A stretch of DNA of 64,000 nt, taken from the NCBI RefSeq assembly GCF_012927165.1, contig NZ_JABBGA010000002.1, forward strand, positions 1 through 64,000. Reading direction: 5' to 3'. The position numbers and the translations under genes are program-made. This document shows, piece after piece, positions 1 to 64,000 of the stretch (its first letter is position 1; each line of letters opens with the position of its first letter). A model generated the notes under the pieces. The model did no database searches, was not told the origin of the DNA, and was given only the letters and a program-made list of their open reading frames with translations. This DNA comes from Zoogloea dura. Its GTDB lineage: Bacteria; Pseudomonadota; Gammaproteobacteria; Burkholderiales; Rhodocyclaceae.

Positions 1-1140
1 ACGGAGGCCGTGGCGCTGCCGTCGCTCACCTGCACGCTGAAGCTGTCCGTCACGCTGGCCCCGGCCGCCAGGGCCTGGGTGTCGCTGTCGGCGTCGTCCA
101 GGGCGTAAGCGACTTGCCCGCTCGCCACTGTGAAGGTGGCCGTGCCGTAGGTGCCGGCCTTGGTGTAGGTGAGGCCGGCGTCCGCCGTGCTCCAGCCGTT
201 GGCCAGCAGCCAGGCGCTGTCCCACTCGGCCGTGCCATCCAGGTCGCCCTTGCTCAGGCTGATCGTGCTCGATGCGGTGCCCGCCGTGCCGTTGGCCACG
301 CCGCCGGCTTCCACCAGGGTGGCGGTCGGCGTGCCGGCCGTCACCGTCGGGGTGTCGTTGCTGCCGCTGATCTGGAACACCGCTGCCACGGAGGCCGTGG
401 CGCTGCCGTCGCTCACCTGCACGCTGAAGCTGTCCGTCACGCTGGCCCCGGCCGCCAGGGCCTGGGTGTCGCTGTCGGCGTCGTCCAGGGCGTAAGCGAC
501 TTGCCCGCTCGCCACTGTGAAGGTGGCCGTACCGTAGGTGCCGGCCTTGGTGTAGGTGAGGCCGGCGTCCGCCGTGCTCCAGCCGTTGGCCAGCAGCCAC
601 ACGCTGTCCCACTCGGCCGTGCCATCCAGGTCGCCCTTGCTCAGGCTGATCGTGCTCGATGCGGTGCCCGCCGTGCCGTTGGACACGCCGCCGGCTTCCA
701 CCAGGGTGGCAGTCGGCGTGCCGGCCGTCACCGTCGGGGTGTCGTTGCTGCCGCTGATCTGGAACACCGCCGCTACGGAGGCCGTGGCGCTGCCGTCGCT
801 CACCTGCACGCTGAAGCTGTCCGTCACGCTGGCCCCGGCCGCCAGGGCCTGGGTGTCGCTGTCGGCGTCGTCCAGGGCGTAAGCGACTTGCCCGCTCGCC
901 ACTGTGAAGGTGGCCGTGCCGTAGGTGCCGGCCTTGGTGTAGGTGAGGCCGGCGTCCGCCGTGCTCCAGCCGTTGGCCAGCAGCCAGGCGCTGTCCCACT
1001 CGGCCGTGCCATCCAGGTCGCCCTTGCTCAGGCTGATCGTGCTCGATGCGATGCCTGCCGTGCCGTTGGCCACGCCACCGGCTTCCACCAGGGTGGCGGT
1101 CGGCGTGCCGGCCGTCACCGTCGGGGTGTCGTTGCTGCCG
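1..1140 (-). repeat. 387-bp tandem repeat array coding for VCBS-like domains
   Basis: Units at 1-387, 388-774 and 775 to about 1140 differ by only a handful of bases. The period is exactly 129 codons, so copy-number change keeps the adhesin in frame. Each unit encodes a VCBS-like domain with motifs GDLDGTAEWDSAW, GTYGTATFTV and VTDSFSVQVSDGSA. The third unit loses identity at about 1141. The array runs off the left edge, so its total copy number is unknown. Confidence 0.95.
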
Positions 1141-4100
1141 GTAATCGTGAGGGTGGCGGTCTGGGCCACGCTGCCGCCATTGCCGTCGGCCACCTGGTAG
1201 CTCACCACGATGACCCGCGTCTCGCCAGCAGCCAGATCATCGAAGGCGGCATCATCAGGATCGACGCTCAGGGTTGCATCCGTGCGCGACAGGCCGCCCG
1301 GCAGGTCGGCGCCGGCGTTGCCGGTGGCCACACCATCCACGGTGTAGGTCACAGCGCTCACCGCCAGCACGTCGCCCGCGTCCGGATCACTCGCGCCATC
1401 GAGCAGGTCGATGTCGTAGGCGCTGTCCCCCTCGTCCGCGGCACTGGTGAGCGGCGCAGCGACGACCGGAGCCTGATTCTCCTCCTCGTCGAGGACCTGG
1501 ATGCCGACGTCAACACTGGCCGAGGCGTTCCCGGCCTCGTCGGTCGCGACCACCCCCAGCGTGAAGCTGTTGGGGGTGGTCTCGTAGTCCGACGATGCCG
1601 CCCCTGCCGCGGCGCCGGCGGCGGTCAGGGTGATGACCCCGTCGGCATCGACGGCAAAATAGCCGTCGGCGTTGCCGCTGACAATGCTGTAGCCGGTAAC
1701 CCGGTTGGCATCGCTGACCCGGACCTGGCCAATCACGAACCCTGTGCCCATGTTCTCGGGCAGGTCGAAGGACTGGCTGGCGCTGATCACCGGCAGGGTG
1801 TTGTCGATCAGGTAGGACTCACCGCTGCTGAAACCGCCACTGATGGCGTGGCTGGTGCCGTCGATGATGCCGGTGCCCGAGGCCTTCAGGTCGACGCTGA
1901 GGCGCCCGTCACCGGCGACGTTGGCCACGGTGACCGTGTAAGTGGTGCCGCTGCCGGAGACGGAGACATCACCGCTGGAGGCGGTGACGCCGTCTCCCTT
2001 GTCGATGATGAAGTCGGTGGCATCCACGCCACTGACCGCCTCGTTGAAGCTGACGGTGAAGGAGACGGAATCGGCCGCGGTGACTTCCTGGCTGTTGCGG
2101 GTGATGCTCAGCACTGCAGGCAGGCCGGCATCCAGGGTGTAGAGCTGGCCGGTCGCCCCGCCGGCGAGGGCGTTGCCCGCCCGGTCGGCGATGCCGGTGC
2201 CGCTCGACTTGAGGTTGAGGCCAAGGGTACCGCTGCCCGACAGGCCGCTGACCGCCACCGAATACACGCTGTCGGAGATGCGCGTCACCCCGGCGATGCT
2301 GGCGCCACCGGTGGCGCTGCCGACCAGTTCGAAATCAGCCGCATCCACGCCGCTCACCGCCTCGCCGAAGACCACCGTGAAGTTCACGCCGGAGGCCGAG
2401 GTGGGGCTGGCCGAGGCGCGCACGATGGTGGCGCCGGACGGTGCGGTGGTGTCGATGGTGAAGCTGTCGGTGGCCCCCAGGGGCAGGGCATTACCCGACG
2501 AGTCGGTGATCGGGGTGCTCGCCAGCGACGGATCGAGGGTCAACACATACTCGCCGTCGACGCCGGTGACGCTGCCCAGATCCAGGCTGTATTCATTGCC
2601 CGAACCGCTCAGCGTGAGGCCGCTGATATCCACCGGCACGCCGTCGCGGGTGAGGCGGAAGGCCGAGATGTCCACGTTCTGGACCGGCTCGCTGAAGCGG
2701 ACGGTGACGCTGCCGGCATTGGGCTGGATCGGATCGCCCACCTCCACGATGGTGACGCTGGGCGCGGTGGTGTCGGTGGATCCGGTGGTGAAGTTGTAGC
2801 TGGTGTTGCCGGAGGTGCCGCCGAAGGGGTTGTCGGCGCCATCCTTGACCACCGCGGCCGGCACCTGCACGGCGTACTGGGTGGACTGGGCCAGGTCGCT
2901 GCCCGGATCGAGGCTCAGGGTGTCGCCACTGATGCTCAGGCTGCCGCCGGCGCTGCCGATGCCGGTGGCCACGTCGAAGGTCTCGACGACAGCCCCGGTG
3001 GTCACATTGACCAGGCTGACGGTGCCACTGCCCGCCACGATGGTTTCGCTGAACTTCAGCACCAGGCTGGCCGTCGGGGCAACGCCGGTGGCATTGTCCG
3101 CCGGAGCGGACTGGTTGCCGATGAAGGTGGGTGCCACATCGTCGGTGACGGTGATGGTCAGCACCTGCTCGGACCAGGCCGCGGCCGGCGTACCGGCATC
3201 GGTGACGCGCACACGTACCGAGTAGGAGCCGGCCTCGAGGGCGCTGCCACCAACCTTCAGGCTGCCGCCGTCGATGCTGAAGCGGGCGTTGTCGGTGCTG
3301 CCGGCCCCGCTGACCAGGGTGTAGGTGAGGCTTCCGGTCTCCGCGTCGGTGGCGGCCAGGGCACCTACCGTGGCGCCTGCGCTGGCGGTCGACTGGGCCA
3401 GGCTGTCGGAGGTGCTGCCGTCGAGGGTCGGCGTGGCCGGCGTATCGTTGGCGCCGCTGACCTCGACGGTGAGGGTGGCGCTACCGGTGGCCGGGCTCGC
3501 GTGGCCGTCGGTGGCGGTGACCGTGAAGGTCTCGGACGGCGTGGCGCCGCCAGCCACCGCGCTGATCGCCGCCGCATCCGGCACGAAGACGTAGGCGCCC
3601 GTGCTGCTGTTGACGTAGAGGCTGCCGTAGCTGCCGGCCTTGCTCACCTGGAAGCTGTCGCCGTCGACGGTGTAGCTGCCGGCGGTGCCGCCCTGGATGC
3701 CATAGCTCGCCACGCCATCCGCGTCGGTGGCGCTGAGGGTGCCGGTCTGGTTGCTGAAGCTGTCGGCCGCCGCGGTGTCGTTCAGGCTGATGGTGGTCGG
3801 AGTGGTGAGGACCGGCGCCGGGTTGTTGCCCGACACGGTCACGCCGCTGGTGCCATCGGTGATGGTCAGGGCGGCGTCGGCGCCACGTGCCCAGTCGTCG
3901 GCGGCCGCCAGGTTGTAGAGATTGCCCGCCGAGTACTCGGTGCCATTGACGTTGAGGATGGCGTTGAGGGCGGCCCGGTCGGCACTGCCGAGGGTGATGG
4001 TGAACTCGGTGTCGCTGCTGATCTCGACATCGCTGGTGTCGCCGGTCAGCGTGAAGGCGCTGGCCCCCCCGCCGGTCCCGATGAGGCTGAGCTTGGTGAC

Positions 4101-7100
4101 GTCGATATCGTTGGCGGCGCCGGCCGCGCGGGTGAAGCCGCTGCCGGTCACCACCAGCACGCCGGTGCCGGCGTCGTAGGTGGCGCTGGTGATGGCCGGA
4201 AGGGGCACGCTGGCAACCGTGACGGCGTTGCCGGTGAGGTCTGCATTGCCGCTGCCATACCAGTCGGCCGCCGCGGCCAGGTTGTAGGTGGTGGCGTCCG
4301 TCGAGCTGCCGCCGGACTTGTTCAGGATCTGGCTGACCGCAGCCTTGTCCGCCGCGCTCAGGACAATGGTGAAGCTGGTCTCGCTGGTGGCAGTGATGCT
4401 GCCGCTCTCGGTCAGGGTGTAGGTCGCCCCGCCCTCGCCCTTGAGGGTCAGCCTGGTTTCGTCGATGGCGTTGCCGGCGGTGAGGCCGGTGGTGGTCACC
4501 GCCAGCGTGCCGGTGCTGGCGTCGTAGGTGGCGGAGGCGATAGACGGACCGCTGGGCCTGGACAGCACCATGATGTCATCCAGCAAGCCGCCGAATGCAC
4601 CTCCCGAATACATGTTGCGGGTGTCTGCACCGGATTCGATGCGAACCTCATCCACGTTGTTGAAGCCCGTGGGGAGGATGACCGTGGTCTGCGGCCCGTA
4701 CAGATTGATGCGCACCGTGGTCTGGGTGGTCTGGGCGCCATCCTTGAAGCCGGTGATGACCAGATCGCCCACGTCTCCCTGCACATCGATCGAGTCGGTG
4801 AAGCGGAAGCCCTGCAGATCGAACTCGGCACCATTCGCCGATTTGATGGTGACAAGGTTGGGGTTGGCGTTCCAGTCGGAGACGATGGTCAGAGAGGCGG
4901 TCCCGGCACTGTACTCGATGCCATAGGTCGGGGTCGGGCTGCCATCCAGCGGTGCAATCACCTGCAGGCTGCCCAGGTTGCTGTCGGCGATGTCCACCGT
5001 GCCAACCTTTCCGCCCGCCGTCGGATCGGTATCGAAGCCTACCGTGGTGACGCTGCTGCCCGCCTCGGCCACGGCAATATAGGCGCGGCCGGCCGGGGAG
5101 TTGCCCCAGCTCTGGTTCCCTTCGCCGTCCGTGACTCGGAACTGGAACTCCCGCTGACCAGCCGTGGCGGAGGCATTGAAGGTCACGGACCGGAGCACCG
5201 CCTGGTATTGGGCCGCCGTCGCGGTACCGGACAGGGTCAGTACGCCGGTGTCACTGTCGTAGCTCCCGGTGATCCCGGATGCTGCGGTGAAGGTGAGCGT
5301 GTCCGCAGCCTGCTTGCCGACGGTTACGGTCACGGTCGCGCCGTTCAGGGTGGACGAATCGATGTCGGTCACGGTCAGCGCCGGCGAAACCAGCGTCGAG
5401 GCGCCGGCCACGATGCCGACCAGATCGGCCGTGTTGGTGACCACCGGCGCGAGCTGGTGGTCGAACACCACCAGACCGGGGTCGAAGGTCTCCTTGATCC
5501 CGCCACCCGTATTGAGGGACGGGAAGCCGCCGACCTGCGAGACCGTTGTTCCGTCGTACCTGTAAAGGCCGCCGCCACCCTCGGGAACGGAGACAGTGAA
5601 GTAGATCATGGCGGCATAGGCCGTCACATCCGAAATGCTGTACGTACCGCTGGTAAAGCCGGTCAGGTTGGTTGCGCTGCCGGTTGCGTTGTACTTGTAC
5701 AGGTTGGTGAAGGTATCGCCACCGAGTCTTGCGGCGAAATACAGCGAACCGTCGATGCTCCAGGTGCCGAACACCCAGCCGTCATTGCCGGTGGAAAACT
5801 CGGTGACGATGTTGCCCGAGCCATCCACGGAGATCAGGTTGTGATCGTTGACCGTGGCAAGGTTCTGCGGATCGGCCGAGTTGGTGCCGGCGAAGAACAC
5901 CTTGTCGCCATGCACAACGAGGTGCTTGGGCATCTCGGTCGAGTAGATGTTGGTAGCGGCGTTCCGGTCGGTAAGCTGCGAGACATTGCCGGTTGCCGCG
6001 TCGTAGGCGTAGATCTCGGCGTTATAGACCGCGTTCGACGGACCCTCGCCAACGGGCTGCTGGGCGCCAAAATACAGCTTGGAGTCCATCACCACCATCA
6101 CGTTGGTGAACGTCGCCGCGTTGGTCTTGGCCGCCCAGACAACCTGCACGGCGCTGCCATCCCAGCGGGCCACCTCGTAGTTCTGGGTGAAGAAGTAGAG
6201 ATCGCCGGCATAGAACTGGATGCCCGCCTGGTTGTGCGTCCCGCCGACATGGGTCAGCGTGCTCGACGCCACGTCGAACTGGTAGACCTCAGGCCCCCCT
6301 CCCACGAGGTTGGCCACAAAGAAGATCTTGCCATCGGCGATGGTCACCGAGCCGAGGGCCTCGAAGGCCTCGTTGGCCAGATACACGACCTCGGTGCCGT
6401 CATAGCTCGCAAACCGGAAACCGCGCCCGGTCTCTGCCGGATTGCCGAACAGCCCGTAGAGCTTCCCTTGATAGGAGAAGATGGCATCCGTATCGCTGAA
6501 CGTGGTCCCCAGACCGTCCAGCCCCCCCGGGACGGCATCGACCACCGAGGTGGCGCCGCTGTCCAGGGCGGCGTTGTAGCCCCCCAGCGTCCCCGAGTTG
6601 TTATAGACGTTATCCGTTCCCACCTTGATCAACAGGTTGGCGCTGGTCGACGCGGTGGTGGTGGCGTTGATGCTCAGTTGCACCGGCGCCGAGGTGTTGC
6701 CGTCGCCATCGCTGAGCGTCAGGGTCAGCGTGTGCGCGGTGCCGGATTCGGCGATGTCGTTGCGATAGGTGAGGTTCTGCAGCAGCGCGCTCACCGCGGC
6801 CGCCGAGGCGTTGGCGTTGAAGGTCACCGTGAGGGTGGACACCAGCCCGCCGCTGTAGGTGCCGATCACCGTACCCTCGTAGGTCACGTCGTTGCCGCTG
6901 ACCCCGATCTGCCCGGCGCCCGTGCCCTGGTTGCGGATCTGGATCACGTCGCCGGTGCCCACGCCGGAGAGGGTCAGCACACCCGTGTCGAAATCGGCGC
7001 TGTCACCGTCGGTCACTGCGGCCGCCGTGCCCTGGTCGATGATCTGGGCCGCGCTGCCGATGGTGTAGTTGAGGGTGTCGGCAAGGTTGGCGATGGTCGG

Positions 7101-10100
7101 CACCGGGCTGCTGGCGGTGCTCACGTCCACCTTGACCGGGGAGGCCATGACGTTGGGCGTGCCGGAGTCATCCTCGCCCACCACGTACACGTCATAGTCC
7201 GTACCGGCGCTCAGCCCGCTGAGGCTGAAGCTGTGGCTGAAGGGGCTGGAGACGACCACCTGATTGCCCGAGCCCAGCGCGGCCCCGCCGCCGGAGGCCG
7301 TGCCGGCCTTCACCTCGGCGGCGGTCGGCGCGGTGGCGCCGTTGGCCACCACCACGTAATAGATCTTGCCCGCCTCGTCGAGGCTGGCCGACAGGTCGAA
7401 GCCGGTGGTGGCAATGTTGGAGGCCGCCGGCGCCACATCGAAGCTGGGCGGCGTGGTGTCAGACGCCGGCACGTGGATGTTGCGCAGGTCGATACTGTCC
7501 AGGTGCAGGACGAAGTTGCCGTCCTGGGTGGTGATGGTGAAGCTGGAGATGCCCTTGAAATCGGCGTTGCCGCTCAGGTCAACCACACCGCCGGTGCCGG
7601 CCGCGCGGTTGACCGTTACGGACTTGCCATCATTGGTGGTGATGACGAAAGTGTCGGGGTCGGCATTGACCTCTTGCAGGTACAGGGAATTCAGGTCGAA
7701 GACCTTGCCGGTGATGCTGGCGGTCACCGAATTAGTGAAGTCATCGTTCTGGGTGAATATGACTTTCCCTGCATAGCCATCGGCCGGAACTTCGGTCAAC
7801 AGCGAGAACAGGTTGCTCAAGGTATCCACGTAGAACCCGGACGATCCTCCCGTCAGGCTCAGATTGAGGGTCTCACCGGCATTGGTGATGGTGATGTTCT
7901 TGCTGGGAGTCGCGGAAGCAACGCTCACATCCGGCGAGATCACATCGGCCCCGTCCGCATCGAAGATCACATCGGTTCCGGTTGCCGCGGCGCTGGTGGT
8001 GACCACCAGCTTGGTGGGCGTGGCCATCAGGTTGGGCGTGCCGGCATTGTCCTCGGCGACGACATACACGTCATAGCCCGTTCCAGCGCTGAGGCCGCTG
8101 ACACTGACGCTGCCCGTGAAGGGGGTGGAACCCACCGTGGTGTCGCCCGACGCCAGGGCCGCCCCGCCGCCGGAGGCCGTGCCGGCCTTCACCTCGGCGG
8201 CGGTCGGCGCGGTGGCGCCACTGGCCACCACCACGTAGTAGATCTTGCCCGCCTCGTCGAGGCTGGCCGACAGATCGAAGCCGGTCGCTGCAATGTTGGA
8301 GGCCGCCGGCGCCACGTCGAAGCTGGGGGCCACATCCAGGACCTGGATATCGGTGATCTCGATGTCCTGGAACTCGGCGTAGGCCGACACCCACAGGGTC
8401 ACCTGGGTGACATCGTTGACCGGGTGGGTGCTCGGTACCACCAGGGTGTAGCCAGCGCTGCCGTCGAGGGTCAGCGGATAGGTGTCTTCATAGGTCTGGC
8501 CGCCGGAGGTGAAGCGGACCTTGACGGAGGTGGAGCCCTGCCCGATGTCCGGGGCGATCTTGAAGCTGCCCAGGTCGAAGGTGTAGCCGCTCTCCGCGGT
8601 GATGACCAGTTCCTGCTCGCTGACCGTTCCGGAATAGGCGTAGATACCGCCGGGGAACCCGGCATTCTCGCCAGGCGCATAGATGTTCAGGAAACTCCCG
8701 GTCGAGAAGGTGATGTTGGCGGTCAGGCCTGCCGTCACGCTGCGGGTCAGCGACGTCCCCCCGGTGATGGAGGCATTGTCGGCGCTCGAGAAATTGACGT
8801 CATTGGCATCCGTGACGGTGATCGCAACGGTGCGGTCGGTGCTGCCGTTGTCGTCGGTGGCACGGATGGTCACGTTGTACACGTTGTCCGTGCCGGCGTC
8901 CTTGGGCTGCTCGTGGTCGGGGGCGCTCTTGAAGCTCAGCACGCCGGTGGAGGTGTTCAGGTCGAAGCGCCCGGCATCTGCGCCGCTGAGGGAGTAGGTG
9001 ACGGTTCCGCTGGAACTGCTCAGTTCAGCGTCATAAACCGTACCGGAGGCGTTCTCGGCAAAATTCGCGGTCGTGCCCGAAGAGAATACCGGGGGAGCCG
9101 CGCTGGTCGTTACATCCAGCTTGGTCGGCGAGAGCATGACATTAGGCGTGCCGGCACTGTCTTCGGCCACCACGTACACGTCATAGGCCGTGCCCGCGCT
9201 CAGCCCGCTGAGACTGAAGGTGTGGCTGAAGGGGCTGGAGGCGACCGCCTGATTGCCCGAGCCCAGCGCGGCCCCGCCGCCGGAGGCCGTGCCGGCCTTC
9301 ACCTCGGCGGCGGTCGGCGCGGTGGCGCCGTTGGCCACCACCACGTAATAGATCTTGCCCGCCTCGTCGAGGCTGGCCGACAGGTCGAAGCCGGTGGTCG
9401 CGATGCTGGAGGCCGCCGGCGCCACGTCGAAGGTGGGCGGCGTGGTGTCGGCAGTGCCGACGGTGACCACGTAGTACTGGTCACGGATGGCGAAGGTATC
9501 GATGCCCGAGCCCGAACCGGACAGGAAGATGATCTTCTGGCCATTGCTCAGGGCGGAGTAGCCGTCCAGGGCCTCGAGCAGGCTGGCGTTGTAGCCAATC
9601 CAACCCCCGTAGGTCTCATCGGCGTCGTCGTACAGCACGTCTGCCGCAGTGCCCTCCGGGAACAGCACGTAGAAGGCATCCGAGTTGGTGGGGGTGTAAT
9701 GGGTGTTGGTATAGCTGGCGGTCAGCACGTTGGCACCGCCGTAAACCAGGGAATACTCGGTGCTGCTCGCCACCGAGAAGGCCGTGTAGGCGCCGCCGGT
9801 GATCGTGAAGGTCTCGTCGTAGGTGTTGGAGACTGAGTCCGTCGCCCGGATGGTGATCGATGCCGTCGCCCCGTTGGCGAGGGACTTGCCGGCGGAGAGC
9901 GACAGCACACCGCTCGAACTCACGGTGAACAGATCACTGCTGTCCGTCACCTCGGAGAAGGTGACGGTATCGGTGGCCAGGGTCTGGTCCGTGTCGGCAG
10001 CCCGGAGATTGGCGATGCGCACCCCTGCCACCCCTTGCGGCGCAAGGGTCGAGGAGATCTCGATGTCCGACGGCGCCGGGTTGGACGGCGTCATGATGAA

Positions 10101-13100
10101 GTCGTCGGCAAAGAAGGTCACCACCCCGGAGCTGGCCACACTGACCTCCAGTTTGGTCAGATTGCCCCAGTTGTTGGTACCGGACAGATCGATCAGGTAG
10201 GTCTGGCCGGACGTGGTGGCCACACTGGGGGTATAGGTCCGGGTCCCCCCTCCGACTTCCGTGCCTGTGATCGTGAAGGAACTGGCGACGCCCGAATTGG
10301 CCGAGTAGCCCACCTTGAAGCTGGACACGTCCGACGGCACGCTGAAGGTGAAACGCAGGGTCTTGCCTTGGTTGGTGGTGTCCGTCAGCTTGCCGCCGCT
10401 CACCGTCACATCGGTTGAGCTGGTGTTGCCGGAGGCGTTGAGGATGGTGGTGGTGAGCGTCACCCCATTGATCTTCTGGGTGACGACCGTTCCGCTGTCG
10501 GTCACCGTTCCGGAGGTGAAATCAAAGGTGATCGGGTCAATCAGGGTGCCGTTGAACGCAGACACCACAATGGACGGCGCATCGATGTTCCCCTGCGCGA
10601 CTTCCAGCACCCAGTCTCCCCCCAGCCAGCTCGCACCGGTTAGGTCGTCCGAGGCGGCCACATCGGCCCCGATCGCCTGGGCCAGCTGGGCAACGAACTG
10701 GCTCCCCGCCACCCCCTTGCCCACGTCGCAGCCATACACAAGGAGGTCACCCGACCCAGATAGGGCGTTACCCCACGCAGCCAGGGTCGCCGTGTAGCCC
10801 GGGAGCGTGGCGGAGGAGAGATTTTCAGCCCCCAGGTGCACTTCACCGCTCGACCCATGCGACACCAGGTGCACGGCCGCCAGGCCGCTGTACCCGGAGA
10901 GGATGCTGCTGATCTGCGCCGTGGCGCTGCTGCCGGCATCCAGCAGCCACACGTCCACGCCCGCGCGGACCTGGCCGAGCTGCTCGGCCAGCCCGGGCAC
11001 CCGGCTGTCGATGATGACGACCTCGGTCGCCGGGCCCGTCGCAGCCACGACCTTGACCATGCCGTCGCGGTTCACTCCGAGCAGCGCGTCGAGGGCGGCC
11101 TGGTCGAGCGCGCCTTCGTTGAGCAGCAATCCGCCGATGGTGTACTGCTGGCCGGTGGTGAAGCTGGCGCTGCCGACCTGCGCGAGCGCATCGCTGACGC
11201 TGCCGGTGAAGTCGAGGCCGAGGGTCTGGCCCACGCTGCCATTGACGCCGCCGACGGTGACCTGGAAGACCTTGCCGTCGGTGCTGCTGACGCTGCTGAT
11301 TCCGGTATTGGCGGCGCTGCCGGTGACCGTGAAGTCGGCCGCGCTGAGGCCGCTCACGGCTTCGCTGAAGACCACGGTGAACACGGCGCTGGAAGGCGTG
11401 CCGGCGGCGATCTGGTTGACGCCGGCCCGGTTGATCGCCGTCACGTCGGGCAGGCTGTTGTCCACCCGGTAGGTCTCGGCGAGGGACGGCAGGGTGCCGG
11501 CAAAGGCGCGTCCTCCCTCGTCGGTGATGTTCTGGCTGCCGGCAAAGGCCAGCCCGAGGGAGCCCGAGCCGCTGACACCGGTGACGCTGACGGTGTAGCT
11601 GCCCGCCGACCCGCTGACGCTGGCGATGGTGCCGCTGGCGCTGCCGGTGGTGCTCAGCACGAAGTCGGCGGCATCCACACCATTGACGGGCTCATTGAAA
11701 ACCACCTGGAAGCTCAGGGTGGTGGCGTTGGTCAGGGCGTCCCCCAGGCGGGTGATGCTCACCGCGGTGGGCGCATCCGCGTCCACCAGGTAGGTTTCGG
11801 AGACGCCGCTGTCCGGCGTGGCAACGCCCAGGGCGTTGCCCGCCAGGTCGTCGACGCTGTAGCCACCGGCGAGGCTCAGGCCAAGGCTGCCGGCGCCACC
11901 CAGATTGTTTACCGTGACGACGATCGCCGCCGTACCGCTGCCCGACACGGCGGCGATCTGGCCGCTCACCGTGCCGCCCGCCACCAGGCTGAAGTCGGCC
12001 GCGCTGACGTTCTTCACGGCCTCGCTGAAGATCACCAGGAACTGGGCCGTGCTGCCCGATACGCTGGTGTCGTTGCCGATGCGGTTGATGGAAATGACGC
12101 TCGGCAGGTCGCGGTCCACGTTGAACACCTGGTCGGACGCCGGATCGCCGTTGGCCAGCGCGTTGCCGCCGATGTCGGTGATGTTCTGCGCACCAGCCAG
12201 GTCGATGCCGAGGGTTCCGGTGCCGGTCACGCCGGTGACGGTGAGCGTCAGGGTGTCGCTGCCGTTGCCGGTGACCTGGGAGAGGGTGCCGCCGGCCGTG
12301 CCGGACGCAGACAGCTGGAAGTCCGCCGTGTCGGCACCGGTGACCGCCTCATTGAACTTGAGGGTGAAAGTCAGGGTACCGCTGTTGGTGGTCTCGCCCA
12401 CCGGCGTGCCGCGCTGGATGGACTGCAGCACCGGCGCCGCGCTGTCGGTGACGCCGGTAGAGAAATCAAGGGTGGTGTCGTCGCCGATGCCGGCGAAAGG
12501 ATTGCCCGCGCTGTCCTCGATGGCCGAGGTGGAGATGCGGATGGCGTAATGGGTGGCCTCAGCCAGGCTGGCCGTGGGGTTGAGGGTGAGCGTCATGCCG
12601 CTCACCGACACCTGGCCGTTGCCCGCGCCCACGTGGGCGGGGTTGGAGAGATCCCAGGTCTGCACCACGGTGTTGGTGGTGAGGTCGCGCAGCTCGATGG
12701 TGCCGCTGGCCCCGAGGGCGATGGCTTCGTTGAAGCTGAGCTGCAGGTTGGCGCTGGGGGCCACTCCGGCGGCGCCGTCGGCGGGGACGGAACCGGCTGC
12801 ATCGAAGGTCGGGCCTACATCATCGGACACGGTGATGGTCACGGCCTTCTCGTAAGCAAGGCTCCCTGTTCCGCTGTCGGTAACCCGCAGCCGCAGGTTG
12901 TAGCTGCCCGGGGTCAGCGCCGTATTGCCGACCTTGAGCACGCCGCCATCAACGACAAACAGATTGTTGTTTGTGTCTCCGGTGCCACTGACCAGCGCGT
13001 AGCCATGCGTGTCGCCCACATCCAGGTCAAGCACGCCCAGCGTTGCCACGGAGGCACCCACGCCAGCTGCTGACTGGTTGATCGTGCTGGTGCTGACGGT

Positions 13101-16100
13101 GATGTCGGTGGGTGCGTCATTGACGCCGGTGATCGCGATCGTCGAGGTGATCGACAGCGCCGCGGTATCGGCACCACCGTTGGCAGTACCGCCGACGTCA
13201 CGAACGCTGGTCAGGGTCACCACGCGATCCGTGGTGGCCGGCGATTCGCTGGTGTTGCGATAGGCCAGTCCGGACACCACGCCTTGCAGCGTGCTGGCGG
13301 GGACACCCCCGCTCTTGCCGATGGTCACCGTGGCCAGCCCCCCGCTCAGGGAGACGCCAACCGTCAGGCCATTGCTTGCGGTCGTCACGCTGTTGCCGTT
13401 GGTGAGCGCGACATTGCTGCCATCGACGCTCAGGATCTCGCTGCTGCCGTTGGCAACATTACTCACGGTCAGCACCAGTTGATCGAGCTTCTCGCCCGCT
13501 TCGATCGCCGACACGCTGACCCCGCTGAACAGGGACACGGCAGCGCCGTTCTCGGTGAAGCCCGGAGAGCTTCCTGTGGCGCTCAGGGTGGGTGCGTCAT
13601 TGCTTCCGCTGAGATTGACGGTCAGCACTGCACTGCCCGTGGCCGGGCTGCCATTGGCATCGGTCGCCGTCACCGTGAATGTGTCGGTGGGCGCGGCCCC
13701 CGCCGCCAGGTTGTCGATCGCAGCAGCATCCGGCACATAGACGTACTTGCCCATGTCCGGCCCGCTGCTCACCAGGTAGAGGGTGCCGTAAGTACCGGCC
13801 TTGGAAATGTCGTAAGTGAGCCCGCCATCCACGAAGCCCGCGGAGGTACTGGTGGGAGACTGGATGCCGTAGCTGGCGATGCCGTCAGCATCCGTCGCGC
13901 TCAAGGTCCCTGACTGGTTGCTGAAGGTATCCGCAGCCGCAGTGTCCGTGAGATTGATGGCCGAGGGGGTGGTCAGCACCGGCGCAGGATTGAATGAGGC
14001 TTCAAAGCTGCCGATATTGGCGCTGGCCGCCACATAGTTGCCAGCCGTGTCACGCACCTGGCTGGCGGCAAGGGCGATCGTGTAGGTGCCAGCGTCGGCC
14101 CCATCCCAGGTGCCGCCCGGCGGCGTGATACGGTAGGTCACCGTGTTGCCGGAACGTGAGACGTAGGCAGCGGTTGACGAATAGCTGTTGGGGCCTGTGA
14201 CGGTGATGTCGTTGCTGTCGAAGCTGGCGGCATCCAGGCCGCTGCCCGAGTCGGCATAGGTCACCGTGAAGTCGTAGGTGGAGCCGCCCGCGCTGTTCAC
14301 ATTGCCGGCCGACACGCTGCCGATGGTCGGGGCAGTATTGTCAATCGTGACCGTGCCGGAGGACGCCGCGCTGACGTTGCCGCCCGCATCCACCGAGTAC
14401 ACCTTGTAGGTGCCGTCGGCCAGGCCCGTGGTGGCCAGCGTGGTGTTGGAATTGGCCGTGCTGACCGTCGCTGACTTTGCCGAACCCGCGGTGACGAGCG
14501 CATCCAGGGACGCCAGGTCGGTGACGGTGGCGCCGGAACTCACCAGGTAGGCCTTGCCGGTCTCCGAGCTCTGGGCGGCGGTGACGCTGGTGCCGGGCTT
14601 CACCGCCACCGAGGTGACGGACGCCGTCGGCGCCGACGTATCGATCGTCACCGACAGGGACGCCGAGGCCGCAGACTCCGTTCCGCTTACCGTCTGCTTA
14701 GCCGTGATGCTGTGAGTTCCGGCCCCAAGGGTGGAGCTGGTGATCGTCCAGTTGCCACTCCCGTCAGCCGTCGTGGTACCGAGCAGGGTCGAGCTCTCGT
14801 AAAGCTTGATGGTCGCCCCTGCGCTGGCCCCCGAACCGGTGAATGTCGGGGTCGTGTCCCCGGTGATGTTGTCGGTGCTGCTGATACCGGTGTCCGAGGC
14901 GGTGGTCAGGTCGGGCGCACCGGGTGCGGCCGGCCCGGCGACGGGGAAGATGAAGTTCGCAAGGGTGAAAGTGTTTTCATCGACCCCCGGGAAGAAAGCA
15001 TTGAGGGTGGGATTGCCGCCATCGTCATTGAACTCCAGCCAGGCGCCGGTCGTTCCACCCTTCCAGTTGCTGACAGTCGATCCGTCGTACTGGGCCGAGG
15101 TAAAGTTGATGTCATATGACGACCACGTCGAAAAGTCGGTTCCATACGCGACCTTGATCGCGTAGTTCGGGACGTTCGACGGATCAATGACGGCCCCCAA
15201 GGCAGACATGTCGATCTTGTCCTGGGAAACATCGAAATTGCTGATCACGATGATGTTGTTCAGCAGATGCCACTGGCCGTTATTGTTGTAGAGGCCACCC
15301 CACGCGGTGTACAAGACCGTCCCGTTGGCGGCCTCGGCCGGCAGGACAAAGATGTCTGCTTCTCCGTTGGTCCCCGAATACGCATCTACCGGCCCCGTCA
15401 TATTGATGGTGCCCAGGATTCCGGCGTAGTCGCGGGACAGATCGATGGACGGGGCCTCCACGCTCCCCGTCGCATACTCGAGCTGCCAGTCTCCACCCAG
15501 GGGGGCCGCCCCCGTCATGTCGGTGGAGGCCGCAACATCGGCGCCCGTCACCTCGGCAAGCCGCCCGAGCAGGTCTACGCCAGGCTGCCCTGCCGCCACC
15601 TTGCAGCCGTACACAAGAATGTCGCCGTTCCCGGTCAGGGCGGCGCCGATGGTCGCCAGCTGATTCTGGTAGGCATCCAGATTGGCATTCGACAGGCTCA
15701 CCGAACCGAGCGTCACCGAACCGCTCGTACCGTGGCTGAAGAGATGAATGGCGTCATAGCCGCTGTGGGTCTCGGCCCACCGGGCGATCTGCGCCACCCC
15801 GTCCTGCGCGCCGTCGATCAACCGGACCTCGATCCCCTGCCCGATTCCGCCCAGCAGGCTCTGGTAGTCCGCCACATGCGTGTCGATGAACACCACTTCA
15901 CGTCTGCCATGGTTCAACTCCGGGACCGCCTCCCGCAGCAACACCGGCTCCGTCACAAAACCGGCTGCCCGGCCCGCATCCTGCCCGGGGGCGCTCTGCT
16001 CGGCGTGGGCGGCGAAGGCCTCGGCGATCGCGGCAGCGTCGCGCAAAGGCACATCATTGACATGTGCATCCACCGTCGCCACGGCGGCCCCATCGAACAT

Positions 16101-16331
16101 GAAACGCTGCTCGAGCGCCAGCGGGCGCAGCACGCTGCGCAACCGTGAAGCCGGCGGTGCTTGCGCCGGATGCCCGCCCCTCCCCAGTAGATCCCCCGCG
16201 TCGAGTGTTGCCAGACTGGCATCCAGCCCCTGACTGCGCGAGGCAGACTTGCCCCGGGAGCGCACGATTTCGGCAGTGGCGACAAAAGTGCGGCTGACCT
16301 CGTTCCAGATCGAGCGGTAGATGCGGTTCAT
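1..16331 (-). CDS. Giant repetitive surface adhesin, ESPR-like start, two DUF4347 domains (3' end beyond window)
   Basis: One frame stays open from the ATG at 16331 to the window edge, giving 5443 codons without the C-terminus. Residues 1-27 match the ESPR seen at the start of large type V proteins (MNRIYRSIWNEVSRTFV), but no hydrophobic h-region follows. An LEPR-like motif (LALEQRFMFDGAA) lies near residue 70. DUF4347 domains, with their HLFSHGTSG and HLVSHGSSG motifs, lie at about 145-300 and 1770-1920. Between and after them are many Ig/cadherin/Bap-like modules (GVDAADF, SGSGSLGL, SGSNDAPT motifs), three near-identical fibronectin-like modules (about 2290-3070), a propeller-like block (about 3255-3630) and VCBS-like repeats from about 5057 to the edge. 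The family serves as biofilm adhesins. Placement after TolC and fusion-protein genes suggests type I-like export. Any C-terminal secretion signal or RTX repeats would be outside the window. Exact ligand unknown. Confidence 0.9.
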   Translation of the reverse strand, partial: MNRIYRSIWNEVSRTFVATAEIVRSRGKSASRSQGLDASLATLDAGDLLGRGGHPAQAPPASRLRSVLRPLALEQRFMFDGAAVATVDAHVNDVPLRDAAAIAEAFAAHAEQSAPGQDAGRAAGFVTEPVLLREAVPELNHGRREVVFIDTHVADYQSLLGGIGQGIEVRLIDGAQDGVAQIARWAETHSGYDAIHLFSHGTSGSVTLGSVSLSNANLDAYQNQLATIGAALTGNGDILVYGCKVAAGQPGVDLLGRLAEVTGADVAASTDMTGAAPLGGDWQLEYATGSVEAPSIDLSRDYAGILGTINMTGPVDAYSGTNGEADIFVLPAEAANGTVLYTAWGGLYNNNGQWHLLNNIIVISNFDVSQDKIDMSALGAVIDPSNVPNYAIKVAYGTDFSTWSSYDINFTSAQYDGSTVSNWKGGTTGAWLEFNDDGGNPTLNAFFPGVDENTFTLANFIFPVAGPAAPGAPDLTTASDTGISSTDNITGDTTPTFTGSGASAGATIKLYESSTLLGTTTADGSGNWTITSSTLGAGTHSITAKQTVSGTESAASASLSVTIDTSAPTASVTSVAVKPGTSVTAAQSSETGKAYLVSSGATVTDLASLDALVTAGSAKSATVSTANSNTTLATTGLADGTYKVYSVDAGGNVSAASSGTVTIDNTAPTIGSVSAGNVNSAGGSTYDFTVTYADSGSGLDAASFDSNDITVTGPNSYSSTAAYVSRSGNTVTYRITPPGGTWDGADAGTYTIALAASQVRDTAGNYVAASANIGSFEASFNPAPVLTTPSAINLTDTAAADTFSNQSGTLSATDADGIASYGIQSPTSTSAGFVDGGLTYDISKAGTYGTLYLVSSGPDMGKYVYVPDAAAIDNLAAGAAPTDTFTVTATDANGSPATGSAVLTVNLSGSNDAPTLSATGSSPGFTENGAAVSLFSGVSVSAIEAGEKLDQLVLTVSNVANGSSEILSVDGSNVALTNGNSVTTASNGLTVGVSLSGGLATVTIGKSGGVPASTLQGVVSGLAYRNTSESPATTDRVVTLTSVRDVGGTANGGADTAALSITSTIAITGVNDAPTDITVSTSTINQSAAGVGASVATLGVLDLDVGDTHGYALVSGTGDTNNNLFVVDGGVLKVGNTALTPGSYNLRLRVTDSGTGSLAYEKAVTITVSDDVGPTFDAAGSVPADGAAGVAPSANLQLSFNEAIALGASGTIELRDLTTNTVVQTWDLSNPAHVGAGNGQVSVSGMTLTLNPTASLAEATHYAIRISTSAIEDSAGNPFAGIGDDTTLDFSTGVTDSAAPVLQSIQRGTPVGETTNSGTLTFTLKFNEAVTGADTADFQLSASGTAGGTLSQVTGNGSDTLTLTVTGVTGTGTLGIDLAGAQNITDIGGNALANGDPASDQVFNVDRDLPSVISINRIGNDTSVSGSTAQFLVIFSEAVKNVSAADFSLVAGGTVSGQIAAVSGSGTAAIVVTVNNLGGAGSLGLSLAGGYSVDDLAGNALGVATPDSGVSETYLVDADAPTAVSITRLGDALTNATTLSFQVVFNEPVNGVDAADFVLSTTGSASGTIASVSGSAGSYTVSVTGVSGSGSLGLAFAGSQNITDEGGRAFAGTLPSLAETYRVDNSLPDVTAINRAGVNQIAAGTPSSAVFTVVFSEAVSGLSAADFTVTGSAANTGISSVSSTDGKVFQVTVGGVNGSVGQTLGLDFTGSVSDALAQVGSASFTTGQQYTIGGLLLNEGALDQAALDALLGVNRDGMVKVVAATGPATEVVIIDSRVPGLAEQLGQVRAGVDVWLLDAGSSATAQISSILSGYSGLAAVHLVSHGSSGEVHLGAENLSSATLPGYTATLAAWGNALSGSGDLLVYGCDVGKGVAGSQFVAQLAQAIGADVAASDDLTGASWLGGDWVLEVAQGNIDAPSIVVSAFNGTLIDPITFDFTSGTVTDSGTVVTQKINGVTLTTTILNASGNTSSTDVTVSGGKLTDTTNQGKTLRFTFSVPSDVSSFKVGYSANSGVASSFTITGTEVGGGTRTYTPSVATTSGQTYLIDLSGTNNWGNLTKLEVSVASSGVVTFFADDFIMTPSNPAPSDIEISSTLAPQGVAGVRIANLRAADTDQTLATDTVTFSEVTDSSDLFTVSSSGVLSLSAGKSLANGATASITIRATDSVSNTYDETFTITGGAYTAFSVASSTEYSLVYGGANVLTASYTNTHYTPTNSDAFYVLFPEGTAADVLYDDADETYGGWIGYNASLLEALDGYSALSNGQKIIFLSGSGSGIDTFAIRDQYYVVTVGTADTTPPTFDVAPAASSIATTGFDLSASLDEAGKIYYVVVANGATAPTAAEVKAGTASGGGAALGSGNQAVASSPFSHTFSLSGLSAGTAYDVYVVAEDSAGTPNVMLSPTKLDVTTSAAPPVFSSGTTANFAENASGTVYDAELSSSSGTVTYSLSGADAGRFDLNTSTGVLSFKSAPDHEQPKDAGTDNVYNVTIRATDDNGSTDRTVAITVTDANDVNFSSADNASITGGTSLTRSVTAGLTANITFSTGSFLNIYAPGENAGFPGGIYAYSGTVSEQELVITAESGYTFDLGSFKIAPDIGQGSTSVKVRFTSGGQTYEDTYPLTLDGSAGYTLVVPSTHPVNDVTQVTLWVSAYAEFQDIEITDIQVLDVAPSFDVAPAASNIAATGFDLSASLDEAGKIYYVVVASGATAPTAAEVKAGTASGGGAALASGDTTVGSTPFTGSVSVSGLSAGTGYDVYVVAEDNAGTPNLMATPTKLVVTTSAAATGTDVIFDADGADVISPDVSVASATPSKNITITNAGETLNLSLTGGSSGFYVDTLSNLFSLLTEVPADGYAGKVIFTQNDDFTNSVTASITGKVFDLNSLYLQEVNADPDTFVITTNDGKSVTVNRAAGTGGVVDLSGNADFKGISSFTITTQDGNFVLHLDSIDLRNIHVPASDTTPPSFDVAPAASNIATTGFDLSASLDEAGKIYYVVVANGATAPTAAEVKAGTASGGGAALGSGNQVVVSSPFSHSFSLSGLSAGTDYDVYVVGEDDSGTPNVMASPVKVDVSTASSPVPTIANLADTLNYTIGSAAQIIDQGTAAAVTDGDSADFDTGVLTLSGVGTGDVIQIRNQGTGAGQIGVSGNDVTYEGTVIGTYSGGLVSTLTVTFNANASAAAVSALLQNLTYRNDIAESGTAHTLTLTLSDGDGNTSAPVQLSINATTTASTSANLLIKVGTDNVYNNSGTLGGYNAALDSGATSVVDAVPGGLDGLGTTFSDTDAIFSYQGKLYGLFGNPAETGRGFRFASYDGTEVVYLANEAFEALGSVTIADGKIFFVANLVGGGPEVYQFDVASSTLTHVGGTHNQAGIQFYAGDLYFFTQNYEVARWDGSAVQVVWAAKTNAATFTNVMVVMDSKLYFGAQQPVGEGPSNAVYNAEIYAYDAATGNVSQLTDRNAATNIYSTEMPKHLVVHGDKVFFAGTNSADPQNLATVNDHNLISVDGSGNIVTEFSTGNDGWVFGTWSIDGSLYFAARLGGDTFTNLYKYNATGSATNLTGFTSGTYSISDVTAYAAMIYFTVSVPEGGGGLYRYDGTTVSQVGGFPSLNTGGGIKETFDPGLVVFDHQLAPVVTNTADLVGIVAGASTLVSPALTVTDIDSSTLNGATVTVTVGKQAADTLTFTAASGITGSYDSDTGVLTLSGTATAAQYQAVLRSVTFNASATAGQREFQFRVTDGEGNQSWGNSPAGRAYIAVAEAGSSVTTVGFDTDPTAGGKVGTVDIADSNLGSLQVIAPLDGSPTPTYGIEYSAGTASLTIVSDWNANPNLVTIKSANGAEFDLQGFRFTDSIDVQGDVGDLVITGFKDGAQTTQTTVRINLYGPQTTVILPTGFNNVDEVRIESGADTRNMYSGGAFGGLLDDIMVLSRPSGPSIASATYDASTGTLAVTTTGLTAGNAIDETRLTLKGEGGATYTLTESGSITATSETSFTIVLSAADKAAVSQILNKSGGSSTDATTYNLAAAADWYGSGNADLTGNAVTVASVPLPAITSATYDAGTGVLVVTGSGFTRAAGAANDIDVTKLSLIGTGGGASAFTLTGDTSDVEISSDTEFTITLGSADRAALNAILNVNGTEYSAGNLYNLAAADDWARGADAALTITDGTSGVTVSGNNPAPVLTTPTTISLNDTAAADSFSNQTGTLSATDADGVASYGIQGGTAGSYTVDGDSFQVSKAGSYGSLYVNSSTGAYVFVPDAAAISAVAGGATPSETFTVTATDGHASPATGSATLTVEVSGANDTPATPTLDGSTSDSLAQSTASAGATVGALAATDAETGSLTYTLVSGAGSTDNARFSIDGGSLKVGGSALEAGSYSVRVRVTDAGTPAAAWSEQVLTITVTDDVAPTFIGNQSAPADNATGVAPTASLVLKFSETIVAGSGTVSLVNVTTGAVVETFDVATGIGSAGGSLSISGDTLSLDPGSDLAQSTQYAVQVPAAVVKDGADNPFGGTSGNTSYNFTTGSTDTTAPSVTIVEVGDPIQPNAGSVTVRFSEPVQNVDISAFRLTRDGVPVDISGLTLSGSGNEYSLDLGSVTGVDGEYVLTLDPSLASTPITDSSGNALPLGATDSFTIDTTAPSGATIVRASASPTSASGVNFTVVFGEAVSGVDAADFELVGSATGGASIAGVTRISDSVYSVAVSGLSGSGTLGLNLKSSGTGIADRAGNALAGGATGQLYTLDAGLPAVLSITRNSQEVTAADSVSFTVSFNEAVSGVDATDFIIDKGDGVTASSGDVSVSGSGTTYTVTVANVAGDGRLSVDLKASGTGIIDGTSHAISGGFSSGESYLIDNTLPVISASQSFDLPENMGTGFVIGQVRVSDANRVTGYSIVSGNADGYFAVDADGVITLTAAGAAAGAASSDYETTPNSFTLGVVATDEAGNASASVDVGIQVLDEEENQAPVVAAPLTSAADEGDSAYDIDLLDGASDPDAGDVLAVSAVTYTVDGVATGNAGADLPGGLSRTDATLSVDPDDAAFDDLAAGETRVIVVSYQVADGNGGSVAQTATLTITGSNDTPTVTAGTPTATLVEAGGVANGTAGIASSTISLSKGDLDGTAEWDSAWLLANGWSTADAGLTYTKAGTYGTATFTVASGQVAYALDDADSDTQALAAGASVTDSFSVQVSDGSATASVAAVFQISGSNDTPTVTAGTPTATLVEAGGVSNGTAGTASSTISLSKGDLDGTAEWDSVWLLANGWSTADAGLTYTKAGTYGTATFTVASGQVAYALDDADSDTQALAAGASVTDSFSVQVSDGSATASVAAVFQISGSNDTPTVTAGTPTATLVEAGGVANGTAGTASSTISLSKGDLDGTAEWDSAWLLANGWSTADAGLTYTKAGTYGTATFTVASGQVAYALDDADSDTQALAAGASVTDSFSVQVSDGSATAS
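7132..9450 (-). repeat. Three dispersed ~330-bp fibronectin-like modules inside the adhesin gene
   Basis: Blocks at about 7132-7461, 8012-8330 and 9121-9450 encode nearly the same module, with motifs GFDLSASLDEAGKIYYVVV, APTAAEVKAGTASGGGA and YDVYVVAEDSAGTPN. Long stretches are identical at the DNA level although the sequences between the blocks are unrelated. This suggests gene conversion or recent copying. Confidence 0.85.
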
Positions 16332-16349
16332 ATCAATCTCGCAACAAAC

Positions 16350-16357
16350 GGGGGGGG
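16350..16357. repeat. Eight-G homopolymer tract between fusion-protein and adhesin genes
   Basis: Eight G residues on the + strand (C8 on the coding strand) lie 19-26 bases upstream of the adhesin ATG and 5 bases after the stop of the fusion-protein gene. Tracts of this length can slip during replication. Here it would change leader length, not the reading frame. Confidence 0.6.
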
Positions 16358-16361
16358 TTGC

Positions 16362-17171
16362 TTACTGGACAGCCGGCGGCGTCATCACGACCTTGCCGCT
16401 CATGCCTGCGATGAGTTCGGGAAATCTGCCGTCGATGACGGCGTTGAGCTTGACCGACTGGCTGACCGGGTCGACCCGGGCGCCGATGCGCTGAACCTTG
16501 GCGGGGTAGCTCCTGCCGGTCTCGTCGATGCGGACCTGGAAGGTCGAACCGGACTTCACCCAGGCCAGCCACTTGCTGGGCACGATGAACTCGAGCTCAA
16601 GCTGGGAGTCATCGATGATCTCGAGCATCGCCTGGCCGGGCTGCACGTATTGCTGCTCGCGCACCTTCTGCTCTGCTACCCGCCCATTGAAGGGGGCCGA
16701 CGCAGAACACTTGGCGATCACCGCCGCATTGGCGGCAACTTCGGCCCGAGCCTTGTCCACCTCGGCGGCGGACAGCTCCAGCTCAACCTTGCCCACCGAG
16801 TTGAGCTCAGCCAGGCGCTTGTTGGCGCTCCAGGTCTTGTCGGCGGCGCCGAGGGCAGCCTTGGCCTTGTTCAGCTGGGCCTGCTGCAGGCTGCAATCGA
16901 AACCCACCAGCGCCTGCCCGGCCTTGAAGGTTCCCCCCTCCGGCACCGGGAGGCGATTGATCTTGGCCCCGATCTCGGCCGCCAGCGTGGTGTAACGGCG
17001 CGGCATGAGCTGGGCGCGGATCTCCCGCGCCTCAAGGGCGCTGGGCCCGGCTGGCGCGGCAGGACGCACCGGCTCGGGAGCCGCCAGCGCGACGCTGCTG
17101 CCCAGGCACGCGGCCAGCAGCAGACCCGCCGGGCCACGGACGGCCCAGGACTGTCTGTCAGGAAGACGCAT
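16362..17171 (-). CDS. Periplasmic membrane fusion protein (HlyD/RND adaptor family)
   Basis: 269 residues, at the short end for the family. A signal peptide (LLLAACLGSSVALA, about residues 17-30) is followed by the first half of a lipoyl-like domain (GAKINRLPVPEGGTFKAGQAL), a helical hairpin (about 95-155), the second half (SAPFNGRVAEQKVREQQYV) and a beta-barrel domain (about 180-265). It lacks the long N-terminal transmembrane helix of classical HlyD proteins and so resembles RND-type adaptors. It starts 5 bases after the upstream TolC-like stop codon and ends 30 bases before the adhesin start, so the three genes form an operon. Its likely role is bridging an inner-membrane exporter and the TolC-like channel for adhesin export. 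No exporter ATPase gene lies in the window. Confidence 0.85.
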   Translation of the reverse strand: MRLPDRQSWAVRGPAGLLLAACLGSSVALAAPEPVRPAAPAGPSALEAREIRAQLMPRRYTTLAAEIGAKINRLPVPEGGTFKAGQALVGFDCSLQQAQLNKAKAALGAADKTWSANKRLAELNSVGKVELELSAAEVDKARAEVAANAAVIAKCSASAPFNGRVAEQKVREQQYVQPGQAMLEIIDDSQLELEFIVPSKWLAWVKSGSTFQVRIDETGRSYPAKVQRIGARVDPVSQSVKLNAVIDGRFPELIAGMSGKVVMTPPAVQ

Positions 17172-17176
17172 CGGAC

Positions 17177-18727
17177 TCAGTCCCGGGGAGCGGCGGCCTG
17201 GGGTGCCGGCGGCAGCTTGCCGGCCTCCCAGCTCTGCAGCGAACGGGATACGGCGGCAGTCAGGTCGGCCAGCGGCATGGTGTCGCTCCCCTCCACCGAC
17301 AACTCCATGCCCAGGGTGGCCTGCAGGCGCGAAGCAGCCGCCTGCACGTTGGACATGGCCTGGTAACGACGCAGCGACGAGAGGATGCTGGCGGTCTGTT
17401 GAGATACCCGCTCCAGCTTGGTCTGCTTCTGTGCCAGCTCCTGGTTGCTGACGTGGGCGACGATACGACCGTCCACACCTGCGATGGAGTCGGCACGCGC
17501 AAACTGGCGGGTTGCGTTGGCGTACTGCAAACGGGCGATATGGAGCTGGGTCAGCACCACCATCTGGGTCGCCACCCGCTTCTGGTCCGCCAGGGCCACC
17601 CCGGCTTCGGCCAGACGCATCTGCGCCGGCAGGCCGAGCAGGCCGAGCAGATTGTAGGAGAGCTGCACCCCCGCCTCGTTCCAGGACTGATTCACCAGGT
17701 AGGCATCATCGCTGCGCTTGATACCGTAGTTGAAGGACAGGCCGGGGAAGAACTTGAGCATGGCCCGGCGGGTCTCCTCCTGGGCGATGCGCGCGTTGTA
17801 CATGCTCTCCCGGAGATCCGGGTTGAAGGCCAGCGCCTGAGTCTCCATCGCATCAACCGGCGCATCCAGCCAGGCGGTCTGGATCTCGCCCGCGGGCTCG
17901 ACCACCGAAATCGGCTGGGTGTGCGGCAGACCGACCAGGGCGGCCAGCTCGATGCGGGCTGAGGACAACTCCTGCTCCACCGCCTCCAGCAGGCGGAGGT
18001 TCTCCAGCAGCTGACGCTGGAAGCGCAGCGGCTCGAGGGGCGAACGCAGCATCTCGCCCTCGGCCTTGCGGGCGTCCTGCAGGGCACTTTCAGCCTCCTG
18101 GATGGTTGCGCGCACGGAGACATTCAGCTTGTCGGCCGCGGCCACACGCCAGTAGGCGGTCCGCACGTCCTGCACCAGGGTGTGGATCGCCTTGCGGCGG
18201 CGCTCGGCGGCGATCAATGCGCGGTCGCCGTTCTGCTTGGCTGCGTAGTAGCTCTGCCCGAAATCGAGCAGGCTCCAGGACAAACCGAGGTCGGTGGTGA
18301 CGGCCTCGGCACTGCTGGAGATGGTGCGCGCACCGATCAGCGCCCCCGTCTCGAGGTCGCGGCTCGAGGTCAGCAGATCCTTGTCGCGGTACCGATAGCC
18401 CGCCGATGCAACCAGCTTCGGCAGCATGTCGAACTTGCCAGCCTCGAAGGTGCCAGCCGCGACGGCCTCCTCCATGGCCTTCAGGCGGCGCTCGGCGTTG
18501 TATTTGATGGCGCGGGCCACAGCCTCCTCAAGGCTCAGGGGGCCACTCAGGGGCACCACGTCTTTAGCCTGGGCCACCTTGTCCGCCTGGGCGGTACCCA
18601 GCACCTCGGAGGGCTGCAATGCCTGGGGCGTAAACGAGGCGCAGCCGGTGAGACCGGCTGCGAGTATCAGGGCGAGAAGCGTTCTGGACGAAACGGCGGT
18701 CGGATTCGTGCTGAAGTTCTTGTTCAT
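17177..18727 (-). CDS. TolC-like outer-membrane efflux lipoprotein
   Basis: 516 residues. The signal peptide ends in a lipobox (AGLTGC) with acylated Cys29, as in NodT/OprM-type lipoproteins. The body has the family's two similar halves with long helices rich in Ala, Glu and Gln (about 85-300 and 300-490), including FNPDLRESMYNARIAQEE and the related first-half motif AIKYNAERRLKAMEEAV. TolC trimers form the outer-membrane channel of type I and RND export systems. This gene heads the operon TolC-like, fusion protein, giant adhesin, so a dedicated role in adhesin secretion is likely (inference). The ATG at 18727 is the first in-frame start giving a proper signal peptide. Confidence 0.88.
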   Translation of the reverse strand: MNKNFSTNPTAVSSRTLLALILAAGLTGCASFTPQALQPSEVLGTAQADKVAQAKDVVPLSGPLSLEEAVARAIKYNAERRLKAMEEAVAAGTFEAGKFDMLPKLVASAGYRYRDKDLLTSSRDLETGALIGARTISSSAEAVTTDLGLSWSLLDFGQSYYAAKQNGDRALIAAERRRKAIHTLVQDVRTAYWRVAAADKLNVSVRATIQEAESALQDARKAEGEMLRSPLEPLRFQRQLLENLRLLEAVEQELSSARIELAALVGLPHTQPISVVEPAGEIQTAWLDAPVDAMETQALAFNPDLRESMYNARIAQEETRRAMLKFFPGLSFNYGIKRSDDAYLVNQSWNEAGVQLSYNLLGLLGLPAQMRLAEAGVALADQKRVATQMVVLTQLHIARLQYANATRQFARADSIAGVDGRIVAHVSNQELAQKQTKLERVSQQTASILSSLRRYQAMSNVQAAASRLQATLGMELSVEGSDTMPLADLTAAVSRSLQSWEAGKLPPAPQAAAPRD

Positions 18728-19041
18728 GTTCTCGAAGCGATTGGGTTCGAAGAGTTCAGAGCCAGTCGGGGCCCCGGCGCGCAGCGATCCGATTATTGCT
18801 GATATTTGAAATATTTTGTAAGGCGAAAACTCTCAAACAACATGGGGCAATAAAGAAATAGGCTCGGCCTGTTGACTTGCATCAAACTCCGCAATAGCAG
18901 ATACGAAATCGCGAGAACGCCTTATTTACGGTGCGAGACCGGAAAAATTAAGCGAAAAAGTAATCGTGAAAATATGCACACAAACAATGTGCACAAGCAC
19001 CCATGGAAATAAGAACCGTATGGCCTGCCGGACAAGGGCCG
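18728..19041. other. Intergenic region upstream of the secretion operon
   Basis: 314 bases without a credible gene and noticeably richer in A+T than the flanks. It holds an FNR-like box (18872-18885) and an inverted repeat TGCACA-N7-TGTGCA (18975-18993). The latter could be an operator or part of the 3' end of the upstream nine-gene operon. The promoter of the TolC-like gene must lie here. Confidence 0.6.
18872..18885 (-). promoter_or_regulatory. FNR/CRP-family binding site candidate
   Basis: TTGACTTGCATCAA matches the FNR/ANR consensus TTGAT-N4-ATCAA at 9 of 10 defined positions. It lies about 150 bases upstream of the TolC-like start. A class II arrangement would put a -10 element near 18845-18850, where the minus strand reads TTTATTGC. 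This suggests oxygen-linked control of the adhesin secretion operon; unproven. Confidence 0.45.
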
Positions 19042-19425
19042 TCAGCGCCGCTGGCGCTTCGGCCCCTCGCTGGCGGTGACCGAGGCGATCGGATACTTGT
19101 GGCCGCGCACGGCCAGCGCGCCGGTGTTGTCGAGGGTGCCCGAGGGCCCGGTGACGAAGCCGATGCCCTCGGCGTGGAGCAGGTGCCGTGTCGGCGCCAC
19201 CAGGCGCAGCTTGTACCACTTGCGGAAGTTGTCCTGAACCAGCAGGGTCGAGTCGTCCACCGCCACCCAGTCGCGGATGCCGCCCCGGTTGGCGAAGGGA
19301 ATCGACAGCTCCGGCGCATCGGCCGGCTCGACGCGGCGGGCGTCGTCCTCCGCGGCGGCCAGGCCGAGCCAGCCGATGGCCGTTCCGACCACCACCAGCC
19401 AGACGATCAGGATCAGGTAGCGCAT
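19042..19425 (-). CDS. DUF6491-like exported small protein
   Basis: 127 residues. An N-terminal hydrophobic segment (about 3-24) acts as signal peptide or anchor and is followed by a small domain with IRDWVAVDDSTLLVQDNFRKW and a stretch near IGFVTGP. This pattern resembles DUF6491 proteins, which have no known function. The gene starts 9 bases after the stop of the molybdenum hydroxylase large subunit and is the last gene of a nine-gene operon beginning at 28216. The family assignment is from remembered pattern only and is less certain than the gene itself. Confidence 0.65.
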   Translation of the reverse strand: MRYLILIVWLVVVGTAIGWLGLAAAEDDARRVEPADAPELSIPFANRGGIRDWVAVDDSTLLVQDNFRKWYKLRLVAPTRHLLHAEGIGFVTGPSGTLDNTGALAVRGHKYPIASVTASEGPKRQRR

Positions 19426-19434
19426 CCGCTCACC

Positions 19435-21684
19435 TCAGCTCCAGCGCAGATCCGTACGCGACAGGGGCAGCTGCCGCACGCGCTTGCCGATGGCCGCGAA
19501 GATGGCGTTGCAGACTGCCGGGGCCAGCGGCGGGAAGGCCGGCTCGCCAAGGCCGGTGACCGGGTAATCGGTCTTCACGAAATGCACCTCGACCCGGGTC
19601 GGCGCGTCGGGGATGCGGATCAGCGGGTACTCGTTGAAGTTGCCCTGCACGATGCGCCCGCGCTCGATGTTCAGCTCGGGGAACATCAGGGTGCCGAGGC
19701 CATCGACGATGGAGCCTTCGACCTGGTTCTCGGCACCGGAGAGGTTGACGATCTGGGCGCCGATGTCCGTCGACACCACCACCCGGTCGAGCTTGAGGCT
19801 GCCGTCCCTGGCCACCGTCACCTCGGCGACTTCGGCGATGTAGCCGCGGTGGCTGAAGTGGAAGGCGATGCCCTGCCCCTGGCCCTTCGGGAACTTGCGC
19901 TTGCCCCAGCCCGACTTCTCGGCCACGTCCAGCAGGACGCGCCGCATGCGGCTCACATCGTAGGGCGTGCCGCGCTCGCCGGTGCCCGGCATGATGGCCT
20001 TGTCGCCGAGGATCTCCAGGCGGAATTCCAGCGGGTCGCGGCCGGCGGCGTGGGCCAGCTCATCGATGAAGCTGTGGAAGACCCAGGCGAACACGTTGCT
20101 GCCTGGCGCCCGCCAAGGCCCCATCGGCACGCCGCACTCGATGGCGCTCTGCTCCAGCAGGCAGTTGTCCACCCAGCGGCCCGGGAACTCGTCGCCCGAC
20201 AGGCTGCCGCCGCTGCCGGGCTGCAGGGTGGTCTTGCCGTCCCGGGTGACCGGGTTGGCGAAGGTGACGAAGTGGTTGTGCCAGGCGATCAGGCGCCCTT
20301 TCGCATCGGTGCCGCCGCGCAGGAAGTGAAAGCCGGCGGCCCGGAAGTGGTCGTGGCGCAGGTCGTCCTCGCGGGTCCAGGTGAGCTTCACCGGCGCTGC
20401 CACCCGCTGGGCGATGGCCGCCGCTTCGACGATGTAGTCGGCCGACAGGCGCCGGCCGAAGCCGCCGCCGCTGCGGGTGATGTGCAGGAGGATCTTGTCC
20501 TTCGGAATCCCCAGGGTGGCGGTCACCAGTTCCTGGCCGGCGGCCGGGTTCTGGGTAGGGGCCCACAGCTCCAGGCTGCCGTCCTTGAACCAGGCAGTGC
20601 AGTTCTGCGGCTCGATGCTGGCGTGGGAGATGAAGGGATAGGTGTAGGCGGCCTCGACGGTCCGGGCGGCACCGGCCAGGGCGGCGTTCACATCGCCATC
20701 CTTGCGCAGGGTGGTGGCGCCGGGCTGCTTGCCCAGGCGCTGGGCTTCGGCCACGAAGCCGGCCCAGCTGTGGTCGGCGAAGCGGCCTTCGTCCCACTCC
20801 ACCTGCAGCTGCTTGCGGGCGCTCCAGGCGGCCCAGGTGGACTCGGCGACGATGGCCACGCCGGGCAGCAGGCCGCGCAGGTCGGCCGTGCCGTCGATGA
20901 CGAAGGCGTCCTTGACCCCCGGCAGGGCCTTGATGGCCTCCAGGTTGGCGCGCCGGACCTTGCCGCCGAACACGGGCGACTTCTCATACACGGCGTAGAG
21001 CATGCCGGGCAGGCGGGTATCCACGCCGAACAGGGGCTGGCCGGTGACCACCGCGTGGTTGTCCACGCCGCCGATGCGCTTGCCGAGCAGCTTGAAGTCC
21101 TTCGGGTCCTTGACCTGCACGCTTTTCGCGTCGGGCACCGGCAGCGCCGCAGCGGCCTCGACCAGCTGGCCGTAGCCCAGGCGGCGCTTGCTCGGGCGGT
21201 GATGCACGGCGGAGTCGGCGGCATGGCATTCGCCGGGCGGCACCTTCCAGGCCCGCGCGGCCGCCTCCACCAGCATCGCCTTGGCGGTGGCGCCGAGGCG
21301 GCGGAAGTCTTCGTAGTTGGTGGGGGTGGAGGTGGAGCCGCCGGCGCTCTGGCGGCCATAGACCGGGTCCAGGTCGCCCTGCACGATGCGCACATCCTTC
21401 CAGCTCACCTCCAGCTCTTCGGCGATCACCGCCGGCAGGGAGGTCTTGATGCCCTGGCCGATCTCCGGCTGCTTGGAGACCAGGGTCACGATGCCGTCGC
21501 GGCCGATGCGGATGAAGGCGTTGGGCTTGAATTCGGCCCCCGGCGCGGCGGCCGGCTTGGCCACCTGCTCGGCGGCGTTGCCGGTGCCGTTCAGGTAGAA
21601 GCCCAGCACCAGCCCGCCGCCCGCCAGGGCGGAGCTGCGCAGGAAGTTGCGGCGGCCGGCGCTGGCCAGATCGGGGGCGTTCAT
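19435..21684 (-). CDS. Molybdopterin-dependent hydroxylase, large subunit (IorB/aldehyde dehydrogenase type), Tat-exported
   Basis: 749 residues from the ATG at 21684. A twin-arginine signal ([19 protein letters not shown]) shows export of the folded enzyme. Family hallmarks are [39 protein letters not shown], the cofactor-binding [21 protein letters not shown] and a C-terminal [14 protein letters not shown] containing the catalytic Glu. These enzymes hydroxylate N-heteroaromatics or oxidise aldehydes and pass electrons via [2Fe-2S] clusters to cytochrome c. The start overlaps the small-subunit stop by four bases (ATGA), typical of translational coupling. A start further upstream would only read through the small-subunit gene. 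The substrate cannot be told from sequence. Confidence 0.9.
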
Positions 21685-22163
21685 TTGCGGCCTTTCTTGT
21701 CGGCAGCGGCAAGCTCGGCAGCCCGGTGGATGCCCTTGCGGATGCGCAGGTAGGTGCCGCAGCGGCACAGGTTGCCGGCCATGGCGCCGTCGATCTCCTC
21801 GTCGCTGGGGCGCGGGTTCTCCTTGAGCAGGGCGGCGGCGGTCATGATCTGGCCGGCCTGGCAGTAGCCGCACTGGGGCACGTCCAGTTCCTTCCAGGCC
21901 CGCTGCAGGGGGTGCTCGCCCTTGCTGTCGAGACCCTCGATGGTGGTGACCTGCTTACGCCCGACGGTGGACACGGGTGTCATGCAGGCACGGGTGGGCA
22001 CACCGTTGAGATGCACGGTACAGGCGCCGCAGTGGCCCGCACCACAACCGAACTTGGTGCCTGCCAGCTCGAGGGTATCGCGCAGTACCCACAGCAGTGG
22101 CGTGTCCGGTGCCACATCGACACCACGGCTATGTCCGTTGATGGAAAGAGAGTATTTGCTCAT
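21681..22163 (-). CDS. Molybdenum hydroxylase small subunit, two [2Fe-2S] clusters (IorA type)
   Basis: 160 residues, the normal size for this subunit. The plant-ferredoxin-like cluster uses CGAGHCGAC plus a later Cys (VPTRAC). The second cluster uses [10 protein letters not shown] and [15 protein letters not shown]. No signal peptide is present, so it is probably carried across the membrane with the Tat-tagged large subunit. It starts 33 bases after the cytochrome c4 stop. The order cytochrome c, small subunit, large subunit suits a periplasmic enzyme reducing the respiratory chain at the cytochrome c level. Confidence 0.92.
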
Positions 22164-22196
22164 GGCGTGGGCTATGTCCGGGGGGATGAAGAGGGC

Positions 22197-22826
22197 CTAC
22201 AGGCCTGAAAGATAGTCGGCCAGGGCTTCGATGTCGGCATCGCCGAGCGTCCTGGCGACCTGGTTCATGACGCCGTCCGGGCTGTTGCGGCGGGTCTCGC
22301 TGCGCCAGTCCTGCAACTGGCCGCGCAGGTAGAAGCGGTGCTGCCCGCCGATCGCCGGGTAGGCCTGGCTGGCGGCCAGTGCCAGGCCCTTGCCGTCGGC
22401 GCCATGGCAGCCGGCGCAGGCCGGGATGCGGCGCTCCGGGTCGCCCTGCTCGAAGAGGCGCCGGCCCAGCGGGTTGGCCACTGGCGCGGCGCCCTTCATG
22501 GCCGGCTGCACCGAGAAATGGGCGGAGACGTCGGCCAGCTCCCGGTCGCCCAGGTCCTGGGTGAGGGCCTGCATGATCACGTTCTTGCGCCGCCCGTCGC
22601 GGAAGTCGCGCAGCTGCTTGTACAGGTAGGCGACCTGCTGGCCGCCCAGGCGCGGGTACTCGGCCACCGTGCTGTTGCCGTCCGGGTTGTGGCATTCCTT
22701 GCACACGTTGTCCTCGGACCAGGCCTTGCCGGCCAGCGGATCACCGACCCGCTCGGCCGCCGCGGCGCCGGCGCCGAAGACAATGGCCGTGACAGCCATG
22801 AACAGGCGGATCGAAAGACGGGGCAT
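22197..22826 (-). CDS. Diheme cytochrome c4-like protein (copy A)
   Basis: 209 residues. A signal peptide (about 1-24) is followed by two class I cytochrome c domains with heme motifs CKECH (42-46) and CAGCH (137-141). YPRLGGQQVAYLYKQLRDF and YPAIGGQHRFYLRGQLQDW are the repeated c4 motifs after each heme. Cytochrome c4 shuttles electrons in the periplasm to terminal oxidases or reductases. Here it sits between a c'-like cytochrome gene (3 bases upstream) and the molybdenum hydroxylase genes and is the likely electron acceptor of that enzyme (inference). A paralogue lies at 28547-29281. Confidence 0.9.
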   Translation of the reverse strand: MPRLSIRLFMAVTAIVFGAGAAAAERVGDPLAGKAWSEDNVCKECHNPDGNSTVAEYPRLGGQQVAYLYKQLRDFRDGRRKNVIMQALTQDLGDRELADVSAHFSVQPAMKGAAPVANPLGRRLFEQGDPERRIPACAGCHGADGKGLALAASQAYPAIGGQHRFYLRGQLQDWRSETRRNSPDGVMNQVARTLGDADIEALADYLSGL

Positions 22827-22829
22827 GGT

Positions 22830-23237
22830 TCAACCCTGGGGCTTGATCGGCTTGAAGCGGTCATGGCAGGCCCGGCAGTCGCGGGCGATGCCGACCGCCG
22901 ACTCGAAGGCGCCGGCGAAATCCCCCTGCTGGGCCTGGACGGCGGCGCTGGCGGCGCGCTGGCGCCCGTCCCAGGACAGCAGCAGCGGATCGTCGTGCTC
23001 GCCGCGGGCCTCGTAGAAGCGTTCCATCTGGCCGTACAGGCGCTCCAGCTCGCGGGCGTCGGCCACCGCGGCACTCACATCCTGGCGCTTCAGGGCATGC
23101 AGGATGGTCTGGCTGTGGCGGTCGATCTTCTGCATCCAGATGTCGAACTCGAGGATGCTGTCGGCCCCGGCGCTGCCGGCGACCAGCACACCCGCCAGCG
23201 CAAGGATTGCCGACAGGCGTGCGCGGCCCCTGCGCAT
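22830..23237 (-). CDS. Small monoheme cytochrome, c'-like, C-terminal heme
   Basis: 135 residues from the ATG at 23237; a TTG one codon earlier is less likely. A signal peptide (about 1-25) is followed by an all-helical body with a single CRACH at 121-125 close to the C-terminus. This layout is typical of cytochrome c' and related four-helix-bundle cytochromes. The start shares one base with the stop of the peroxiredoxin gene (TGATG), indicating coupled translation. It resembles the neighbour at 23820-24203 in size and layout. Function may be electron transfer or binding of small gases or peroxides; unresolved. Confidence 0.82.
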   Translation of the reverse strand: MRRGRARLSAILALAGVLVAGSAGADSILEFDIWMQKIDRHSQTILHALKRQDVSAAVADARELERLYGQMERFYEARGEHDDPLLLSWDGRQRAASAAVQAQQGDFAGAFESAVGIARDCRACHDRFKPIKPQG

Positions 23238-23815
23238 CAAGGCCGCTGACCTGCCAGCGTGCGCACTGCGTCGAGGGCCTTCTCGACATTGGCCACCGGC
23301 GCCAGGCCGCTGACCGTGGCGGCGATGCGGCCGTCGGGCCGGATCACGAAGGTGGTGCGTTCGGCAAAGCCATGGTCGATGGCCTGGCCGCGGGTGTCCT
23401 TGCTGCTGCCGCTGCCTTCCCGCACGGACAGGTCGTAGGCCCTGGCGATGCGGCCGTCGGCATCCGAGGCCACGGCGAGCTTGCCGGCGCAGAATTCCGG
23501 ATCGGCGGAGAACTCGTTGAGGCGGCCGATGCTGTCGAGGGACACACCCACCACGCTGGCACCCGCCGCGGCAAACTTGCCGATGTTCTCGGAGAAGGTG
23601 TGGGCCTGCAGGTTGCAGCCGTTGGTGTAGGCCGAGGGATAGAAGTACACCACCACCGGCCCCTTCTTGAGGGCATCCTTCAGGGAATAGGCAAAGGCCT
23701 TGCCGGCCAGCGAGGCCTGGGCCTTGAAGTCGGGGGCGGCGTCCCCTTCCTTGAGGGCCGCCGCAGCCGGCAGCACCGTGGCGGCGATCAGCGCGCCGAG
23801 CAACAGTTTCTTCAT
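23237..23815 (-). CDS. Periplasmic peroxiredoxin (AhpC/TSA family, copy A)
   Basis: 192 residues from ATG 23815, chosen because it begins with a clean signal peptide (MKKLLLGALIAATVLPAAAA). The thioredoxin fold carries the peroxidatic motif PSAYTNGC (Pxxx[T/S]xxC) and a second Cys in DPEFCAGKLAVASD that could resolve the disulfide. Peroxiredoxins reduce peroxides. An exported version beside small cytochromes suggests removal of peroxide made by periplasmic oxidation, or a cytochrome-linked peroxidase pair (inference). It starts 4 bases after the upstream cytochrome stop. The paralogue at 29295-29879 is very similar. Confidence 0.88.
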   Translation of the reverse strand: MKKLLLGALIAATVLPAAAALKEGDAAPDFKAQASLAGKAFAYSLKDALKKGPVVVYFYPSAYTNGCNLQAHTFSENIGKFAAAGASVVGVSLDSIGRLNEFSADPEFCAGKLAVASDADGRIARAYDLSVREGSGSSKDTRGQAIDHGFAERTTFVIRPDGRIAATVSGLAPVANVEKALDAVRTLAGQRP

Positions 23816-23819
23816 GGCG

Positions 23820-24203
23820 TCAGTCCTGCTTGTAAACGTTGTGGCAGGTCTTGCAGGTACGGCCGAGCTCGGCCGAGGCAAGGGCGGCGCTGTCGAAATC
23901 CTTGGCAGCCACCGTAGTCACGATCTTAGTCGACAGGTCGACGCTCTTCTGCGACAGCTTGACCCCCTCGGCCGCGTCGCCCTTCTGCGCGTAGTGGTCG
24001 GTCACTTCCTTGAAGAGCTTCTCCAGCTCACGGGCATCGGAGGTGGCGGTCTTGGCATCCTTCAGGCCGATCGCCGAATCGGCGCTCTTGAAGGTGTCTT
24101 CCACGTTGCGCATGAAATCTTCATCCACCGCGCCGGAGGCGGTGAAGGCGGTCATGGCGAGCAAACTGGTCAGGGCAAGGTGAAGGAGTCTTTTCTTGTG
24201 CAT
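23820..24203 (-). CDS. Small monoheme cytochrome, c'-like
   Basis: 127 residues with signal peptide (about 1-25) and one C-terminal heme motif CKTCH (117-121). The rest is helical, rich in Lys, Asp and Ala (ARELEKLFKEVTDHYAQKGD). It resembles the 135-residue protein two genes downstream, which shares the ARELE...Y pattern, so the two probably arose by duplication around the peroxiredoxin gene. It follows the DUF1501 gene after a 66-base gap containing a strong hairpin. Confidence 0.82.
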   Translation of the reverse strand: MHKKRLLHLALTSLLAMTAFTASGAVDEDFMRNVEDTFKSADSAIGLKDAKTATSDARELEKLFKEVTDHYAQKGDAAEGVKLSQKSVDLSTKIVTTVAAKDFDSAALASAELGRTCKTCHNVYKQD

Positions 24204-24222
24204 GATTCTCTGCGGGTTACAT

Positions 24223-24267
24223 GGGAGAGCAGTGCCGGGGCAGCGCCAGCCGCCCCGGCACCCTCCC
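24223..24267 (-). terminator. Strong hairpin between DUF1501 and cytochrome genes (operon A)
   Basis: GTGCCGGGGC (24232-24241) pairs with GCCCCGGCAC (24252-24261), extended by GGGAG (24223-24227) with CTCCC (24263-24267). No T tract follows on the coding strand, so it is more likely an mRNA stabiliser or partial terminator separating the first two genes from the rest. Confidence 0.5.
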
Positions 24268-24269
24268 GG

Positions 24270-25715
24270 TCAGGTGATGATTTCCTGGACCACGTCGCCG
24301 AAGACGGTGGTGGCCTTCTCCTGGCGGCCCTGGTACTGGAAGGTGAGCTTGCGGTGGTCCAGGCCCAGTTGATGCAGCAGGGTCGCCTGCAGGTCGTAGG
24401 TATCCACGATGCCGCTGGCGGCACGCAGGCCGATCTCGTCGGTGGCGCCGTGGGTGTAGCCGGCCTTGATGCCGCCGCCGGCCACCCAGGAGGTGAAGCC
24501 CCAGGGGTTGTGGTCACGCCCGTCGCCGGTCTGGCCGTAAGGCGTGCGGCCGAACTCGGAGGTCCACACCACCAGGGTGTCCTTGAGCAGGCCACGGGCT
24601 TCCAGGTCGGCGAGCAGGCCGGCGATCGGCTTGTCCACCAGCTTGGCCATGGTGCCGTGGTTCTTCTCGATATTGTTGTGGGCGTCCCAGTCCGGCAGGC
24701 TGTCGTCCGGGGAGCCGGAGATGACATGCACGAAGCGCACGCCCTTCTCGATCAGGCGGCGGGCGCGCAGCAGGTTGGTGCCGTATTCCACGGTGGACTT
24801 GTCGTCCAGGCCGTAGAGCTTCTTGGTGGCGTCGGTCTCCTTGGAGAGGTCCACCGCCTCGGGGGCGGACTTCTGCATGCGGTAGGCCAGGTCGTAGGAG
24901 CGCAGGCGGGCCTCCAGTTCGGTGTCCGCCGGGTAGCGCGCCGCGGTGCGCTGGTTGAGGTTCTTCAGCAGCTCCAGGGTGTTGCGCTGTTCCACGTCGG
25001 AGACGCCGGCCGGGCGATCCAGGTGCAGGATGGGGGAGTCGCCCTGACGGAAGGCCGTGCCCTGGTACACCGCGGGCAGGAAGCCGGAGCTCCAGATCAC
25101 CTGACCGCGGCCGCCGCCGCCGGTGCTGCGGCCGTTGGCCAGCACCACGAAGGCCGGCAGGTCGGGGTTGTTGGTGCCCAGGCCGTACTGGATCCACGAA
25201 CCCAGCGCCGGACGCCCCGGCACCAGGCCGCTGGTGTGCAGCTTGAGGGAGGCGATGACGTGGGTCGAACCTTCGGTCTTGCTGCCTTTCAGGAAGCAGA
25301 TCTTGTCGGCGTGCTGGGCCAGGTTGGGCACCAGGTCGGAGAACCAGGCGCCGCTCTCACCGTATTGTTTCCAGGTGCGCTTGGTGGCGTAGAGGGCCCC
25401 GACGCCGCCGTCGGTGGCGGTCTTCAGGTTCTTCGAGAAGGAGTCCGGCAGGGGCTGGCCGTGCAGCTTGACCAGCTCGGGCTTGTAGTCGAACAGGTCG
25501 AGGGTGGACGGTGCGCCGGCCATGTGCAGCCAGATCACGGCCTTGGCCTTGGCGGCGTGGTGGGGCTGCTTGGGGGCCAGCGGGTCCAGGTATTCCGCGG
25601 CCTGCACGGAGGAGATGAAGCCGCCGCCGGGCAGCAGGCCGCTGAAGGCGTAGGCGCCGATGCCATAGCCGGCATTGACGAGGAAGCGGCGACGGGCGTT
25701 CTGATCGATAGTCAT
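24270..25715 (-). CDS. DUF1501 protein, sulfatase/alkaline-phosphatase-like fold (copy A)
   Basis: 481 residues. A Tat signal (ARRRFLVNAGYGIGAYAFSG) starts the protein. Family motifs are VIWLHMAGAPSTLDLFDYKPE, VVWTSEFGRTPYGQTGDGRDH and NPWGFTSWVAGGGIKAGYTHG; these supply likely metal-ligand Asp and His residues of an alkaline-phosphatase-superfamily core. The enzymatic activity of DUF1501 proteins is not established. In Planctomycetes they are habitually encoded beside DUF1549/DUF1553 proteins, the same pairing as here (32-base gap to the upstream gene). The paralogue at 29995-31446 shares the architecture throughout. Confidence 0.9.
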   Translation of the reverse strand: MTIDQNARRRFLVNAGYGIGAYAFSGLLPGGGFISSVQAAEYLDPLAPKQPHHAAKAKAVIWLHMAGAPSTLDLFDYKPELVKLHGQPLPDSFSKNLKTATDGGVGALYATKRTWKQYGESGAWFSDLVPNLAQHADKICFLKGSKTEGSTHVIASLKLHTSGLVPGRPALGSWIQYGLGTNNPDLPAFVVLANGRSTGGGGRGQVIWSSGFLPAVYQGTAFRQGDSPILHLDRPAGVSDVEQRNTLELLKNLNQRTAARYPADTELEARLRSYDLAYRMQKSAPEAVDLSKETDATKKLYGLDDKSTVEYGTNLLRARRLIEKGVRFVHVISGSPDDSLPDWDAHNNIEKNHGTMAKLVDKPIAGLLADLEARGLLKDTLVVWTSEFGRTPYGQTGDGRDHNPWGFTSWVAGGGIKAGYTHGATDEIGLRAASGIVDTYDLQATLLHQLGLDHRKLTFQYQGRQEKATTVFGDVVQEIIT

Positions 25716-25747
25716 GATGTGTGTTCCAGCCTTGTTCTCGTTTGTTC

Positions 25748-28216
25748 TTACAGGCGATACAGGAATTCGTTGGAGTTCACCACCGCGTGGACCAGCTCCA
25801 CGAAGGCAGCGCTGCGGGCGGGGTTGGCTTTGTCCTTGTGACCGGTGGCCTTGGCACCGCCGGCGCCTTCGCCGTCGTCATCCGTGGTCTTGGCGGCCTT
25901 GGCCTGCTGGGTGTCCAGGTAGGACAGCAGGGTGGCCCGCTCGAACTTGTCGGGGCTGCGGCCATACAGGGTCTTGAACAGGCCGTCGACCTTCTCCTTC
26001 ACCGCGCCGGCATCCTTGGCCCCCACCGGAGCCACCACCTTCTTGCCGGTGGCGAGCTGGTTGGCGACGACCTTCTCCTGCTTGTCCAGGAAGGCCAGCA
26101 GGCTGTCCTTCTCGGTCTTGTCCGGCGTGCGGCCGAAGGCGATCTGGTACAGGCGGTCGAGGCGCGCGGCCTCGCTCTCGCCGGCTTCGCGGATGACCCG
26201 GCCGGCCAGGGCCTTGGACCATTCGAAGACCAGGTCGCTGTTGGCCAGGGCCAGGGCCTGGGGTGCCGTGGTGGTCACCTCGCGGCGGCCATGCACCAGC
26301 TGGGGGTTGGCCCAGTCAAAGGTGTCGAGCAGCGGATAGGGCGTGTTGCGGCGGATGAAGATGTAGGCGCTGCGGCGATGCTGCTCGGCCAGGCTGTCGG
26401 AGACCTTCCAGGCGTTGCGGTTGTCGAAGTTGGCCGGCACCGGCGGGTACACCGAGGGGCCGCCCACCTTCTCTTCCAGCAGGCCGGCGGCGTACAGCAG
26501 CGAGTCGCGGATCTGCTCGGCGTCGAGACGCTGACGCGGGAAGTAGGCCAGCAGCTTGTTCTCGGGGTCGACGCTGACCAGCTCCTCGCGGTGGTCGGAG
26601 GACTGGCGGTAGACGCTGGACAGCAGGATTTCCTTCTGCAGCTTCTTCACGCTCCAGCCGTTCTTGACGAAGCTGTCGGCCAGGTAGTCGAGCAGGGCCG
26701 GATTGACCGGCTTCTGGCCCATCTTGCCGAAGTCGTTGACCGTGTCCACCAGGCCGCGGCCGAAGTACTGGTTCCACACGCGGTTGGCAAAGACCCGGGC
26801 GGTCAGCGGGTTGGACGGGCTGGCGATCCAGTTGGCGATGGCGGTGCGGCGGCCGGACGAGGTGGCCGTGGCCACGATCTTCGGTGCCTCGCCGCCGGAC
26901 AGGGCTGCCGGCAGGCCGGGCTGGACTTCATCCAGCTTGCGGTCGTAGATGCCCTTGAAGAGCACGTAGGTGGGCGGCGAGTCGTTGTGGCCCAGCTCGG
27001 TGGCGGTGGAGATGTTGCCCGGGTCCTTCGGCTTGAGCTCGTCGAACTTCTTCAGCTCGGCCACCACCTTCTCGTACTCCGCGTACTGGGTCTTGTCCTT
27101 CTCCTTCATCTGGTTGGCCGCGTTGCGGGTGCGGCCGGACATGGTCCACAGGTTGCGGTGGTAGATCCAGCGGTCGTAGGCGTTGCGTTCCTTCTCGGGC
27201 TTGTTGATGGACTCGCGGGTCTCCGGCACGAAGCCCAGCAGGCGGTCGGCCTCGGCCTTCTCGATATAGGGCTTGAGCAGGGCATCCTGCTTGGCGCGGA
27301 TGTCCTTGGTCGCCTCTTCCCACTTGGCCAGCTTGCTCGAGAACTCGCTCAGTTCCTTGCCGGACAGCGGGGTCACGTCGTCCCGGAAGCTGGTGTTCAC
27401 GAAGTAGGCCTGGAGCTGGTAGTACTCCTTCTGGGTGAACTTGTCGAACTTGTGGTTGTGGCACTGGGCGCAGTTGGCCGTGGTGGCCAGGAACACCGAG
27501 CTGACCGTGTCGGTCAGGTCGTTGGCGATCTCCTGCTTCTTCAGGTTCAGGTCGCGGGCGTTGATCTCGTCCGGGAAGTTGCGCAGGAAGCCGGTGGCCA
27601 CCAGGGCGTCCTTGCGCTCCGGCCACAGCTCGTCGCCGGCCAGTTGTTCCTTGATGAAGACGTCGTAGGGCTTGTCGGCGTTGAAGGCGTTGATCACGTA
27701 GTCGCGATAACGCCACATGTTGGGCCGGGTGCCGTCGGTGTTGTAGCCGTCGCTGTCGGCGTGGCGGGTCAGGTCGAGCCAGCGGCGGCCCCAGCGCTCG
27801 CCGTAGCGGGGCGAGGCGAGCAGGCGGTCCACCAGCTTTTCGTAGGCCTGGGGAGACTTGTCATTGACGAAGGCCTTGACCTCTTCCGGGGTCGGGATGA
27901 TGCCCCAGGTATCCAGGGTGACGCGGCGGATCAGGGTGGCGCGGTCGGCATCGGCGGAGGGCTTGATGCCCTTGGACTCCAGCTGGGCCAGGACCAGGGC
28001 GTCAATCGGCGAGCGCACCCACTTGGCGTCCTTGACGGCCGGGGTCGCCGGACGGGCCACCGGCTGATAGGCCCAGTGCTGCTGGCCCTGGGCGGCGCGG
28101 GCCGGCCTGGCCTCGCCGGCGTCGGAAGTTTCGGCGGCAACGACCGCCACGGACTCGAGGCCCATCACCCCGACAAGGCTCCAGACCACGGCCAGGTAGG
28201 CTGCTTTTCTCTTCAT
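25748..28216 (-). CDS. DUF1549/DUF1553 (PSCyt2/PSD1) protein with CxxCH motif (copy A)
   Basis: 822 residues from ATG 28216, preceded by a good ribosome binding site (GAAGGAG) and giving a signal peptide (about 1-28). DUF1549 occupies roughly 60-280, including IDALVLAQLESKGIKPS, RRWLDLTRHADSDGY and a heme-type CAQCH motif at about 249-253 followed by NHKFDKFTQKEYY. A central region is followed by DUF1553 (about 430-800; NPLTARVFANRVWNQYFGRG, RQRLDAEQIRDSLLYAAG). The family was named in Planctomycetes; its reaction is unknown and one c-type heme is plausible. It heads a nine-gene operon that ends at 19042. Confidence 0.9.
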   Translation of the reverse strand: MKRKAAYLAVVWSLVGVMGLESVAVVAAETSDAGEARPARAAQGQQHWAYQPVARPATPAVKDAKWVRSPIDALVLAQLESKGIKPSADADRATLIRRVTLDTWGIIPTPEEVKAFVNDKSPQAYEKLVDRLLASPRYGERWGRRWLDLTRHADSDGYNTDGTRPNMWRYRDYVINAFNADKPYDVFIKEQLAGDELWPERKDALVATGFLRNFPDEINARDLNLKKQEIANDLTDTVSSVFLATTANCAQCHNHKFDKFTQKEYYQLQAYFVNTSFRDDVTPLSGKELSEFSSKLAKWEEATKDIRAKQDALLKPYIEKAEADRLLGFVPETRESINKPEKERNAYDRWIYHRNLWTMSGRTRNAANQMKEKDKTQYAEYEKVVAELKKFDELKPKDPGNISTATELGHNDSPPTYVLFKGIYDRKLDEVQPGLPAALSGGEAPKIVATATSSGRRTAIANWIASPSNPLTARVFANRVWNQYFGRGLVDTVNDFGKMGQKPVNPALLDYLADSFVKNGWSVKKLQKEILLSSVYRQSSDHREELVSVDPENKLLAYFPRQRLDAEQIRDSLLYAAGLLEEKVGGPSVYPPVPANFDNRNAWKVSDSLAEQHRRSAYIFIRRNTPYPLLDTFDWANPQLVHGRREVTTTAPQALALANSDLVFEWSKALAGRVIREAGESEAARLDRLYQIAFGRTPDKTEKDSLLAFLDKQEKVVANQLATGKKVVAPVGAKDAGAVKEKVDGLFKTLYGRSPDKFERATLLSYLDTQQAKAAKTTDDDGEGAGGAKATGHKDKANPARSAAFVELVHAVVNSNEFLYRL

Positions 28217-28546
28217 CGTTTCAACTCCTTCAACTGCGGCCGGAGCCTCAGGGCCACGGCGCATCGAATCTGCATGCGGGTCAGCCGGTGCGAAAGGCGA
28301 CTCGGCTCGATGCTTACCACAGCAGAATCCATGCCGCCCACGGAAGAAGTCATAACAAGTGCATAACTTAAATCAGAAACAAATTTATTTATCAACCACT
28401 TAAAAATCACCGTCCATCAGGCACGGGGCACCCGCGGAGCCCCACCCGGGGGTGACCGGAGAGCAGCAGCTGTTGCCACGTCAGCACGCGCAGCAACGCC
28501 AATGCTGCACTGCCAACAGCGGGCCGACAGCACCGCACGGACGACC
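28217..28546. other. Intergenic region between the two paralogous operons
   Basis: 330 bases with no credible gene. It contains the weak sigma-54 match for operon A (28321-28336), an A+T-rich stretch at about 28350-28410, and a GC-rich segment with short inverted repeats next to the end of operon B (about 28430-28460). Confidence 0.6.
28321..28336 (-). promoter_or_regulatory. Weak sigma-54 promoter candidate for operon A
   Basis: On the minus strand CGGCATG-GATT-CTGCT fits TGGCACG-N4-TTGCW with three mismatches and the invariant GG-N10-GC spacing. It lies 105 bases before the ATG at 28216. It is weaker than the three other sites in this locus, and I would not call it without them. Confidence 0.4.
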
Positions 28547-29281
28547 TCAGGGTTGTGCCGCGAGGTAATCCGTGAGGGCGCGGAGCTCCTCATCGCTCAG
28601 CCCACGGGTCACCCGGTTCATGACACCGTCCCGGCTGTTGCGGCGCTCGCCGCTGCGCCAGTCGAGAAGCTGCTTCTCCAGGTAACGCCATTCCTGCCCG
28701 CCGATCCGTGGCGCAGCGGCCCCCAGTCCGGCGATGCCCTGCCCCGCCGGACCGTGGCAGGCGATGCAGGCATCCACTCCCCGGGCCGCGTCGCCGCTCT
28801 CGTACAGACGGCGCCCCAGCGGATTGCCCGCCGCCCCCTCTCCCTTCATCGGTTTTTGGCTGGCGAAGTAGGCGGCGATATCCAGGATGTCGGCCGGCTC
28901 CACGGTGCGCGCCATCAGGGTCATCACGTCATGTTTGCGGGCCCCGCTGCGGAAGTCGGCGATCTGCTTGACGATGTACTCCGCCGGCTGGCCGGCCAGC
29001 TTGGGATGGCGCCCCTCGGAGCTGGCGCTCTGGCCGAAGCCATGGCCATCCGCGCCGTGGCACTCCTGGCAGCGCTCCTCGTCCGACTTGCGCGCGCCCG
29101 CCACCGGATCACCCTTGAGCGGAAGGGCTGCGACCGGGGCCGGCCCCCCGGTCGCCTGCACCTTGCCCTTGGCCTTGACGGCCTGCCCCAGCACCGGCCC
29201 GGACAGACAGGCCACCAGCAGCATCAGGATCACACCTCCCCTCCCCCGGGACAGCCCCGGGGTCTTGCGCGACCAGAACAT
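28547..29281 (-). CDS. Diheme cytochrome c4-like protein (copy B)
   Basis: 244 residues. An N-terminal hydrophobic segment (about 16-33) is a signal peptide or anchor and is followed by a linker. Two cytochrome domains carry CQECH (71-75) and CIACH (172-176), each followed by c4-type motifs (HPKLAGQPAEYIVKQ, PRIGGQEWRYLEKQLLDW). It starts 13 bases after the peroxiredoxin stop and ends operon B. Compared with copy A it has a longer N-terminus, so the copies are old paralogues and not a fresh duplication. Confidence 0.9.
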   Translation of the reverse strand: MFWSRKTPGLSRGRGGVILMLLVACLSGPVLGQAVKAKGKVQATGGPAPVAALPLKGDPVAGARKSDEERCQECHGADGHGFGQSASSEGRHPKLAGQPAEYIVKQIADFRSGARKHDVMTLMARTVEPADILDIAAYFASQKPMKGEGAAGNPLGRRLYESGDAARGVDACIACHGPAGQGIAGLGAAAPRIGGQEWRYLEKQLLDWRSGERRNSRDGVMNRVTRGLSDEELRALTDYLAAQP

Positions 29282-29294
29282 CAGACGGCAAGCC

Positions 29295-29879
29295 TCAGCG
29301 TCGGGCGGACGCGAGACGCGTCACGGTTTCGAGGGCCTTCTCCACATTGGCAACCGGTGCCACACCGCCGATGGTGGCGGCGACCTTGCCGTCGGGCTTG
29401 ATCACGAAGCTGACCCGGTCCACCCGGCCATGGTCGATCTCTTCGCCCCGGGTGTCCTTGCGCCCGGCGGGGATGTCGCTGACCGCCAGATCGAAGGCGC
29501 GGGCGATCCTTCCGTCCGGGTCGGAGGCCACCGCCAGCTTGCCGGCGCAGAACTCGGGGTCGGCCGAGAAGGCATTGAGGCGCTTGATGCTGTCCAGCGA
29601 CACGCCGATCACGGTGGCGCCGGCCGCAGCAAACTTGTCGATGTTCTCGGCGAAGGTGTGGGCCTGCAGGTTGCAGCCGCCGGTGTAGGCGGACGGGTAG
29701 AAATACACCACCACCGGCCCCTTCTTCAGCGCCTCCCTGAAGGAATAGTTGAAGGCCTTGCCGGCCAGTGAGGCCTGGGCGGTGAACTCGGGCGCCTTGT
29801 CACCCTCGTTGAGGGCTGCATGGGCGGGGCTGGCCAGCACGGCCGACAGGAGCAGGCCGGGCAGGATGAGACGTTTCAT
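29295..29879 (-). CDS. Periplasmic peroxiredoxin (AhpC/TSA family, copy B)
   Basis: 194 residues from ATG 29879, which gives a signal peptide (MKRLILPGLLLSAVLASPAHA). The peroxidatic motif is PSAYTGGC and the candidate resolving Cys lies in DPEFCAGKLAVASD. Most of the protein matches copy A closely (QASLAGKAF, GPVVVYFYPSAY, GVAPVANVEKAL). It follows DUF1501 copy B after a 115-base gap with two strong hairpins, and unlike copy A it has no c'-like cytochrome neighbours. Confidence 0.88.
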   Translation of the reverse strand: MKRLILPGLLLSAVLASPAHAALNEGDKAPEFTAQASLAGKAFNYSFREALKKGPVVVYFYPSAYTGGCNLQAHTFAENIDKFAAAGATVIGVSLDSIKRLNAFSADPEFCAGKLAVASDPDGRIARAFDLAVSDIPAGRKDTRGEEIDHGRVDRVSFVIKPDGKVAATIGGVAPVANVEKALETVTRLASARR

Positions 29880-29917
29880 TCGGGCGGTCCCTTTATCAGG
29901 ATTTCTTGTGGGTCTGA

Positions 29918-29984
29918 CAGCCGCGCGCGGCGCGGCTGCTCTCTGTGGGTCTGCAGGCTGCGCCCCCGGACGGGGAGCGCAGCC
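29918..29984 (-). terminator. Two strong hairpins between DUF1501 and peroxiredoxin genes (operon B)
   Basis: First hairpin: CAGCCGCGC (29918-29926) pairs with GCGCGGCTG (29930-29938). Second: GGCTGCGCCCCC (29956-29967) pairs with GGGG (29972-29975) and GCGCAGCC (29977-29984) around a GGAC loop. Neither has a T tract. They occupy the same place as the hairpin in operon A and probably act in mRNA processing or partial termination. Confidence 0.5.
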
Positions 29985-29994
29985 CACGCCCGGA

Positions 29995-31446
29995 TCAGGC
30001 CAGCAGTTCCTTGACGACCTTGCCGTACACCACCGTCGGGCGCTCGGAGCGGCCGTTGTTGATGAAGGTGGTCTTGAGGTGGTCGAGGCCCAGCAGGTGC
30101 AGCACGGTGGCATGCAGGTCGTAGGTATCCACGGCCTTGTCCTTGTCGGCCACCTGCACGCCCAGCTCATCGGTCTCGCCGTAGGTGAAGCCGGCCTTGA
30201 CGCCGCCGCCGGCGACCCACTGGGTGTAGCCCCACGGGTTGTGGTCGCGGCCGGTGCCGCTTTCGCCCCACGGCGTGCGGGAGAACTCGGAGGCCCACAC
30301 CACCAGGGTCGAGTCGAGCAGACCCAGGGTCTTCAGGTCGGCCAGCAGGCCGGCGATGGGCTTGTCCACCATGCGCGCCTGGGTGGCGTGGTTGCCGTCG
30401 AGGTCGCTGTGGGCATCCCAGCTGCGGCGTTCCTGGTCAGACACGTTGCCGGGATAGCCGGACACCACCTGCACGAAGCGGACGCCCCGCTCCACCAGGC
30501 GACGGGCCCGCAGCAGCACCTTGCCGTAGCTCTCGCTGGTCGGATCATCGATGCCGTAGAGCTTGAGGGTGGCCTCGGACTCCTTGGACAGATCCACCGC
30601 CTCCGGCGCCGCCCGCTGCATGCGGTCGGCCAGCTCGTAGGACTCGAGGCGGGCGCGCAGCTCGGTGTCCGCCGGCCGGCGATCGCCGCCCAGCCGGTTG
30701 AGCTGCTTGAGCAGGTCCAGCGAGGCCCGCTGTTGGTCGGCCGAACGCAGCTCCGGGCGCTCCAGGTAGAGGATGGGCGAATCGCTGGGGCGGAAAGCGG
30801 TGCCCTGATACACCGCCGGCAGGAAGCCGGAGCTCCAGTTCACCGAGCCGGCGCTGGGCTCCTGCTCGCCGTTGTACAGCACCACATAGGACGGCAGATC
30901 CGGGTTCAACGAGCCGAGTGCGTAATTCACCCAGGCGCCCAGGGACGGACGGCCCGGATTCAGGTCGCCGGTGTTGAGCTTGAGGATCGAGATGTCGTGG
31001 GTCGCCCCCACCGTCACGCTGGACTTGATGAAGGCGATCTTGTCCGCCTGCTGGGCCAGGTTGGGCAGCAGGTTGGAGAACCACGCCCCACTCTCGCCGT
31101 ATTGCTTGAAGGTCCGCTGGTTGGAATAGAACAGCTTGTTCACGCCGCCCTGGGTGGAGGTCTTGATGCCCTTCAGGAAGGACGCCGGCACCGGCTGGCC
31201 GGCCAGCTTGGCCAGCTCCGGCTTGTAGTCATACAGGTCGATGGTGGAAGGCGCGCCGTTCTGGTGGAGCCAGATCACGGATTTCACCTTGCCCGGGAAA
31301 TGCGGCTGCTTGGGCGCCAGGGGGTCGAGCAAATCGGCGGCCGTGGCGGCATTGATATAGCCCAGCCCCGGGATGAAGCCGTTCGCGGCGACGGCCCCCA
31401 CACCCAGCCCGGCTTTGAGAAGAAAGTCTCGACGATTGATACTCAT
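29995..31446 (-). CDS. DUF1501 protein, sulfatase/alkaline-phosphatase-like fold (copy B)
   Basis: 483 residues. The N-terminus is Tat-like but with a single basic pair (INRRDFLLKAGLGVGAVAANG). Motifs match copy A: VIWLHQNGAPSTIDLYDYKPE, VVWASEFSRTPWGESGTGRDH and NPWGYTQWVAGGGVKAGFTYG. It lies 35 bases downstream of DUF1549/DUF1553 copy B. Presumed periplasmic and presumed metal-dependent hydrolase fold; the reaction is unknown. Keeping both paralogues complete suggests different substrates or conditions. Confidence 0.9.
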   Translation of the reverse strand: MSINRRDFLLKAGLGVGAVAANGFIPGLGYINAATAADLLDPLAPKQPHFPGKVKSVIWLHQNGAPSTIDLYDYKPELAKLAGQPVPASFLKGIKTSTQGGVNKLFYSNQRTFKQYGESGAWFSNLLPNLAQQADKIAFIKSSVTVGATHDISILKLNTGDLNPGRPSLGAWVNYALGSLNPDLPSYVVLYNGEQEPSAGSVNWSSGFLPAVYQGTAFRPSDSPILYLERPELRSADQQRASLDLLKQLNRLGGDRRPADTELRARLESYELADRMQRAAPEAVDLSKESEATLKLYGIDDPTSESYGKVLLRARRLVERGVRFVQVVSGYPGNVSDQERRSWDAHSDLDGNHATQARMVDKPIAGLLADLKTLGLLDSTLVVWASEFSRTPWGESGTGRDHNPWGYTQWVAGGGVKAGFTYGETDELGVQVADKDKAVDTYDLHATVLHLLGLDHLKTTFINNGRSERPTVVYGKVVKELLA

Positions 31447-31481
31447 GATGTTTTTTCCTTATTTCGAGTAATTGGGGTTGG

Positions 31482-33812
31482 TCAGAAGCGGTAAGCGAAA
31501 TCGCTGGAATTGGCGACGGTGTGCACCAGATCCACGAAGGCCGCGCCGCGCACCGGATTGATGACGGACGGATCCTTCAGGCCGCTCGGCACGGCGGCCT
31601 CGAATTTGCCGGCGGCAACCTTCTTCTGGACCACGCCTTCTTCCTTCGCCAGGAAGGCCTTCAGCGCGGCCTTTTCGGTCTTGTTCGGCTCACGGGCAAA
31701 GAGGATCTGGTACAGGCGGCTCAATTGGGCGGACTCGTCCTTGCCGGCTTCGTTGATGATCCGGCCGGCCAGGGCCTGCGACCAATTCACCACGATGTCG
31801 CTGTTGAACAGGGTCAGGGCCTGCAGCGGCGTGGTGGTCACGTCACGCTTGTGATGCGCCTGGGAAGGATTGGCCGGGTCGAAGTTCTGCAGCAGCGGGT
31901 AAGGCAGGCTGCGACGGCTGAAGATGTAGATGCTGCGACGATTCCAGTCGGCCTTGTCCTTGGAGACGGTCCATTGACGGTTGCCGTCGAAGTCGGCCTG
32001 GCCGTTCTCCAGCACCTTGGCGATCGGCGGGAACACCGAGGGACCACCGACCACGTCGGTCAGCTGGCCTGACGCATACAGCAGCGCATCGCGGATCTCC
32101 TCGGCCTCGAGGCGTTTGCGCGGATAGACCGCCAGCAGCTCGTTCTTCGGATCCACCTTGACCACGTCCTGGCGCTCGTCGGAAGCCTGGCGATAGACGC
32201 TGGAGAGCAGGATCTCGCGCTGCAGTTTCTTCACGCTCCAGCCATTCTTGACGAAGTTGCCGGCCAGGTAGTCGAGCAGCTCGGGGTGGGTCGGCTTCTC
32301 GCCGGCACGGCCGAAGTCAGCCGGCGTACCGACGATGCCCTTGTCGAAGTACTGGCTCCACACCCGGTTCACATACACGCGCGCCGTCAGCGGATTGTTG
32401 GCGCTGGCCAGCCAGCCGGCCAGCGCCGAACGGCGGCCGGAGGAATTGGCGGTGGGCGTGATGCTGACCTTGTCACCTCCCCACAGGGCGGGAATCCCCG
32501 GCTGGACTTCCTCGGTGGGACGCTCGTGGATACCGCCGAAACGCACGAAGGTCGGCGGCGAATCCGTACCCAGTTCAACTGCAGTGGTGATATTGACCGA
32601 GCCGCTCAAGGGACGCAGGTTATCGAACTTGCGCAATTCGGCCTGCAGCTTCTGGTATTCCTTCCAGGCGGTGATGCGGTCGGGCGTATGGTCGGCGTGA
32701 TCCTTGTTCTCGGCGGTCAGGCGCAGATAACCGGCGGTGTCGGTGTCCGGATTGAAGACGCTCTTGTGGCGGAAGTTCACCCAGCGATCGAGCGCATTCC
32801 ATTCCTTCTCGGGCTTGAAGATCGACTCGCGGCTGTCGGTCAGGTAGCGCTCTTTCTGGTATTTGATGCCGGCTTCCTTATAGGGCGCCAGCACGGCCGC
32901 CTGCTTGTCGCGGATTTCCTTGGTCGCTTCGCGATACTTGGCCTGCTGCTCGGCGAATTTCTTGTCCCATGCCGTCTCGGTTCCCTTGTCCAGCGCACGG
33001 CGCTGGTCGAAGGCGGTATTGGCGAAGAAGGCCTGGAGCTGGAAGTATTCCTTCTGGCTCAGCTTGTCCGATTTATGGTTGTGGCAGCGGGCGCAACCGG
33101 TGGTGGACGCCAGGAAGGTCTCACCGATGGTGTCGGTGATGTCGGTGGTGATCTGGTATTTGCGCTGCACCAGGTCGCGGGAATTGGCGTTATCCGGATA
33201 GCCGCCCAGGAAGCCGGTGGCGATCCTGGCCTCCTGGCTTTCGGGCCACAGTTCATCGCCCGCCACCTGCTCCTTGATGAAGCGGTCAAAGGGCTTGTCT
33301 TCATTGAAGGCCTTGATCACGTAATCGCGATAGCGCCAGTTGTTCGGGCGGGTGGCATCGTTCTGGAAGCCGGAGCTGTCCGCATAACGGGCCAGGTCCA
33401 GCCAGCGGCGGGCCTGGCGCTCGCCGAAGTGATGGGAGGCCAGCAGGCGGTCCACCAGTTTCTCGTAGGCATTCGGGGACTTGTCATCGACGAAGGCCTT
33501 GACCTCCTCCGGCGTCGGCAGCAGGCCCCAGGCATCCAGGGTGGCGCGCCGGATGAAGGTGGAGCGGTCGGCTTCCGGCGACGGCTTGATGCCCTTCTCT
33601 TCCAGGCGGGCCAGCACGAAGGCGTCGATCGGGGTACGCACCCATTTACCCTGCTTCACGGCCGGCAATTCCGGCGCCTTCACCGGCTGATAGGCCCAGC
33701 CATTCGGCACCGCAGCTTTGGCCGCCGCGGGCTTGCTGTCCGTTTCCGCACCAATGACCGATGACGTCACCGCCAGCATCACCGCGATATACACACCTTT
33801 TCTGACAAGCAT
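31482..33812 (-). CDS. DUF1549/DUF1553 (PSCyt2/PSD1) protein with CxxCH motif (copy B)
   Basis: 776 residues from ATG 33812, which gives a signal peptide (MLVRKGVYIAVMLAVTSSV) ending near residue 22. It is collinear with copy A: IDAFVLARLEEKGIKPS, RRWLDLARYADSSGF, a heme-type CARCH at about 240-244 followed by NHKSDKLSQKEYF, then DUF1553 with NPLTARVYVNRVWSQYFDKG and RKRLEAEEIRDALLYASG. It lacks the Ala/Gly-rich insert near the C-terminus of copy A (about residues 780-800). It heads operon B, 155 bases from a strong sigma-54 promoter match. Confidence 0.9.
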   Translation of the reverse strand: MLVRKGVYIAVMLAVTSSVIGAETDSKPAAAKAAVPNGWAYQPVKAPELPAVKQGKWVRTPIDAFVLARLEEKGIKPSPEADRSTFIRRATLDAWGLLPTPEEVKAFVDDKSPNAYEKLVDRLLASHHFGERQARRWLDLARYADSSGFQNDATRPNNWRYRDYVIKAFNEDKPFDRFIKEQVAGDELWPESQEARIATGFLGGYPDNANSRDLVQRKYQITTDITDTIGETFLASTTGCARCHNHKSDKLSQKEYFQLQAFFANTAFDQRRALDKGTETAWDKKFAEQQAKYREATKEIRDKQAAVLAPYKEAGIKYQKERYLTDSRESIFKPEKEWNALDRWVNFRHKSVFNPDTDTAGYLRLTAENKDHADHTPDRITAWKEYQKLQAELRKFDNLRPLSGSVNITTAVELGTDSPPTFVRFGGIHERPTEEVQPGIPALWGGDKVSITPTANSSGRRSALAGWLASANNPLTARVYVNRVWSQYFDKGIVGTPADFGRAGEKPTHPELLDYLAGNFVKNGWSVKKLQREILLSSVYRQASDERQDVVKVDPKNELLAVYPRKRLEAEEIRDALLYASGQLTDVVGGPSVFPPIAKVLENGQADFDGNRQWTVSKDKADWNRRSIYIFSRRSLPYPLLQNFDPANPSQAHHKRDVTTTPLQALTLFNSDIVVNWSQALAGRIINEAGKDESAQLSRLYQILFAREPNKTEKAALKAFLAKEEGVVQKKVAAGKFEAAVPSGLKDPSVINPVRGAAFVDLVHTVANSSDFAYRF

Positions 33813-33966
33813 CAACTGACTCCCTGAAACACGATTGATCAGGCTTCCTTTCCGCCCCCCGACAAGGGCCGGCAAATTCCACCATTCCATGGCAAAACAA
33901 AAAGCAATCCGGGCAGCCCGCCCCTCCCGGAGACCAGGGAGCGGACAGGTACAGCGTCATACCTTT

Positions 33967-33982
33967 CGCAGCTATCGTGCCA
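33967..33982 (-). promoter_or_regulatory. Sigma-54 promoter for operon B
   Basis: On the minus strand TGGCACG-ATAG-CTGCG has a perfect -24 element and a -12 element keeping TGC, with exact GG-N10-GC spacing. It lies 155 bases upstream of the DUF1549/DUF1553 start codon at 33812, implying a leader of about 140 bases. Confidence 0.7.
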
Positions 33983-34400
33983 GCCCCTCCAAAACCCAAA
34001 AAAACACAAACTAATCCAACGATTTCATCGACTTAACAATTATCACCGGCAACCTGGCGCCGCCAGCCCGATTGCACGCCAGCAAACACCATGCTGCACC
34101 GCGTGCAGGGCAGCGGACCATTCTGCTGATCAGCCCGCAAACCTGCTGTCCAGCCATCAAACCCGCCATTTCCTATTCACCCGCTCATTTCCTGGTCAAT
34201 AGATTCGTCAACCCCGACGTCATGTTCAATTCTGTTCACAGCGCAATCAGGATTGAACGCAACCCACCACCCATCCGGAATCACATATGAATTTCCGAAT
34301 TTGAATATATACCTTGATTGCAAAGTGGTTTCTCCGGAGACAGGCATCGCGGAATTCCGAATAGCGCCGAAAATCGCACACTCCGGATCCGGATAAGCCA

Positions 34401-34416
34401 TGGCACGCCTGATGCT
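34401..34416 (+). promoter_or_regulatory. Sigma-54 promoter for TonB receptor 1
   Basis: TGGCACG-CCTG-ATGCT has a perfect -24 element and one mismatch in the -12 element (ATGCT for TTGCW), with exact GG-N10-GC spacing. The expected transcription start is about 34427, giving a 30-base leader before the ATG at 34458. Confidence 0.75.
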
Positions 34417-34457
34417 ATTCAGGACAACACCCGTTTTGTTCCTCGACCAGAAAAGCC

Positions 34458-37301
34458 ATGACCTCCATCCGAAAAGAAAACAAGCGTTCAGCCCGCCCCT
34501 TCCGCATTCGGCCCATTTCAATTCTCGTAGCCGGCCTTGCCCTCGGCGCGTCCGGCGCCATGCACGCGCAGGAATCCCGGTCGGCGGCCGAACTGCAGGC
34601 CGACCTGCAGAAGGCCAATGCAGAAATCCAGAACCTGAAACGTGAACTGGAACGGAGCCGCGGCAATACGCCTGCACCGACCGCCACCCAGGTGCCGGCC
34701 GCGGCCCGGGAAGAGATCGTGGAGACGGCCCCTGCCACCCAGACCCTCGACTCGGTGGTGGTGCGCAGCCGGCGCCAGCTCGAGAAGCTCCACGACGTGC
34801 CGGTGTCCATTTCGGTTGTCTCCGGCAGCGAACTGGCCCGGGAGCAGGCCTCCGACTTCGAGGCCATCACCAAGCGCCTCGGCAACATCACCTTCAACCA
34901 GAACAACACCCGCGGCTCGTCCCTGTCGGTCCGCGGGCTGGGCCGCCGCGGTTTCACCGAGACCCAGGATCCCAGCGTCGGCCTGATCGTCGACGGTGTC
35001 CCCTACGGGCTCGCCCAGCTCGGCAATTTCGACTTCTATGACGTGCAGTCGGTGGAAGTGGCCCGCGGCCCCCAGGGGACGCTGCAGGGCAAGGGCGCCA
35101 GTGCCGGTGCCATCACCATCAACAGCAAGGGGCCATCCTTCGCCCCCAGCGCCGACCTGGAGCTCACCTACGGCCAGCGCGAGACCGTACTGCTGAAGGG
35201 CGCCCTCGGCGGCCCGATCGTCGACGATCTGCTGGCATGGCGCGGTTCATTCGTGGTCAATAACCAGCGCGGTTACTACACGGTGGGCGACGATACCGGC
35301 AAGGAACTGGACACCATGTACAACCGCAACCGGGTCAGCGCCCGCACCCAGTTCCTGCTGACGCCCTCGGCGGACTTCAACGCCAAGCTGAGCCTGGACA
35401 TCCAGCCCCGCGCCGCCCAACTGCAGAACGGCCTGACCAACTTCACCGAAGTCCCCCTGCGCTACGCCAATGGCAGCCTGGTGGACCCCAGCGGCACCGG
35501 CAGCCGCTCGCGCCTGAATCGCAGCTGGTTCGCCAACCGCAGCTTCAACTACAACACCTTCATCAACAGCGTGGTGCGTGACGGCCGGGTCTACCAGAAC
35601 GAGACCCAGGGCCAGCTCGCTTCCAGCAACGGGGCGGTGGCGGAGCTCAACTACAACCTCAATGACACCCACACGCTGACCTCCATCACCGGCTTCCGCC
35701 AATACAGCTTCCAGGCCCGCAACGACGAAGGTACCCCTTTCGACATCAGCAAGCTGGGCGGCGGCAGCGTCTTCTACAACCAGACCACCCAGGAAGTCCG
35801 CCTCACCGGCAAGCCCAGCAAGCTCGTGGACTACCAGACCGGCCTGTTCCTGATGCGCACCGAGGACGAGATCGAGTCCCGCTCCAGCTACGGTGCCGAT
35901 GCCGGAGCCTGGTTTGCCAACAACGCCCAGTACGCCACCCTGGTGGGCAGCGCCGGCACCAACGTCGGCGCCGGCCGCTCGCTGGCCACCGATGCCCTGA
36001 GCGGCCTCTACAAATGGGGCGAGCAGTACGTCAAGACCTTCAGCAAGGCGATCTACGGCCAGGCCAACCTCCACCTCACCGACAACCTGACCGTCACCGC
36101 CGGCCTGCGCATCGGCACCGAGGCCCGCTCCACCACCCAGCTCAACAGCCTGCGCAACCTGGGCTACGGCGCGGCGCTCAACCCGGTCTCGGTGCGGGTG
36201 GACGGCAGCGGCGGCAGCACCTCCCTGGGCGGCTTCAACTCGGTGGCCTACACCACGGCCAACGTGGCCAACGGTACCGCCGGCAACCTGGTCGGCAGCA
36301 ACAGCGCCGCCCAGCTGGCCCAGGCCAACTCGATCGCACAGAAGTATTACGGTGTTGCCACCTATGCCGAGCTGAGCGCCGCCCAGAAGGCCCAGGTGGC
36401 CGCCGCCAAGGCCGTCCGCGCCTCGCAGATCGGCACCCTGGTCAACCAGGTGCGCAGCGACTACAAGGATCAGCTGCACTCCGCGGTACTGAGCCCGAAG
36501 TACAGGATCAACGACGACATCACCGCCTACGCCAGCTGGCAGTACGGCGAGAAGTCGGGCGCCGCCCTGGTGGTGAACGGCATCCCCACCACCGTCAAGC
36601 CGGAGCGCACCAACGCCTATGAACTGGGCGTCAAGACCTTCCTGCTCAACAAGACCCTGACCCTCAATGCCGATGTCTTCCTGATGGACATCAAGAACTA
36701 CCAGCAGACGGTGGTCGCGGTGGATGACTTCGCCACCCAGGACAACATCCGGAACGGCATCGCCAACCCCACGGCCTACACCAGCATCCAGGGCAACGTG
36801 GCCAAGGTGCAGGTGTCCGGTGTCGAAGTGGACGCCGCCTACAACGGCATCCCCTTCACCAGCTTCCGGGTGGCGGCGTCCTACAACGACGCCCGCTACA
36901 AGGACTTCAAGAACGCCGGCAAGCCGTCGGAGCTGGCCTACCTGTCCAATCCCTTCATCGACCGCAGCGGCGACCGCTTGGGCGAGGCCCCCTTCTGGAC
37001 GGCCAACCTCAGCGGCGAATACCGGAGGCCGGTGCTGGGTGACAAGGTCTTCCACGCCAGCTTCACCACCGCCTACATCGGCAAGACCAACACCGATGAA
37101 CTGATCTCCAGCTACGCCTGGGTGCCGGACCACGCCACCACCGACCTGGCCATCGGGCTGGGCCATCACAAGGGCAGTTACGACGTGACCTTTGTCGCCA
37201 AGAACGCGTTCAACGACACCGCCCATGAGAAGGGCTGGGCCAGCTACACGCCCTACCCCTACCCCCGCTGGTACGGCATCGTCTTCAGCGGCCGGCTCTG
37301 A
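34458..37301 (+). CDS. TonB-dependent outer-membrane receptor 1, with N-terminal coiled coil
   Basis: 947 residues. A signal peptide (about 20-37, cut after MHA) is followed by an unusual short coiled coil (SAAELQADLQKANAEIQNLK, about 41-65) and a Pro/Thr linker. A TonB-box-like TLDSVVVRS lies near 95, followed by the plug domain (VPVSISVVSGSEL, LSVRGLGRRGF, VEVARGPQGTLQGKGASAGA) and a long beta-barrel ending in the C-terminal strand PRWYGIVFSGRL with a terminal-Leu signature. Such receptors import scarce, large or poorly diffusing ligands using TonB energy. No siderophore gene lies nearby; the flanking oxidase and hydrolase genes argue for an organic substrate (inference). Confidence 0.93.
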   Translation: MTSIRKENKRSARPFRIRPISILVAGLALGASGAMHAQESRSAAELQADLQKANAEIQNLKRELERSRGNTPAPTATQVPAAAREEIVETAPATQTLDSVVVRSRRQLEKLHDVPVSISVVSGSELAREQASDFEAITKRLGNITFNQNNTRGSSLSVRGLGRRGFTETQDPSVGLIVDGVPYGLAQLGNFDFYDVQSVEVARGPQGTLQGKGASAGAITINSKGPSFAPSADLELTYGQRETVLLKGALGGPIVDDLLAWRGSFVVNNQRGYYTVGDDTGKELDTMYNRNRVSARTQFLLTPSADFNAKLSLDIQPRAAQLQNGLTNFTEVPLRYANGSLVDPSGTGSRSRLNRSWFANRSFNYNTFINSVVRDGRVYQNETQGQLASSNGAVAELNYNLNDTHTLTSITGFRQYSFQARNDEGTPFDISKLGGGSVFYNQTTQEVRLTGKPSKLVDYQTGLFLMRTEDEIESRSSYGADAGAWFANNAQYATLVGSAGTNVGAGRSLATDALSGLYKWGEQYVKTFSKAIYGQANLHLTDNLTVTAGLRIGTEARSTTQLNSLRNLGYGAALNPVSVRVDGSGGSTSLGGFNSVAYTTANVANGTAGNLVGSNSAAQLAQANSIAQKYYGVATYAELSAAQKAQVAAAKAVRASQIGTLVNQVRSDYKDQLHSAVLSPKYRINDDITAYASWQYGEKSGAALVVNGIPTTVKPERTNAYELGVKTFLLNKTLTLNADVFLMDIKNYQQTVVAVDDFATQDNIRNGIANPTAYTSIQGNVAKVQVSGVEVDAAYNGIPFTSFRVAASYNDARYKDFKNAGKPSELAYLSNPFIDRSGDRLGEAPFWTANLSGEYRRPVLGDKVFHASFTTAYIGKTNTDELISSYAWVPDHATTDLAIGLGHHKGSYDVTFVAKNAFNDTAHEKGWASYTPYPYPRWYGIVFSGRL

Positions 37302-37317
37302 GCTTCACCTGCAGGCC

Positions 37318-37341
37318 GATCCGCCCCGCCCGGGGCGGATC
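37318..37341 (+). terminator. Hairpin after TonB receptor 1
   Basis: GATCCGCCCC (37318-37327) pairs perfectly with GGGGCGGATC (37332-37341) around a GCCC loop, 16 bases after the stop codon. There is no T tract, so termination may be partial. Confidence 0.6.
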
Positions 37342-37465
37342 GCTGCGGCGCATCAAACAGTCTGCCCCCGCAACTGCTGCGAGGGCAGCAGCCCGGCCCG
37401 CAGCGGATGTCCGGCGGCTCCGCCACGGCCGCATGCCATCCGCCTGAACAGGCGCCGGGGCTCAC

Positions 37466-37508
37466 CGGAACCTTTTCCGAACATCCTGTTTTGGCAGGGA
37501 ATAATTCC
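37466..37508. promoter_or_regulatory. Candidate activator-binding repeats upstream of TonB receptor 2
   Basis: Inverted repeats CGGAA-CCTT-TTCCG (37466-37479) and GGAAT-A-ATTCC (37498-37508) lie 45-90 bases upstream of the sigma-54 site. Related half-sites occur upstream of receptor 1 (34276-34297 and 34350-34359), with TTCCGAAT-like words at both loci. Spacing between half-sites varies, so a single regulator is only a possibility. Confidence 0.35.
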
Positions 37509-37553
37509 TCCGAATAAGAAATCCTGAAATCCGTATAAGCCTTTCCGGGGGCG

Positions 37554-37569
37554 TGGCATGGGGATTGCC
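37554..37569 (+). promoter_or_regulatory. Sigma-54 promoter for TonB receptor 2
   Basis: TGGCATG-GGGA-TTGCC matches TGGCACG-N4-TTGCW with two mismatches and exact GG-N10-GC spacing. The predicted start near 37580 gives a leader of about 27 bases that contains the AGGAAAG ribosome binding site before ATG 37608. Leader length matches that of receptor 1. Confidence 0.7.
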
Positions 37570-37607
37570 CAAGGAAGTGACGGAATCTCAAACAGGAAAG
37601 TCTCGTC

Positions 37608-40421
37608 ATGAGCCACAAAAATACCCATCGGGCGGTCCGCCAGACCCGCACCCATGAAGCCCGCCAGTTTCGTCTGAGCCCCTTCGCCGCCGCCGTGGCG
37701 ACCGTCGCCCTCCTTGCTGCGGGTGGCGTCCAGGCCCAGGAAAAATCCGCCGCCGAACTGCAGGCCGAAGTGGCCCGCCTGAGACAGGCCCTCGACCAGG
37801 CCCAGCAGGACCTGGCCCGCAAGCAGGGCACCCCGGTGCCTGCCGCCACCCAGGCCGAACCCGCCACAGCCACCGCGGCAGCGCCGGAAGAGGCCGTGGC
37901 CCTCGACTCCGTGGTGATCCGCTCGCGCAACCGCATCGAGCGCCTGCAGGACGTCCCCCTGTCGGTCTCCGTGGTCACCGGCCGCGAGCTCGACCGCACC
38001 GGCGCCGATGACATCAAGTCGATCAGCCAGCGTCTCGGCAACATCTCCTGGAACCAGGGCAACCAGCGCACCTCCAGCCTGTCCATCCGCGGCATCGGCA
38101 AGCAGAGCCAGACCGAAGCCCAGGACCCCAGCGTCGGCGTGATCGTGGACGGCGTTAACTACGCCTACAACGCCCTCACCTCCAGCTTCAACTACCACGA
38201 CATCGAGGCCGTCGAAGTCACCCGTGGCCCCCAGGGCACCCTGCTCGGCAAGAACACCAGCCTGGGCGTCATCAACATCACCACCCGCAAGCCCTCCTTC
38301 ACCCCCAGCGCCGACTACTCGCTGACCCTCGGCCAGAACGACCGGGTGATCGGCAAGCTCGCCGCCGGCGGCCCGATCGTGGACGACCTGCTGGCCTGGC
38401 GCGGCGCCTTCGTGGTGGACCGCGGCGAGGGCGACATCCGCAACCTGGACAACCGGGACCAGAGCTACCAGAACATCGACCGCGTCTCCGGCCGCGTGCA
38501 GTTCCTGCTGACCCCCAGCGCCGACTTCAACGCCCGCCTGGCGCTCGAGCTGCAACCGCGTGCCGGCGAATACACCAACGGCCGCACCATCAACACCCCG
38601 ACGCCGACCCGCTACTCCAACGGCTCCACCAACGCCCTCGGCACCGACGCCTCGACCCGCCTCGGCCGCTCCTGGTTCACCCAGCAGGGCAACTACAGCT
38701 ACGCCCGCGACTACCTCTATGGCGGCGGCCGCAACTCGGTCAATGTGGACACCGCACGTCCCCTCGTCACCGGCAGCCGCGGCGCCTCGCTGGAGCTGAA
38801 CTGGAACGTCGGCAACCACACCCTGACCTCCATCACCGCCTACAAGGACTATCACTTCAATGCGGTGAACGACGAAGGCACGCCCTTCGACATCCAGCGC
38901 AATTCGGGCGGCTTCTGGAACGACTACTCCCAGCGCAGCCAGGAACTGCGGCTCAGCTCCAAGACCGGCGGCTTCGTGGACTACCAGGCCGGTCTGTACG
39001 TCATCAACGTCAGCAACAGCTCCGAGTACCAGCGGGAATGGGGTAACGATGCCGGCGCCTGGTTCGCCAGCACCGCCCAGTACAACCGCCTCAACACCAG
39101 CTCCGCCGGCCAGCTGCTGATGCAGAACTCGCTGGACCGTCTGAGCATGGCCTACAACTCGCCGACCGGCCTGCAGAGCATCAAGAACAAGAGCTCCGCG
39201 CTCTTCGCCCAGGCCAACTGGCACCTCAGCGAGCCGCTGACCCTCACCACCGGCATCCGCCTGACCCGCGAGGACCGCAGCAACGTCGGCTCCAGCTTCG
39301 TCCGCGACTACGGCAACGGCACCGAACTCAACCCGGTCGCCGTCAATGGCGTGCAGCTGGGCGGCTTCGCCTCCAACAGCTCCGGCGTGCTGGGCGCCAG
39401 CAACTCCGCCGCCCAGCTGTCGGTGGCCGACAAGGTGGCCAACAAGTACTTCGGCGTGGCCATCAACCCGAACAACCCGGGTGCCGCCTACGCCAGCCTG
39501 ACCGCCGACCAGAAGCGCCAGGTGGCCGACGCCAAGGCCATCCGCGCCTCGCAGATGGGCGTGCTGTTCAACCAGACCAAGGCCGAATCCTTCCGCGACA
39601 CCCAGCCGGCCTTCGTGGTCAGCCCGTCCTACAAGTTCAACCCCAACCAGACCGGCTACATCTCCTGGCAGTACGGTGAGAAGGCCGGGATCTCCCAGCT
39701 CACCAACGGCTACTCCAACCTGGTCAAGGCCGAAAAGACCAACTCCTTCGAGGTGGGCCTGAAGTCCGCCCTGCTCGACAAGACCCTGATCCTCAACTCG
39801 GCCCTCTACCTGACCAAGATCCGCGACTACCAGCAGTCGGTGCGCGTACTCGACCAATACACCACCAACCTCAACGCCGACGGCACCAACTACTACACCG
39901 CGGCCACCGGCAACGTGCCCAAGGTGGAAGCCAAGGGCATCGAGGTGGATGGCGTGTATGCCGGCATCCGCAACATCACCGTCCGCTTCGCCGGCGCCTA
40001 CAACGACGCCAAGTACAAGGACTTCCCCAACGCCGCCCTGCCCAACGAAGACAACTACAGCGGCGCCCCGGCCTACAAGGACCTGACCGGCAAGACCCTG
40101 CCCGGCGCCTCCAAGTGGACCTTCAACATCGGTGCCGACTATCGCAAGCCGGCCTTCGGCGACAAGGAGTTCCACGCCAGCTTCAACACCGCCTACTACA
40201 GCCGCTTCAACTCCGACAATTCGCTGTCCAGCTATGCCTGGATCCCGGACTACAGCACCACCGACCTGGCCATCGGCCTGGGCAAGCTGGACAAATCCTA
40301 CGACGTGAGCCTGCTGGTCAAGAACGCCTTCGGCGACAGCACGCCCGTGTCCAAGAGCTGGAACAGCTACGGCCCCGCCGTGCCCCGCTGGGTCGGCGTG
40401 ATGTTCACCGGGAAGCTCTGA
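37608..40421 (+). CDS. TonB-dependent outer-membrane receptor 2, with N-terminal coiled coil
   Basis: 937 residues. The signal peptide ends near residue 43 (GGVQAQ). A short coiled coil (SAAELQAEVARLRQALDQAQ, about 46-75), an Ala/Pro linker and a TonB-box-like ALDSVVIRSRN precede the plug (VPLSVSVVTGREL, LSIRGIGKQSQT, VEVTRGPQGTLLGKNTSLGV) and barrel (terminal strand PRWVGVMFTGKL). It is paralogous to receptor 1 along its whole length, including matching barrel segments (GPIVDDLLAWRG, FLLTPSADFNA, NDEGTPFDI, ISWQYGEK). It has its own sigma-54 promoter and a strong terminator, so the two receptors can be expressed separately. Confidence 0.93.
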   Translation: MSHKNTHRAVRQTRTHEARQFRLSPFAAAVATVALLAAGGVQAQEKSAAELQAEVARLRQALDQAQQDLARKQGTPVPAATQAEPATATAAAPEEAVALDSVVIRSRNRIERLQDVPLSVSVVTGRELDRTGADDIKSISQRLGNISWNQGNQRTSSLSIRGIGKQSQTEAQDPSVGVIVDGVNYAYNALTSSFNYHDIEAVEVTRGPQGTLLGKNTSLGVINITTRKPSFTPSADYSLTLGQNDRVIGKLAAGGPIVDDLLAWRGAFVVDRGEGDIRNLDNRDQSYQNIDRVSGRVQFLLTPSADFNARLALELQPRAGEYTNGRTINTPTPTRYSNGSTNALGTDASTRLGRSWFTQQGNYSYARDYLYGGGRNSVNVDTARPLVTGSRGASLELNWNVGNHTLTSITAYKDYHFNAVNDEGTPFDIQRNSGGFWNDYSQRSQELRLSSKTGGFVDYQAGLYVINVSNSSEYQREWGNDAGAWFASTAQYNRLNTSSAGQLLMQNSLDRLSMAYNSPTGLQSIKNKSSALFAQANWHLSEPLTLTTGIRLTREDRSNVGSSFVRDYGNGTELNPVAVNGVQLGGFASNSSGVLGASNSAAQLSVADKVANKYFGVAINPNNPGAAYASLTADQKRQVADAKAIRASQMGVLFNQTKAESFRDTQPAFVVSPSYKFNPNQTGYISWQYGEKAGISQLTNGYSNLVKAEKTNSFEVGLKSALLDKTLILNSALYLTKIRDYQQSVRVLDQYTTNLNADGTNYYTAATGNVPKVEAKGIEVDGVYAGIRNITVRFAGAYNDAKYKDFPNAALPNEDNYSGAPAYKDLTGKTLPGASKWTFNIGADYRKPAFGDKEFHASFNTAYYSRFNSDNSLSSYAWIPDYSTTDLAIGLGKLDKSYDVSLLVKNAFGDSTPVSKSWNSYGPAVPRWVGVMFTGKL

Positions 40422-40514
40422 GCCCCCCGGTGCCACACCCCACCTCCGGGCGCATGCACCGGCCCGGAGGCCAAGGTTCCACGTTCCGAGTCGCCAACAC
40501 TCCTCGGCACCTTT

Positions 40515-40542
40515 CCCCGGGGGGCACCCCGGGGTTTTTTTT
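40515..40542 (+). terminator. Intrinsic terminator after TonB receptor 2
   Basis: CCCCGGGG (40515-40522), loop GGCA, CCCCGGGG (40527-40534), followed by eight T (40535-40542). A textbook Rho-independent terminator on the + strand. Confidence 0.92.
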
Positions 40543-40614
40543 GCTGCGCTGCCCGGCAGCCGGCGGCCCTGCCCGCCTGAACCAATCCACCACAACACCA
40601 ACCCAAGGAACACC

Positions 40615-41307
40615 ATGATGACCCGTACGTTTCTTGCCGGCGTACTCCTGCTCGGCGCCACCGGCGCCTTCGCCCAGCAAGCCGCCGCGCCCGCCGCACC
40701 GCCCCCGCCGCTGGGCTTCTTCGTGACCAGCACCGGCGTCGGCAAGGGTGCCGACCTGGGCGGCCTGGCCGGTGCCGACGCCCACTGCCAGAAGCTGGCG
40801 GCCTCCGCCGGCGCCGGCAATCGCAGCTGGCGCGCCTACCTGAGCACCCAGGCCAGCGGCGGCCAGCCCGCCGTGAACGCCCGCGACCGCATCGGCAAGG
40901 GCCCGTGGGCCAACGCCAAGGGTGCCATCGTCGCCAACAGTGTGGCCCACCTGCACGGCGACACGGTCGAACTCGGCCAGCTTGGCAGCAACCTGCATCG
41001 CACCACCGCCCTGACCGAGAAGGGCAACCCGATCAAGGGCGTCGGCGAGACCCCCAACGAGCACGACGTGATCACCGGCTCCAGGCCCGACGGCACCGCC
41101 TACGCCGACGCCGCCGACCACACCTGCAGGAACTACACGAGCAGCGGCGAAGGCTCGGTGCGGGTCGGCCATTCGGACCGCACCAACCGCGGCGCCACCG
41201 GCGGCAACGTGTCGTGGAACTCCACCCACGACAGCCGTGGCTGCAGCCAGGAGAACCTGGTGAGCACCGGCGGCGCCGGCTACTTCTACTGCTTCGCCGC
41301 CGACTGA
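40615..41307 (+). CDS. Secreted lectin-like protein (C-type-lectin/endostatin-like fold)
   Basis: 230 residues. The signal peptide (LAGVLLLGATGAFA) is followed by a Pro/Ala linker. The mature domain contains FFVTSTGVGKGADLGGLAGA, DAHCQKLA, WRAYLST and a C-terminal part with HTCRNYTSSGEGSVRVGHSD and YFYCFAAD. Four Cys residues could form two disulfides. The pattern resembles bacterial lectin-fold proteins of unknown ligand; I base this on recalled motifs, so the fold is probable and the sugar binding speculative. A ribosome binding site AAGGA precedes ATG 40615. It is followed after 51 bases by the DsbD-like gene. Confidence 0.7.
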   Translation: MMTRTFLAGVLLLGATGAFAQQAAAPAAPPPPLGFFVTSTGVGKGADLGGLAGADAHCQKLAASAGAGNRSWRAYLSTQASGGQPAVNARDRIGKGPWANAKGAIVANSVAHLHGDTVELGQLGSNLHRTTALTEKGNPIKGVGETPNEHDVITGSRPDGTAYADAADHTCRNYTSSGEGSVRVGHSDRTNRGATGGNVSWNSTHDSRGCSQENLVSTGGAGYFYCFAAD

Positions 41308-41358
41308 CCCCGCCCCCACTCCGCCGGCTCCACGGAGCCGGCCACTGAGGAATCCCGC

Positions 41359-43572
41359 ATGACCCAGCGCACCCGCCCCTTCGTTCTGACCGCCGGCCTG
41401 CTGCTCGCCAGCCTGACGCCCCTCGCGACGGCGGCCGGTGCCACGGCCGAGACACCCCACGTCAAGGCCGAACTGCTGGCGCCGGCCAGCGCCGTACAGC
41501 CCGGCGAAACGATCCGGCTGGGCCTGCGCCAGCGCATCGCTCCCCACTGGCACACCTACTGGCTCAACCCGGGTGACTCCGGCCTGCCGACCCGGATCGC
41601 CTGGACCTTGCCCGACGGAGCCCGCGCCGACGCCATCGAATGGCCGGCCCCCAGCCGCTTCACCATCGGCCCGGTCAGCAACTATGGCTACGCTGGCGAA
41701 GTCACCCTGATCAGCACCCTCCATGTTCCAGCCGATCTCAAGCCGGGCGCCCGCTTCCCGGTCAAGGCCACCGTCGACTGGCTGGTGTGCAACGAGGTGT
41801 GTATTCCCGAACAGGTCGAGCTCAGCCTCGAGCTGCCCGTCATCGCCGCCGGCACGCCGCGCCAGACAGGCAACCCGCTGATCGACAAGGCCGTTGCCGC
41901 CCTGCCCGCCGCCAGCCCCTGGCCCGTGCAGCTGGAGAAAGGCCCCGGCGGCCTGCGCCTCGCCGCCGACAGCCCCGCGCTGGCCGCCCTGCAGCCGGTG
42001 GAGGCCTGGTTCTATGCCGCCGAGTGGGGCAAGACCCAGCACGCCACGCCCCAGCCCATGAGCCTGGAGGGCGACCGGTTCAGCCTGCGCTTCGCCCCCG
42101 GTGAAGCCCCACCCGCAGTCGGCGAAACCGTGGCCGGCATCCTCAGCCTGCACGACGCCGCCGGCCGGCGGCATGACTTCCAGATCACCGCGGAAGTCGC
42201 CGCCGCCCCGCCCGGCAGCCTCGACACGGCGCTCCCCGCCCCCGCTGCGGCGCCGGGTGCCACCGCCACCGCCCCCGGCGCGGACGACAGCCTGCAACTG
42301 GGCGCCGCCCTGCTCTTCGCCCTGCTCGGCGGCCTCATCCTCAACCTGATGCCCTGCGTCTTCCCGGTGCTGTCCATCAAGGCCTTGTCGCTGCTCCGCC
42401 ACGCCCACCAGGCCCCGCGGGAAACCCGGCTGCAGGGCCTCGCCTACACCGCCGGCGTGCTCGCCAGCTTCAGCCTGCTGGCCGGCGTGCTGCTGGCCCT
42501 CAAGGCCGGTGGCAGCGAGGTGGGCTGGGGCTTCCAGTTCCAGTCGCCGGTCTTCGTGCTCGGCGTGGCCTACCTGATGTTCGCCGTCGGGCTCAGCCTG
42601 TCGGGCCTGATCAGTTTCGGCGCGGCCGCCGCCGGCGTGGGCGCCGGCCTTGCCGGCAAGCCCGGCTACGCCGGCAGCTTCTTCACCGGCGTGCTGGCCA
42701 GCGTGGTCGCCACCCCGTGCACCGCCCCCTTCATGGGCGCCGCCCTCGGCTTTGCCCTGGCCCAGCCCGCGCCGGTGCTGCTGGCCGTGTTCCTGAGCCT
42801 CGGCCTGGGCCTCGCCCTGCCCTACCTGCTGCTGTCCTTCTGGCCCGCCCTGCAGCGCCTGCTGCCGCGCCCCGGCGCCTGGATGGAGCGCCTCAAGGAG
42901 GGTCTCGCCTTCCCCATGTATGGCGCCGCCGTCTGGCTGGTATGGGTGCTGGCCCAGCAGGCCGGCCCCAACGCCATCGCCATCGCCCTCGGCGGCATGC
43001 TGGCGATCGCCTTTGCGGCCTGGCTGACCCATCACAGCCATGGCGCCCGCCCCCTGGCCCGGCATGGCGGCCGCGGCCTGGCCATGCTCGCCCTGACGGC
43101 GGCCCTCGGCGGCGGCTACCTGGGCGTGAGTGGCGACAACGCCCGCGCCGCCAGCGCCGCGCCCCTCGCCGGCCAGGTCTGGGAGCCCTATAGCAAGGCC
43201 CGCTTCGACGCCCTGCGGGCCGAGGGCAAACCGGTCTTCGTGAACTTCACCGCCGCCTGGTGCATCACCTGCCTGGCCAACGAGAAGCTCGCCCTCTCCA
43301 GCCCGGACGTCGAGGCCGCCTTCCACAAGGCCGGCATCACCTACCTGAAGGGCGACTGGACCAACAAGGACCCGCAGATCTCGGCGCACTTGGCCGACTT
43401 CGGCCGCAGCGGCGTGCCCCTCTACCTGCTCTACCCGGCCGGCTCGAGTGACAAGGCCGCCGTGCAGGTGCTGCCCCAGCTGCTCACCCCCGCCAGCGTG
43501 CTGGCCGCCATCGATCACGCTGCCGTGCAGTCCCTCTCTTCGCCCCCCTCTTCATCCCTTGCCAAGGAGTAA
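41359..43572 (+). CDS. DsbD/ScsB-like transmembrane disulfide reductase
   Basis: 737 residues. A signal peptide precedes an N-terminal periplasmic domain with Cys144 and Cys148 (CNEVCIP), a central DsbD transmembrane domain with redox cysteines Cys333 (LMPCVFPVLS) and Cys454 (VATPCTAPFMG), and a C-terminal thioredoxin domain with Cys635-x-x-Cys638 (AAWCITC). The long N-terminal domain is of the ScsB kind. DsbD-type proteins pass electrons from cytoplasmic thioredoxin to periplasmic partners such as peroxiredoxins, methionine sulfoxide reductase systems and cytochrome maturation factors. The next gene, 6 bases on, encodes a likely partner. Confidence 0.92.
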   Translation: MTQRTRPFVLTAGLLLASLTPLATAAGATAETPHVKAELLAPASAVQPGETIRLGLRQRIAPHWHTYWLNPGDSGLPTRIAWTLPDGARADAIEWPAPSRFTIGPVSNYGYAGEVTLISTLHVPADLKPGARFPVKATVDWLVCNEVCIPEQVELSLELPVIAAGTPRQTGNPLIDKAVAALPAASPWPVQLEKGPGGLRLAADSPALAALQPVEAWFYAAEWGKTQHATPQPMSLEGDRFSLRFAPGEAPPAVGETVAGILSLHDAAGRRHDFQITAEVAAAPPGSLDTALPAPAAAPGATATAPGADDSLQLGAALLFALLGGLILNLMPCVFPVLSIKALSLLRHAHQAPRETRLQGLAYTAGVLASFSLLAGVLLALKAGGSEVGWGFQFQSPVFVLGVAYLMFAVGLSLSGLISFGAAAAGVGAGLAGKPGYAGSFFTGVLASVVATPCTAPFMGAALGFALAQPAPVLLAVFLSLGLGLALPYLLLSFWPALQRLLPRPGAWMERLKEGLAFPMYGAAVWLVWVLAQQAGPNAIAIALGGMLAIAFAAWLTHHSHGARPLARHGGRGLAMLALTAALGGGYLGVSGDNARAASAAPLAGQVWEPYSKARFDALRAEGKPVFVNFTAAWCITCLANEKLALSSPDVEAAFHKAGITYLKGDWTNKDPQISAHLADFGRSGVPLYLLYPAGSSDKAAVQVLPQLLTPASVLAAIDHAAVQSLSSPPSSSLAKE

Positions 43573-43578
43573 CACCCG

Positions 43579-44217
43579 ATGTCCTTCGCCCCCGTCCTCC
43601 GCCGCCGCCTGATCGCCACCAGCCTGGCCCTGACCGCCGGCTCCGCCCTGGCCGCCAGTCCCGCCTTCGCCGCGGCCGAAATCGGCCAGCCCGCCCCCGC
43701 CTTCAGCGCCCCCGGGGCCGACGGCAAGACCGTCAGCCTGGCCGCCTACAAGGGCAAGACCGTGGTGCTGGAATGGACCAACCACGAATGCCCCTTTGTC
43801 GTGAAGCACTACGAGAGCGGCAACATCCCGCAGTTGCAGAAGGAATTCACCGGCAAGGGCGTGGTGTGGCTGCAGGTCATCTCCTCGGCGCCCGGCAAGC
43901 AGGGCCACGTGGAAGGCCCGGCCGCCCTCAAGATCAACAGCTTCCGCGAGGCCGCCCCCACCGCCGTGGTGCTCGACCCCGACGGCCGCATCGGCAAGGC
44001 CTACGGCGCCCAGACCACGCCTCACATCTTCATCGTCGACCCGGCCGGCCAGCTGGTCTACAAGGGCGGCATCGACAGCATTGCGTCGGCCAGCAAGGCC
44101 GACATCGCCAAGGCCGACAACTACGTGAAGCTCGCCTTCAACGACCTCGGCGCCGGCCGCAAGCTGGCCCACGCCAGCACCAAGCCCTACGGCTGCTCGA
44201 TCAAGTACGCCGACTAG
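43579..44217 (+). CDS. Periplasmic peroxiredoxin-like thioredoxin-fold protein (PRX-like1 type)
   Basis: 212 residues. A signal peptide (about 1-33; ALTAGSALAASPAFA) is followed by a thioredoxin fold with the motif TNHECPFVVKHY containing Cys71, then QTTPHIFIVDPAG (cis-Pro region) and a C-terminal PYGCSIKY whose Cys may complete the redox pair. This family commonly sits beside DsbD-like genes; here the gap is 6 bases. It is likely reduced by the upstream protein and may reduce peroxides or protect periplasmic enzymes and cytochromes of the neighbouring operons (inference). Confidence 0.85.
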   Translation: MSFAPVLRRRLIATSLALTAGSALAASPAFAAAEIGQPAPAFSAPGADGKTVSLAAYKGKTVVLEWTNHECPFVVKHYESGNIPQLQKEFTGKGVVWLQVISSAPGKQGHVEGPAALKINSFREAAPTAVVLDPDGRIGKAYGAQTTPHIFIVDPAGQLVYKGGIDSIASASKADIAKADNYVKLAFNDLGAGRKLAHASTKPYGCSIKYAD

Positions 44218-44247
44218 CGCTCATGCAGGGGGGAACCCCTTACAATC

Positions 44248-44279
44248 CCGGGAGTCCGTATTACCTTCAGCGCTCCCGG
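44248..44279 (+). terminator. Possible hairpin after the DsbD-like operon
   Basis: CCGGGAG (44248-44254) pairs with CTCCCGG (44273-44279) across an 18-base loop with no T tract. A TACAAT -10-like word (44241-44246) sits just before it, so the segment may also hold the promoter of the next gene. Confidence 0.3.
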
Positions 44280-44295
44280 AAAGGGCCTTGCATTG

Positions 44296-44583
44296 ATGGC
44301 CAGCCAGTCCATCGACCGTCGCCGCTGCCTCAGCTGCAATCGCTGGGGCGGCTTGCGCACGCCTGGCGTGGAGCCGGGGACGGTGGATTACGACGAGGAC
44401 AATGACCGCGGCCCGTGCCAGGAGGGTCCGTGGCATGGCAGCAGCCGGCGGGGGCCGCGCAATGCGTGCGGACAGTGGTTGATGTGGGTGGCCTTGAGCG
44501 CCCCGCCCGCCGAGGCCCCTGGCGCTGCGGCGCCTGGCACCGTATCCTCCGGGCCCGCCCCGTCCGAATCGTCGAGTCCATGA
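44296..44583 (+). CDS. Small Cys-rich protein of unknown function, coupled to thioredoxin gene
   Basis: 95 residues from ATG 44296. Two Cys pairs frame the first half: CLSCNRWGG and GPCQEGPWHGSSRRGPRNACG. This spacing would suit a zinc-binding knuckle. The C-terminal third is low-complexity Ala/Pro/Ser. The stop overlaps the thioredoxin start by four bases (ATGA at 44580-44583), which supports a real, co-translated gene. I recognise the Cys-Trp pattern as recurring in related bacteria but know no function. There is no signal peptide, so it is probably cytoplasmic. Confidence 0.6.
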   Translation: MASQSIDRRRCLSCNRWGGLRTPGVEPGTVDYDEDNDRGPCQEGPWHGSSRRGPRNACGQWLMWVALSAPPAEAPGAAAPGTVSSGPAPSESSSP

Positions 44584-44987
44584 GCCTGCCGTCCATAAGC
44601 CTGCAGCCCGAGCCGCCCGAATTTCTTGTTGCCTGCCTGTGCGCCGCCTGGTGCGGCACCTGCCGCGACTACCAGGCAGGCTTCGAGGCCATGGCGGCAC
44701 GTTTCCCGGGGGCCCGCTTCATGTGGGTGGATGTGGAGGACGACGCGGAGCTGGTGGATGACTACGATGTGGAGAACTTTCCGACCGTGCTGATCCAGCG
44801 CCATGACAGCGTGCTGTTCTTCGGGGCCATGTTGCCGCACCATGAGCTGCTGCAGCGGACCCTTGAGAGCTTCCAGGCCCAGTCGCCGGACGAGAGCCGG
44901 CGCTACGCGCTGTCGGACCCTGAGCGCCGCCGCTGGCAGGATGATTACAACCTGGCGCGCGCCCTGGCGGGCCGCCAGCAAGAATAA
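44580..44987 (+). CDS. Thioredoxin-family protein
   Basis: 135 residues. The thioredoxin active site is WCGTC (Cys25, Cys28) after ACLCAAW. Then follow FMWVDVEDDAELVDDYDVENF, the cis-Pro region FPTVLIQ, and a C-terminal extension with RRWQDDYNLARAL. No signal peptide, so cytoplasmic. The start at ATG 44580 overlaps the upstream stop. A longer frame to 44415 exists but would overlap the small Cys-rich gene and lacks similarity. Confidence 0.87.
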   Translation: MSLPSISLQPEPPEFLVACLCAAWCGTCRDYQAGFEAMAARFPGARFMWVDVEDDAELVDDYDVENFPTVLIQRHDSVLFFGAMLPHHELLQRTLESFQAQSPDESRRYALSDPERRRWQDDYNLARALAGRQQE

Positions 44988-45012
44988 CGACCCACCACAA
45001 TCGGAGACACCC

Positions 45013-45423
45013 ATGGATGACTGCGTTTTCTGCCGCATCGTGCGCGGCGAGCTGCCTGCCTCGAAGGTTTATGAGGATGAGCACACGCTGGCCTTTCTGA
45101 ACATCGTGGCGGCCCACCCTGGCCATGTACTGGTGATCGCCAAGCCCCACGTGGAGAACCTCTACGGCCTGGACGACACCCTGGCGGCGGCGGTGTTCCA
45201 GGCCACCACGCGGGTGGCCCGGGCGGTGAAGGAGGTCACCGGCTGCGATGGCACCACCATCTTCCAGGCCAACGAGGTGGCCGGCGGGCAGACGGTCTTC
45301 CACTTCCACCTGCATGTGCTGCCGCGCTTCACCGACGACAAGCTGCTGCCGTTCTGGCAGGCCAGCGCCCCACCCCGCGAAGCCCTCGACGAGATGGCCG
45401 CCCGTCTGCGCGCGGCGCTCTGA
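45013..45423 (+). CDS. HIT-family nucleotide-binding hydrolase
   Basis: 136 residues. It begins with the zinc-type CVFC motif (DDCVFCRIVRGELPASKVYE) and contains the histidine triad FHFHLHVLPRF at about 96-106. HIT proteins hydrolyse or transfer nucleotidyl groups (for example adenosine phosphoramidates). A GGAGA ribosome binding site lies 7 bases upstream. It follows the thioredoxin gene after 25 bases, so both may share a transcript. Confidence 0.92.
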   Translation: MDDCVFCRIVRGELPASKVYEDEHTLAFLNIVAAHPGHVLVIAKPHVENLYGLDDTLAAAVFQATTRVARAVKEVTGCDGTTIFQANEVAGGQTVFHFHLHVLPRFTDDKLLPFWQASAPPREALDEMAARLRAAL

Positions 45424-45456
45424 CCCACCTGCTCTTGCGTAATACGGTAAGCAGCG

Positions 45457-45482
45457 CCCGCCCCTTCATTCGGGCGGGCGCG
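45457..45482 (+). terminator. Hairpin after the HIT gene
   Basis: GCGCCCGCC pairs with GGCGGGCGC between about 45455 and 45483 around a loop rich in C and T. No T tract follows, so termination strength is uncertain. Confidence 0.45.
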
Positions 45483-45534
45483 ATCCGTTAAGCCTTTCCT
45501 GACGACGCTTTCGGGGCCGCTCCGGCCCGCTGCC

Positions 45535-47055
45535 ATGCAGATTCCCTACCTGAGTCCAGAAGCCCCCTTTGCCATCCTGCTGATGCTGGCGGGCGCGGCG
45601 CTGATCTTCGGCCCGCTGCGCGCCTGGCGCCGCTCGCTGGTGAATACCGGGGTGTTCTTCATCGTGTGCCTCGCCGGCGACCTGCTGGCCGGCCTGTTGC
45701 ATGGCCAGCTGCAGCCTGGCGTTTTGCGCTGGCTGCGCGAGCTGGCGGTGTTTGGCGAGGGGCTGGCGGTGATCCGCTACCTGGGCCTGGCGCTCTTCAA
45801 TGTGGTGACGCCACGGATGCGGGTGCATATCTCGGGCATCCTGGCCGACATCCTGGTGATTGTCGGCTATGTGGCCTGGGGCTTCCTGCGCCTCAACCTG
45901 GCGGGGATGGAGTTTTCGCACCTGTTTGCCACGTCGGCAGTGCTGACCGCGGTTGTGGCAATCTCGATGCAGGACACGCTGGGTAATCTGCTCGGAGGCC
46001 TGGCGCTGCAGATGGACAACTCGCTGGAGATCGGCGACTGGATCCAGATGGGCGATGTGGCGGGCCGGGTGAGCGATATCCAGTGGCGCTACACCGCCAT
46101 CGTGACCCGCAATGGCGAACGGGTGGTGATTCCCAACAGCCACCTGATGAAGAACCGTTATTCGGTGATCTGCAACAAGCGCCAGTCGGTGCCGCTGCAG
46201 CGCCGCTCGATCAGCTTCAATGTGGATCTGTCGGTGCCTCCGTCACGGGTCACCACCGCGGTGCTGCAGGACGTGCAGACGGCGCGCATCCCCAACCTGA
46301 GCCTTGTGCCTCCTCCCCAGTGCCTGCTGATGGACTTCGGGCAGGGATTTGCGCGTTACCAGTTGCGTTACTGGCTGATGGACCCGGGCCCGGACGAGCT
46401 GACCGACTCGGATGTGCGCCACCACCTGCTGGCCGCGCTGCAACGGGAGGGGATCCGCCTGGCGGTGAGCGATCAGACCATCCACCTGGTGCAGGAGGGC
46501 GAGGCCCACCGGGAAGAGGTGCGGGCCCGCGAGCTGAACCGCCGCCTGCAGGCAATCTCGCGCATCGACCTGTTCTCCCGCCTGTCCGAGGCCGAGCAGC
46601 TGGAGCTGGCCGGCCGGCTGGTGAACGCGCCCTTTGCCGAAGGCGACATCGTGACCCGCCAGGGCGCCATCGCCCACTGGCTGTACATCATCGTGAGCGG
46701 CGAGGCGGAGGCCTGGTGGCAACCGCCCGACGGCAGCCCGCAGCGCCTGCTGGAGCGGCGTGGCCCGGGCAGCGTGTTCGGCGAGCTGGGCCTGATGACC
46801 GGCGCGCCCCGCCGCGCCACGGTGATCGCCGTGTCCGACGTGGAGGCCTACCGCCTCGACAAGGCGGGTTTCGAGCACATCATCCGCGCCCGGCCCGAGA
46901 TCGCCGAAGGCGTTACCGGTATCCTGCAGCAGCGCATGGCCCACTTCCAGGCGCTGGAGCAGGGCCATGCCAATGGACAGCCCGCGGGCAACAGCAGCCC
47001 GCCCTCCGACGTCGCCGCGCTCGGGCGCAAGATCCGCGAGTTTTTCGGGCTCTAG
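45535..47055 (+). CDS. MscS-type mechanosensitive channel with C-terminal cyclic-nucleotide-binding domain
   Basis: 506 residues. Transmembrane helices lie at about 10-30, 38-58, 80-95 and 105-125. The MscS pore and beta domain follow (TAVVAISMQDTLGNLLGGLALQMDNSLEIGDWI split around 135-175; VIPNSHLMKNRYSV). The C-terminal part (about 335-465) is a cNMP-binding domain with GDIVTRQGAIAHWLYIIVSG and GSVFGELGLMTGAPRRATV, which matches the phosphate-binding cassette. Such fusions gate ion flow by nucleotide binding instead of, or as well as, tension. An unlinked gene between housekeeping neighbours. Confidence 0.9.
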   Translation: MQIPYLSPEAPFAILLMLAGAALIFGPLRAWRRSLVNTGVFFIVCLAGDLLAGLLHGQLQPGVLRWLRELAVFGEGLAVIRYLGLALFNVVTPRMRVHISGILADILVIVGYVAWGFLRLNLAGMEFSHLFATSAVLTAVVAISMQDTLGNLLGGLALQMDNSLEIGDWIQMGDVAGRVSDIQWRYTAIVTRNGERVVIPNSHLMKNRYSVICNKRQSVPLQRRSISFNVDLSVPPSRVTTAVLQDVQTARIPNLSLVPPPQCLLMDFGQGFARYQLRYWLMDPGPDELTDSDVRHHLLAALQREGIRLAVSDQTIHLVQEGEAHREEVRARELNRRLQAISRIDLFSRLSEAEQLELAGRLVNAPFAEGDIVTRQGAIAHWLYIIVSGEAEAWWQPPDGSPQRLLERRGPGSVFGELGLMTGAPRRATVIAVSDVEAYRLDKAGFEHIIRARPEIAEGVTGILQQRMAHFQALEQGHANGQPAGNSSPPSDVAALGRKIREFFGL

Positions 47056-47112
47056 GCCCGAACCCGCAAGCCGCATTTCATCCCGTACTTCAATTCAGAA
47101 AGCCGAGTTTCC

Positions 47113-48147
47113 ATGGCCACACCGAGCCCCCTGACCACCTCTCTGGTCACATCACTGAACGCCGCCTTCCAGGCCCGCGAGGCCCTGATGGCGCGCCTTC
47201 TTGCCGAGGGCACCGATGCGTACCGGCTGTTTCACGGAACCGTCGAAGGCCGGCCGGGCCTGACCGTGGACCGCTACGGCAGCCTGGTGCTGGTGCAGAG
47301 CTTCCACTCGCCCCTGAGCGACGACGAGGAGAGCGAGGTCGAAGCCTTCTACACCAGCGTGCTGCCCGGCGTGGACGTGGTCTACAACAACCGCAGCCAC
47401 GCCAATTCGCGCATTGCCAACCCGCTGCCGCCCGAGCGCCTGGCCAAAGCCGAAGCCCTGCGGGAGTTTTCTGAGCTGGGTGTGAAGTACACCGTGCAGG
47501 CGCGCCACCAGGGGCAGGACCCGTGGCTGTTCCTGGACCTGCGGGCAGCCCGCCGGCGGGTGATGGCGGAAGCGCCGGGCAAGTCGCTGCTGAACGTGTT
47601 TGCCTACACCTGCGGCGTCGGCGTGGCGGCGGCCAAGGCCGGCGCGGCGCACGTGGTGAATGTGGATTTTGCGGAGTCCAGCCTGTCGGTGGGCAAGGCC
47701 AACGCCCGCCTCAACGAGCTGCCCATCCGCTTGCGCTTCGTGAAGAGCGATGCCTTTGCCGCCCTTCGCCAGTATTCCGGCATCGGCCAGCCCAAGCTGG
47801 TGCGCGGCAAGCGCATGCCCCCCTTCCCGCAGCTGGAGAAGCACGCCTTCGATCTGGTCTTCCTGGACCCGCCGCGCTATGCCAAGAGTGCCTTCGGCGT
47901 GGTGGACCTGATCAACGACTACCCGGCCCTGTTCAAGCCGGCGCTGCTGTGCGCCGCCCCCGGCGGCACCCTGGTGTGCTGCAACAACGTGGCTCAGGTG
48001 GACCGTGACGCGTGGGTGGACCAGCTGGTGCGCAGCGCCCGCAAGATCGGGCGCGAGGTGCGGGACGTGGAGTGGATCACCCCGGAAGAGGATTTCCCCA
48101 GCAGCGATGGCAACCCGCCGCTGAAGACGGTGTTGCTGCGGGTGTAG
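47113..48147 (+). CDS. Class I SAM-dependent rRNA methyltransferase, RlmI-like
   Basis: 344 residues. An N-terminal RNA-binding part (YRLFHGTVEGRPGLTVDRYG) precedes a Rossmann domain with the SAM motif VFAYTCGVGVAAAKAGA (about 163-180), the acidic VNVDFAESSL and the catalytic LVFLDPPRYAKS. This is the pattern of RlmI/RlmK-type 23S rRNA cytosine/guanine methyltransferases. It is shorter than RlmI (about 396) and seems to lack a full PUA domain, so the exact target base is uncertain. Confidence 0.85.
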   Translation: MATPSPLTTSLVTSLNAAFQAREALMARLLAEGTDAYRLFHGTVEGRPGLTVDRYGSLVLVQSFHSPLSDDEESEVEAFYTSVLPGVDVVYNNRSHANSRIANPLPPERLAKAEALREFSELGVKYTVQARHQGQDPWLFLDLRAARRRVMAEAPGKSLLNVFAYTCGVGVAAAKAGAAHVVNVDFAESSLSVGKANARLNELPIRLRFVKSDAFAALRQYSGIGQPKLVRGKRMPPFPQLEKHAFDLVFLDPPRYAKSAFGVVDLINDYPALFKPALLCAAPGGTLVCCNNVAQVDRDAWVDQLVRSARKIGREVRDVEWITPEEDFPSSDGNPPLKTVLLRV

Positions 48148-48162
48148 TGAACGGCACGGCAC

Positions 48163-48181
48163 GGGCGGCGGAAAGCCGCCC
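48163..48181. terminator. Shared hairpin between convergent genes
   Basis: GGGCGGC (48163-48169), loop GGAAA, GCCGCCC (48175-48181) lies between the convergent methyltransferase and GTPase genes. It has no T tract on either strand but is placed as a bidirectional terminator. Confidence 0.5.
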
Positions 48182-48190
48182 CGGCGGCCC

Positions 48191-49126
48191 TTACAGCTCG
48201 GCTTCGTCGTCGGACCTGCCGGCTTCCTTATCGGCGGCTTCGGCTGCTTTGGCTGCCTTGGCGGCGGCGTGGGCTTCGACCATGGCGGCACGGCTGGCGG
48301 GGGATTCGAGGCTGACCCGGCCGAGGGCGCCGTCGCGGTAGTCCTGCAGCAGGATCAGCGAGGCTTTTTCCAGGTCGAGGGCGCCGCCCTTGAGACGGCA
48401 GCCGCGACGCTGGGCGATGGCTTCCACCAGGGCCGGACCGTCGAGCCCGTCCACCGGAATGCCGTAGCGCTTGGCCACCAGCGCCGGGTAGCGGGCCAGC
48501 AGCACGTCGCCGAGGAAGTTGGCCACGGCTTCGTCGATCACCGCATTGCGGCCGATGGCGTGGCTGGCGGCCAGCATGTAGCCGTCGGAGTCGTGCTCGA
48601 TCTTCGGCCACATCATGCCCGGGGTGTCGGTGAGGGTCATGGTGGGCGACAGGTCGAGGATCTGCTGGCTCTTGGTGACCGCCGGCTCGTCGCCGACCTT
48701 GCACACGCGCTTTTTGAGCAGGGCGTTCATCAGCGTGGATTTGCCGACGTTGGGGATGCCCATGATCATCATGCGCAAAGGCTTGAGGCGGTCGTTGCGG
48801 TGGGGCGCCAGGGGCTTGCAGAAGCCGGTGATCTTGGCCACGTCGGAGGGCTTCTTGCAGGACAGGGCCACCGCCTTGACACCCTTCTGGGCGTTGAAAT
48901 ACGCCAGCCACTGGGCGGTGACGTCGGGGTCGGCGAGATCGGCCTTGTTGAGCACCTTGAGGCAGGGACGCTGCCGGTGCTGGCGGATCTCGCGGATCAT
49001 GGGGTTGCTGCTCGCTTCCGGCAGGCGGGCGTCGAGCACTTCGATGACCACGTCGATGCGCTCCATGCTTTCCGACGCCTTCTTGCGGGCGGAAGTCATG
49101 TGACCGGGGAACCACTGGATTGACAT
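48191..49126 (-). CDS. YlqF/RbgA-type ribosome-assembly GTPase
   Basis: 311 residues with circularly permuted GTPase motifs: G4 NKADLAD near 60, G5-like SCKK near 90, G1 GIPNVGKSTL near 124, and G3 DTPGMMWPK near 168. The N-terminus IQWFPGHMTSARK is the YlqF hallmark. The family binds the large ribosomal subunit during late assembly. The C-terminus carries a low-complexity Ala/Lys/Glu tail (AAKAAKAAEAADKEAG) that varies between species. Confidence 0.92.
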   Translation of the reverse strand: MSIQWFPGHMTSARKKASESMERIDVVIEVLDARLPEASSNPMIREIRQHRQRPCLKVLNKADLADPDVTAQWLAYFNAQKGVKAVALSCKKPSDVAKITGFCKPLAPHRNDRLKPLRMMIMGIPNVGKSTLMNALLKKRVCKVGDEPAVTKSQQILDLSPTMTLTDTPGMMWPKIEHDSDGYMLAASHAIGRNAVIDEAVANFLGDVLLARYPALVAKRYGIPVDGLDGPALVEAIAQRRGCRLKGGALDLEKASLILLQDYRDGALGRVSLESPASRAAMVEAHAAAKAAKAAEAADKEAGRSDDEAEL

Positions 49127-49210
49127 GGCGTGCGTTGAATCAATGAAAGCCTGCCATTATCAGGGCAAAATGTCGGCCCTCGAAGGAAACTCTGCCGGAT
49201 ACTCCGCCCC

Positions 49211-49786
49211 ATGAACCACGAAGAAGTCATCGCCGCCACCCGTGAGTGGCTCGAAAAGGCCGTCATCGGCCTCAACCTGTGCCCTTTTGCGAAGGCGGTG
49301 TATGTGAAGGACCAGGTCCGGATCGTCGTCAGCGACGCCCGCCACCTGGATGGTTTCCTGGAAGACCTGGACCGGGAGCTGGACCATCTGGCCGAGGTGG
49401 ATCCGGAAGTGACCGACACCACCCTTCTGGTACATCCGAGCCTGTTCCCCGACTTCCTGCTGTTCAACGATGTGCTGGAGATTGCCGACGAGGCGATCAC
49501 CGAGCATGAGCTGGACGGGGTGATCCAGATCGCCAGCTTCCACCCGGACTTCCAGTTCGAGGGCACCGAGCCGGACGACATCACCAATTTCACCAACCGC
49601 TCGCCCTTCCCCACCCTGCACCTGATCCGCGAGGCCAGCATCGACAAGGCGGTGGAGGCCTTCCCCGAGGCCGAGACGATCTACGAGCGGAACATGGAGA
49701 CCCTGCGCAAGCTGGGCATCGCCGGCTGGAAGGCCCTGGGCCTGTCGGTTTCCGCGAACAATGGCCCGGAACATGGCGAAAAATAA
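49211..49786 (+). CDS. DUF1415 protein
   Basis: 191 residues matching DUF1415, with the motif VIGLNLCPFAKAVYVKDQVR near the N-terminus and the later block HPDFQFEGTEPDDITNFTNR followed by SPFPTLHLIREAS. The Cys-Pro-Phe motif and the conserved acidic and His residues hint at metal or redox chemistry, but the family has no proven function. It starts divergently from the GTPase gene and overlaps the next gene by 26 bases, so it forms an operon with the methyltransferase and hypothetical genes downstream. Confidence 0.9.
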   Translation: MNHEEVIAATREWLEKAVIGLNLCPFAKAVYVKDQVRIVVSDARHLDGFLEDLDRELDHLAEVDPEVTDTTLLVHPSLFPDFLLFNDVLEIADEAITEHELDGVIQIASFHPDFQFEGTEPDDITNFTNRSPFPTLHLIREASIDKAVEAFPEAETIYERNMETLRKLGIAGWKALGLSVSANNGPEHGEK

Positions 49787-50627
49787 GCCCGCTGGCGAGG
49801 CCAGGCCGGTGGCCCATCCGGAGATCCGCCCCGGGCAGTCCGTCGAGCTGCTCAAGGAACTGCACATCCTGACCCGCGACGGCCAGCTCAACCAGGACAG
49901 CCGGCGCAAGCTGAAGCAGGTCTATCACCTGTACCAGTTCATCGAGCCGCTGCTCGCCGAGGTGCTGGCCGAGACCGGCGACCTGAGCCTGGCCGACCAC
50001 GGAGCAGGCAAGTCCTACCTGGGCTTCATCCTTTACGACCTGTTCCTGAAGGACAAGCCGGCCGGCACCATCTACGGCATCGAGACCCGCGCCGAGCTGG
50101 TGCAGCGCTCACGCGAGCTGGCGGAGCGCCTGGCCTTTCCGCGGATGCGCTTCCTGGACCTGAGCGTGGAGGCATCGACCCGCTCCGAGGCCCTGCCCGA
50201 GCGCATCGACGTGGTGACGGCACTGCACGCCTGCAACACCGCCACCGACGACGCGATCCAGTTTGCCTTCGCCAAGCAGGCCCGCTTCGTGGTGCTGGTG
50301 CCGTGCTGCCAGGCGGAGGTGGCTTCGGTCATGCGCCACAACAAGAACGCGAGCTTCGGCATGACGCCCCTGTCGGAGATCTGGCGCCATCCGATCCACA
50401 CCCGCGAGTTCGGCAGCCAGCTCACCAACGCCCTGCGCTGCCTGCAGCTGGAAGCCCACGGCTACCAGGTGACGGTGACCGAGCTGGTGGGCTGGGAGCA
50501 CTCCATGAAGAACGAGCTGATCGTGGCCCGCTACACCGGCCAGCCGCGCAAGAACGCCATGGAGCGCATCGAGGCGATCCTGGCCGAGCTCAATCTGACC
50601 GAACTGCGAGGCCGCTTCGCATGCTGA
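49761..50627 (+). CDS. SAM-dependent methyltransferase (Methyltransf_32-like)
   Basis: 288 residues. The SAM-binding region is LADHGAGKSYLGFILYD (about 74-90) followed by IYGIETRAELV. A later DVVTALHACNTATDDAI and VLVPCCQAEVA (Cys-Cys) are typical of the family that includes tRNA:m4X-type and GSTCD-like enzymes. The substrate is unknown. The start is either 49761 or the second ATG at 49773; both overlap the DUF1415 stop. It ends overlapping the next start by seven bases (50621-50627). Confidence 0.83.
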   Translation: MARNMAKNKPAGEARPVAHPEIRPGQSVELLKELHILTRDGQLNQDSRRKLKQVYHLYQFIEPLLAEVLAETGDLSLADHGAGKSYLGFILYDLFLKDKPAGTIYGIETRAELVQRSRELAERLAFPRMRFLDLSVEASTRSEALPERIDVVTALHACNTATDDAIQFAFAKQARFVVLVPCCQAEVASVMRHNKNASFGMTPLSEIWRHPIHTREFGSQLTNALRCLQLEAHGYQVTVTELVGWEHSMKNELIVARYTGQPRKNAMERIEAILAELNLTELRGRFAC

Positions 50628-51271
50628 GCGAGGCCGGGGTGGCCCTGGCGCTGCTGGCCGGCATCGCCCTGGCACCTCGCCTGCCGCACCTGCGCAGACG
50701 CTATGACACGGCCGCCCTGCAGGCGCTGACACGCCGCCCGGATGCCAATCCGGGGGATGAACGCCTCAAGCTGGAGCTGGCGGCCTGGGCTCGCACGGGA
50801 GCGGGAAACGGTGCCACCCTGCTGCCCTGGCAGCGCCCGCGGGTTCCGTTGCCACTGGCCATCCGCAGCGTGGAGGGCAGACATGAGAACACCCTGGTGC
50901 ACTTTGCCTATCGGCTGGCGGGTTACCACCAGCTGGATGAACGCAGCCGCCTGGGCGGGCTGATCTACCGCATCGGCGTGCAGCTGCGCCCGCTGCTGTG
51001 GTTTGCCCCGCGCCGGCCGGGGACGCCCTGGGACGACTGCTGGCTGACTGCGGTGGACGCACCGCGGCTGCTTGCGCTGGCCCGCTGGCGGCCCCGCCGC
51101 CCCACCCTGATCGTGCTGGACCGGCTGCAGCCCGCTGAAGTCTCACGCGTGATGGAAGCCCTGACCCACGCCGCCAGCCTGGCCGATCAACCCATCCGGG
51201 TGGTGGTGCTCAGCCGGGACAACCAGGCCGGCAAGACGCCGTCCCAGCGGAAGGCTCAGCGGAAGGGATAG
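50621..51271 (+). CDS. Hypothetical protein, possible membrane anchor
   Basis: 216 residues, Arg- and Leu-rich, beginning with a hydrophobic stretch (GVALALLAGIALA) that could anchor it. Recognisable blocks are LVHFAYRLAGYHQLDERSRLG and RRPTLIVLDRLQPAEVSRVME, which do not match a family I know. The overlap with the methyltransferase gene (ATGCTGA) supports it as a real co-translated gene. Its last 16 bases overlap the end of the convergent DUF4124 gene. Confidence 0.6.
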   Translation: MLSEAGVALALLAGIALAPRLPHLRRRYDTAALQALTRRPDANPGDERLKLELAAWARTGAGNGATLLPWQRPRVPLPLAIRSVEGRHENTLVHFAYRLAGYHQLDERSRLGGLIYRIGVQLRPLLWFAPRRPGTPWDDCWLTAVDAPRLLALARWRPRRPTLIVLDRLQPAEVSRVMEALTHAASLADQPIRVVVLSRDNQAGKTPSQRKAQRKG

Positions 51272-51774
51272 CCGCGCATCTGCACCTGCCGCTCCGGCAC
51301 CTCCGGACGCGGCGGCCTGGGCTGCACCGCCACAGGCGGCCGCCGCGGCACGATGGGCACCGGCCGCACAATAACAAGCCGGTCCCGCTCCAGCTCCAGC
51401 TCGGCCTGCCGCTGGGCATTCAGTTCAGCCTGGCGTTCGGCCTGGCGCTCCGCCTCGTAGCGGCGCTGCCGGTCGGCGGCCTCGAGGGTCTGACGATATT
51501 CCAGCACACGGGCCTGATGGATCAGCCGTTCCGACCGGTCTTCCGCCGCAGCCTGCTCCCGCGGGGTCAGGGGCGGCGGCGTCTCGACCCGGCTGACCTG
51601 GCTCGCCCCGACGCAGGGCGTGTCCGTGTAGGTCACCTTGCCGTCCGCCCCCACACATTTGTAGACCGCCAGCGCCGGGCCGCTGAAGCCCAGCCCGGCT
51701 CCCGTCACAAGCAGGGCGGCCAGCAGGGCGCGTAGGGGCCCCCGAGTTTGTGTCTGTTCCATGGCCTCGACCAT
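51256..51774 (-). CDS. DUF4124 periplasmic protein
   Basis: A signal peptide (ALLAALLVTGAGLGFSGPALA) is followed directly by the DUF4124 motif YKCVGADGKVTYTDTPC with its two Cys. The remaining two thirds are a charged coiled-coil-like segment (RQAERQAELNAQRQAELE) and a Pro-rich tail. The start could be 51774 (172 residues) or ATG 51762 (168 residues); an in-frame upstream start at 51840 adds an unlikely N-terminus. DUF4124 proteins are exported and of unknown function. Confidence 0.8.
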   Translation of the reverse strand: MVEAMEQTQTRGPLRALLAALLVTGAGLGFSGPALAVYKCVGADGKVTYTDTPCVGASQVSRVETPPPLTPREQAAAEDRSERLIHQARVLEYRQTLEAADRQRRYEAERQAERQAELNAQRQAELELERDRLVIVRPVPIVPRRPPVAVQPRPPRPEVPERQVQMRGYPFR

Positions 51775-51960
51775 CCTTCCTGATCCCACCCGCGGTGGGA
51801 CTGCCTTGCCTCTGAAGATTAGGTCCGCGACGGATTTCACGCCAGCCCGCCGTCAAACCACAGCCTACCGCTCAAGCAACTCACACACTTCACCTGACTT
51901 ACAGGGTCGGGGATGAAATGCGCAGCCATTGACAACACCTCACCTGGCCGTGCCACACGC

Positions 51961-52884
51961 TCAGGCGGGATCCGGCACGACCTCGCGCGCCCCGCCTTCC
52001 TGCGGAAAGGCCAGCAGCATGGGTTCGAACCGGGCCTTGCGTTTCCAGAAGAGCAGACCTTCGCCACCCTGCTCCAGACAACCATAGGTGATGTACTGGA
52101 TCCCCTGGCTCTCGGGCGCATCGGCGCGCAACAGCCACCGGATGATGTCCATATGCAGGAGCATCATCACACCTCCGTGCAGGTGATCACCATGCCCCAT
52201 GAATTCCGCATAGCGCACGGTATTGCCAACACGGTGCAGGCGCACGTAGGCCACCAGCTTCCGGTCGACCACCACCTCCCCCTGCCGATGCCCCGGTGCA
52301 TCGACAAAGACCCCCAGGAAGGCCTCCCAGTGGGATGGGCACGCAAGGGGCGACACGGACTGCAATGCAGCGGGCGGGCCGCCGATGCTGTCCTCGGTCA
52401 GGAATACCGCGTCAAGGACCGGGCCGAATGCCCTGAACACCTTGGATTTCCGGATCTCGCAGATATCGGGTACATGGTTTGAGAAGGCGAACCGGGCAGT
52501 GGTGTAGCCCGTCTCACGGGCCTTCTTCGCACTTCGAACGAAGTTTCCGGACTTCTTGCGCATGACTTTCTCGTAGGCGCCGAAATCCGCAAAGCGGTGA
52601 AGCGGCAGAACGGACGGCACACCTCCCGCCGATATCTGCGCGCCATCCGCCTCCCGTCGGGCATAGCGGGCGTAGTAACGCCGGTAGCGCTTCACCAGGC
52701 GGGCGCAGGCCGGATCCACCTCGCACCCGGCTTCGTGCATGAGCACCCCGGTATCCAGATCATCCACTCCCCGAATATCAAAGACAGCCAACCTTTTCGC
52801 CAACCTGAACGAGAAGACCAGCGGCTCGATGCGCTCGGCATAGACCTTGGAAAAAGAACTTGCCAGCCTGGATACGATTGCCAT
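51961..52884 (-). CDS. GNAT/FemAB-like acyltransferase-like protein
   Basis: 307 residues. The C-terminal half resembles a GNAT fold, with VVVDRKLVAYVRLHRVGNTV as paired strands, GHGDHLHGGVMMLLHMDIIRW as the acyl-CoA-like turn and helix, and YITYGCLEQGGEGLLFWKRK as the closing strand. The middle has a basic segment RKKSGNFVRSAKKARETGY, similar to proteins acting on sugars or peptidoglycan. I cannot name the substrate. It begins 34 bases beyond the tRNA operon terminator, and its own promoter is not obvious. Confidence 0.6.
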   Translation of the reverse strand: MAIVSRLASSFSKVYAERIEPLVFSFRLAKRLAVFDIRGVDDLDTGVLMHEAGCEVDPACARLVKRYRRYYARYARREADGAQISAGGVPSVLPLHRFADFGAYEKVMRKKSGNFVRSAKKARETGYTTARFAFSNHVPDICEIRKSKVFRAFGPVLDAVFLTEDSIGGPPAALQSVSPLACPSHWEAFLGVFVDAPGHRQGEVVVDRKLVAYVRLHRVGNTVRYAEFMGHGDHLHGGVMMLLHMDIIRWLLRADAPESQGIQYITYGCLEQGGEGLLFWKRKARFEPMLLAFPQEGGAREVVPDPA

Positions 52885-52917
52885 GATCGGGGAGGTCCTG
52901 GAGAGCCGCCAACATGC

Positions 52918-52954
52918 AAAAAGCCCACCTTACTGATTGTAAGATGGGCTTTTT
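52918..52954 (-). terminator. Terminator of the tRNA operon
   Basis: A long stem AAAAAGCCCA...TGGGCTTTTT (52918-52927 with 52945-52954), continued by CTTAC/GTAAG, with a short loop. Read from the tRNA side it ends in a T run. Being symmetric, it may work in both directions. Confidence 0.88.
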
Positions 52955-52987
52955 CCTGCTGTGTGCTGCTACACAGCCTTGAATTAC

Positions 52988-53064
52988 TGGGGCGACATAC
53001 CGGGTTCGAACCGGTGACCACTGGAATCACAATCCAGTGCTCTACCAACTGAGCTAATGCCGCC
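52988..53064 (-). tRNA. tRNA-His (anticodon GTG)
   Basis: Minus-strand cloverleaf with the extra 5' G-1 opposite C73, acceptor GCGGCAT/ATGTCGC, anticodon stem-loop CTGGATTGTGATTCCAG and the T-arm GGTTCGAACC. The 3' CCA is encoded. Last gene of the tRNA operon. Confidence 0.96.
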
Positions 53065-53122
53065 ACTGAAGGTCATCGACTTGCGTCGCCAACCCATAAA
53101 ACTAATTATACCAAATTTTGAG

Positions 53123-53196
53123 CCTGCCCGACAGGAATCGAACCTGTAACCCCCGGCTTAGAAGGCCGGTGCTCTATCCAGTTGAGCTACGGGCAG
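53123..53196 (-). tRNA. tRNA-Arg (anticodon TCT)
   Basis: Minus-strand cloverleaf with acceptor CTGCCCG/CGGGCAG, anticodon stem-loop CCGGCCTTCTAAGCCGG and T-loop GGTTCGATTCC. CCA is not encoded. Middle gene of the operon. Confidence 0.95.
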
Positions 53197-53223
53197 ATTG
53201 CCGCGGGCATCGGGGTAAAGCCT

Positions 53224-53300
53224 TGGTCGGGGTGGAGGGATTCGAACCCCCGACATCTTGCTCCCAAAGCAAGCGCGCTACCGGACTGCGCTACACCCCG
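53224..53300 (-). tRNA. tRNA-Pro (anticodon TGG)
   Basis: Minus-strand cloverleaf with acceptor CGGGGTG/CACCCCG, anticodon stem-loop CTTGCTTTGGGAGCAAG and encoded CCA. First gene of the Pro-Arg-His operon, whose order resembles proteobacterial argX-hisR-proM-type clusters. Confidence 0.96.
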
Positions 53301-53364
53301 AGAGGCGCGAATAATACCTATCCAACCGGGCCTCGTCAAACCTCTTTGATAAATTTTTTCTTGG
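53301..53364 (-). promoter_or_regulatory. Sigma-70 promoter of the tRNA operon with UP element
   Basis: On the minus strand the -35 is TTGACG (53334-53339), the spacer is 17 bases (53317-53333), and the -10 is TATTAT (53311-53316). A GC-rich discriminator (53301-53310), typical of stringently controlled stable-RNA promoters, precedes the first tRNA. An A/T-rich UP-like stretch lies at about 53344-53364. Confidence 0.85.
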
Positions 53365-53477
53365 GTAGGCCGTTGATCCGGGCGGAACACTTTTTTGCAC
53401 GGTTCGTGGCAAGCCGCATGATTTCCCACCTATGGCAGCACACCAAGGCTGAACTCTCCAAGGATAATGAGGGCTCG

Positions 53478-56351
53478 ATGCCTGTTCGACTCCTTCTCTC
53501 CCGGGCTGCAAGGCCTGCCTCCTCGTACCTGTTCCTGGCGGGCAGCGCGCTTGCGTCTGCCTCACATGCAGCAGAGGTGGGTTGGGCGCCACTGGAGCAA
53601 CTGCCCTACCTGGCCTGGGGCCTCGGTGGCCTCGCCGCAGGCGCCGTGCTGCAGCACCTGCTGCTCCGCCGGCGGCCCCGGACAGTCTCCCCGCCCGCCC
53701 CGACGGAGCTCCCGGCCGAAACTACCGTGGCCTGGCGGGAGTTTGCCGAGCTGTCGGGCGACTGGTGGTGGGAAACCGATGCCGACCTGCTTTTTGTAGA
53801 CACGCCCCGCCCGCCGCCCGCCGTACTCGGGCTGGACAACCGCAGCGGCCAGAGCTGGCACGCGACGGTGATGCCGGACGTACAGGAAGACTTTGCCCCC
53901 ACCGTCCTCGACACCCTGGCCCGCCGGGCGCCCCTCAGCCTCAGCCTGGCCCGCCGCGGCCCGGACGGCGAGCTGCGCCACCTGGAATTGCACGGCGCAC
54001 CGCGCTTCGACGCCTCGGGCAGCTTCCTGGGTTACCGGGGCGTCGGCCGGGACGTCACCGAGAGAGCCCACCTGGCCGCCGAACTGCTGCATAACGAAGA
54101 GCACATCCATGCCCTGCTCGCCTGCAGCGAGGACGGCTACTGGGAGCAGGACGCCGACCTCTGCTACACCACCCTCACCGCCCGCTCCGGGCTGGTCGGC
54201 GATCTGGCCGCCGAAGACACGCTTGGCCGGCACCGCTGGGACCTGCCCGGCGTGGTGCCAACCGCCGAACCCTGGGCCTCGCACATTGCGCGCCTCCAGC
54301 AGGCCGAGCCCTTCTCGGACTTTCAGTTCTGCCGCCGCGATGCCCACGGACGGCTGGTCTGGCTGCGCGAGTCCGGGATTCCCGTCTTCGACCGCCGCGG
54401 CGTGTTTGCCGGCTATTGCGGCACCACCCGCAACATGACCACCGACGTGCTGATGCGCCGCCGCCTGATGCGCGAGGCGGCGCTGTTCCGCCGGCTTTTC
54501 GAGCAGGCCCCGGCGGCCATCGTGCTGGTCAATGCCGACGGCCAGATCCAGCAGTTCAACCAGACCGCGGCGGATCTGCTGGGGCGCCCACCCAGCACCC
54601 TACACGACAAGCCCCTCGAAGCCTTGATGGACGCGGCGCAGGCCGGCGCCTGGCATGCACTGCGCGAACGCTGCCTGCAGGGAGACACGAGTGAGCTGCA
54701 GCGGGACGCGGTATACCTTTCAGGAGATGGGCAGCCCCTGCAGATCCATGAGAGCCTGCGCCGGATCACCATCCAGGACGATCAGCCGGCCAGCCTGCTG
54801 CTGGTCCTGGAGGACCGCTCGGCCCTGCAGGACGCGTTGCGCCGCCAGGAGAGCGGCCTCAGTGGCCTCAGCGGCTACCAGGGGCTGTTCGAGAATGCAC
54901 CGGAAGCCACCCTGGTATGCGTGGCCGACCAGGTACGCCTGGCCAATGCCGCGGCACGCCGGCTGTTCGCGGCAAACAGCGCCAATGGCCTGGGCGGGCG
55001 CGGGCTGCTCGACCTGCTGGACCCGGACGACCGCGCCCTCGAACAGGCCCGCCTGGCCGGCTTCATCGCAGACGACGCGCAGACGATCCTGCCGCCCCTG
55101 CCCCTGCGCTTCCGGGACGCCGACGGCAAGCCGCTCCAGGCCGAGGCCACCGCCGTCAAGACCACGCTGGACGGCGGGCCGGCACTCATCTACATGCTGC
55201 GCGATGTGGCCCGCTGGCTGCACGCCGAGCAGGTCCTGCGGGAAAGCCAGGCGATGTACCGGGACGTGGTGGAATCGGTGAAGGAGATCCTCTTCCAGAC
55301 CGACGCCGAGGGCCGGATCACCTTCCTCAACCGGGCCTGGCACCAGACCACCGGTTTTGATGGCCGCCTGAGCATCGGACACAACCTCCTCGATTTCGTC
55401 GAGGAAGAAGACCGTGGGCGGGTGGCCCCCCATCTGCGCGCGGTTCGCGAAGGCTACGAGGAGATCGCCGAGATCGAGTTCCGCCTGCGCACCCAGACCG
55501 GCGGGCCACGCTGGGCGGAGGCGACCCTGCGCCCGCTGCGCGACACCTACGACCGGGCAGTGGGCTGCTCGGGCACCCTGACCGACATCACCGCCCGCAA
55601 GGAGGCCGAGCAGACCCAGCGCAACCTCAACCAGGAGCTGGAAGCCCGGGTGCGAGTGCGCACCGCCGAGCTGGAGGCATCAAACCGGGAGCTGGAAGCC
55701 TTCTCCTACTCCGTCTCCCACGACCTGCGCGCGCCCCTGCGGGCGATCGACGGTTTTGCCCAGATCGTCGCCGAGGACTACGCACCCCGCCTGGACGAGA
55801 TCGGCAGGGAGTACCTGCAGCGCATCCGGGTGGCCACCCAGCGCATGGCGCGCCTGATCGACGACCTGATCGACCTGGCCCGGCTGACCCGCCAGACCAT
55901 GAAGCGGGAACAGGTCAACCTCAGCCTGCTGGTGGAGCAGATCCTGGGCGAGCTTCAGCTCGAGAACCCCGAGCGCAGGGTGGACATCCATATAGAACCC
56001 GGCCTGATCGCCGCCGCCGACCGAGCGCTGATGCGGGTGGCGCTGGACAACCTGCTGCGCAACGCCTGGAAGTTCACCAGCCGCCGGGAGGTGGCCTCGA
56101 TCCGCTTCCACGCCGAGCTGCGTGACCGCCAAGTGGTGTACTGCGTGTCGGACAACGGTGCCGGCTTCGACATGAACTTCGCCACCAAGCTCTTCCTGCC
56201 CTTCCACCGCCTGCACGGCATCAGCGAGTTCGCCGGCACCGGCATCGGCCTGGCCACCGTGCTGCGGGTCATCCAGCGCCACGAAGGGCGCGTCTGGGCC
56301 GAGTCGTCTCCCGACGAGGGCGCCCGCTTCTATTTCACCCTCAGCCACTGA
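53478..56351 (+). CDS. Multi-PAS sensor histidine kinase
   Basis: 957 residues from ATG 53478, which has a GAGGG ribosome binding site at proper distance. In-frame starts further upstream would translate antisense to tRNA genes. An N-terminal membrane region (LFLAGSALASASHAAE and LAWGLGGLAAGAVLQHLLL) is followed by about five PAS-like domains (about 75-200, 205-330, 335-455, 455-575, 585-705; EWTDADGRITF-type motifs such as TDAEGRITFLNRAW). HisKA with phospho-acceptor His748 (SYSVSHDLRAPLRAIDGF) follows, then HATPase (DNLLRNAWKFTS, DNGAGFDM, GTGIGLATVLRVIQRHEG). It resembles phytochrome/Cph1-like light- or redox-type kinases, but no sensor cofactor is identifiable. No response regulator gene is adjacent. 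Confidence 0.88.
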   Translation: MPVRLLLSRAARPASSYLFLAGSALASASHAAEVGWAPLEQLPYLAWGLGGLAAGAVLQHLLLRRRPRTVSPPAPTELPAETTVAWREFAELSGDWWWETDADLLFVDTPRPPPAVLGLDNRSGQSWHATVMPDVQEDFAPTVLDTLARRAPLSLSLARRGPDGELRHLELHGAPRFDASGSFLGYRGVGRDVTERAHLAAELLHNEEHIHALLACSEDGYWEQDADLCYTTLTARSGLVGDLAAEDTLGRHRWDLPGVVPTAEPWASHIARLQQAEPFSDFQFCRRDAHGRLVWLRESGIPVFDRRGVFAGYCGTTRNMTTDVLMRRRLMREAALFRRLFEQAPAAIVLVNADGQIQQFNQTAADLLGRPPSTLHDKPLEALMDAAQAGAWHALRERCLQGDTSELQRDAVYLSGDGQPLQIHESLRRITIQDDQPASLLLVLEDRSALQDALRRQESGLSGLSGYQGLFENAPEATLVCVADQVRLANAAARRLFAANSANGLGGRGLLDLLDPDDRALEQARLAGFIADDAQTILPPLPLRFRDADGKPLQAEATAVKTTLDGGPALIYMLRDVARWLHAEQVLRESQAMYRDVVESVKEILFQTDAEGRITFLNRAWHQTTGFDGRLSIGHNLLDFVEEEDRGRVAPHLRAVREGYEEIAEIEFRLRTQTGGPRWAEATLRPLRDTYDRAVGCSGTLTDITARKEAEQTQRNLNQELEARVRVRTAELEASNRELEAFSYSVSHDLRAPLRAIDGFAQIVAEDYAPRLDEIGREYLQRIRVATQRMARLIDDLIDLARLTRQTMKREQVNLSLLVEQILGELQLENPERRVDIHIEPGLIAAADRALMRVALDNLLRNAWKFTSRREVASIRFHAELRDRQVVYCVSDNGAGFDMNFATKLFLPFHRLHGISEFAGTGIGLATVLRVIQRHEGRVWAESSPDEGARFYFTLSH

Positions 56352-56402
56352 GCCGTCCTACCCCGCTTCGTTGCTGCCGCGCAACACCTTGAATCAGAAG
56401 CC

Positions 56403-56468
56403 TTGATATAAGTCACACGGCGCATTGTGCGACGCAACAACAAGCAGCTTTCCCTAATACAGGGAAGC
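56403..56468 (+). promoter_or_regulatory. Candidate regulatory elements upstream of the acyl-CoA synthetase/GNAT gene
   Basis: TTGAT-ATAA-GTCAC (56403-56416) resembles FNR/DNR-type half-sites. An imperfect hairpin GCTT(T)CCCT-AATAC-AGGGAAGC lies at about 56447-56468 and contains a TAATAC -10-like word. Both are weak, and the intergenic region is 216 bases. Confidence 0.25.
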
Positions 56469-56567
56469 GTGTCGCGGAGTAGAATCCGGGCGACCCCACA
56501 AGGAAACCCGACCCTGTGACAACGGCAGCACAATAGCCGCACACCAGCGCGACCACGAGCCACCATC

Positions 56568-59255
56568 ATGAACGAACAGCATTACCTCACCCCCCTCTTC
56601 GAGCCCCGCTCGGTTGCCATCGTCGGCGCCAGCGAACGGGAGTTGGCCCTCGGCAACATCCTGGTCCGCAACATGCTGGAGGCCGGGTTCAAGGGCAAGC
56701 TGTTCGCCGTCAATCCAAAGTACGAAAGCGTGCTCGGGGTGCCCTGTTACAAGAGCGTCGAGGACATTCCCCAGCGCCTCGACCTGGCCGTGATCACCAC
56801 CAAGGCCGACCGGGTCCCGGCGATTGTCGACGCCTGTGGCCGGGCCGGCACCAAGTCGGTCATCGTGCTGCCCTCGGGCTTCTCGGATTCGGGCCCGCGC
56901 GGCCGCATGCTCGAGAAGAACACCTATGAAAACGCCCGCCGCCACCGCATCCGCCTGCTCGGCCCCAACTGTCTGGGCGTGCTGCGCCCGGAGCTGGGCC
57001 TCAACGCCAGCTTCGCCGACGGCGGTGCGATCAAGGGCTCCATCGGCCTGATCTCCCAGTCCGGCGCCCTCTGTTCTGCCATCCTCGACTGGGCCCGCCC
57101 CAACAACGTGGGCTTCTCGTCGGTGGTGTCTTTGGGCACCTCGGTGGACATCGACTTCGGCGAGGTCCTCGAATACATGGTGTCGGACTCCCGCACCGAG
57201 AGCATCTTCCTGTACGTGGAGGGCATCAAGGACGCCCGCCGCTTCGTCAGCGCGCTGCGCGCCGCGGCCCGGGTCAAGCCGGTGCTGCTGATCAAGGTGG
57301 GCCGCCACCCGGCCGGCTCCCAGGCTGCCCTGCTGCACTCGGGCGCGATGGTCGGCGAAGATGCCGTATTCGACGCCGCCCTGCGCCGCGCCGGGGTGAT
57401 CCGCCTGTACAACATGGGCCAGCTGTTCGCCGCGGCCAACGCCCTGTTCTCGCACTTCCGCCCCCGCGGCAACCGCCTGGCCGTCATCACCAACGGCGGC
57501 GGGCCGGGCGTGATGGCTGCCGACCGGGCCGCCGACCTGCGCATCCCGATGGCCCAGCTGACCGACGCCACCGTGGCCAAGCTCAACGAAGTGCTGCCGG
57601 CCAACTGGTCCCACTGCAATCCGATCGACATCATCGGCGACGCCGACCCCGACCGTTACGCCAAGACCCTCGACATCGTGCTCTCCGACGAGAACGTGGA
57701 AGGCGTGCTGACCATCCTCACGCCCCAGGCCATGGCCCGCCCCACCGAGGTGGCCGAGCGCATCGTCGAGATCGAGCGCTCCGCCGACAAGCCGGTGTTC
57801 ACCTGCTGGATGGGCGAGCAACAGGTGCGCGAGGGCCGCAAGCGCTTCGAGGCCGCCGGCATCCCCACCTTCCGCACGCCGGAGCCGGCAGTGGAGCTGT
57901 TCGGCCACATCTCGGCCTATTACCGCAACCAGAAGCTGCTGGTGCAGACGCCCAGCTCCCTCTCCTCCGACCTCAACCCGCCGTCCGTCGAAAGCGCCCG
58001 GCTGGTCATCGAGACGGCCCTCTCCGAGCGTCGCAAGAATCTCAACGAAATGGAGTCCAAGGCCCTGCTGGCGGCCTTCCGCATTCCCATCGCACAGACC
58101 GTGGTGGCCCGCTCCGCCACCGAAGCCATGGTGCTGGCCGAAGAGCTCGGCCTGCCGGTGGCCATGAAGATCGATTCACCGTCCATCACCCACAAGGCCG
58201 AACTGGGCGGCGTCCGCCTCAACCTGCGCGGCCTGGCCGCGGTGCGCTCGGCCTACCAGGAGATCCTGGAAGAGGTGAAGAAGAAGCGCCCGGACGCCAT
58301 CATCAACGGCGTGGCCATCGAACCGATGGTGATCAAGCCCTACGGCCGCGAACTGATGGTCGGCGCCTTCCGCGACCCGGTCTTCGGCCCGGTGATCACC
58401 TTCGGTGAAGGCGGCGCCCACGTGGAGATCCAGAAGGACCGGGCGGTAGCCCTGCCCCCGCTCAACAACTACCTGGTCAAGGACCTGATCAAATCCACCC
58501 GCATCTCCACCCTGCTCGGCGAATACCGCAACATGCCGCCGATCAACATGGAATCGCTGGAGTTCGTGCTGCTGCGCATCTCCGAGATGGTCTGCGAGCT
58601 GCCGTGGATCCGGGAGATGGACATCAACCCCCTGATCGTCGACGAACACGGCGCGGTGGCCGTGGATGCGCGCATCGTGGTGGACAACATCGCCCCCACG
58701 GCGGACCGCTACGACCACATGGCGATCCACCCCTACCCATCCCATCTCATCACCCGGATCTCCATGCCGGAAGGCGAGATCACGGTGCGGCCGATCAAGC
58801 CCGAGGATGCGGAGCTGGAGGTCGAGTTCGTGCGCAAGCTGTCGCCCGAGACCAAGTACCTGCGCTTCATGAACACCATGCGCGAGCTGCCGCCGGCGAT
58901 GGTCGCCCGCCTCACCCAGATCGACTACGACCGGGAAATGGCCTTCGTCGCGACCATCGAGGAGGAAGGCGTCGAGGTGGAGATCGGGGTCGCCCGCTAC
59001 GCGGTGAACCCGGACGGCGAGACCTGTGAGTTCGCCATCGTGGTGGCCGAAGACTGGCAGCACCGCGGCCTGGCCCGCCGCCTGATGGGCGTGCTCATCG
59101 AAACCGCCCGCAACCGTGGCCTGCACGCCATGACCGGCATCTTCCTGTCCAACAACGACCGCATGCTCAAGTTCGTGCAGAGCCTCGGCTTCGTGCTCAC
59201 CAACGACCCGGAAGACAACACCATCAAGCACGGCGCGCTGATGCTGCAGGGCTGA
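56568..59255 (+). CDS. ADP-forming acyl-CoA synthetase fused to GNAT acetyltransferase (Pat/YfiQ-like)
   Basis: 895 residues. CoA-binding and ligase domains occupy about 1-460 (SVAIVGASERELALGN, GPNCLGVLRPELGLNASF, SQSGALCSA). The ATP-grasp domain lies at about 480-715 (GLPVAMKIDSPSITHKAELGG, FREPVFGPVITFGEGG-like block). The C-terminal GNAT domain lies at about 735-885 (FAIVVAEDWQHRGLARRLMGVLIE). His257 in LLHSGAMVG aligns with the phospho-His of active acetate-CoA ligases; protein acetyltransferase Pat of Salmonella lacks it. So this protein may both make acyl-CoA and acetylate proteins such as acyl-CoA synthetases (inference). Confidence 0.9.
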   Translation: MNEQHYLTPLFEPRSVAIVGASERELALGNILVRNMLEAGFKGKLFAVNPKYESVLGVPCYKSVEDIPQRLDLAVITTKADRVPAIVDACGRAGTKSVIVLPSGFSDSGPRGRMLEKNTYENARRHRIRLLGPNCLGVLRPELGLNASFADGGAIKGSIGLISQSGALCSAILDWARPNNVGFSSVVSLGTSVDIDFGEVLEYMVSDSRTESIFLYVEGIKDARRFVSALRAAARVKPVLLIKVGRHPAGSQAALLHSGAMVGEDAVFDAALRRAGVIRLYNMGQLFAAANALFSHFRPRGNRLAVITNGGGPGVMAADRAADLRIPMAQLTDATVAKLNEVLPANWSHCNPIDIIGDADPDRYAKTLDIVLSDENVEGVLTILTPQAMARPTEVAERIVEIERSADKPVFTCWMGEQQVREGRKRFEAAGIPTFRTPEPAVELFGHISAYYRNQKLLVQTPSSLSSDLNPPSVESARLVIETALSERRKNLNEMESKALLAAFRIPIAQTVVARSATEAMVLAEELGLPVAMKIDSPSITHKAELGGVRLNLRGLAAVRSAYQEILEEVKKKRPDAIINGVAIEPMVIKPYGRELMVGAFRDPVFGPVITFGEGGAHVEIQKDRAVALPPLNNYLVKDLIKSTRISTLLGEYRNMPPINMESLEFVLLRISEMVCELPWIREMDINPLIVDEHGAVAVDARIVVDNIAPTADRYDHMAIHPYPSHLITRISMPEGEITVRPIKPEDAELEVEFVRKLSPETKYLRFMNTMRELPPAMVARLTQIDYDREMAFVATIEEEGVEVEIGVARYAVNPDGETCEFAIVVAEDWQHRGLARRLMGVLIETARNRGLHAMTGIFLSNNDRMLKFVQSLGFVLTNDPEDNTIKHGALMLQG

Positions 59256-59279
59256 GTCCAGCCGAGCTGCGTTGCATCC

Positions 59280-59296
59280 GGGCCCCGCGAGGGCCC
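59280..59296. terminator. Hairpin between convergent genes
   Basis: GGGCCC (59280-59285), loop CGCGA, GGGCCC (59291-59296) lies between two convergent genes. There is no T tract on either strand. Confidence 0.45.
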
Positions 59297-59327
59297 CGGC
59301 GCGTTTCAGGGCGCGTGATCCGTGGCC

Positions 59328-60176
59328 TCAGTACTGGAAGAAGCCCCGGCCGGTCTTGCGGCCCAGGTAGCCGGCTTCCACCATTTCCACCAGCAGGGGC
59401 GCCGGCCGGTACTTGGAATCCTTGAAGGACTCGAACAGGACCTGCATCACCGCCAGCTCCACGTCCAGGCCGATCATGTCGCACAGGGCCAGCGGACCAA
59501 TGGGGTGGTTGGCACCCAGCTTCATCGCCTCGTCGATCTCCTGAGCAGAGGCCAGCCCCTCGCCGAGGGCAAAGATGGCCTCGTTCATCATCGGGCACAG
59601 CATGCGATTGACCACGAAGCCCGGGCTGTTGCGCACCTGGACGGGCGTCTTGCCGATGGCCCTGGCGAGGGACTCCATGGCGACATAGGTCTCATCGCTG
59701 GTCTGCAGGCCCCGGATGATCTCGACCAGGGCCATCAGCGGCACGGGATTGAAGAAGTGCAGGCCCACCACCCGCTCCGCGCGACGGGTCGCGGCAGCGA
59801 GGCGGGTGATGGAGATGGACGAAGTATTGGTGGCGAGGATGGTCTCCGGCCGGGCCAGGGCATCCAGCCTGGCGAAGAGATCCAGCTTCAAGGCCAGGGA
59901 CTCGGTGGCGGCTTCGATGATCAGATCGCAATCGGCCAGGTCCTGCAGGTCGCAGCTGGTGCGGATGCGGGCCAGGGCGGCGGCCTTGTCCGCCCCGGTG
60001 ATCTTCTCCTTCTTGAGCAGACGGTCGAGGCTGGCGCCGATGGTCTGCAACCCGCGCTCGAGAATGGCCGGGCTCAGGTCCACCATCACCACGTCATGTC
60101 CGCACAGCGAAAAGGTCTGGCTGATGCCATTGCCCATGGCTCCGGCGCCCAACACGCCGATACGTTGGTAGTTCAT
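59328..60176 (-). CDS. 3-hydroxyacyl-CoA dehydrogenase (3-hydroxybutyryl-CoA type)
   Basis: 282 residues from ATG 60176. A longer frame to 60284 runs upstream without similarity. The NAD-binding Rossmann motif is GVLGAGAMGNGI. Active-site motifs are NTSSISITRLA, HFFNPVPLMALVEI and the C-terminal NRMLCPMMNEA, GANHPIGPLALCDMIGLD and GRKTGRGFF. This is the standalone HbdA/PaaH type that oxidises short 3-hydroxyacyl-CoA. It closes a minus-strand acyl-CoA cluster, 58 bases after the isochorismatase-like gene. Confidence 0.92.
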   Translation of the reverse strand: MNYQRIGVLGAGAMGNGISQTFSLCGHDVVMVDLSPAILERGLQTIGASLDRLLKKEKITGADKAAALARIRTSCDLQDLADCDLIIEAATESLALKLDLFARLDALARPETILATNTSSISITRLAAATRRAERVVGLHFFNPVPLMALVEIIRGLQTSDETYVAMESLARAIGKTPVQVRNSPGFVVNRMLCPMMNEAIFALGEGLASAQEIDEAMKLGANHPIGPLALCDMIGLDVELAVMQVLFESFKDSKYRPAPLLVEMVEAGYLGRKTGRGFFQY

Positions 60177-60234
60177 AGGGGATGCTCCTTGGGTTGAACG
60201 CATGCGACCTTCGCGCACATGCGGGAAAGGGAAA

Positions 60235-60777
60235 TCACTGCAGGTATTTGCGGCTGCAGGCCTTGAAGTCGGGGGTACCGGCACGGCGCAGCAACTCGAA
60301 AAACACCATCTCGCGGCTCACTGGCACCACGCCGGCCGCACGCATCCGCTCCAGGGCCAGGGCCTTGTCGGCCTCACCACGGGCGGCAATGGCGTCTGCC
60401 ACCACGAAGACCTGCTTGCCGGCTGCCACGCCGTCGAGAGCCGTGAGCATCACGCAGGCATGGGCCTCGATGCCGCACACGATCCACTGCTCCCGGGCCA
60501 TGCCCGGGCGGCCCTCCAGGACGCCCTCCTCCACGCAGGAGAAGCAGGACTTCTCCACCACGTCCGGTGCTGCTACCGCCTCCAGCAGCACCGGGCTGAC
60601 CGGGCCGATGCCCTTTGGATAATGGGAGGTGAACTGCACCGGCACTTCCAGGTCCCGGCACATGCCGATCAGGCGCAGGCATTGCTCGAGCGTCTCCTGA
60701 TGCCCGGGGATGAGCTCCAGCACTCTGGGTTGCATGTCCACCACCAGCAGGGCGGCCTTGTCCTTGTCGATTTTCAC
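60235..60777 (-). CDS. Isochorismatase-like cysteine hydrolase
   Basis: 180 residues. Family motifs are LLVVDMQPRVLELIPG with the catalytic Asp, and CGIEAHACVMLTALDGVAAG with the nucleophilic Cys. It is closest in pattern to YcaC/nicotinamidase-type hydrolases, whose members act on amides or nitriles. It lacks a dedicated isochorismate motif that I can recognise. Upstream lies malonyl-CoA decarboxylase, with a 21-base gap. Confidence 0.87.
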   Translation of the reverse strand: MKIDKDKAALLVVDMQPRVLELIPGHQETLEQCLRLIGMCRDLEVPVQFTSHYPKGIGPVSPVLLEAVAAPDVVEKSCFSCVEEGVLEGRPGMAREQWIVCGIEAHACVMLTALDGVAAGKQVFVVADAIAARGEADKALALERMRAAGVVPVSREMVFFELLRRAGTPDFKACSRKYLQ

Positions 60778-60798
60778 TGTGTCTCCTTTATGGGTGAT

Positions 60799-62223
60799 TC
60801 ATGCCGGACGGGCAGGCCGTGCCACCCCGTCGATGAGCTTGCTGATCTCGGGGGCCGCCGCCAGGCGCCCTGTCTCGGCGAAGGCCCGGTGATTGGCGTC
60901 TATCTCGCGCAGGGTGTAGAGATAATTCACCATCAGCCCGAAGGACTGCTGCACGCCGTGCCGGGATGGATCCGCCAGCCAGTTGATACGCCCCAGGCTG
61001 GCTCCATTGGAGAAGTGGAAGCGGGCGACCGGGTCCAGGGGCTCTGCACGCTTCTTCTCGCGGAGCAGGTAGGCCGCACACTCCCGGGTCAGCCAGGCCT
61101 TCAGGGCCGGGTCCTCCGGGCGATCACCATCGATGATCTGGCGCATGAGATGGCGCAGGGCTTCCGCCGGGGATCGCATCGCCCCCCCGGCCAGTTGTGC
61201 GGCCAGGGCGGCGGGCCACTTTTGCGACTCCGCGCCATCGGCCAGCCGGGCGTCAAGCCAGGCACCGAAGCCCGGCAGCGGCGACAAGGTCGCAAACTGG
61301 CGCAGGCGCGGAAACTCCTGCATCAGCAACTGCACCACCCGCTTGATCAGGCATTCGCCCATGCTCACTCCACGCAAGCCCGCCTGGGCATTGGAGATGG
61401 AGTAGAAGATGGCGGTGGTCGCCGTGGCCGGGTCAAGGGTGGGGGCCTGCTCGTCCAGCAGGGCCTGGACGTTGTCCGCCAGGCTCCGTACCAGGGCCAC
61501 CTCCACGAAGATGAGGGGCTCGTCGGGCATGCGAGGGTGGAAGAAGGCGTAGCAGCGCCGGTCCGAATCCAGGCGGTTGCGCAGATCGCTCCAGGACTTG
61601 ATCTCATGCACGGCCTCGTAGCGGATCAACTTTTCCAGCAGGGCTGCGGGGGAGCTCCAGCCGATCCGCTTGAGCTCCAGGAAGCCAATATCGAACCAGG
61701 CGGAGAAAACCCGCAGAAAGTCCTGATCGAGCCCGGCAAAGGCGCCCTCGGGCGCCAGCTTCAGCAGATCGGCACGCATGCTCACCAGGGCATGGACACC
61801 CTCGGGCACCAGCTTGAACTGGCTCAGGATCCGCAGGCGGGGACTCTCCAGGCTCTGCAGGAGCGAGGCCCGGCTGCGCACCCTGGCCGGGCCGTCAGCG
61901 CCCCGGTAGGCCTCGATGGAGGCCATGACCCGCGCCTCCTCCACCTCGAAATCCGCCTCCAGCAAAGTGAAGAAGCGCCGCCGCTCCGGCGTGTCCAGCG
62001 CCGTGTAGTGGCCGATCAGGCGGGCGACCCGCTCCCGCGCCAGGGATTCGCCACCCTTGCCCTCCGCCAGCTCCGCCAGCAGGGTCCGCAGCCCGCTCCA
62101 GGCCCGCCGGCCCACAGCCCGCCGGGGGCCGGCGTGCGGAGCGGCCAGGCCCACCAACCTGCGCCAGAAGCCGATCCTGGCGGGGGCCTTGCCCGATTGG
62201 GGGCTGGTCATCCCCGGCATCAT
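60799..62223 (-). CDS. Malonyl-CoA decarboxylase
   Basis: 474 residues, the usual bacterial size. N-terminal helical domain (about 40-180; RRRFFTLLEADFEVEE) and C-terminal GNAT-like catalytic domain (about 190-460) with FFHPRMPDEPLIFVEVAL, SISNAQAGLRGVSMGECLIKR and FHFSNGASLGRINWLAD. The reaction is malonyl-CoA to acetyl-CoA and CO2. The start overlaps the stop of the acyl-CoA synthetase gene (ATGATGA at 62220-62223), so the two are translationally coupled. Confidence 0.93.
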   Translation of the reverse strand: MMPGMTSPQSGKAPARIGFWRRLVGLAAPHAGPRRAVGRRAWSGLRTLLAELAEGKGGESLARERVARLIGHYTALDTPERRRFFTLLEADFEVEEARVMASIEAYRGADGPARVRSRASLLQSLESPRLRILSQFKLVPEGVHALVSMRADLLKLAPEGAFAGLDQDFLRVFSAWFDIGFLELKRIGWSSPAALLEKLIRYEAVHEIKSWSDLRNRLDSDRRCYAFFHPRMPDEPLIFVEVALVRSLADNVQALLDEQAPTLDPATATTAIFYSISNAQAGLRGVSMGECLIKRVVQLLMQEFPRLRQFATLSPLPGFGAWLDARLADGAESQKWPAALAAQLAGGAMRSPAEALRHLMRQIIDGDRPEDPALKAWLTRECAAYLLREKKRAEPLDPVARFHFSNGASLGRINWLADPSRHGVQQSFGLMVNYLYTLREIDANHRAFAETGRLAAAPEISKLIDGVARPARPA

Positions 62224-63887
62224 GTCCGGGCTCCGGCTTGCAGCACGGTCTGGGCCTGCTGGCGCAGCAGGTATTTCTGCACCTTGCCGGTAGCGGTCTT
62301 GCTGAGGGGGCCGAAGATCACGTGGCGGGGCGCCTTGAAATGGGCCATGCGGGCCCGGCAGAAAGCCACGACATCGTCGGCCGCCAGCCTGCCGGCCCCC
62401 TCCTTGAGGCTGATGAAGGCGCAGGGCACTTCTCCCCAGCGCACATCCGCCACGGCCACCACCGCGGCCTCGAGGATGTCAGGGTGGCGGCACAGCACCT
62501 CCTCGACCTCCAGGGACGAAATATTCTCTCCACCAGAGATGATGATGTCCCTGGCCCGATCGCGGATCTCGATGTAGCCGTCGGGATGCCAGACCGCCAG
62601 ATCCCCGGTATGGTAGAAGCCCCCCGCCAGAGCCCTGGCGCTGGCCCCCGGGTTGTCGAGATAGCCTTTCATGATGGCGTGGCCCCGGAGCATGACCTCC
62701 CCCATGGTCTCGCCGTCCTGCGGCACCGGCTCCAGGGTGGCCGGGTCCGCCACCATCAGGGCCCCCTGGGCCAGCATGGGCACGCCCTGGCGGGCCATCA
62801 TGCGGGCCCGCTCCTCGCTGGACAGACGCGACCAGGCCGGCTGCCAGGCACAGACCGTGGCCGGCCCGTAGGACTCGGTAGTGCCGTACAGATGCACCAC
62901 CCGAAAGCCCATCGCCGCCATGCCCGCAATGACAGTGGACGGAGGCGCGGCGCCGCCGACCCCGATCTGCACGCTGTGCTGAAAGCGCCGCTTGTGGTGC
63001 TCCGGAGCGTGGATCAGCATGTTCAGGACGACTGGCGCGCCATGCATGTGGGTGACCTTCTCCTCGGCGATCAGGCGGAAGACCGCCGCCGTATCCAGCT
63101 GGCGCAGGCAGACATGCGTGCCGCAGGCCGCCGTCACCGCCCAGGGGTAGGTCCAGCCATTGCAGTGGAACATCGGCAGGGTCCACAGGTAGACGCTGTC
63201 CGCATCCAGCCGGGAGGCGATGAGGTTCGACAGGGCGTTGAGGTAGGCACCCCGGGCGTGGTAGACCACCCCCTTGGGGTCCCCCGTCGTGCCGGACGTG
63301 TATTGCAGGCTGACAGCCTGCCACTCATCCCGCTGCGGGGGCACAAATTGCGCCACATCGGCGGCGGCCAGCATGGCCTCGTACTCCCACTCCCCCACCC
63401 GCGGACAGGTGGGCAGATCGGCAATATCCACCACCGGCAGGACCCGCCCCAGGCGCGCCCGCGCAGTGGCGACCACCTCACCGTACTCCGTATCCGCCAG
63501 AAGCAGGCGGGCCCCGCCATGCTGCAGGTGAAAGGCGATGGTCTCCGCATCGAGCCGCGTGTTGATGGGGTTGAGGATGGCGCCAAGCATCGGAACGGCA
63601 AAGTGCGCCTCGAGCATGGCGGGCACATTCGGTGCCAGGATGGCCACCGTTTCGCCGGGGCAGATACCCTGCTGCTGCAAGGCCGCGGCAAGGCGGCAGA
63701 CGCGCTCGTGGAACTGTCGGTAGCTCAGCCTCCGGTAGCCGTGGATGACCGCCGTCTTGTCCGGATGGCAACGCACCGCGTGCTCGAGGAAATGCACCGG
63801 ATCCAGGGGCATCCAGTTGGCCGAAGTCCTGGTGAGACCGTCGACGCCGACCGCTTCGTATTCCCTGGGTGGAAAGGGTGCTGTCAT
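62220..63887 (-). CDS. AMP-forming acyl-CoA synthetase
   Basis: 555 residues from ATG 63887. An upstream in-frame start at 63974 adds an Arg-rich tail and is unlikely. ANL superfamily motifs: YTSGTTGDPKGVVYHARGA (P-loop), IGVGGAAPP, HLYGTTESYGPATV, YHTGDLAVWHPDGYIEIRDR and the catalytic Lys in KTATGKVQKYLL. The pattern is near medium/short-chain acyl-CoA and DmdB-like synthetases rather than classical malonyl-CoA synthetase (MatB). Coupling to malonyl-CoA decarboxylase makes malonate or a methylmalonate-type acid plausible but unproven. Confidence 0.9.
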   Translation of the reverse strand: MTAPFPPREYEAVGVDGLTRTSANWMPLDPVHFLEHAVRCHPDKTAVIHGYRRLSYRQFHERVCRLAAALQQQGICPGETVAILAPNVPAMLEAHFAVPMLGAILNPINTRLDAETIAFHLQHGGARLLLADTEYGEVVATARARLGRVLPVVDIADLPTCPRVGEWEYEAMLAAADVAQFVPPQRDEWQAVSLQYTSGTTGDPKGVVYHARGAYLNALSNLIASRLDADSVYLWTLPMFHCNGWTYPWAVTAACGTHVCLRQLDTAAVFRLIAEEKVTHMHGAPVVLNMLIHAPEHHKRRFQHSVQIGVGGAAPPSTVIAGMAAMGFRVVHLYGTTESYGPATVCAWQPAWSRLSSEERARMMARQGVPMLAQGALMVADPATLEPVPQDGETMGEVMLRGHAIMKGYLDNPGASARALAGGFYHTGDLAVWHPDGYIEIRDRARDIIISGGENISSLEVEEVLCRHPDILEAAVVAVADVRWGEVPCAFISLKEGAGRLAADDVVAFCRARMAHFKAPRHVIFGPLSKTATGKVQKYLLRQQAQTVLQAGART

Positions 63888-64000
63888 GATGAGGGGTCTC
63901 CAGTGAAGCCGCCGGGCTGGCTCGGAACGGTGGCGGCAGACGGCGCCCACTGTAGCGGAGCCCCCACGGAGCACTTTGCCGGCACGGCCACCAGATATGC
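63888..64000. other. Right edge of the window
   Basis: 113 bases. The upstream sequence of the acyl-CoA synthetase gene; no gene or motif recognised. Confidence 0.5.

Follow-up and report, generated by a model that had tools for sequence, protein, structure and literature searches.

Putative sigma-54 promoters link TonB-dependent receptors and DUF1549/DUF1501 operons of Zoogloea dura to a candidate SfnR-like activator

The window analysed here, a 64,000-nucleotide stretch at the start of contig C12, belongs to a Zoogloea dura genome of 5.83 Mb in 83 contigs. Two copies of a gene set encoding a DUF1549/DUF1553 protein, a DUF1501 protein, a redoxin and a cytochrome c face left at the locus, and two TonB-dependent receptor genes face right:

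22197..25715, minus strand: operon A genes for DUF1501 (24270-25715), redoxin (23237-23881) and cytochrome c (22197-22826)
25748..28216, minus strand: operon A DUF1549/DUF1553 protein (Pfam)
28547..29879, minus strand: operon B genes for redoxin (29295-29879) and two-haem cytochrome c (28547-29281)
29995..31446, minus strand: operon B DUF1501 protein (Pfam)
31482..33812, minus strand: operon B DUF1549/DUF1553 protein (Pfam), CARCH motif present
34458..37301, plus strand: TonB-dependent receptor 1, 947 aa (Pfam plug and barrel)
37608..40421, plus strand: TonB-dependent receptor 2, 937 aa (Pfam plug and barrel)
40615..44217, plus strand: genes that follow receptor 2, encoding a 230-aa conserved protein, a DsbD-like protein (41359-43572) and a redoxin (43579-44217); no promoter of their own was found

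Both gene sets carry PF07583 and PF07587 beside PF07394, all scoring above cut-off. The same Pfam domains are adjacent in the "planctomycete-specific" pairs of DUF1549/DUF1553 (PSCyt2-PSD1) and DUF1501 proteins, whereas the locus described here is proteobacterial and is accompanied by TonB receptors and putative sigma-54 promoters. According to PMC5615132, these gene sets have no known function. Of 199 family genomes, 9 contain a homologue of DUF1501 and 12 a homologue of receptor 1; the closest DUF1501 among named genomes is that of Zoogloea sp. isolate SB3 (100%). Wider comparisons were made across 80 named loci, mostly from beta- and gammaproteobacteria, a subset retained from a larger set.

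Several other features of the window were recorded. The 230-aa protein (40615-41307) has no Pfam match and a weak LenF-like match, and is 60-87% identical across many loci. A MoCoBD (molybdopterin-binding) gene at 19435-21873, downstream of operon A, is also present at Zoogloea loci L097-L101 and L148. Positions 1-1140 hold a 387-bp tandem repeat (2.9 copies, 98%), covered on the plus strand by a 3240-aa open reading frame without a Pfam match that looks like the shadow of a large minus-strand repeat protein; OEP and HlyD-type genes (16362-18727) adjoin this large repeat protein region (1-16000). A histidine kinase with several PAS domains is encoded at 53118-56351, and no link between it and the regulon was found.

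The initial annotation proposed four sigma-54-type sites with exact GG-N10-GC spacing, and all four 16-mers were found in place:

28321..28336, minus strand: weaker putative sigma-54 promoter of operon A, CGGCATGGATTCTGCT (window rank 20)
33967..33982, minus strand: putative sigma-54 promoter of operon B, TGGCACGATAGCTGCG (window rank 8)
34401..34416, plus strand: putative sigma-54 promoter of TonB receptor 1, TGGCACGCCTGATGCT (window rank 1, the best match)
37554..37569, plus strand: putative sigma-54 promoter of TonB receptor 2, TGGCATGGGGATTGCC (window rank 3; counterparts in L084 and L085)

Transcription from sigma-54 promoters starts 12 bases past the GC. By this rule, the predicted leaders are approximately 31 nt for receptor 1 and 28 nt for receptor 2, and 144 nt and 94 nt for the operons that begin at 33812 and 28216, respectively, near the short receptor leaders and longer operon leaders first described. 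Sites were scored with a sigma-54 matrix of approximate values, and the scores vary by some tenths because two background compositions were used across scripts.

The four sites had also been called rare by chance, which held only in part for the bare sites. The intergenic DNA of the locus (1281 bases, 2% of the window) contains three of the top 8 and four of the top 20 sites (binomial P of approximately 4e-4 and 6e-4, respectively, for stretches picked after the claim was known). Matches to the sigma-54 consensus with up to two mismatches were not enriched in the window (8 compared with a shuffle mean of 13.7), and coding sequence holds similar or higher scores. For example, the second-best sigma-54-like site (45956-45971, 14.4 bits) is intragenic, in a gene of the MscS type; position 45692 has a sequence resembling the element described below, and the match is probably due to chance. 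Genome-wide, 79 one-mismatch sites were found compared with 39 for the reversed pattern, and many such matches are therefore due to chance. Because coding matches exist and the pattern is no commoner than in shuffled sequence, the score is insufficient alone. Equal or better random matches in coding sequence had been named as grounds for rejecting the sites; this applies in part to the bare sites, but conservation in relatives supports the sites at the locus, and they were accepted because of it.

Upstream of DUF1549, a forward site of at least 12 bits was present in 70 of 89 loci (median 14.7), a count that takes in near-duplicates and two cut-off loci (L152 and L164). On the reverse strand, the same threshold was reached in 21 of 89 (median 7.5), and some of these sites serve divergent genes. 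Forward sites scored above all 40 of their own shuffles in 48 of the 89 loci, and reversed sites did so in 15. Upstream of the TonB receptors, 36 of 43 regions had a site of at least 12 bits, compared with 8 of 43 for the reversed control; this count covers L095-L174 only, after removal of 12 near-duplicates, of weak or N-terminally cut receptor matches and of those too close to the locus end. Five Methylococcales loci (L160, L167, L168, L171 and L174) have a site before the receptor and none before DUF1549. The weaker site at 28321 is conserved in seven of eight Zoogloea loci, including the window: it is identical in L084, L085, L099 and L100, takes the closely similar form CGGCACGGAATCTGCT in L097 and L148, and is absent from L095. 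These footprints across genera support the view that the sites are sigma-54 promoters facing these genes, and they are probably real switches that tie the two operons and two receptors to one activator encoded elsewhere.

A second conserved element, TGYTG-N6-CARCA, was found further upstream. Exact copies occur in the 300 bases that precede the DUF1549 promoter in 33 of 60 promoter regions and are absent from the other 27; the 60 regions are those left after removal of 14 near-duplicates and then of 15 of 75 loci without an 11-bit sigma-54 site. Over the same regions the reversed pattern was never found, and dinucleotide shuffles gave a mean of 0.15 and a maximum of 1. The centre of the element lies 92-258 bases from the T of the -24 box (45 copies). 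Among the receptor upstream regions, 23 of 43 have an exact copy inside 500 bases. The half-sites were also seen at a spacing of N9 in 17 of 60 regions, far above other spacings except N6, and this arrangement was noted at G000:C13:16976 as well; N3 occurred in 7 of 60, and each remaining spacing from N0 to N13 in at most two. The window contains three exact copies, compared with 0.36 expected, and none of 100 shuffles reached three; they are listed here together with two one-mismatch copies:

28471..28486, unstranded: exact element upstream of operon A, kept in all eight Zoogloea loci
28503..28518, unstranded: another exact element before operon A, at a distance of 32 bp from the 28471 copy
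34124..34139, unstranded: element with one mismatch, located between the divergent operon B and receptor 1; exact at this place in L084 and L085
34144..34159, unstranded: one-mismatch element in the divergent region, 20 bp from the 34124 copy
37375..37390, unstranded: exact element upstream of TonB receptor 2

The operon A pair and its 32-bp distance are kept in 8 of 8 Zoogloea loci. Pairs 20 or 31-32 bp apart occur in the window and at contig 13 promoters, distances that would be expected of activator dimers on a single face of the DNA. We regard this 16-bp sequence as a candidate activator site. Its matrix was derived from exact sites of these same loci, so element-matrix scores are not independent of them. 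The proposal that the genes form one regulon gains support from the common element, exact before receptor 2 and operon A, and from the two one-mismatch copies between operon B and receptor 1; this divergent region has no exact copy, and one-mismatch copies show no excess over chance across the window.

Pairing of the element with a sigma-54 site was also assessed. Of the 54 exact elements in the genome, 46 were examined, and five had a sigma-54 site of at least 12 bits inside 30-230 bp, compared with 1.4% of 3000 random places. By the element matrix, four pairs lie in the window (one of them, at 45956, intragenic) and five in 40 kb of contig 13. Another four were found in a 346-kb comparison set, which was picked for activators or elements and is biased towards matches.

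The genome has one RpoN match and 26 strong matches to AAA+ activators, and all 26 lie elsewhere than in the window, as the initial annotation had supposed. One of them, L184 (G000:C13:37598-38725), is a 376-aa AAA+ sigma-54 activator (PF00158 match) with a short N terminus that lacks a sensor domain, a visible GAFTGA motif and a C-terminal helix-turn-helix named by eye. In relatives, an activator lies within the fetched flank of 17 of 80 named loci. Sixteen of the 17 locus-linked activators grouped with L184, the sole own activator among them, in a clade with 100/100 support (L128 supplied two of the tree proteins and L156 none); the exception was L128_19510. In 16 of 80 named loci, a relative of L184 is encoded next to DUF1549. 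When 24 of the 26 own activators were put in a second tree, L184 was once more the only one of them in the clade.

Co-occurrence was consistent with this linkage. An L184-type activator was found in 23 of 199 family genomes: in eight of the nine that have this DUF1501 and in 15 of the 190 that do not (Fisher P = 7.8e-8, uncorrected for kinship). The sole exception among the nine is G111, where the locus is present and the activator was not found. In the closed genomes G086 and G026, the activator lies approximately 20 kb from DUF1501. We consider L184 on contig 13 the strongest candidate activator for the regulon.

An exbB-exbD-exbD-tonB operon diverges from the L184 gene (ExbB was checked by Pfam; ExbD, TonB and some others were named by eye). 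Between the two lie an exact element (C13:38764) and a strong one-mismatch sigma-54 site (C13:38865). Among 17 other activator regions retrieved, six (L301-L306) have exb genes next to the activator; in the other 11, none were found within the fetched stretch. At the equivalent exb position, sigma-54-like sites score 10.4 bits in L303, 10.4 in L304 and 12.9 in L305; sites before tonB score 13.4 in L302 and 12.5 in L301, and the maximum in L306 is 9.5.

An operon for SMP-30-like and DLH-like proteins (C13:17232-19162), with a sigma-54 site at 17159 and element-like sequences approximately 150 bp further upstream, is a likely further member; among the 80 named loci, DUF1549 has homologues of these two genes as neighbours in 33 and 23, respectively. 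Weaker candidates, on C13 and C40, are two RND-type operons, a class-II amidotransferase gene and a metallo-beta-lactamase-fold gene. At C13:7682-7800, a pair of elements with a distance of 32 bp and a sigma-54 site of 15.3 bits precede a class-II glutamine amidotransferase gene, a candidate that was not expected in the regulon. Paralogues of the receptors at other places in G094 and G190 (L092, L093 and L094) have strong sigma-54 sites of 14.9-15.9 bits, and the regulon may therefore include more receptors. The fliD gene on C12 (L234), one of the five exact elements with a sigma-54 site, was set aside as a chance match or another activator's target because its element falls within the last part of the preceding gene and fliD itself is flagellar.

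SfnR of Pseudomonas is reported to be linked to organosulfur use or sulfur starvation (PMC8234197, PMC10256816 and PMC12581299). The SfnR, SfnR1 and SfnR2 proteins, which control the use of dimethyl sulfone and methanesulfonate through the sfn and msu genes, are, like L184, sigma-54 activators without a sensor. Expression of SfnR is reported to depend on CysB and sulfate starvation. The L184 clade also includes a G334 protein encoded approximately 5 kb from a true sfnG, and the loci of relatives are linked to sulfonate-type ABC genes. At other true sfnG regions, the G242 activator falls outside the clade and no activator was found in G383; in the G334 sfnG region, no TGYTG-N6-CARCA element was found. 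By its clade, in a tree that holds no named Pseudomonas SfnR, L184 is a candidate SfnR-like protein. Its predicted targets differ from those of the SfnR regulons, being TonB receptors, ExbBD-TonB and DUF1549/DUF1501 operons in a genome with no match to sfnG (TIGR04021).

From the sites, their conservation, the element and the clade linkage, each of which can be read in the sequence, we infer how binding, activation, signal and substrate might fit together. L184 would bind single or paired TGYTG-N6-CARCA sites approximately 90-260 bp upstream of the promoters and open sigma-54 polymerase at the two receptors and the two DUF1549/DUF1501 operons, and likewise at the exbB-exbD-exbD-tonB operon adjoining its own gene. 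Because L184 lacks a sensor domain, it would act through its own expression level, probably under sulfur limitation. Together, the gene products would make up a dedicated system for uptake across the outer membrane and for redox or hydrolysis reactions in the periplasm, which would scavenge an organic compound, likely a sulfur-bearing one. To this reading, one sigma-54 regulon with the contig 13 SfnR-like activator serving an uptake and redox system probably under sulfur limitation, we assign a probability of roughly 0.7.

The sulfur step, meaning both a sulfur-limitation signal and a sulfur-bearing substrate, is held at near even odds. The SfnR-like activator and the gene neighbours together suggest sulfur scavenging across the outer membrane. 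Among the 80 named loci, SsuA/SsuC-like ABC genes occur in 19 (matches below curated cut-offs), a rhodanese-like gene in 43, cytochrome c' in 46, cytochrome b561 in 34, a metallo-beta-lactamase-fold protein in 16 and a small protein with a CRTCH-type C terminus in 78. It is a serious possibility, somewhat below even odds, that the regulon and activator are as proposed but that signal and substrate are something else. Iron, haem, a different metal or a carbon source, for example, could enter by the TonB system and be handled in the periplasm by the cytochrome and the SMP-30-like and DLH-like proteins. Iron is often the cargo of TonB systems; the NCBIfam families that best match the receptors are those of siderophore and haem receptors, although no match reaches its cut-off; genes for cytochromes and cytochrome maturation are common neighbours of the locus; and sfnG is missing from the genome. 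A non-sulfur role fits less well with the clade that L184 shares with an sfnG-linked activator and with the sulfonate-type ABC and rhodanese-like genes that are common near the locus.

A PDB profile search with DUF1501 had a best match at E = 0.023, and no match was found in a PDB sequence search with DUF1549. AlphaFold models were poor for both (pLDDT 42.5 from 9 sequences for DUF1501 and 50.0 from 11 sequences for DUF1549). A Foldseek search with the low-confidence DUF1501 model gave nothing significant (best E = 0.11); its six best rows are, by name, what we take to be members of the alkaline phosphatase superfamily. DUF1501 may belong to the alkaline phosphatase/sulfatase superfamily. Sulfur-controlled systems that combine TonB-dependent uptake with a sulfatase-type enzyme are known, and the locus resembles them in having a receptor and a periplasmic enzyme possibly of the sulfatase superfamily, but the link between DUF1501 and sulfatases is weak here (E = 0.023 and a low-confidence model).

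Another of the 26 activators might drive these promoters, the contig 13 link then being mere neighbourhood. The tree covered 24 of the 26, and binding of the element by an activator is itself a prediction, but 16 of 17 locus-linked activators fall in one clade with a single own member, the element is present at the promoter adjoining the L184 gene, and activator and DUF1501 co-occur across genomes; we consider this explanation unlikely. Least probable, and very unlikely, is that the sites match by chance and that another sigma factor transcribes the genes: the pattern is unenriched across the window and the genome-wide excess over the reversed pattern leaves room for many chance matches, but the sites are conserved at the same place and on the same strand in many genera, and a search of the divergent region for sigma-70-type sites gave none, with 0.4 expected.

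No literature linking SfnR or sigma-54 with DUF1501 or DUF1549 was found in a search that left most subscription papers outside its reach. More generally, and at a little less than even odds, the DUF1549/DUF1553-DUF1501 pair, which is common in planctomycetes, could be the periplasmic core of TonB-fed organosulfur scavenging; in proteobacteria, an SfnR-like activator that recognises an upstream-site code of its own would run the system, with ExbBD-TonB as a co-regulated energiser. For a pair of proteins without an assigned function, the analysis provides a candidate for the activator, a 16-bp candidate for its binding site and a set of putatively co-regulated genes. If the proposed regulon is correct, SfnR-type control would reach beyond flavin monooxygenases to uptake across the outer membrane.
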